From assembly GCA_016928395.1 (NCBI GenBank), contig JAFGKV010000121.1, positions 1-23,168 of the forward strand: 23,168 nt of DNA, given 5' to 3'. The DNA comes from Candidatus Fermentibacterota bacterium (lineage in GTDB: Bacteria; JAFGKV01). The notes below the pieces were generated by a model. It was not told where the DNA came from, searched no databases, and saw nothing but the letters and a program-made list of their open reading frames with translations. The translations under genes and the position numbers were made by a program. Positions 1-23,168 of this stretch are shown here, piece by piece. The number at the start of each line of letters is the position of its first letter. Position 1 is the first letter of the stretch.

Positions 1-42
1 CTCCCGCACGCCGCTGGGCACCTCTGGATGCTGGTCGGGCCC

Positions 43-69
43 GACAGCCGATAGCTGACAGCCGATAGC
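43..69. repeat. Tandem 13-bp repeat, GACAGCCGATAGC x2
   Basis: Two identical copies of GACAGCCGATAGC lie at 43-55 and 57-69, one base apart. Related CGATAGC/CGATACC words recur in other non-coding stretches of the window (about 5370-5400 and 17703-17720), so this looks like part of a dispersed intergenic repeat family rather than a binding site. The rest of bases 1-215 shows no gene I can support. Confidence 0.7.
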
Positions 70-215
70 CACCAGCGGGCCGTACTCCCAACTCGAAAAA
101 CCTGGGTGCAGTCGCCTCCAGAGGCCTTACTGATCACTGACAACTGCCGAGCGAGGGAGGGAAGCGGCGAACGTCGAACTGAGGGACGAGCGAAGACGAG
201 ATTCGTGGCTCCTCC

Positions 216-977
216 TCACCGGGCGTCTCGCGCCTGTGGGGGAACGGGCAACTCCTTCCCCGGCCTGAGTGGGGGCTCATCGCCCCGAATCGCCGTGTTT
301 CCGGGATCCCCGGAGGAATGGTCTTCCCGGGAGTCCGCGAGAAACACGAAAGGCACTGCCACCCAAACCCCGACCGGAAACGAATCACCACTCTCGCAGA
401 CCCACGTGCAGGGTTTGAAACTCCATTGGCATACAGCCTGGAATGCCGCGTCGTACAACTCGGGTCGTCCCCGTTCGCGCTCCACCCGAGCCACCCTGCC
501 GTCACGATTCACGAAGCAGAGGGCTACGACAGTATCATTGACACCCTCTCCCCGAAGCGATTCGGGGTATGCCGGGTCTACCCTGAGCAGGATCTTAGGT
601 CGTGTGCTCGGACAGCACCCGTCGTGAAAGCCCGTGCCGTCCTTCCAGCAGTCCATCGCGGCGCGAAGGCTGTCACGTATGTCATCATGGAGGGGATGCG
701 CGGGGTTGAGGATTGGATCCCCGGTCACGTCGGCGCTATCGGTTACCCCGGGGCATCGACATCCCCGGGCAAGGTCGCGAGCGAGGGCTTCGTGCTGGGC
801 GCTATCTGAGCCTGCGCGAACGGCCTCCAGGGGCGTCGATTCTCGCATGGAGTCGCCGACTGGGGCGACAGACGCGGGAGGTTCCGCGGCGATGGTACCA
901 CCTAGTGTGAGAACCGCCAGAAGAAAGAAGGTCACGTGCCCAGGATTCTGCTTCCCTCGCTGTCTACAGCCTTCCAT
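216..977 (-). CDS. Exported TonB C-terminal domain protein
   Basis: This 253-residue protein has an N-terminal hydrophobic segment (about residues 14-31, ending TIAAE) that would act as a signal peptide or inner-membrane anchor. Residues 128-213 match the TonB C-terminal domain: the PAYPESLRGEGV start, the VNRDGRV turn, AFQAVCQWSFKP, and a closing VPFVFL strand. TonB proteins pass proton-motive-force energy to outer-membrane transporters; short stand-alone versions like this are common and often of unknown partner. No exbB, exbD or TonB-dependent receptor is in the window. The region between anchor and domain is short and lacks the usual Pro-rich periplasmic spanner, but has several cysteines (73, 75, 110, 121, 122). 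A roughly 37-residue polar tail follows the domain. The ATG has GGAAGG directly against it, so the exact start is uncertain. The domain call is firm; the transported substrate is unknown. Confidence 0.85.
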   Translation of the reverse strand: MEGCRQRGKQNPGHVTFFLLAVLTLGGTIAAEPPASVAPVGDSMRESTPLEAVRAGSDSAQHEALARDLARGCRCPGVTDSADVTGDPILNPAHPLHDDIRDSLRAAMDCWKDGTGFHDGCCPSTRPKILLRVDPAYPESLRGEGVNDTVVALCFVNRDGRVARVERERGRPELYDAAFQAVCQWSFKPCTWVCESGDSFPVGVWVAVPFVFLADSREDHSSGDPGNTAIRGDEPPLRPGKELPVPPQARDAR

Positions 978-1576
978 CCTTCCGGGGAGGAGGCGCTGGG
1001 GGCCAGGGGGTTCGGGCCGAGGGGGGCTGAGGAGCGGGTAGTGTTCTGTGTGATTTCAACGCCCCGAATCGAGTGACGGCCCTCCGTGCCGACGCTGCCG
1101 GCGGATGCGCTACCAACTGCCACGAATGTGCCTGAGATCCAATCGGGATCATCGCTGCCCCACGATGAAGACGAGTGTCGGAAGAGGACACGGCGAAGGA
1201 ACAAGGAGGCCGGCGGGACGTCAAGCGGCTGGGCATCGTGAAGGCGCCCGCCCAGGCACTGCACGCACCTTCTGTCGTGGGGTATTCCGCCAATAGAAAT
1301 CGACCTTCTGGATGATCGCCTCGGTAGTGGCCGGGGCGGTGGCGATCACAGAGGAGGACTGAGTGGGCGGGGATGGCTCGTATTCATGATGCGGCGGAAA
1401 GATCACGTTGGGGTGGATGCCGGGGTAGAAGAGAGGTATATTGCTCAAACACCAGTCTCGAAATGCCCGGCCCGGCGCTTTTCCCGGCAAGGGCATGGAA
1501 CACGCAGCAGGCACACGTGGTCACGCGGCCTTCCTCAAGGTCGCGCAGCCGTTCAGATCAGACCCCAGGAGCGCCC
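978..1576. other. Non-coding stretch upstream of the redox cluster
   Basis: About 600 bases separate the divergent tonB-like gene and the first redox gene. Short open frames exist on both strands, but none has a recognisable domain, convincing ribosome site or protein-like composition. The promoters for both flanking genes should lie here, but I find no convincing -35/-10 pair. The stretch ends in AGGAG (1567-1571), the ribosome binding site of the NuoE-like gene. Confidence 0.5.
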
Positions 1577-2044
1577 ATGCAGCACGACCAGCGATTGCTT
1601 GAGGACACCGACCGCATCCTTGCCCGCAACAACCATGACGCGAATGCCCTGATCGCCATTCTCCAAGACGTGCAGCGCAAGGTGGGCTATCTGCCCATCG
1701 ACTCGCTGCGACGCATCGCGGAGACGCTGCGGGTCCCGCTCTCCCGGGTATACGCCGTCGCCACGTTCTACAAGGCCTTCAAGCTCAAGCCGGCGGGCAG
1801 GCACATTGTGAAGATATGCCTGGGCACGGCCTGCCATATCAAAGGCGGTGGAGAGATCATGAGGGCCATGGAGACCGAGCTGAACGTCAAACCCGAAGAG
1901 GCTACGCCGGATGGCCGGTTCTCCTACGAGGCGGTCCGCTGCGTGGGATGCTGCGGCCTGGCGCCGGTCATCATGGTTGATGAGAGTTTCCACGGCAAGG
2001 TGGGGGCGAAGGACGTCAAGCAAGTGCTCGCGAAGTACAGCTAG
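1577..2044 (+). CDS. NuoE/HydC/HndA-like [2Fe-2S] subunit
   Basis: This 155-residue protein is of normal length for the NuoE family (24-kDa subunit of NADH dehydrogenase, HydC or HndA in NAD(P)-linked [FeFe] hydrogenases). It has the N-terminal helical part with VQRKVGYLP (32-40) and VYAVATFYKAF (58-68). A thioredoxin-fold domain follows with [2Fe-2S] ligands C81-x4-C86 and C122-x3-C126. The subunit would carry one electron-transfer cluster beside the flavin subunit encoded at 6611-8404. ATG 1577 is chosen because AGGAG sits 5 bases upstream and the family alignment starts there; a longer frame reaches back to 1373 but its extra residues look non-coding. It is the first gene of the cluster, separated from its usual NuoF partner by the signalling genes. 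I place it in a soluble bifurcating-type complex rather than respiratory complex I because no membrane Nuo subunit is present. Confidence 0.93.
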   Translation: MQHDQRLLEDTDRILARNNHDANALIAILQDVQRKVGYLPIDSLRRIAETLRVPLSRVYAVATFYKAFKLKPAGRHIVKICLGTACHIKGGGEIMRAMETELNVKPEEATPDGRFSYEAVRCVGCCGLAPVIMVDESFHGKVGAKDVKQVLAKYS

Positions 2045-2064
2045 CAGCGGAAGAGAGGTCATCC

Positions 2065-2418
2065 GTGCGTCTGACCGAGATCATGGCTCTGCTGAATGCC
2101 GATCCGCTCGTCCTCGACGATGGCATGGACCGGGAGATCACCAGTGTGCACGCGTCGGATCTCATCAGCGAGGTCTTGGCATCGTGTTCCAGGGGCGCAC
2201 TCTGGCTCACCGGCTTGCTGGACCCGCAGATCGTCAATACCGCCGAACTGTTCGACCTGGCCGGCGTGGTGTTCGTGGGCAATAGGAAGCCCTCCGGCGG
2301 GATCATCGCTTTGGCCCGCGAGGAGGGCATCCCGATTCTGGCCACCAAGCTGACGATGTTCGAGACCTGCGGAGTCCTCTATGGGAAGGGGCTTCTTCCC
2401 GGAACGCGGGGGAGATGA
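2065..2418 (+). CDS. DRTGG-domain protein (first copy)
   Basis: This 117-residue protein resembles the small DRTGG-domain proteins found beside [FeFe] hydrogenase and serine-kinase-type genes. Features are the N-terminal LTEIMALLNADPL, a central ASDLISEVLASCSRGALWLTG segment, VVFVGNRKPS, and the C-terminal EEGIPILATKLTMFETCGVLY. The domain is thought to be regulatory or ligand-binding; no biochemical role is settled. It starts at GTG 2065 with AAGAGAGG 6 bases upstream, and its stop abuts the next start codon, so translation is probably coupled. A paralogue lies at 4207-4551 on the other side of the hydrogenase-like gene; the pair could form a heterodimer or sense two states. That last point is inference. 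Confidence 0.85.
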   Translation: MRLTEIMALLNADPLVLDDGMDREITSVHASDLISEVLASCSRGALWLTGLLDPQIVNTAELFDLAGVVFVGNRKPSGGIIALAREEGIPILATKLTMFETCGVLYGKGLLPGTRGR

Positions 2419-2883
2419 TTGGCCGCTTCGACTCATGGTCCGGTGCTGTTTCGTCGCTCTTTCAAGGTTGTGGGATCGGATTTTCTAAACGCCGGTTCGG
2501 TGTCAAAGGACATCAAGAAGGCGCTGAAGCAGCTCAATGTGGATGCAGAGGTGATCTGGCGTGCGTTGATCGTCTCCTATGAGGCGGAGATGAATGCCGT
2601 GCTCTATGCCCACGAATGTGACATTACCCTGGAGATTTCGCATAGTGGAATCCACCTGGTGTTCGATGACCGGGGTCCCGGCATCCCGGATATAGCGTTG
2701 GCCATGACCGAGGGATTCTCGACCGCCACCAGGGAGATGCGCGAACGGGGATTCGGCGCCGGCCTGGGGTTGCCCAATATCAAGAAGACATCGGATAGCC
2801 TCGAGGTGACATCCACCGTGGGCAAGGGCACGAGGCTCGACATCCACATACTGTTTCCCCAGGCCCAATCCAAGGCGGCGTGA
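2419..2883 (+). CDS. RsbW-like anti-sigma/serine kinase ATPase
   Basis: This 154-residue single-domain GHKL ATPase has an N box around EAEMNA (55-60), a G1 box DDRGPGIP (83-90) and a G2 box GFGAGLGLPNIKK (111-123). Size and motifs match RsbW/SpoIIAB-type ATP-binding proteins, which phosphorylate a STAS anti-anti-sigma factor or bind a sigma factor. Neither a STAS protein nor a sigma factor is encoded nearby, so the partner is unknown; homologues often accompany sensory [FeFe]-hydrogenase genes. The start is TTG 2419, directly after the stop of the DRTGG gene, with GGGGGAG just upstream. No in-frame ATG lies before the conserved fold begins. Confidence 0.88.
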   Translation: MAASTHGPVLFRRSFKVVGSDFLNAGSVSKDIKKALKQLNVDAEVIWRALIVSYEAEMNAVLYAHECDITLEISHSGIHLVFDDRGPGIPDIALAMTEGFSTATREMRERGFGAGLGLPNIKKTSDSLEVTSTVGKGTRLDIHILFPQAQSKAA

Positions 2884-2900
2884 CCATGATCGCAGCGATG

Positions 2901-2915
2901 CGAGGCTTTGCCTCG
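2901..2915 (+). other. Stem-loop just upstream of the hydrogenase-like gene
   Basis: A perfect 6-bp inverted repeat CGAGGC-TTT-GCCTCG sits 7 bases before the AGGAGG ribosome site (2923-2928) of the next gene. It lies inside a possible 11-codon open frame (2886-2921, ATG...TAG). It could modulate translation or mark an mRNA processing site; it could also be a degraded intergenic repeat. Confidence 0.45.
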
Positions 2916-2933
2916 GTGTAGCAGGAGGCGGAA

Positions 2934-4232
2934 ATGCTGCTCCACGACCAAATGCACTCTATCATGGTGGACAAGGATCTCTGCACGGGATGCGTTCTCT
3001 GCACGTTGGCCTGCCCGGTGCAGGCCATCCGCGTCAGAGACGGCAAGGCCGACGTGGTGAAGAGCAATCAGTGCATCGACTGCGGCGAGTGCCTCCGCGT
3101 CTGCCCTCAGCAGGCGGTTCGTTCCATGACCACGCAACGGCAGGATTTGACCGGCTACAAGGCGCTGGCCGCCCTGCCGTCCCCGGTGCTCTATGCCCAG
3201 TTCGGAGAGGGGCATACCCCCAACGACATCTTGCTCGCGCTGAAGAGTGTCGGCTTTGATTATGTGTTTGATCTGGCGGTCAACTGCGAGATGGTCTTCG
3301 TCGCCATCGACGAGTATCTGCGGCGCAATCCCGCGCCGCGCCCCATGATCTCCAACTTCTGCCCGCCCATCGCACGGATGATCCTGAAGAGCTACCCGAA
3401 CCTCGTGTCACACATCCTGCCCATCGAAGTGCCCAGGGAGACGGCGGCCAAGGCCGCCCGGCGCCGGATCACCAGGGACCGGGGCATCCCTCCCGACCAG
3501 ATCGGAGTCTTCCATATCACGCCGTGCGCGGCCAAGATGGTCTCCATCATGAAACCGGTGGGGGTCGATAAGTCGGATCTCGATGGCGCCATCGCCATTC
3601 GCGATCTCTATGTGCCCATGATGAAAGCGCTGGAATCCGTCGAGGAGATAGAAGACGAATCGGTTCTGCAGCGATCCAGCGGCGTCGGCATCAGTTGGTC
3701 TATTGGCCGTGGAAGCGTTCGTGGGCTCCCCAACCGGCCCTCCCTTTCGGTGACCGGCGTCAAGGATGTCATCAGGATTCTTGATGATGTGGATGCGGGA
3801 AGGGTCAACGGGATCGACTACCTTGAACTGTCCATCTGCCCCGGCGGCTGCGTCGGCGGCCCCTTGGTCGTCGAGAACAAGCATGTTGCCACCAGCCGGA
3901 TCGAGGACCTCATCACGCAGTACGGCGTTCGGAGCAGAATCGATGCCCGAAAGGTTTTGCGAACCTACGAGCAGACCTACCTCTTGAGCAGCGCTCGGTT
4001 CCGGGCCGAGGAGCCGCCGCCGCTGGATACCGATCTCGACCGTGCCCTGGAGAAGATGAACCGCATCGAGGAACTGGTGGGCATTCTCCCCGGCAAGCAG
4101 TGCGGGGCCTGCGGCGCGCCCTCGTGCCGGGACTTGGCCGAGGATATCGTCCGGGGCAATGCGTCGCTTTCTGACTGCGTGTTCATCCGTGTGAAGGAGC
4201 TGGAAGATGCGTGTGCGCGATCTGGTGACTGA
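2934..4232 (+). CDS. Sensory-type [FeFe]-hydrogenase homologue (HydS/HsfB-like)
   Basis: This 432-residue protein has three parts. Residues 14-62 hold two [4Fe-4S] sites (C17, C20, C23, C27 and C47, C50, C53, C57). Residues 80-345 are an iron-hydrogenase large-subunit domain. Residues 376-420 hold a C-terminal [4Fe-4S] motif (C390, C393, C398, C415). The H-cluster loops are SNFCPP (ligand C143), TPCAAK (C198) and CPGGCVGG (C302, C306), so all four ligands are kept. In catalytic enzymes the first loop is TSCCP; the first cysteine, the proton relay, is Phe142 here. This matches putative sensory hydrogenases rather than high-turnover ones. It likely senses H2 or redox state and signals through the adjacent ATPases and DRTGG proteins (inference). 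AGGAGG lies 5 bases before the ATG. The maturation genes hydE, hydF and hydG are not in the window, so H-cluster occupancy is unproven. Confidence 0.92.
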   Translation: MLLHDQMHSIMVDKDLCTGCVLCTLACPVQAIRVRDGKADVVKSNQCIDCGECLRVCPQQAVRSMTTQRQDLTGYKALAALPSPVLYAQFGEGHTPNDILLALKSVGFDYVFDLAVNCEMVFVAIDEYLRRNPAPRPMISNFCPPIARMILKSYPNLVSHILPIEVPRETAAKAARRRITRDRGIPPDQIGVFHITPCAAKMVSIMKPVGVDKSDLDGAIAIRDLYVPMMKALESVEEIEDESVLQRSSGVGISWSIGRGSVRGLPNRPSLSVTGVKDVIRILDDVDAGRVNGIDYLELSICPGGCVGGPLVVENKHVATSRIEDLITQYGVRSRIDARKVLRTYEQTYLLSSARFRAEEPPPLDTDLDRALEKMNRIEELVGILPGKQCGACGAPSCRDLAEDIVRGNASLSDCVFIRVKELEDACARSGD

Positions 4233-4551
4233 ACTGGGGCTCGAGGTCATCCATGAGGGGGATCACATGGACGATCCGGTCGAGGGCGGCTATGTCGGCG
4301 ACCTTCTCAGCGATGTCATCGCCTCAGGCAGGCGCAATGACGTGTGGCTTACCATCCAATCCCATGAAAACATCATTGCTGTGGCATCACTCAAGGATCT
4401 GGCGGCCATCGTGTTGGCAAAAAGCACCACGCCCCATGACGAGACAATCCTGCATGCCCAACGTGAGGGCGTGACCCTGCTGCGGTCGAACCTGACCTCG
4501 TACCAGCTTGTTGCACGACTCGCTGCTCTGGGAGTCAGCGGTGATCGGTGA
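4207..4551 (+). CDS. DRTGG-domain protein (second copy)
   Basis: This 114-residue paralogue of the protein at 2065-2418 shares the same layout: an N-terminal LVTELGLEVIHEG, a GDLLSDVIASGRRNDVWLTI segment, a VASLKDLAAIVLA helix-strand pair, and the C-terminal EGVTLLRSNLTSYQL. Its ATG lies inside the end of the hydrogenase-like gene (26-base overlap), with GAAGGAG about 8-10 bases upstream, so the two are translationally coupled. Its function is unknown beyond being a likely regulatory partner. The stop codon overlaps the start of the PHP gene. Confidence 0.83.
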   Translation: MRVRDLVTELGLEVIHEGDHMDDPVEGGYVGDLLSDVIASGRRNDVWLTIQSHENIIAVASLKDLAAIVLAKSTTPHDETILHAQREGVTLLRSNLTSYQLVARLAALGVSGDR

Positions 4552-5300
4552 TGGTGCGGTGTTTCAAGGCGGATCTGCATACCCACACCTGCCTGTCACC
4601 ATGCAGCGACCTGGAGATGTCTCCCCAGGGGATCGTGCAGGCTGCGGTGGCTCGGGGATTGGACATCATCGGCATCAGCGACCACAACTCTGCTGCCAAT
4701 GCCCAGGCGGTGATCCGGGCCGCCCGCGAGGCGCCGCTCTTGGTCATACCGGGAATGGAAATCACCACGGCGGAAGAAGTCCATGTGCTGGCGCTGTTTC
4801 CTTCAGTCGAGACCGCTTTGCAGGTGCAGCGGACCATGTATGCCGGGCTCGGCACCTCCGACAGCGAGGGCTATATCCAAGAGCAGGTTTTGGCGAATGA
4901 AGACGATGAGGTGGAAGGCTTCTGTTCCCATCTCTTGGTGGGCGCCTCGCTGCTCTCCCTGCAGCGCATCGTGCGACTCGTGAAGGGCGAGGGAGGGCTG
5001 GCCATCGCTGCCCACGTTGACCGGCAGGCCTTCGGCATCATCGGTGTGCTGGGGTTCATTCCCTTGCAGCTTGAGTTTGACGCTCTGGAGGTCTCCCGGC
5101 ACGTACCCCTGCCCGTGGCAGCACAGACCTTTCCCATGTACTCTCACCATGCGTTTATCACCAGTTCCGACGCCCACTATCTCAAAGACGTGGGCGCGGT
5201 CTGCACGGGCTTGTTGCTGGAAGAGCCCACGGTGGAAGAGGTCTGGGCCGCGTTCCAGGGCCGGGCCGGCCGACGCATAGCGCCTGAGGGCTGCGGATGA
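4548..5300 (+). CDS. PHP-domain metal-dependent phosphoesterase
   Basis: This protein of 250 residues (249 if the ATG at 4551 is used rather than GTG 4548) belongs to the PHP family, which hydrolyses phosphate esters at a multinuclear metal site. Candidate ligands are H11 and H13 (DLHTHT), D45-H46 (SDHN), E71 (PGMEI), H79, H156 (AAHVDR), and D208 and H210 (SSDAH). The full PHP motif set is therefore present and the protein is probably active. Small PHP proteins of this kind accompany sensory [FeFe]-hydrogenase genes in anaerobes; the substrate there is not known. One attractive inference is hydrolysis of a signalling phosphoester or nucleotide. It overlaps the upstream DRTGG gene by GTGA. The stop is followed at once by an AGGGTTC repeat block that breaks the tight spacing of the cluster. 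Confidence 0.9.
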   Translation: MMVRCFKADLHTHTCLSPCSDLEMSPQGIVQAAVARGLDIIGISDHNSAANAQAVIRAAREAPLLVIPGMEITTAEEVHVLALFPSVETALQVQRTMYAGLGTSDSEGYIQEQVLANEDDEVEGFCSHLLVGASLLSLQRIVRLVKGEGGLAIAAHVDRQAFGIIGVLGFIPLQLEFDALEVSRHVPLPVAAQTFPMYSHHAFITSSDAHYLKDVGAVCTGLLLEEPTVEEVWAAFQGRAGRRIAPEGCG

Positions 5301-5301
5301 G

Positions 5302-5333
5302 AGGGTTCAGGGTTCAGGGTTCAGGGTTCAGGG
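5302..5333. repeat. AGGGTTC heptamer array inside the operon
   Basis: Four perfect AGGGTTC units (5302-5329) plus a partial one begin one base after the PHP stop codon. Degenerate copies in inverted orientation lie at 5538-5565, at the other end of the same 295-base non-coding gap (5301-5595), so the gap is bounded by inverted repeats. The interior contains CGATACCGATAG-type words like those elsewhere in the window and no gene I can support. The same heptamer recurs at 23017-23060. Confidence 0.85.
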
Positions 5334-5537
5334 GAGGGCTAGGGGGTCGGTATCGCTCTCGCAGTCGCTATCGAATCCACGGACCATCGTCGATACCGAT
5401 AGGGAAGACATTCGCGTTACCAGTCCCGAACCCCGCCCGCTGGTGGGGGACGGTCGACCCCCTACGGGCAGTGTGTCGGCGGGCCGAGCTTTCGACTCCC
5501 GCGGGATCTGGCGGCTCCCACGCCTTCAGAGGCAGTG

Positions 5538-5565
5538 CTGAACCCCGAACCCTGACCCCTGAAAC
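5538..5565. repeat. Inverted degenerate copies of the AGGGTTC heptamer
   Basis: On the minus strand this reads as three to four imperfect AGGGTTC/AGGGGTC units. It could pair with the array at 5302-5333 to form a long stem enclosing about 200 bases. It ends about 30 bases before the next ATG, whose upstream region has no good ribosome site. Confidence 0.7.
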
Positions 5566-5595
5566 TTGCGGCCCAAAGCCTGACGAAGCACGGCG

Positions 5596-6132
5596 ATGAA
5601 GGAGCTGGCATTGCACATCCTCGATATCGCAGAGAACTCATTGCGGGCGGGCGCCTCCAGAATCGATATCGAGATCGTGGAGGACCCGGCGGAAGACACG
5701 GTACGGGTCGCCATCACCGATGATGGCCGCGGCATGGATGAGGAGACGCTCAAGAAGGCCCTGGATCCTTTCTTCACGACCAAGGATGTACGCAAGGTGG
5801 GCATGGGGCTCTCTCTGCTGCGCCAGGCGGCCCGAAGGACCGGGGGGGACTTGCGTGTGCAGTCACGCCCCGGGGAAGGCACCGCGGTGACCGCCGAGTT
5901 CGTGCGCTCCCACATCGATCGCCAGCCCCTGGGCGATATGGCATCGACCATCACCGCGGTCTTGCTGCAAAACCCCGCGATAGAGCTGCGGTATCACCAC
6001 GCCATCGGCGCGGATGGGTTCACGTTCGATACGTCTCAGGTTCGATCCGTGCTCGATGGCGTGCCTCTGTCAGACCCTGAAGTGCTCCAGTTCATCGGAA
6101 ATCTGATACGAGAACGGCAACAACTCACCTGA
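5596..6132 (+). CDS. Histidine-kinase-like ATPase domain protein
   Basis: This 178-residue protein has a GHKL ATPase domain over about residues 1-103: N box HILDIAENSLRAGA (7-20), G1 box DDGRGMD (42-48), F box DPFFTTK (57-63) and G2 box VGMGLSLL (68-75). There is no dimerisation/His-phosphotransfer domain, no sensor domain and no transmembrane segment, so it is not a classical two-component kinase. Residues 104-178 form a small conserved-looking tail without a name I can give. Proteins of this form are typical partners of sensory [FeFe]-hydrogenase clusters. The ATG has no clear Shine-Dalgarno sequence (upstream GAAGCACGGCG), possibly because a repeat element inserted just upstream. It precedes the HndB-like gene by 31 bases. 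Confidence 0.88.
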   Translation: MKELALHILDIAENSLRAGASRIDIEIVEDPAEDTVRVAITDDGRGMDEETLKKALDPFFTTKDVRKVGMGLSLLRQAARRTGGDLRVQSRPGEGTAVTAEFVRSHIDRQPLGDMASTITAVLLQNPAIELRYHHAIGADGFTFDTSQVRSVLDGVPLSDPEVLQFIGNLIRERQQLT

Positions 6133-6163
6133 GCGGCGCTCACAGTTCTGGGAAGGTAGACTC

Positions 6164-6547
6164 ATGGCAAAGCTGACCATCGAAGAACTCCGACGCATTC
6201 GAGACGAGGCGAAACGATCGCGCACCTTGCGTGAGGGCGAAGGTAAGGCCCGGATCACGGTACACATGGGCACCTGCGGCATCGCCTCCGGGGCCCGAGA
6301 GGTGATGAACGCACTGCTGGGCGCCATTGACGAGCACGGCATCCAGGATGTGCTGGTGACCACGTCGGGCTGTGCCGGGCTCTGCAGTCATGAGCCCATG
6401 GCCACCGTGGAGTACCGTGACACCCCTCCGGTGAAATATGCCAAGCTCACCCCGGAAAGCATCGTGCGGGTTCTGCTGGAGCATGCTGATAAGGGGGCCA
6501 TCGTCCGTGAACACGCGCTGGCCATCGGCAGCGAGAAGATGAGCTAG
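6164..6547 (+). CDS. HndB-like thioredoxin-fold [2Fe-2S] protein
   Basis: This 127-residue protein has an N-terminal helical stretch (TIEELRRIRDEAKR) followed by a thioredoxin-like ferredoxin domain. It contains HMGTCGIASGA (35-44) and TTSGCAGLCSHEP (66-78). Cysteines 38, 70 and 74 are present; the fourth [2Fe-2S] ligand of typical members, four residues after C38, is glycine. As I recall the HndB subfamily this is usual, so cluster binding here is uncertain. In NAD(P)-linked hydrogenases HndB sits between HndA and HndC, and the same order (before the HydB/HndC-like gene) is kept here. GGAAGG lies 8 bases before the ATG. It probably belongs to the same complex or assists electron transfer; the precise role is not established. 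Confidence 0.88.
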   Translation: MAKLTIEELRRIRDEAKRSRTLREGEGKARITVHMGTCGIASGAREVMNALLGAIDEHGIQDVLVTTSGCAGLCSHEPMATVEYRDTPPVKYAKLTPESIVRVLLEHADKGAIVREHALAIGSEKMS

Positions 6548-6610
6548 CCATGAGCGCAGCACAGTATACCCACATTGCCTCCACCGCCAGGAGCCGCCGA
6601 GGGGGACTGC

Positions 6611-8404
6611 ATGGATAGGTTTCGCACCCACTGTCTGGTTTGCACGGGGACCGGTTGTGTCTCCAACGGCGCCTTTGAGGTCAAGCGCGCGCTGGAAGAG
6701 GAACTGAAACGCCGAGGCCTGGAGCATGAGGTGCAGGTGGTAGGCACTGGCTGCAACGGGTTCTGCGAGCGGGGTCCCGTCATGCTGGTCCAGCCCGAAG
6801 GCGTGTTCTACCAGCAGCTTCGAGTGGAGGATGTTCCCAATTTGGTGGAGGAGCACTTCCTCAAGGGGCGGCCGGTCAATGACCTGATGTATGCCCCCAC
6901 CAAGAAAGACGAAACCGTGCCGCTGATGCGCGACATCGGTTTCTTCAAGGACCAGGTGCTGGTCGCCCTGCGCAACCGGGGCCGTATCGATCCCGAGGTC
7001 ATCGAGGATTATGTCGGGCATGATGGGTACGCCGCTCTGGAGAAGGTGCTGACGGAGATGACTCCTGAGGATGTGCTGGGCGAAATGAAGAAGTCGGGGC
7101 TTCGCGGCCGGGGGGGCGCGGGGTTTCCCACAGGCCTGAAATGGGAGTTTTGCCGGCGGGCCACCGGGCACCCCAAGTACATAATCTGCAACGGTGACGA
7201 AGGTGACCCGGGGGCCTTCATGGATCGTTCGATCCTTGAGGCTGATCCTCACTCCGTGCTGGAAGGCATGGCCATCGGGGCCTACGCCATAGGGGCGGAG
7301 CACGGAATCCTCTATGTCCGTGACGAATACCCCCTGGCTATCAAGCGGGTTGAGATCGCCATTGGGCAAGCTCGCAACCTGGGGCTTCTGGGTTCGGATA
7401 TCCTGGGCACGGGATTCAGCTTCGACGCCCGGGTTGTCCGCGGCGGCGGCGCGTTTGTGTGCGGCGAGGAAACCGCGCTCATGGCCTCCATCGAGGGGAG
7501 AGAAGGCCGGCCGCGATTCCGGCCGCCGTTCCCCGCGGAGAAGGGAGTCTGGGGAAAACCCACCAACATCAACAATGTGGAGACCTGGGCCAATGTAGCG
7601 CCCATCATCTCCCGGGGCGCCGAGTGGTTTGCCTCGATGGGCACCGAGACCAGCAAGGGGACCAAGATCTTCTCGCTGGTGGGCACGGTGAACAACTCAG
7701 GCCTCGTCGAAGTTCCCATGGGAATCACAATACGCAAGATCGTGTTCGACATCGGCGGCGGCATCCCGGGAGGCAGGGCCTTCAAGGCCGTGCAGATCGG
7801 CGGCCCCTCGGGCGGCTGTATTCCTGCCGAGCTGCAGGACACCATCATCGACTACGAATCGCTGGCGCGTACCGGGGCCATCATGGGTTCCGGCGGGCTG
7901 GTGGTGATGGATGAGCGGACCTGTATGGTCGACGTGGCACGCTACTTCCTGGAGTTCACCCAGAGCGAATCATGCGGGAAATGCACGTTCTGCCGGATCG
8001 GCACCAAGAGGATGATGGAAGTACTCACCAGGATATGCGAGGGCAAGGGAGAGCCCAGCGACATTGCGCTGCTGGAAGACCTGGCGGTCAGGATTCGCGA
8101 CTCCAGCCTCTGCGCGCTGGGCCAGACCGCGCCCAATCCGGTCTTGACCACGCTCAAGTATTTCCGGCACGAGTATGACGCCCACATACAGGAGAAGCGA
8201 TGCCCGTCCCATGTGTGTGCCGCGCTGCTCGTGTACGGAATCGATCCGGACAAGTGCACCGGGTGCACCCTGTGCGCACGGGTCTGCCCCGTGAATGCCA
8301 TCACGGGTGAACGAAAACAGGTGCACACCATCAATCAGGCACTCTGCATCAAGTGCGGGCAGTGCTATACCGCCTGCCGTTTCGATGCAATCACCAGGGA
8401 GTAG
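6611..8404 (+). CDS. NuoF/HydB/HndC-like FMN and Fe-S NAD(P)H subunit
   Basis: This 597-residue protein has the HydB/HndC layout. Residues 5-85 are a thioredoxin-like [2Fe-2S] domain (C11, C16, C48, C52). Residues 110-445 are the NuoF FMN/NAD(H) domain, with GLRGRGGAGFPTGLKW (163-178), CNGDEGDPGAF (193-203) and FVCGEETAL (282-290). The NuoF [4Fe-4S] site is C455, C458, C461 and C501. Two ferredoxin-like [4Fe-4S] sites follow (C549, C552, C555, C559 and C579, C582, C585, C589). The C-terminal ferredoxin extension separates bifurcating HydB-type proteins from respiratory NuoF, so ferredoxin-linked NAD(P)H chemistry is likely. ATG 6611 is preferred over TTG 6575 because GAGGGGG precedes it and homology begins at MDRFRTHCLVC. 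A 22-codon frame at 6550-6618 overlaps this start and is probably spurious. The large fusion gene follows after 22 bases. Confidence 0.95.
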   Translation: MDRFRTHCLVCTGTGCVSNGAFEVKRALEEELKRRGLEHEVQVVGTGCNGFCERGPVMLVQPEGVFYQQLRVEDVPNLVEEHFLKGRPVNDLMYAPTKKDETVPLMRDIGFFKDQVLVALRNRGRIDPEVIEDYVGHDGYAALEKVLTEMTPEDVLGEMKKSGLRGRGGAGFPTGLKWEFCRRATGHPKYIICNGDEGDPGAFMDRSILEADPHSVLEGMAIGAYAIGAEHGILYVRDEYPLAIKRVEIAIGQARNLGLLGSDILGTGFSFDARVVRGGGAFVCGEETALMASIEGREGRPRFRPPFPAEKGVWGKPTNINNVETWANVAPIISRGAEWFASMGTETSKGTKIFSLVGTVNNSGLVEVPMGITIRKIVFDIGGGIPGGRAFKAVQIGGPSGGCIPAELQDTIIDYESLARTGAIMGSGGLVVMDERTCMVDVARYFLEFTQSESCGKCTFCRIGTKRMMEVLTRICEGKGEPSDIALLEDLAVRIRDSSLCALGQTAPNPVLTTLKYFRHEYDAHIQEKRCPSHVCAALLVYGIDPDKCTGCTLCARVCPVNAITGERKQVHTINQALCIKCGQCYTACRFDAITRE

Positions 8405-8426
8405 GGCGGTGAGTGGAGAGAAAACC

Positions 8427-11400
8427 ATGACGAAGGTGACGGTCTCGATCGACGGCGCTGCGGTGGAAGCCTTTTCCCATGAGACCATTCTGGAGGCGGC
8501 CCGCCGCAGCGGCAGCGCCGATATCCCGACGCTCTGCCACAGCCCGCTGCTTCCGCCTTACGGCTCGTGTTTCGTGTGCGTGGTGGAGGTCGAAGGCGCC
8601 CGAACCCTCCAGCCGGCCTGTGCAACCCGGGTTCGGGAGGGTATGGTCATCCACACCGCCACCGACCGGGTTCGTCAGACCCGCACAATGGCGCTGGATC
8701 TCTTGCTCTCCGCCCATTGGGCCGACTGCATCGGGCCCTGCCAGATGGCCTGCCCCGCCGGGGTCGATGCCCAGGGGTATCTGGCCCTGGCCAGAGAGGG
8801 GAAGTATGCCGAGGCCGTGGAACTCATCAAACGGGTGAACCCGTTGCCTATCGTGTGCGGCAGGGTGTGCGTGCGTGCCTGCGAGGTCGCCTGCGAGCGG
8901 CAGAAGGTGGACGAGCCTGTCGGCATCAACTTCGTGAAGCGCTACGCCGCGGAACTGGAACGGGGCGAGGTCTACGTGCCGCGCCCCAAGCCGCCCATAG
9001 GGAAACGGGTGGCCATCGTCGGCAGCGGTCCCTCCGGCCTCACCTGCGCCTATTATCTGGCCTTGGAAGGCGTCGGGTGCACCATCTACGAGGCCTGGCC
9101 CAAGCCGGGAGGCATGCTGCGCTACGGTATTCCGGAGTATCGCCTTCCTAAACACCTGCTGGATCTGGAGATCGGCACCATCACGCGTCTGGGCGTCGAC
9201 ATCCAGACGGGCGTACGCCTGGGCAAGGATGTCACCTTGGACAGCCTGCGGCGAGACCACGACGCAGTCTTCGTGGCGGTCGGCGCGCCGGTGGGCCAGC
9301 GAATGCGGGTCGACGGCGAAGACACCACCCAAGGCGTGCTTTCGGGGCTTGACTTCCTGACCAGGATCCTGCTGGGCACTCCTCTGCAGGTGCATGGCCG
9401 GGTCGTCGTGGTCGGCGGCGGCAATACGGCCATCGATGCCGCCCGGACCGCCTTCCGCCTGGGGGCCGACGAGGTGATCATCCTGTACCGGCGTACCCGC
9501 AAGGAGATGCCGGCGGACGCGGTGGAAATCCACGCCGCGGAGGACGAGGGGGTTGAGCTGCAGCTTCTGGCGGCGCCTGTCGGCATCGTGTCCGAAGACG
9601 GCACGCTGAAGGGTATCAACGCCTTGCGCATGGAACTGGGCGAGCCGGACGCCAGCGGGCGGCGGCGCCCGGTCCCCATTCCGGGCAGCGAATACTTCAT
9701 CCCCTGTGACTTCGTGTTCGGCGCTATCGGCCAGGCCACGGATTTGTCGTGGGCCCGCGGGCCGGATGACAGCTCAGGCGAACTTGCCCGTACGAAGTGG
9801 GACACTGTGGTGGTGAATGATCGAACCTTGGAAACGAACATCCCGGGCGTGTTCTCCGGCGGCGATGTGGTGACGGGCCCCAGCGTGGCCATCGAAGCCA
9901 TCAGCCACGGCCGCCGCGCGGCAGCGGCCATGGTGGCATATTTGACGACCGGCACGGCCGAGGCCGCGCCCAAACCGTTCTACAGCACGAAAGAGCGCCT
10001 TGGTCCGGCCACACCCGAAGACCTGGCCTATGTGCCCAAGGCGCCGCGAAGCGTCATGCCGGAAGCCGACGCCCAGACCAGAAAGCGTTCCTGGGACGAA
10101 ACGGAGCTGGGACTGGAGCACGCCGCGGTCCGGCAGGAAACTGAACGCTGCCTGGTATGCGGCTGCCTCGATTTCGGCGACTGCGACCTCCAGCGCCTGG
10201 CCACCGAGTATGGCGCAGATCCCACGCGGCTCAAAGGCGAAGTGGTACGGCACCGGCCTGATGAGAGCCACCCGTTCATCACATTGGACAACAACAAGTG
10301 CATCCTCTGCGGCAAATGCGTCGCCATCTGCCGCGACCTGGTTGGTCCGGCGGCTCTGGGCTTCGTGAGCCGGGGCTTCGTGACCTCGGTGCGACCCACG
10401 CTGGAGGTGCCGCTGGCGGAATCTCCCTGCATCGGGTGTGGTAACTGCATCGACTCCTGTCCTACCGGGGCTCTGATGGACGGCGTGCGGTATCGCAAGC
10501 TCCGGGAGTGGAGGGTGGCGTATCACGTCACCACATGCGCCCATTGCGCCGTGGGGTGCCCCCTGCGATTCGCCACGGTGGCCCCGGGGCTGTTCTGGGT
10601 GCAGACACCCCAGGAGATTGGCGAGCCCTCGCGGTCGTTCCTCTGCCAGAACGGCCGGTACGGGCACCGCTACCTGAGTGCACCACAAAGGCTGAATGGG
10701 CCGCTCATCCGGGAGAACGGGGCTTTGCGCCCGGCTTCCTGGGATGAGGCCCTGGAACGTGCCGCCTCGATTCTCAGAGAATCATCCGCCAATGAAAACG
10801 CCACTGCGGTCATCGGCAGTGGGACCTTGACCTTGGAAGAGGCTTTCCTGCTCCAACGGATCGGGCGGCGCTCTCTGGCGACCGCCCATGTGGGGACAGG
10901 CGGCCAACTGACGGGCATCGCCAGCGACCGGGCCCTGGACGGGCTTGTCGGCTTCACGGGATCCACGGTACCCGTGGCGGCTCTGGATCAGGCCGACCTG
11001 GTATTCGTCGTGGGCACCGATCCCGCGTCGGTTGCGCCTGTAGTCGATTTCCGCCTGCATCAGGCATTACTCCGGGGCGCCACCGTGGTGCATATCGGCC
11101 CCTCCACTTTGGGTGCGGGCTCCCGGGCCGCGGTATGCGTGCCCACGGAGAACCCCGCTCCAGTGGCCCTCGCCCTGCTCCGAAGGCTGGCCATGGAAGG
11201 TGGGTTTGACCGCAGTTTCCTGCGCGAACGCTGCGCAGGCGTCGATCGGCTGGAATACCACCTGAAGAACCTCTCCGAAGAGGAGTTGCTCGAAGCCGGC
11301 GGGGTGGACTTGGAGACTCTGGCTTCGATTGCGAAGGTTGTGACCTCCGCGTCCGCTCACGTGGTGGGAATCGCGGGTGGCGGCGCAGGAGACGAGGCTT

Positions 11401-12134
11401 CGCTGAGGACTCTGGCCTTGCTGCTCTTGTGCATGGGCAAGATGGGTGTCGAGGGTTCGGGGCTTCTGGTACTCCGGGCGGATGCGAATGACCAGGGCAT
11501 GCCCGCCGTCGGGTTGCATCCTGAGTTTCTCCCCGGGCGCGTGGCCGCGCCGGACGGATCCGTGATTGCCATGCGTTCGGCCCTGGCCGGCTCCGTGAAG
11601 GCCGCCGTGGTCGTGGCTGAGGACCCACTGGCCACACCCGAGGGAACAGCGCTGCTGGCCGGCGTCGCCGATCTTGTGGTGCTGGATGCCTTTGCCACCG
11701 CCACTACCGCGGAGGCGAAGGTTGTGCTTCCGATCTCGGCTCCCGCCGAGACCACCGGCCGATTCTTCAACCTTGAGAGGCGGATCGCCCCTCTTGCCAA
11801 GTACGCAGAGCCACCAGCGGGCAAAGAGAGTTGGGAGGTCCTGGCGGCGCTGGAAGCGCGGCTTGCCGGATCAGCGCCTTTCTCCACGTTGGCAAAACTG
11901 TCACGCGCGGTAGACGGCATCCTAGGCGGCGCGGGCGGAGGCACGGGTGAGGTGCCCGAACCATTGTTCCTCCGCCGATTTCTTACGGCCAGCGGGCTTG
12001 CGGAACTGGGCAAGCCCGATGTGCTGGCTGGGGTGACGGTCAAGATTGAGCGGGGGCGTACGATGGGGTCCATCGGGCGCTGGGTGCATTCCTATCTAGT
12101 CGAAGCTCGTCCCAGCGCCGGCGTCTCGGAGTAG
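8427..12134 (+). CDS. NuoG-like protein with inserted GltD-like FAD/NAD(P) module
   Basis: This 1235-residue soluble multi-cofactor protein is built in order as follows. A NuoG-type [2Fe-2S] domain comes first (C37, C48, C51, C65). A GltD/Nfn-type module follows, with cysteine sets C101/C105/C109 and C144/C148/C152/C156, FAD motif VAIVGSGPSG (195-204), NAD(P) motif VVVVGGGNTA (326-335) and flavin-end motif FSGGDVVTGP (476-485). Next come CLVCGC...C586DLQRLA, and two [4Fe-4S] sites (C625-C635 and C668-C678). A molybdopterin-oxidoreductase-type [4Fe-4S] site (C704, C707, C711, C740) leads into a short NuoG-like domain to the end. No Cys or Sec occupies the molybdenum-ligand region and the dinucleotide-binding tail is absent, so formate dehydrogenase activity is unlikely. 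ATG 8427 has GGAGAG 6 bases upstream. It replaces the hydrogenase subunit expected at this operon position; I infer an electron-bifurcating or transhydrogenase role. Confidence 0.9.
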   Translation: MTKVTVSIDGAAVEAFSHETILEAARRSGSADIPTLCHSPLLPPYGSCFVCVVEVEGARTLQPACATRVREGMVIHTATDRVRQTRTMALDLLLSAHWADCIGPCQMACPAGVDAQGYLALAREGKYAEAVELIKRVNPLPIVCGRVCVRACEVACERQKVDEPVGINFVKRYAAELERGEVYVPRPKPPIGKRVAIVGSGPSGLTCAYYLALEGVGCTIYEAWPKPGGMLRYGIPEYRLPKHLLDLEIGTITRLGVDIQTGVRLGKDVTLDSLRRDHDAVFVAVGAPVGQRMRVDGEDTTQGVLSGLDFLTRILLGTPLQVHGRVVVVGGGNTAIDAARTAFRLGADEVIILYRRTRKEMPADAVEIHAAEDEGVELQLLAAPVGIVSEDGTLKGINALRMELGEPDASGRRRPVPIPGSEYFIPCDFVFGAIGQATDLSWARGPDDSSGELARTKWDTVVVNDRTLETNIPGVFSGGDVVTGPSVAIEAISHGRRAAAAMVAYLTTGTAEAAPKPFYSTKERLGPATPEDLAYVPKAPRSVMPEADAQTRKRSWDETELGLEHAAVRQETERCLVCGCLDFGDCDLQRLATEYGADPTRLKGEVVRHRPDESHPFITLDNNKCILCGKCVAICRDLVGPAALGFVSRGFVTSVRPTLEVPLAESPCIGCGNCIDSCPTGALMDGVRYRKLREWRVAYHVTTCAHCAVGCPLRFATVAPGLFWVQTPQEIGEPSRSFLCQNGRYGHRYLSAPQRLNGPLIRENGALRPASWDEALERAASILRESSANENATAVIGSGTLTLEEAFLLQRIGRRSLATAHVGTGGQLTGIASDRALDGLVGFTGSTVPVAALDQADLVFVVGTDPASVAPVVDFRLHQALLRGATVVHIGPSTLGAGSRAAVCVPTENPAPVALALLRRLAMEGGFDRSFLRERCAGVDRLEYHLKNLSEEELLEAGGVDLETLASIAKVVTSASAHVVGIAGGGAGDEASLRTLALLLLCMGKMGVEGSGLLVLRADANDQGMPAVGLHPEFLPGRVAAPDGSVIAMRSALAGSVKAAVVVAEDPLATPEGTALLAGVADLVVLDAFATATTAEAKVVLPISAPAETTGRFFNLERRIAPLAKYAEPPAGKESWEVLAALEARLAGSAPFSTLAKLSRAVDGILGGAGGGTGEVPEPLFLRRFLTASGLAELGKPDVLAGVTVKIERGRTMGSIGRWVHSYLVEARPSAGVSE

Positions 12135-12172
12135 AACGCAGCGGACGGACTCCAGGCGAATCGTTGGGTGGG

Positions 12173-12212
12173 GGGCCTTCAGGCCCGACGGGCTCCCGGA
12201 CACGGCCGGGAG
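12173..12212 (+). terminator. Tandem stem-loops after the redox cluster
   Basis: Two perfect inverted repeats lie 39-78 bases beyond the stop: GGGCC-TTCA-GGCCC (12173-12186) and CTCCCGG-ACACGG-CCGGGAG (12193-12212). There is no T-run after either, so these are not textbook intrinsic terminators. They may protect the 3' end or act with Rho. Confidence 0.4.
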
Positions 12213-12284
12213 ACGGGCATGAGCAGAGAGTTGCGCAGGGTAGGGGAGGAGCCTGGTCCACTCCCGACTCTCATTGCCCCGCGC

Positions 12285-12312
12285 TTGACAGTGAGAGGTA
12301 ACGCGCTATCGT
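12285..12312 (+). promoter_or_regulatory. Sigma70-like promoter for the folB-lytR_C operon
   Basis: A perfect -35 box TTGACA (12285-12290) is followed after 16 bases by TATCGT (12307-12312), four of six matches to the -10 consensus. The predicted transcription start is near 12319, about 65 bases before folB, in a gap that otherwise holds no gene. Confidence 0.65.
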
Positions 12313-12329
12313 GATCAGTCTTACTGATC
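12313..12329. promoter_or_regulatory. Palindrome at the predicted transcription start (candidate operator)
   Basis: The perfect inverted repeat GATCAGT-CTT-ACTGATC begins directly after the -10 box and covers the expected +1. Position and symmetry suit a dimeric repressor site. As RNA it would be a 7-bp hairpin with a 3-base loop at the very 5' end of the transcript, so an mRNA-stability role is the alternative. No regulator gene is adjacent. Confidence 0.5.
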
Positions 12330-12386
12330 GAGGACTTGTGGGGCAGTGAGGCCCCATGCACCACTTCCTTACTACAGGCGATGAAC

Positions 12387-12755
12387 ATGGACAGAATCAC
12401 CTTGAAGAATATGATCTTCTATGGCTCACACGGTGTGTCACCTGCCGAGCGCGAACTGGGTCAACGATTCGAGATTGATCTCTGCATGTTCGCCGATCTT
12501 AGTCGTGGGGCAGCCAGCGACAAGCTTCACAACACCATCGACTACGGCAAAGCCTACGCGGTGGTGGAGCACATCGTCACCCATCGAGTCTTCAACCTCC
12601 TGGAAACGCTGGCTCATGTCATCGCCCAGGAGATCCTGGCGGGATTTCCCGTCGAGCAGGTTGATGTCGTGGTTCGCAAACCCCGGGTTCCGATTCGGGG
12701 GACCCTGGATCTCGTCGAGGTTGCGGTATCCCGCAGCCGGGCTGGTGCTCCTTGA
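12387..12755 (+). CDS. folB: Dihydroneopterin aldolase
   Basis: This 122-residue protein is of standard length for FolB, which converts 7,8-dihydroneopterin to 6-hydroxymethyl-7,8-dihydropterin plus glycolaldehyde in folate synthesis. It shows FYGSHGVSPAERELGQRF (11-28) with the substrate-site Glu, TIDYGKAY (50-57), the conserved LLETLA (71-76) and the active-site lysine in VRKPRVPI (96-103, K98). The start MDRITLKNM at 12387 is favoured over ATG 12381 because AGG lies 8 bases upstream and most homologues begin this way. It is the first gene of the operon, behind a TTGACA promoter, and overlaps folK by TTGA, fitting consecutive folate steps. Confidence 0.94.
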   Translation: MDRITLKNMIFYGSHGVSPAERELGQRFEIDLCMFADLSRGAASDKLHNTIDYGKAYAVVEHIVTHRVFNLLETLAHVIAQEILAGFPVEQVDVVVRKPRVPIRGTLDLVEVAVSRSRAGAP

Positions 12756-13255
12756 TTTCCAATCGACGTGCCTTCATTGGACTAGGGGGTAACGAAGGCG
12801 ACCGGCCCACGATCCTGCGCCATGCGATGCGGTCTCTGGATCGGCTCTCGCCCGGGCTTCGGTGTTCGCCAGTGTTTGAGAGCCACCCATTGGGCAGGCA
12901 ACGCCAGCCGAATTTCCTCAACGCCGTGGTTGAGATGTGGTGGAAAGGGTCGGCCTACAGCCTGCTTACGGCGCTGCAGGCCATCGAACGAAGGTTGGGG
13001 CGCCGCCGGATGGTCCGCTGGAGTTCTCGTCCCGTGGATCTTGACCTACTCCTGCTGGACGGCCATATCTGTTGTGATGGGAGCCTGACCATCCCGCATC
13101 CGTCCATTGCCAGGCGGCCCTTCGTGTTGAGGCCGCTGCTCTCCCTTGATTCACGGGTACGCTCACCGGTCACAGGCCGGCGCTATGCCCGCTATCTGTG
13201 CCTGGTTCCGTCGAGAGGCATGCGCCGTCTGGATACGAGCGGTTGGACATCATAG
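12752..13255 (+). CDS. folK: 6-hydroxymethyl-7,8-dihydropterin pyrophosphokinase
   Basis: This 167-residue protein transfers pyrophosphate from ATP to hydroxymethyl-dihydropterin, the step after FolB. It has the HPPK start AFIGLGGNEGD (7-17), VFESHPLG (41-48), NFLNAVVEM (54-62) and the signature RWSSRPVDLDLLLLDG (89-104) with metal-binding D96 and D98. It then has IPHPSIARRPFVLRPL (114-129). The start is TTG 12752, overlapping the folB stop; no ATG lies before the conserved motif. The arginine-rich C-terminus beyond the PHP motif is slightly longer than usual. Dihydropteroate synthase (folP) is not in the window. Confidence 0.95.
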   Translation: MISNRRAFIGLGGNEGDRPTILRHAMRSLDRLSPGLRCSPVFESHPLGRQRQPNFLNAVVEMWWKGSAYSLLTALQAIERRLGRRRMVRWSSRPVDLDLLLLDGHICCDGSLTIPHPSIARRPFVLRPLLSLDSRVRSPVTGRRYARYLCLVPSRGMRRLDTSGWTS

Positions 13256-13268
13256 CCGAGGGATACTA

Positions 13269-13925
13269 GTGGTTGCAGACAAACACTACATCGCGGTCGA
13301 AGGAGTGATCGGCGTGGGCAAGACCTGCCTCGTTCGTCGCCTTGCCACGCGTCTCGACGCCCGGGTAATCCTCGAGCAGGTCGAGGAGAATCCCTTTCTT
13401 CCATTCTTCTATCGAGACCCTGAGCGGTACGCCTTCCAAGTGCAAGTGTTCTTCCTTCTGAGCCGATTCAAGCAGCAGCAGCAAATCGGTCAGGCCGATA
13501 TGTTCATGGACACTGTGGTGAGTGACTACATGTTTGCCAAGGACAAGATCTTCGCCAGGTTGAATCTCGACGATCAGGAGCTTGTCCTCTACGAGCGAAT
13601 CGCCGAGGTGCTGGAGAAATCTGCGGCACAGCCCGATCTGGTCGTCTATCTCCAAGCGAGAACGGATGTCATCATGCAGCGCATCAAGGAGCGGGGTCGC
13701 TCCTTTGAGAAGCGAATCAGCCGGGACTATATCGAGGCTCTGAACGAGGCATACAATCGGTTTTTCTTCACCTACACCATCTCTCCGGTGCTGGTGGTGG
13801 ACACCAACCATGTTGACTTCCGCTCCGATGATGAGGAGCTTGAGAGGCTCGTAGACAAGATGGCGCTGGCCCAGGCGGGCACGCAGATCTGGATACCGGG
13901 TACCGAATCGGAGGATGGGTTGTGA
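13269..13925 (+). CDS. Deoxynucleoside kinase (dGK/dAK family)
   Basis: This 218-residue protein phosphorylates deoxynucleosides for salvage. It has P-loop GVIGVGKT (12-19), substrate-site EENPFLPFFYRDPERYAFQ (39-57), TVVSDYMFAKDKIFA (82-96) in place of the usual SDY segment, and arginine-rich lid RIKERGRSFEKRI (138-150) followed by DYIEALNEAYNRFF. Length and motifs match bacterial deoxyguanosine/deoxyadenosine kinases; which base is preferred cannot be read from sequence. The start is GTG 13269 with GAGGG 6 bases upstream, 13 bases after folK. It overlaps panB by GTGA. A folK-dnk-panB order recurs in several deep bacterial lineages, as far as I recall, and need not imply a shared pathway. 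Confidence 0.93.
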   Translation: MVADKHYIAVEGVIGVGKTCLVRRLATRLDARVILEQVEENPFLPFFYRDPERYAFQVQVFFLLSRFKQQQQIGQADMFMDTVVSDYMFAKDKIFARLNLDDQELVLYERIAEVLEKSAAQPDLVVYLQARTDVIMQRIKERGRSFEKRISRDYIEALNEAYNRFFFTYTISPVLVVDTNHVDFRSDDEELERLVDKMALAQAGTQIWIPGTESEDGL

Positions 13926-14725
13926 GCGAACGGGTCACGCCGGCGCTTCTTGGCAAATGGAAGAGCGAGGGCCACCGGATCACGGCCTTGACCGCATACG
14001 ATTACCCTCTTGCGTGTGTCCTTGACAGCGCGGGAATCGATGTGGTTCTGGTGGGCGATTCCGTGGGCACGGCGGTGCTCGGGCTTCCCGATACGGTCGG
14101 GGTCACCATGGACGCCATGATCCATCACAGCCGTGCCGTGGCCCGGGGGGTGACTCGTGCGCTGCTGGTCGGCGATATGCCGTTTCTCTCGTACCATCTT
14201 TCGGCGAGTCAGGCACTGGAGAATGCCGCACGGTTTCTCCAGGAAGGAGGGTGCCAGGCAGTGAAGCTGGAGGGCTTTTACCCCCAGTTGGTAGAGACCT
14301 TGGTTGATGTCGGGATTCCTGTCATGGGGCACCTTGGTCTCCTACCGCAGCGGGTACGGCTCACCGGTTCGTACCGAGTTGCCGGCCGAAGCGCGGATGA
14401 GAGGACGACGTTGTTTGAACAGGCTCAGGCCCTGGAACGAGCCGGGTGCTTCGCCATGGTGCTTGAATGTGTGATACCCGAGCCGGCGGGAGAGATCACC
14501 CGGGCTCTGGCGATTCCGACCATCGGGATCGGTTCCGGCCCGCACTGCGACGGGCAGATTCTCGTCACCCACGACATGCTTGGCCTTAACCGTGGTCGCG
14601 TACCGCGGTTCGTGCGCCGTTATGCCGATTTGGATGAGACGATCCGGCGCGCCGTTGGGGCCTATGCTGATGATGTGCGGGAGGGGCGATTCCCCGTCTC
14701 GCACGAAACCTACTCCGAGGAGTGA
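13922..14725 (+). CDS. panB: 3-methyl-2-oxobutanoate hydroxymethyltransferase
   Basis: This 267-residue protein catalyses the first committed step of pantothenate synthesis: hydroxymethyl transfer from methylene-tetrahydrofolate to 2-oxoisovalerate. Metal- and substrate-site motifs are intact: TALTAYDYP (21-29), LVGDSVG (43-49, D46), VGDMPFLSY (83-91, D85), AVKLEG (113-118), VMGHLGLLPQ (134-143), the catalytic LECVIPE (181-187, E182) and IGIGSGPHCDGQILV (201-215). Length is normal. The start is GTG 13922, overlapping the kinase stop. The folate cofactor requirement gives a plausible reason for co-transcription with folB and folK (inference). panC follows after 3 bases. Confidence 0.97.
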   Translation: MSERVTPALLGKWKSEGHRITALTAYDYPLACVLDSAGIDVVLVGDSVGTAVLGLPDTVGVTMDAMIHHSRAVARGVTRALLVGDMPFLSYHLSASQALENAARFLQEGGCQAVKLEGFYPQLVETLVDVGIPVMGHLGLLPQRVRLTGSYRVAGRSADERTTLFEQAQALERAGCFAMVLECVIPEPAGEITRALAIPTIGIGSGPHCDGQILVTHDMLGLNRGRVPRFVRRYADLDETIRRAVGAYADDVREGRFPVSHETYSEE

Positions 14726-14728
14726 TAG

Positions 14729-15592
14729 ATGGACGTACTCCGGACCATTAGCGAGCTGCGCGCGTGGCGGCGCGCGGCACGGGGAAAGGTCGCTTTGGTA
14801 CCTACCATGGGCTACTTCCATGAAGGACATCTCTGTCTCATGCGCACGGCGCGGCGCGCCGCGGACGTCGTGCTGGTCTCCTCCTTTGTCAACCCCATTC
14901 AGTTCGGCCCCACCGAGGATCTGGCCCGGTATCCCCGGGATCTGGAGCGCGACAGGGCCCTGGCCTCGGACGCGGGGGTTGATGCCCTGTTCGTACCTTC
15001 CGCCGAGGAGATGTATGGGCAGTCACACGAGACGTTCGTGTATTGGCCCACCATGGGAAACCTCCTGTGCGGTCGTACTCGACCGGATCATTTCCGCGGT
15101 GTCGGCACCGTGGTGGCCAAACTCTTCAATCTTGCCTTCCCCCATGTGGCGACCTTTGGCCGCAAGGACGGCCAGCAGGTTCTGCTTCTGGAGCGAATGG
15201 TGCGCGAGCTGAACTTTGACGTCGAAATAGTGGTGTGTCCCACGGTGCGCGAACCCGACGGGCTTGCTCTCAGCTCTCGCAATGCCCTCCTCAGCGCTGC
15301 CGACCGCATTCAGGCCTTGGGCATCTACGCGGGTTTGGACGCAGCAAGAGCTGCGATTCTGGGCGGAGAACGCCGATCGGCTGCCATCCGCAATGAGATG
15401 GCGCAGCTCATGGCGAAGTCACCGGGTCTTGGGGTTGAGTATTGCGAAGTGGTCTCCAGGGAGTCTTTGCGGGCCGTGGACATCATAGACCACTGCTCCA
15501 TGATCGCCGTTGCCGGTCGTGTCGGCACCACGCGTCTCCTTGACAACCTGTGGACCATGGGTGCGGACGGGGATATTCGCATTGAATTGTAA
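14729..15592 (+). CDS. panC: Pantothenate synthetase (pantoate--beta-alanine ligase)
   Basis: This 287-residue protein joins pantoate and beta-alanine with ATP. It belongs to the nucleotidyltransferase superfamily: PTMGYFHEGHL (25-35, HxGH at 31-34), FVNPIQFGP (53-61), GRTRPDHFRGVGTVVAKLF (115-133), FGRKDGQQ (143-150) and the KMSKS-equivalent DGLALSSRN (177-185). Two positions depart from the common consensus (ALHEGH is YFHEGH; GEKDYQQ is GRKDGQQ); neither removes a catalytic residue I know of. The start ATG 14729 lies just after the panB stop. The last 11 bases overlap the next gene. The beta-alanine source (panD) is not seen here. Confidence 0.96.
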   Translation: MDVLRTISELRAWRRAARGKVALVPTMGYFHEGHLCLMRTARRAADVVLVSSFVNPIQFGPTEDLARYPRDLERDRALASDAGVDALFVPSAEEMYGQSHETFVYWPTMGNLLCGRTRPDHFRGVGTVVAKLFNLAFPHVATFGRKDGQQVLLLERMVRELNFDVEIVVCPTVREPDGLALSSRNALLSAADRIQALGIYAGLDAARAAILGGERRSAAIRNEMAQLMAKSPGLGVEYCEVVSRESLRAVDIIDHCSMIAVAGRVGTTRLLDNLWTMGADGDIRIEL

Positions 15593-16334
15593 GGGCCCCG
15601 GTTTCGCCGCGGTGGTTCTGGCCGCCGGACGAGGCAAACGGATGCGATCCGACCTTCCGAAGGTCATGCACCCGCTACTGGGAAAACCCATGCTGGAGTA
15701 TGTGCTCATGGCCGCCCGCCTCGCGAGGGCCGCACCGGTGGTGGTTATCACTGGGGCCGCAACACCCGGAGTTGCCGAATGTGCCCGTGGCTTTGGCGCA
15801 GAGATCGCAGTACAGCTGGTTCCCCGCGGCACGGGTGACGCCGTGCGGTGGGCGCATCCCCATTTGAATGGGTTCCAGGGTGACATTGTCGTCCTCTGCG
15901 GTGACGCTCCGGTCGTAACCGGCGAGACAATCACCCGGCTGGTGGCCCTGCACCGAGGCGAACGGAATGCGGTGACCATTCTCACTGCCCAGGTGCCCAA
16001 TCCCCAGGGGTTTGGGCGCATCATCAGGGCCGAAGACGGCAGGGTGACGCGCATCGTCGAAGAGGCCGATGCCTCGGCACACGAGCGGGCTATCGGCGAG
16101 GTGAACAGCGGCGCCTACTGTTTCGCGCCGGACGCGCTCTTTCCCCAGCTTGACTTCTTGACCTCCGACAATAGCCAAGGTGAGATCTACCTGACCGATG
16201 TAGTGGGCGCTCTCTTTCGGGAGGGTCGCCGCGTGGGTGCACTTTCCATGGGCGTACCTGCGGCACCGCTGGGCATCAACACCGTCGAGGAACTGGAGGA
16301 GACGGAGCGCGTCCTGGCCGCCCGAAGAGGTTGA
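15582..16334 (+). CDS. GlmU-type UDP-GlcNAc pyrophosphorylase domain, no acetyltransferase
   Basis: This 250-residue protein matches only the N-terminal uridylyltransferase half of GlmU. It has AAVVLAAGRGKRMRSDLPKVMH (9-30), PRGTGDAV (81-88), VVLCGDAPVV (103-112, metal D108), GFGRIIR (143-149), VEEADAS (159-165), EVNSGAYCF (173-181) and QGEIYLTDVV (199-208). It ends where the left-handed beta-helix acetyltransferase domain of full GlmU (about 450 residues) would begin, and no such domain follows in any frame. It would make UDP-GlcNAc or a related NDP-sugar, with acetylation done elsewhere. TTG 15582 is the only sensible start; GGACGGGGA lies upstream and it overlaps panC by 11 bases. It could alternatively act on another hexose-1-phosphate. 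Confidence 0.88.
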   Translation: MNCKGPGFAAVVLAAGRGKRMRSDLPKVMHPLLGKPMLEYVLMAARLARAAPVVVITGAATPGVAECARGFGAEIAVQLVPRGTGDAVRWAHPHLNGFQGDIVVLCGDAPVVTGETITRLVALHRGERNAVTILTAQVPNPQGFGRIIRAEDGRVTRIVEEADASAHERAIGEVNSGAYCFAPDALFPQLDFLTSDNSQGEIYLTDVVGALFREGRRVGALSMGVPAAPLGINTVEELEETERVLAARRG

Positions 16335-16335
16335 G

Positions 16336-16809
16336 ATGGAAAGGATATGGGCCCCCTGGCGGATGGAGTATGTCGGCTGTGCGTCGGAGACGACCGGCTG
16401 TGTCCTCTGTCACGCAGCCGAGGGGAACGAGTTGGTGCTCTCAGTCACCGATCATGTCATCATCTTGCTGAACAAGTATCCCTATACGACCGGCCACCTC
16501 ATGGTCTCGCCTCTGCGACACGTCCCCGATCTCGAATCGCTTCAGGATGACGAGTTGTGGCACCTCGTAGCCGCGGTACGATTCAGCGAGACCGTGCTGA
16601 AGCGGGAATACCGGCCCGATGGCCTAAACATCGGGTTCAACCTCGGCGCGTGCGCCGGGGCAGGAGTTTTGGGACATGTGCATGTGCATCTGGTGCCTCG
16701 TTGGAAGGGTGATACCAACTTCATGCCGGTGATAGGCGAGGTGCGCGTCCTGCCGGAGTCGTTGGAGCGCTCGTTCGAGCGGCTCCGCCCCTACTTCGAG
16801 GCGCAATGA
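16336..16809 (+). CDS. HIT-family nucleotide hydrolase/phosphorylase
   Basis: This 157-residue histidine-triad protein has the N-terminal IWAPWRMEYV (4-13) typical of the Ap4A-phosphorylase-like branch. It has the zinc cysteine pair CVLC (22-25), LNKYPYTTGHLMVSP (45-59) and the catalytic triad GHVHVHLVPRW (113-123; H114, H116, H118). Family members cleave dinucleoside polyphosphates or nucleoside phosphoramidates; the substrate here is unknown. GAAGAGG sits 5 bases before the ATG. The stop overlaps the next start as ATGA, so it is co-translated with the LytR_C protein. Confidence 0.94.
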   Translation: MERIWAPWRMEYVGCASETTGCVLCHAAEGNELVLSVTDHVIILLNKYPYTTGHLMVSPLRHVPDLESLQDDELWHLVAAVRFSETVLKREYRPDGLNIGFNLGACAGAGVLGHVHVHLVPRWKGDTNFMPVIGEVRVLPESLERSFERLRPYFEAQ

Positions 16810-17309
16810 TGACGGCTCGGCGCCGCAACGCCGGGCAACGCACCAGCCGCAGGACAGCGCGGCGGCGACAGCGGGAGAGTCTTTTCTGGCCCATCGTTCT
16901 CAGTGCCATAGTCGGGCTGTTTGTGCTGTCCATCGCCTGGCAGTTCAGGACCCCGCCCGAGCCTGAAGTCGAGCTGCCAACGCCTGCGGCGCCGGTCAAG
17001 GTTCTGGTGCTGAACGGATGCGGCAAGCGCGGACTGGCCGGAGTCTTCGGCGAGAAGCTCAGGCGTGTCGCCAAGGGTAAGGTCGACTTCGTTGATGCCC
17101 GGAACGCACCACGGATGGACTATCCCCGCACTTTGGTTGTCGGACATGAGCCGGGGGCTCCGTGGGCTGCCTACTTCGCCCGACTCATCGGCAGTGACAG
17201 CACGACGACCGCGCCCCCGCCCCAGGATGGGATCGAAGTCAGCATCATACTCGGCTGCGATTTCGAGCACCTTCTGACCGGACAGGGCCGGTGGTGGGAG
17301 ACGCCGTAG
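16806..17309 (+). CDS. Membrane-anchored LytR C-terminal domain protein
   Basis: This 167-residue protein has a very basic cytoplasmic N-terminus (Arg-rich residues 5-22), one transmembrane helix (about 27-46) and an exported part. Residues 63-152 resemble the LytR_C domain: VKVLVLNGCGKRGLAGVFGEKLRR, a conserved-type NARMDYPRTLVV-like segment, and ILGCDF near the end. This domain occurs alone or attached to LCP cell-wall ligases; its molecular role is unsettled. The ATG overlaps the HIT gene stop by 4 bases. It is the last gene of the operon. A short proline/threonine patch (TTTAPPPQ) precedes the final strand. Confidence 0.85.
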   Translation: MMTARRRNAGQRTSRRTARRRQRESLFWPIVLSAIVGLFVLSIAWQFRTPPEPEVELPTPAAPVKVLVLNGCGKRGLAGVFGEKLRRVAKGKVDFVDARNAPRMDYPRTLVVGHEPGAPWAAYFARLIGSDSTTTAPPPQDGIEVSIILGCDFEHLLTGQGRWWETP

Positions 17310-17444
17310 ACCGTCGCAGAGCCCTTTCAGCTCTCCCACAGAATCACTGAACCCGCCCAGCGCAACGCCGGGAGGGCAGAGCCGCCCTCGCCTACGGATG
17401 ACACGGCCCGAACACTGGCTACACGGCTCTCAACCCCGAAGACC

Positions 17445-17464
17445 GTAGGAGCGGCCGGCTCCGG
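17445..17464. repeat. REP-like hairpin beginning GTAGGAGC
   Basis: GTAGGAGC followed by GGCCGGCTCC forms a near-palindrome (GGAGC arm pairing with GCTCC). The GTAGGAGC start and inverted arms resemble bacterial REP elements and the two longer repeats downstream. Confidence 0.45.
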
Positions 17465-17562
17465 TGCCTCGCGTCCAAACCAGATACCCTTCCGGCTCTT
17501 ACCTGTTGGCCCGACGCCGTGGCCCCACGCGTGCACCAATGCCGGGTGAGGTTGGGCAGGAG

Positions 17563-17592
17563 GGGCATGTAGGGGCGGGGCTCTGACCCTGC
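17563..17592. repeat. 30-bp direct repeat, copy 1
   Basis: It begins GGGCATGTAGGGGC and ends GGGCTCTGACCCTGC. It differs from the copy at 17739-17768 at one base (17577 G versus C). The second half can form a stem (GGCGGGG pairing with CCCTGCC). Confidence 0.85.
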
Positions 17593-17738
17593 CTGAAGGC
17601 GGATACTGACGCGTGCCACCAAGGGAGAAGGTGCAGGGTAGCCGGTAACGGATGGCTACCGACCTGCATTCGCGGCTGACGCCGCTCCACCCCGCGGCAA
17701 CCGATCCCGATAGCGATACCGACAAGGATATAGGAGGA

Positions 17739-17768
17739 GGGCATGTAGGGGCCGGGCTCTGACCCTGC
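17739..17768. repeat. 30-bp direct repeat, copy 2
   Basis: 29 of 30 bases match copy 1 at 17563-17592, 176 bases upstream. Both sit in the same orientation, preceded by GAGG. Confidence 0.85.
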
Positions 17769-17854
17769 TCTCGAACCCGACTGTGAACTGCGAGCACCGT
17801 CAACCGTACCCTCCGCCCGTGACCCAGATCACACGAAACCTGTGACGCAGGTCC

Positions 17855-17883
17855 TTGTCGGAATCCTCTTGATCCCACATAGT
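17855..17883 (+). promoter_or_regulatory. Weak sigma70-like promoter candidate for the surface-protein gene
   Basis: TTGTCG (17855-17860), a 17-base spacer and CATAGT (17878-17883) each match four of six consensus positions. It would give a leader of roughly 135 bases before the ATG at 18027. Confidence 0.3.
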
Positions 17884-17887
17884 GGGG

Positions 17888-17981
17888 GTGCACAGGCCGG
17901 CAGAACCCCGGCATGGCGCTCGGAAGCCTGCCGCCTGAAGCACTGCTCACGGGGGCCCGGTGCCGTGTCAACCCGACACGG
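17888..17981 (+). other. Possibly structured 5' leader
   Basis: Within the presumed leader, GTGC (17888-17891) can pair with GCAC (17940-17943), and CAGG (17893-17896) with CCTG (17934-17937). These enclose a GCCGG/CCGGC hairpin (17896-17912). A separate perfect stem CCGTGTC-AACCC-GACACGG lies at 17963-17981. The shape is suggestive of a regulatory RNA, but it matches no riboswitch consensus I can name. Confidence 0.3.
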
Positions 17982-18026
17982 TCAGGCTCCCAGGGTTCAC
18001 CGACAGCTCTGGAAAGGAGGTTTCAG

Positions 18027-19898
18027 ATGTTCCAGAGCACCCTTCGCACACGCTTCGCGATCCTCGCGGTGGTCGGCATTCTCGCCTTCACCGCCAGCGC
18101 GGAGATCCCTCTCTATGTCAGTTACCAGGGTAAGGTAACTGACACCTCCGGCAACCCCGTTGCCGACGGTTCCTACAACATGCGGTTCCGCGTCTACAAT
18201 GCATCCAGCGGCGGAACCATGCTGTGGGACAGCGGAACACGTTCCTTCACCCTGAGTGGCGGCGTGTTCAACGTGCTCTTGGGAGAGAGTCCACAGCCCG
18301 CGCTCAACCTTGACTTCAGCGTGGACTACTGGCTGCTGGTGACCTTTGAGGGTACCGATCAGAGCCCGCGCCAGAGGCTGACCTCCAACGGCTACTCCTA
18401 CATGGCCAGCGGCGTGGTGCCGGGGACGGAAGTTGCGGGTGCCATCGCGGCGAGCTACGTCCTGAAGGCGACGAACACGGCGACCAGTGGGACCAACTCT
18501 GGTCTCTACGGACAGAGCGCGTCGACGGCCGGGTTCGGCGTCTACGGCTACGCTACGGCCGGATCAGGCACGACCTATGGCGTCTGTGGCGTCAGCAACT
18601 CAACTGTGGGCCGAGGAGTCTATGGCGGAGTCGGGGCCGGCTCGGGGATCACCTACGGCGTCCAAGGGAACAGCAGCTCCGCCGACGGTAGAGGCGTCTT
18701 CGGCGAAGCCACCCATGCCAGTGGTACGAACTACGGTGTGTTCGGCCAGACGAACTCGCCTGGCGGGACCGGCGTGTACGGCATGAACGGCGCGACCTCA
18801 GGTTCCACGGAGGGCGTCTATGGTGAAGTTGCCTCGACTGCCGGAAGTGGTGTCTACGGGTTGGCCTACTCGGGCTCAGGCACTACCAATGGGGTGTACG
18901 GCCACGCGTATTCGGTGGACGGGCGTGGCGTATTCGGAAAGGCTGAGTCGAGTACGGGATCCTGCTTCGGTGTCCACGGCGAGAGCAAGTCGCCGGCTGG
19001 TGCAGGGGTGTATGGGAACAACACTGCAACGGTAGGTTCAACCGAGGGTGTGTATGGTGAGGCCGCATCGAGCGCTGGTCGGGGTGTCTACGGCCTGGCC
19101 TACTCCAGCGCGGGGACCACGTTCGGGGTCCACGGGCAGACATACTCCAATAGTTCCAATGCCGCAGGTGTGTTCGGCGAATACGGCGGCGTGGCGCTTG
19201 CTGACGTCGTCGGCGTGTACGGCAAGTCTGACCCCGGGGATTACTACGGCGTCGGGGTGAAGGCCGAGGGAGGCTGGAAGGGCGTCTATGCCGACGTCAC
19301 CGCCAGCACGTCCGGCACCTATTACGGCGTGCACGGCCATGCTGCCGGTCCCACAGATCTGGGCATCGTCTACGGCGTGTACGGCGAAGCCGTGGGCGGC
19401 GCAACCCACTACGGCGTCTACTATTCAGGTGGCCTCGGTGGAGTTGGTGCGATGAAGAGCATCGTGCGTACGGACGACGCTCCGGTCGCGCTCTACGGCC
19501 ATCTCACCACGGAGAACTGGTTCGAAGACTTCGGTTCGGGCACCATCCAGGATGGACGCGCGATGGTACTGCTGGCCGATGACTTCAGAAAGGTCAGTGC
19601 GGCCTCATCTTTAGACCTCAAGGTCTTCATCACCCCCAATGCACAAATCGGTGAGTGGTGGGTAGAGAAGACCGGGCTGAGCTTCACCCTCCATGCTCCC
19701 ACCGCCGCGGACGGCTCCTCCTTTGACTATCGCGTGGTGGTGAGGCGCCCGGGCAGTGAGAATCTGCGGCTGGAAGCAGCCCCGGAAGGGTATCTGGATC
19801 GCGCTCTCTACACCGACGCCAGCGAAGTGCCCGCCCAATACCGTGCCGAATGGGTCAAGCGGGCAGCCCTCGAAGCTCGAAGCACCGACGCGCAGTAG
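18027..19898 (+). CDS. Secreted GVYG-repeat surface protein
   Basis: This 623-residue protein has a clear signal peptide (residues 1-25, hydrophobic AILAVVGILAFT, cleavage after ASA). Residues 28-130 form a beta-rich module (VSYQGKVTDTSGNPVADGSY, then YNMRFRVYNASSGG) that is frequent at the N-terminus of large exported proteins in uncultured bacteria. Residues 159-370 carry GVYG-type motifs in exact alternating steps of 12 and 14, and looser copies run to about 466, probably a beta-solenoid or fibre. Residues 475-623 are a distinct C-terminal domain with no sorting signal that I recognise. AAAGGAGG 6 bases before ATG 18027 is the strongest ribosome site in the window and implies high expression. 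It is probably co-transcribed with the next gene, 9 bases on. Function is unknown; structural, adhesin or appendage roles are plausible. Confidence 0.85.
   Translation: MFQSTLRTRFAILAVVGILAFTASAEIPLYVSYQGKVTDTSGNPVADGSYNMRFRVYNASSGGTMLWDSGTRSFTLSGGVFNVLLGESPQPALNLDFSVDYWLLVTFEGTDQSPRQRLTSNGYSYMASGVVPGTEVAGAIAASYVLKATNTATSGTNSGLYGQSASTAGFGVYGYATAGSGTTYGVCGVSNSTVGRGVYGGVGAGSGITYGVQGNSSSADGRGVFGEATHASGTNYGVFGQTNSPGGTGVYGMNGATSGSTEGVYGEVASTAGSGVYGLAYSGSGTTNGVYGHAYSVDGRGVFGKAESSTGSCFGVHGESKSPAGAGVYGNNTATVGSTEGVYGEAASSAGRGVYGLAYSSAGTTFGVHGQTYSNSSNAAGVFGEYGGVALADVVGVYGKSDPGDYYGVGVKAEGGWKGVYADVTASTSGTYYGVHGHAAGPTDLGIVYGVYGEAVGGATHYGVYYSGGLGGVGAMKSIVRTDDAPVALYGHLTTENWFEDFGSGTIQDGRAMVLLADDFRKVSAASSLDLKVFITPNAQIGEWWVEKTGLSFTLHAPTAADGSSFDYRVVVRRPGSENLRLEAAPEGYLDRALYTDASEVPAQYRAEWVKRAALEARSTDAQ
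18501..19136 (+). repeat. 26-residue (78-bp) coding tandem repeat
   Basis: Motif starts fall at residues 159, 171, 185, 197, 211, 223, 237, 249, 263, 275, 289, 301, 315, 327, 341, 353 and 367: steps of 12 and 14 with no exception, a period of 26. A higher-order unit of 78 residues (234 bp; residues 223-300 versus 301-378) is about 60% identical, showing a later block duplication. Confidence 0.9.
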
Positions 19899-19907
19899 GG
19901 ACGCGCC

Positions 19908-20540
19908 ATGTTCCGCACAACTCACCCGCACACCCGGCTGCGACTGCCGGGAGTCCGAGCCCACTGGCTGGCGCTTCTGGGCCTCTGGGGTGTGCTCCTG
20001 TGGCCGCTTCACAGCGAGGCGCAGTACATCGTCGGACCGACGGTCATGGCCGGCGGGGGCGCCCGTCTCACGGGCGGGAGCTACGTCATCACCGCGACGT
20101 CGGGCCAGGCCGGGCCCATCGGTGTCTCCACGGGCGGTGCGTACCGGACCAATCATGGATTCTGGTATGCGGTGACCGGCGGTGGGGGCGGAGGGCCGGG
20201 GTTAGACCCGATGGTGCTCTCCATCACCATGCTCAACCCGACCACTGCCCGTATTTCATGGGCCGCGGTCACGGGCGCGACCCACTATGACCTCTACAGG
20301 AGCACGTCCGCGTACGCACCTGCATCGGGATCCACATGGGTCACCATAGTGGCCCCCAACACCAACGTGGATACGTCAGCGGGGATAGGGGATCCAAACT
20401 TCAACTACTTCTTCGTCGGCATCGCGAGGAACGCGAGCGACACGTCGCCGGAGTCGAATCGAGTCGGTGAGTTCGATTTCGGCGCCGACATACCGCTCTG
20501 CGGAGCGACATCTCCATCGGGGGGTGACGCACAGCGGTAA
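19908..20540 (+). CDS. Secreted protein with fibronectin-III-like domain
   Basis: This 210-residue protein has a signal peptide (basic residues 1-18, hydrophobic WLALLGLWGVLLWPL, likely cleavage after SEA at 38). Residues 45-88 hold a VMAGGGARLTGGSYVITATSGQAG...TGGAYRTNHGFWY motif, common in short exported proteins of environmental bacteria. A six-glycine linker follows. Residues 102-190 form a fibronectin-III-like fold (ITMLNPTTARISWAAVTGATHYDLYRS, ending NYFFVGIARN). The polar tail ends without a sorting signal I know. It lies 9 bases after the GVYG-repeat gene and is followed by a strong terminator, so the two form one transcription unit and may interact at the cell surface. The function is unknown. 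Confidence 0.8.
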   Translation: MFRTTHPHTRLRLPGVRAHWLALLGLWGVLLWPLHSEAQYIVGPTVMAGGGARLTGGSYVITATSGQAGPIGVSTGGAYRTNHGFWYAVTGGGGGGPGLDPMVLSITMLNPTTARISWAAVTGATHYDLYRSTSAYAPASGSTWVTIVAPNTNVDTSAGIGDPNFNYFFVGIARNASDTSPESNRVGEFDFGADIPLCGATSPSGGDAQR

Positions 20541-20563
20541 GCACGCGTCATCGTGACGCCGGC

Positions 20564-20607
20564 GATCCTCCCGTCGTCCTTCGGGGCGGCGGGAGGATCT
20601 GCTTTTT
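20564..20607 (+). terminator. Strong intrinsic terminator
   Basis: A 16-bp stem (20564-20579 with 20584-20599, two G-U pairs) capped by a UUCG tetraloop is followed by TGC and TTTTT (20603-20607). It lies 23 bases after the stop of the fibronectin-like gene and closes that unit. Confidence 0.95.
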
Positions 20608-20641
20608 GCGAGGGCGCGTGAGCAACCCCGCAACGGCATAC

Positions 20642-20671
20642 TTGACAGAGGCCGGCGAGGCCGGGAAATAC
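20642..20671 (+). promoter_or_regulatory. Promoter candidate for the lipoprotein gene
   Basis: A perfect -35 hexamer TTGACA lies at 20642-20647. The -10 region is poor: GAAATA or AAATAC after 17-18 bases. It is correctly placed between the terminator and the next gene, but only the -35 half is convincing. Confidence 0.4.
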
Positions 20672-20771
20672 AGCCTCGTCCTTAGATCTCAGAGAGCCCC
20701 GCCCACCCGGTGGGGATCCGTTGTCCGTTCTCAGACCATTGTCACATCTCACGCATAGCGAGGGCCGCCAC

Positions 20772-21665
20772 ATGTCCTGTCGCCAGATTACTTTCCCCAC
20801 CGAGCCTCTCTCTCCACCGACTCATGGCTCCACCCGCGTCGTGACACGTCGCCGGCCGTCGGCGTGTCGATCCGTGACCGTGGGGATCGCCGTCGGACTA
20901 CTGCCGCTGGTCTTCTTGGGGGCCGCTGGATGTTCGACCCGGGAGTCAACGCCCATCGTGGCGGCGGATTCGACGGTGGTCTATCCCAGCAAGATCTCCA
21001 ACGATGTGCAGGTTTCCATTACTTTTGCGTTGAAGGGCAGCAAGAGACGCGAAGAGCAACAGCGTCTGGAGCGGGCGCGGCAGCGTCAGATAGAACGGGA
21101 GCGCAAGGAGCGCGACGCGAAGGAACGGGCACAACGTGCGAAGGCCAAGAAGAAGCCCTCGAGCTCGAAATCCAAGAAGCCCGTGAAGAAGGCGACGAAG
21201 CCGACGGCATACACATCGAAGGCGCCTGCCACGGCGCCGTCACGAGCCGAATCGGCGGATAGCATGGCCACCTCCGCCGCGGCCTCGAAAGCCGTGACCA
21301 CACCGTTGGAGAGTTCCCCCTCATTGCCTCCGGACGAAAGAGTGTTCGAGCTGGAAGAAGGAGCCAGGGTTCAGGCCACCATGCGGATAGAGAATCCGTA
21401 TGGGCGTGGGACGAGGCCGGTCATGTTTCACACGGTCTGGCTCAACCCTGAAGGCAAGCGCGTGTTCAAGAAGATGACCGAGTGGACCCCCAATGACACC
21501 TCGCAGGTGTTCACGACTTCGTTGACCATACCACCGTCACGGCGGACAGCCGGTCAGTACGAGCTCCAGGTCTTCTTGTTCCGTGAACTCATCGCGTCCA
21601 AGACCATTCAGCTCACGGGAGAATCCACCGCCTTGCAGGAGAAAGACGACACCGGAGGGATGTGA
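20772..21665 (+). CDS. Lipoprotein with basic linker and Ig-like C-terminal domain
   Basis: This 297-residue protein (from ATG 20772) has an N-terminal hydrophobic segment ending LGAAGC, a lipobox with the modified cysteine at residue 54. GTG 20841 would give a more typical 31-residue lipoprotein signal starting TRRRPSAC, and TTG 20721 is also open; no start has a good ribosome site. After the lipobox comes a short beta segment, then about 55 residues dominated by Arg, Glu and Lys (KRREEQQRLERARQRQ and on) that should be helical. A Lys/Ser/Pro/Ala low-complexity stretch follows. Residues about 190-285 look like an immunoglobulin-like sandwich (VQATMRIENPYG, MFHTVWLNPEGKRVFK, YELQVFLFRELIASKTI). 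No named family is recognised. The basic linker could contact peptidoglycan or nucleic acid; this is speculation. Confidence 0.8.
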   Translation: MSCRQITFPTEPLSPPTHGSTRVVTRRRPSACRSVTVGIAVGLLPLVFLGAAGCSTRESTPIVAADSTVVYPSKISNDVQVSITFALKGSKRREEQQRLERARQRQIERERKERDAKERAQRAKAKKKPSSSKSKKPVKKATKPTAYTSKAPATAPSRAESADSMATSAAASKAVTTPLESSPSLPPDERVFELEEGARVQATMRIENPYGRGTRPVMFHTVWLNPEGKRVFKKMTEWTPNDTSQVFTTSLTIPPSRRTAGQYELQVFLFRELIASKTIQLTGESTALQEKDDTGGM

Positions 21666-21760
21666 TCTCTCGAGGGGGGGAGAACGACCGGCAGGAATGA
21701 ACTTCAAAAAATAAAGTAACTACACGTACGCCATCTGGGGGAAAACGCGGCGGAAGTCTG

Positions 21761-22903
21761 TCAGATCAGGGCGATGATCGGGTTCTTGCTGCGGAGTTTG
21801 ACCCTTCGGAACCACATGGACAGCGGTAGCATGACTGCCAGAAGGGCTACCCAGCCGACGAAGGATGCGACAACCGCGCCCTGACGGTAGTACACGCCGA
21901 ATCGATCAGCCACGATGGCCAGCAGCGAGATGTGCACGACATAGAAGAACAAGGGGACGCGGCCGACCACCCCCAGCCAACTCACCAGAGGCCTGGCAAC
22001 CTGGCCGATGAGATCAATGAACCCCACGAAGAAGCATACGGCGCCGAAGACCCAGAGATTGTGGAACAGGTTCGGCGGGTATTTCTGGTCGAGGAAGAAC
22101 GAGTACCTGCCCAATTGATCGAAGGGATAGGTTGTACCCCAGCCTCGATTGAGCCTGACCGCCGTGGCCAGGCCTATTGCCGCCAGAGCGATGACCCAGC
22201 TCCACATGATCCGTTGCCTCGCAGTCTTCCACCCCGCCAGCCAGCCCTGAGCCATGACCGAACCCAGAACCGCAAGGCTGAACCATGGGATCACGGGGTA
22301 CTTGTTCCATGCGCCGGCATCGACAAAGGTCTGCATGATGATCTGCTGCCACATGACATTCGCATCGTACTGGATAGTCATCAGAAACGGCTGCGCCACG
22401 GACGCCGCGAGGCCGACGGCAAGCCTTATCTGCCAACGGGCATTGATGAATAATGCCAGCAGGCACATGGACAAGCCGATGCATGCGATGATGCCGAGAT
22501 GCGCAAGATTCAGCCTTCGGAAGCCGATCCAGGCAGAGTTTACCACGGTGACCTGCACGAGAATGAGAAACAGCCCCCGCTGGATTAGATGCCACTTGGC
22601 CTTCCATTCCGAGACGCCTGAAGCGATTCGTCGCGTATAGGCCAACCACGATACGGCGCCATTCATCATGAGAAACCCCGGCGCACACAGATAACCCATG
22701 TACCGCAACCCAAACTGGCCGGGATCCGCGAACAGAGGATCGAACATATCGAGGCTCTTCCAGACACTGTTGAAGAACCCTGAGCTGTGGCCGAGGGCCA
22801 TCATGACGCCAACAAGACCTCGGAACTGGTCTATGAATACGTATCGTTGCTTCGTTACAGCCACGGGCACACCCTTGCCTGGTAGAGGGACAGAGGACCA
22901 CAT
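21761..22903 (-). CDS. Polytopic membrane protein, DUF1624/acyltransferase-like
   Basis: This 380-residue integral membrane protein has about nine to ten hydrophobic segments. The N-terminal RYVFIDQFRGLVGVMMALGH (20-39) and the following FLMMNGAVSWLAYTRR (77-92) are typical of the DUF1624 / acyltransferase-3-like superfamily (heparan-alpha-glucosaminide N-acetyltransferase relatives). Members move acyl groups across the membrane onto sugars; H39 is the likely conserved histidine of the first motif. The C-terminus (LRSKNPIIALI) is short and cytoplasmic-looking. ATG 22903 has no ribosome site; GTG 22864 has AAGGG 7 bases upstream and would remove 13 residues without touching the motif, so it is a serious alternative. 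A good promoter lies just upstream. It converges with the lipoprotein gene. The substrate is unknown. Confidence 0.83.
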   Translation of the reverse strand: MWSSVPLPGKGVPVAVTKQRYVFIDQFRGLVGVMMALGHSSGFFNSVWKSLDMFDPLFADPGQFGLRYMGYLCAPGFLMMNGAVSWLAYTRRIASGVSEWKAKWHLIQRGLFLILVQVTVVNSAWIGFRRLNLAHLGIIACIGLSMCLLALFINARWQIRLAVGLAASVAQPFLMTIQYDANVMWQQIIMQTFVDAGAWNKYPVIPWFSLAVLGSVMAQGWLAGWKTARQRIMWSWVIALAAIGLATAVRLNRGWGTTYPFDQLGRYSFFLDQKYPPNLFHNLWVFGAVCFFVGFIDLIGQVARPLVSWLGVVGRVPLFFYVVHISLLAIVADRFGVYYRQGAVVASFVGWVALLAVMLPLSMWFRRVKLRSKNPIIALI

Positions 22904-22946
22904 GTCGTGGAAGGTGACGGCCGAGAGACGGTTGTAGCGATCAGCT

Positions 22947-22976
22947 ATGATAGCGTGCCCCGACGACAGTCGTCAA
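22947..22976 (-). promoter_or_regulatory. Sigma70-like promoter for the DUF1624 gene, with palindrome
   Basis: On the minus strand, TTGACG (22976-22971), an 18-base spacer and TATCAT (22952-22947) each match five of six consensus positions. The predicted start lies near 22940, about 35 bases before the ATG. A perfect inverted repeat GACGAC-A-GTCGTC (22962-22974) overlaps the -35 box and could be a repressor site. Confidence 0.7.
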
Positions 22977-22994
22977 GGGGATCGACGCGCGAGG

Positions 22995-23060
22995 GCTCGC
23001 TTCGCGAGCAGTTCCCAGGGTTCAGGGTTCGGCTCGCCTGGCGAGCAGGGTTCAGGGTTC
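22995..23060. repeat. Hairpin and AGGGTTC mosaic
   Basis: The stretch reads: hairpin GCTCGC-TTC-GCGAGC (22995-23009), two AGGGTTC units (23017-23030), hairpin GCTCGC-CTG-GCGAGC (23032-23046), and two more AGGGTTC units (23047-23060). The heptamer is the same as that at 5302-5333. The remaining bases to 23168 show no gene; they contain TCTCGGCTCTC-like low-complexity sequence. Confidence 0.8.
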
Positions 23061-23168
23061 AGTGCGGCCTCTGAGGACGCCGGGCGCACTCAGAATTCTC
23101 AGGGTTGAGAGTACAGCCGGCAGTTGGCTCTCGGCTCTCAGCCCACTCCTTTCTCCTCACTTCTCACC

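Follow-up and report, generated by a model that had tools for sequence, protein, structure and literature searches.

The electron-bifurcating transhydrogenase StnABC has been purified and its structure solved by cryo-EM, and it couples the oxidation of NADPH to the reduction of NAD+ and ferredoxin, or works in reverse (PMC7483475, PMC10482914). In Sporomusa ovata, StnC was described as a fusion of GltD and NuoG with a catalytically inactive FdhF-like domain (PMC7483475, PMC10482914). Nfn-Bfu was named Type 1 Bfu, and bacterial (S. ovata) and archaeal (Thermococcus sibiricus) members were assayed (PMC9304861). In the present study, we analyzed a window of 23,168 nucleotides from a Candidatus Fermentibacterota genome (a 4.79-Mb draft, 94% complete), in which ten consecutive + strand genes span 1577-12134. 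The genes overlap or are separated by short gaps, except for about 295 bases between 5300 and 5596, the sole larger gap in the run. This operon very probably encodes an electron-bifurcating transhydrogenase of the Stn type (Nfn-Bfu, Type 1 Bfu). Domain scans gave the order NuoE-like, DRTGG, HATPase, [FeFe]-hydrogenase-like, DRTGG, PHP, HATPase, HndB-like, HydB/NuoF-like and a 1235-residue fusion. The first-pass annotation of this DNA had named the NuoE-like gene, the HndB-like gene, the HydB-like gene with its C-terminal double [4Fe-4S] and the fusion, and their coordinates and identities hold; it had left out six genes that lie at 2065-6132, after NuoE and before HndB, among them a member of the [FeFe]-hydrogenase family (2934-4232).

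The fusion (8427-12134) has Fer2_4, Fer4_20, Pyr_redox_2 (GltD-like), Fer4_Nqo3, Molybdop_Fe4S4 and Molybdopterin domains, laid out as Fer2, Fer4_20/GltD-like Pyr_redox_2, NuoG-type ferredoxin domains and a molybdopterin-oxidoreductase-like tail. In a phmmer search of solved structures, it matched 9bov_A (E = 3.8e-237, residues 3-1148) and 8oh5_C, the StnC of S. ovata (E = 7.9e-219, residues 1-1164). These matches are far beyond chance, and on this evidence the 1235-residue protein is StnC (BfuA), with its fold settled by the similarity to solved structures. Thus, the earlier statement that the fusion could not be matched to a characterized enzyme falls, as both chains match it over nearly its whole length, and the uncharacterized electron hub proposed there is ruled out by the solved StnC homologues. 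Domain scans and structure matches agree that the GltD-like FAD/NADPH domain is inserted in a NuoG-like scaffold. In an alignment to 8oh5_C, Lys170 corresponds to Lys171 of the window StnC; this residue, near cluster C7, is strictly conserved in StnC and is Glu in NfnB (PMC10482914). Arg239, the cysteines of all aligned FeS clusters and the YRRxxxEMPA NADPH-site region are also kept. The FdhF-like tail has Gly opposite the active-site Cys of FdhF (chain u130006, DHCARL); since the catalytic Cys/Sec position is Gly, this tail should be inactive, as in StnC. The window operon resembles the S. ovata system (StnABC; 8oh5/8oh9) in all three subunits, in the domain order of StnC, in Lys170/Arg239, in the FeS ligands and in the dead FdhF-like tail. 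Unlike the S. ovata protein, the window StnC has Ala in place of Cys114; homologues differ at this position, and in S. ovata a C114A variant retains about half of the activity (PMC10482914). The Nfn-Bfu of T. sibiricus shares the GltD-like insertion in BfuA and the NADPH/NAD+/ferredoxin coupling (here predicted), but its BfuA is shorter, lacks the A4 cluster ligands and has a partial FdhF-like tail (PMC9304861, PMC10482914). In a tree with HydA and FdhA as outgroups, positions of the window StnC as sister to, or inside, canonical StnC were not separated. The entry 9n5u, which bears the name NfnA in the PDB, presumably belongs to the Nfn-Bfu of T. sibiricus.

Two other enzyme types were considered and rejected. 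In an NfnAB transhydrogenase, a small NfnA is paired with a separate GltD-like NfnB, whose residue at the C7-type cluster is Glu, whereas here GltD is fused in NuoG and the residue is Lys. An [FeFe]-hydrogenase of the HydABC type was rejected as well: the domain scan gave no PF02906 match in 8427-12134, that is, no H-cluster domain at the BfuA/HydA position, and the only PF02906 protein found in the draft genome is the HydS-like protein described below. The domain scan also revealed, within the operon, no subunit of the group A H-cluster, formate or [NiFe] kind that would use the core.

The remaining subunits of the core are StnA/BfuC, a NuoE-like protein with one [2Fe-2S] (1577-2044; PF01257, E = 8.8e-50), and StnB/BfuB, a HydB-like protein (6575-8404) with Complex1_51K and NADH_4Fe-4S followed by two 4Fe-4S motifs. 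The latter aligned end to end with HydB-type chains (7t2r_B, E = 4.6e-264; 8oh5_B, E = 1.5e-226), from the N-terminal [2Fe-2S] through the FMN/NAD(H) site and NADH_4Fe-4S to the C-terminal 2x[4Fe-4S], and it keeps all of the N- and C-terminal cluster motifs of 7t2r_B. The proposal of a hydrogenase-type operon in which an Nfn/GltD-type module takes the place of HydA and is joined to a HydBC-type core agrees with both domains and gene order. In a tree of 45 HydB/StnB proteins, the three window-type proteins were sister to canonical StnB (95/94), and the clade next to these two contained Fdh-Bfu as well as some hydrogenase-operon cores. However, alternative placements were not rejected by the AU test (p = 0.24 and 0.10, the former with the window BfuB grouped with the Fdh/hydrogenase-operon cores), and with long-branch rows added the tree became a three-way split. 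The sequences thus give moderate support to the window BfuB as sister of canonical StnB. A BfuB borrowed from a hydrogenase is not supported, as the trees place it nearest StnB or in the three-way split. A second Bfu core was observed in the same genome (G000:C304:16000-35125; 7002-17510, minus strand), with HydC, HndB and a HydB of 59% identity. Its neighbours are a 429-aa Fer2/4Fe-4S/GCV_H fusion, in which we did not see the usual GcvH lipoyl-lysine motif on reading, a CCG (HdrB-like) protein, an HdrA/GltD-like protein of 911 aa and MvhD, and from this gene content the core is possibly an Hdr-Bfu hybrid.

The six genes between NuoE and HndB encode DRTGG, HATPase, HydS, DRTGG, PHP and HATPase proteins, in this order. 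The first DRTGG domain protein (2065-2418; PF07085, E = 3.1e-5, just under the cut-off) has equally placed homologues in the two related genomes and in clostridial HydS operons, and homologues of the second (4207-4551; PF07085, E = 1.7e-5) also occur in the relatives and in clostridial HydS operons. The first HATPase (2419-2883; PF02518, E = 1.1e-10; TIGR01925, E = 2.1e-11) is SpoIIAB-like, with no phospho-acceptor His domain found by the domain scan, and the second lies at 5596-6132 (PF02518, E = 1.5e-18). A PHP-family phosphoesterase-like protein is encoded at 4548-5300 (PF02811, E = 6.8e-9). Directly after the cassette follows the gene for an HndB-like thioredoxin-fold [2Fe-2S] protein (6164-6547; a weak PF01257 match and an NCBIfam match to 2Fe-2S ferredoxin), which is found in HydS-type hydrogenase operons and is missing from nearly all canonical stn clusters. 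Thus, unlike the compact three-gene stn clusters of S. ovata (PMC7483475) and Clostridia, the operon of the window includes a six-gene HydS cassette and HndB.

In the search set, the phylum is represented by three genomes, all drafts: that of the window, G001 of the same genus and G002 (98% complete). HydS and StnC were found in all three, with identities to the window proteins in the two relatives of 85% and 69-70% for HydS and 78% and 61-62% for StnC, and the locus scan gave an identical ten-gene order in the three genomes, so that StnC fills the HydA slot in each, with a cassette that elsewhere stands beside HydABC in Clostridia-type genomes. Directly 3' of stnC (12336-15592), ORF translations suggest a biosynthetic cluster of folB-like, folK-like, nucleoside kinase-like, panB and panC genes, which was not found 3' of stnC in the two relatives. 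The stn genes of S. ovata are also near folate genes (PMC7483475), and this shared proximity is possibly a coincidence. By eye, an ORF of 661 aa further downstream (17913-19898) has many VYGxxxxxSG..GVYG repeats and looks tail-fibre or adhesin-like.

The product of 2934-4232 (PF02906, E = 1.1e-27; PF04060, E = 9.2e-14) has two N-terminal [4Fe-4S] motifs, an H-domain with four Cys, a C-terminal Cx2Cx4Cx16C, no PAS domain and Thr at the position of CpI Met353. Features of the group D (M2e) putative sensory hydrogenases include Ser/Thr at this position (PMC8163306), and by motif alignment the protein is HydS-like, of group D. Its L1 motif, SNFCP (3351-3365), contains Cys143, a ligand of the H-cluster [4Fe-4S], preceded by Phe142 at the position of CpI Cys299. 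The three genomes of the phylum share this Phe, and every other aligned HydS has S, A, N or T at the position. By analogy with known [FeFe]-hydrogenase structures, Phe would hinder the diiron subsite. The four [4Fe-4S]H cysteines are conserved in the HydS of the three genomes and throughout the comparison set, so that a loss of these ligands in HydG-lacking genomes was rejected; in some HydS of such genomes Lys358 is replaced by Gln and the L3 GGC motif is altered, and the window HydS keeps the equivalent of CpI Lys358. A contig scan with the HydS alignment, for which poor peptide patterns had been chosen, gave four loci, two of them from this phylum.

We compared the cassette with 398 clostridial-type genomes (the phylum of G003), of which 158 have HydS (E <= 1e-60), 66 have StnC (E <= 1e-200) and 214 have HydG (E <= 1e-80). 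HydG accompanies HydS in 112 of the 158 HydS genomes and was not detected in 46. None of 20 canonical StnC loci, read with several kb of flank each, carries cassette genes, only StnA-StnB-StnC, and the idea that the HydS cassette is normal for Stn was rejected for the sampled phylum. Both HydS and StnC occur in 28 genomes; in the 25 with both places listed they were never adjacent by position (different contigs in 22, at least 186 kb apart on the same contig in three). At the loci from HydG-containing genomes, which were the best-scoring ones, HydA lies near HydS in 15 of 18 and selenocysteine FdhA in none. The usual order where HydA is present is cassette, HydC, HATPase, HndB, HydB and HydA. 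These clostridial operons (DRTGG-HATPase-HydS-DRTGG-PHP-HydC-HATPase-HndB-HydB-HydA) share the cassette genes and the HndB-HydB order with the window, but the window has StnC instead of HydA and NuoE at the front, and HydF and HydG were not found in its genome. Among 42 HydS loci from genomes without detected HydG, HydA was present at about nine, probably because these assemblies are incomplete, and one of them also has an FdhA. At nine others HydA is lacking, and the FdhA reading frame is interrupted once, by an in-frame TGA at the active-site position; the remaining loci are cut short or have different neighbours. As the locus samples were best-scoring (HydG-positive loci) and uncorrected for relatedness, these figures are counts and not tests. 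At L119, L140, L150-L153, L158, L161, L164 and L165, all from genomes with HydG undetected, the cassette has as neighbour an FdhA whose DHCARL-U-H site contains an in-frame TGA, and this FdhA is, from its sequence, that of a selenocysteine formate dehydrogenase Bfu. One of these (L161) is in a HydG-negative genome, G238, whose single 3.7-Mb contig is as long as the genome size given for it. This Fdh-Bfu resembles the window operon in having the same cassette beside a non-hydrogenase Bfu, with HydG not found in the genomes, and differs in formate as the third substrate and in the in-frame TGA (Sec) at the active site. In five other clostridial-type HydS operons (L110, L113, L114, L146 and L154), HydB occurs as a fusion with a GltD-like domain (993-1021 aa), and HydA is present at four of them; this architecture suggests NADP(H)-linked bifurcating hydrogenases.

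HydS, the two HATPases, the two DRTGG proteins and the PHP protein may form a regulatory cassette of the Stn operon. In the open-licence literature, we found no description of a DRTGG/PHP/HATPase cassette with Bfu operons. No DNA-binding protein or transcription factor is encoded in the cassette, which makes the complex itself, or else a remote partner, its probable target. The cassette may sense the redox state via HydS, and the SpoIIAB-like HATPase, DRTGG and PHP proteins may act on the complex or another target. A further reading, to which we give less than even odds, is that the cassette is a general regulator of Bfu enzymes, whether H2-, formate- or NADPH-linked, and that in genomes without HydEFG, HydS would be an all-[4Fe-4S] redox sensor at the level of ferredoxin, having lost the diiron subsite, and not an H2 sensor. 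HydG gave no match in the window genome or in G002, and HydF gave none above the cut-off in either, the lower HydF matches being in a range that other GTPases can give and that was also seen in control genomes. An alternative possibility, which we consider unlikely, is that HydS senses H2 in the ordinary way, by means of a full H-cluster, and that HydEFG are missing only through incomplete drafts. All three genomes of the phylum are indeed drafts, and a 7.6-kb contig of G001 (G001:C406:1-7595) carries HydG, an aspartase/fumarase-like gene, HydF, a Rex-like regulator, HydC and HydB, with a composition that fits its genome; the lineage therefore does not uniformly lack maturation, and G001 may hold a true [FeFe]-hydrogenase that the window genome lacks. 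Furthermore, at another place (C39) the window genome encodes the large subunit of a [NiFe]-hydrogenase, in which both CxxC ligand pairs are present, so that H2 metabolism is possible and H2 is a plausible signal. However, HydG, and any HydF above the cut-off, escaped detection in both of the more complete genomes, HydS without HydG recurs in the 46 genomes elsewhere, including the single-contig G238, and Phe at the position of CpI Cys299 also argues against a full H-cluster.

A bifunctional H2/NADPH bifurcating enzyme, with HydS as a catalytic subunit of the same complex, appears highly improbable. A separate subunit carries the H-cluster in the FdhFeFe-Bfu complex. HydS is encoded within the operon, none of its four [4Fe-4S]H cysteines is lost, the Lys358 equivalent is also retained, and both HydF and HydG are present in G001, from the same genus. 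Nevertheless, apart from the maturase results in the other two genomes and the Phe residue given above, the same HydS accompanies complete HydABC in Clostridia, which makes it an additional protein rather than the catalytic subunit of this core; characterized enzymes of groups C and D are slow and proposed to be sensory (PMC8163306). An [FeFe]-active subunit encoded nearby was the kind of finding that the first-pass annotation had set against its own proposal; a gene of this family is formally present at 2934-4232, but for these reasons it is not the catalytic partner of the core.

As for the reaction of the Stn-type enzyme, homologues suggest that NADPH would be oxidized by the FAD that the GltD-like domain of StnC binds. 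From there, the clusters of StnC would lead the electrons to the FMN/FeS core of StnB, which would split them to NAD+ and ferredoxin. In the reverse and likely biosynthetic direction, NADH and reduced ferredoxin would yield NADPH, and the tail of StnC would be structural. This coupling and its direction are predicted by analogy; the NADH/NADPH/ferredoxin coupling, anticipated in the first annotation, is the reaction of homologous Stn (PMC7483475, PMC10482914). As StnC homologues were solved and assayed, the predicted reaction is that of a characterized enzyme family. Read from the sequence are homology, cofactor ligands and operon conservation, with HydF and HydG not found in this assembly. 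It is hardly conceivable that StnC is a mere scaffold and the BfuBC core has an unseen partner, for example in a non-bifurcating NADPH:NAD+ transhydrogenase: non-bifurcating relatives of HydBC cores are known, but the B2-B5 clusters, by which the Bfu scheme tells the two kinds apart, are absent from them (PMC9304861), and the motifs of these clusters are present in the window BfuB, and the cluster chain from FAD/NADPH to BfuB is complete in the window StnC.

The operon could represent a stage between the hydrogenase-type Bfu operons and the compact stn clusters, although the tree does not settle the order. In one of two histories, it is an ancestral Stn that still bears a hydrogenase-type cassette; in the other, StnC was secondarily inserted into a hydrogenase-type operon. 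The Stn/Nfn-Bfu family is known, and its distribution is extended here to a further phylum; the HydS cassette around the Stn genes is new. The setting therefore matters more than the enzyme, as a putative sensory hydrogenase cassette is joined to a bifurcating enzyme for which H2 is not a substrate, two H-cluster maturases were not found in the host genome, and a like pattern occurs beside selenocysteine formate dehydrogenases elsewhere. This arrangement and the distribution of the cassette are the parts worth following: with the cassette beside such an enzyme and the two maturases undetected, what group D HydS proteins sense becomes directly testable.
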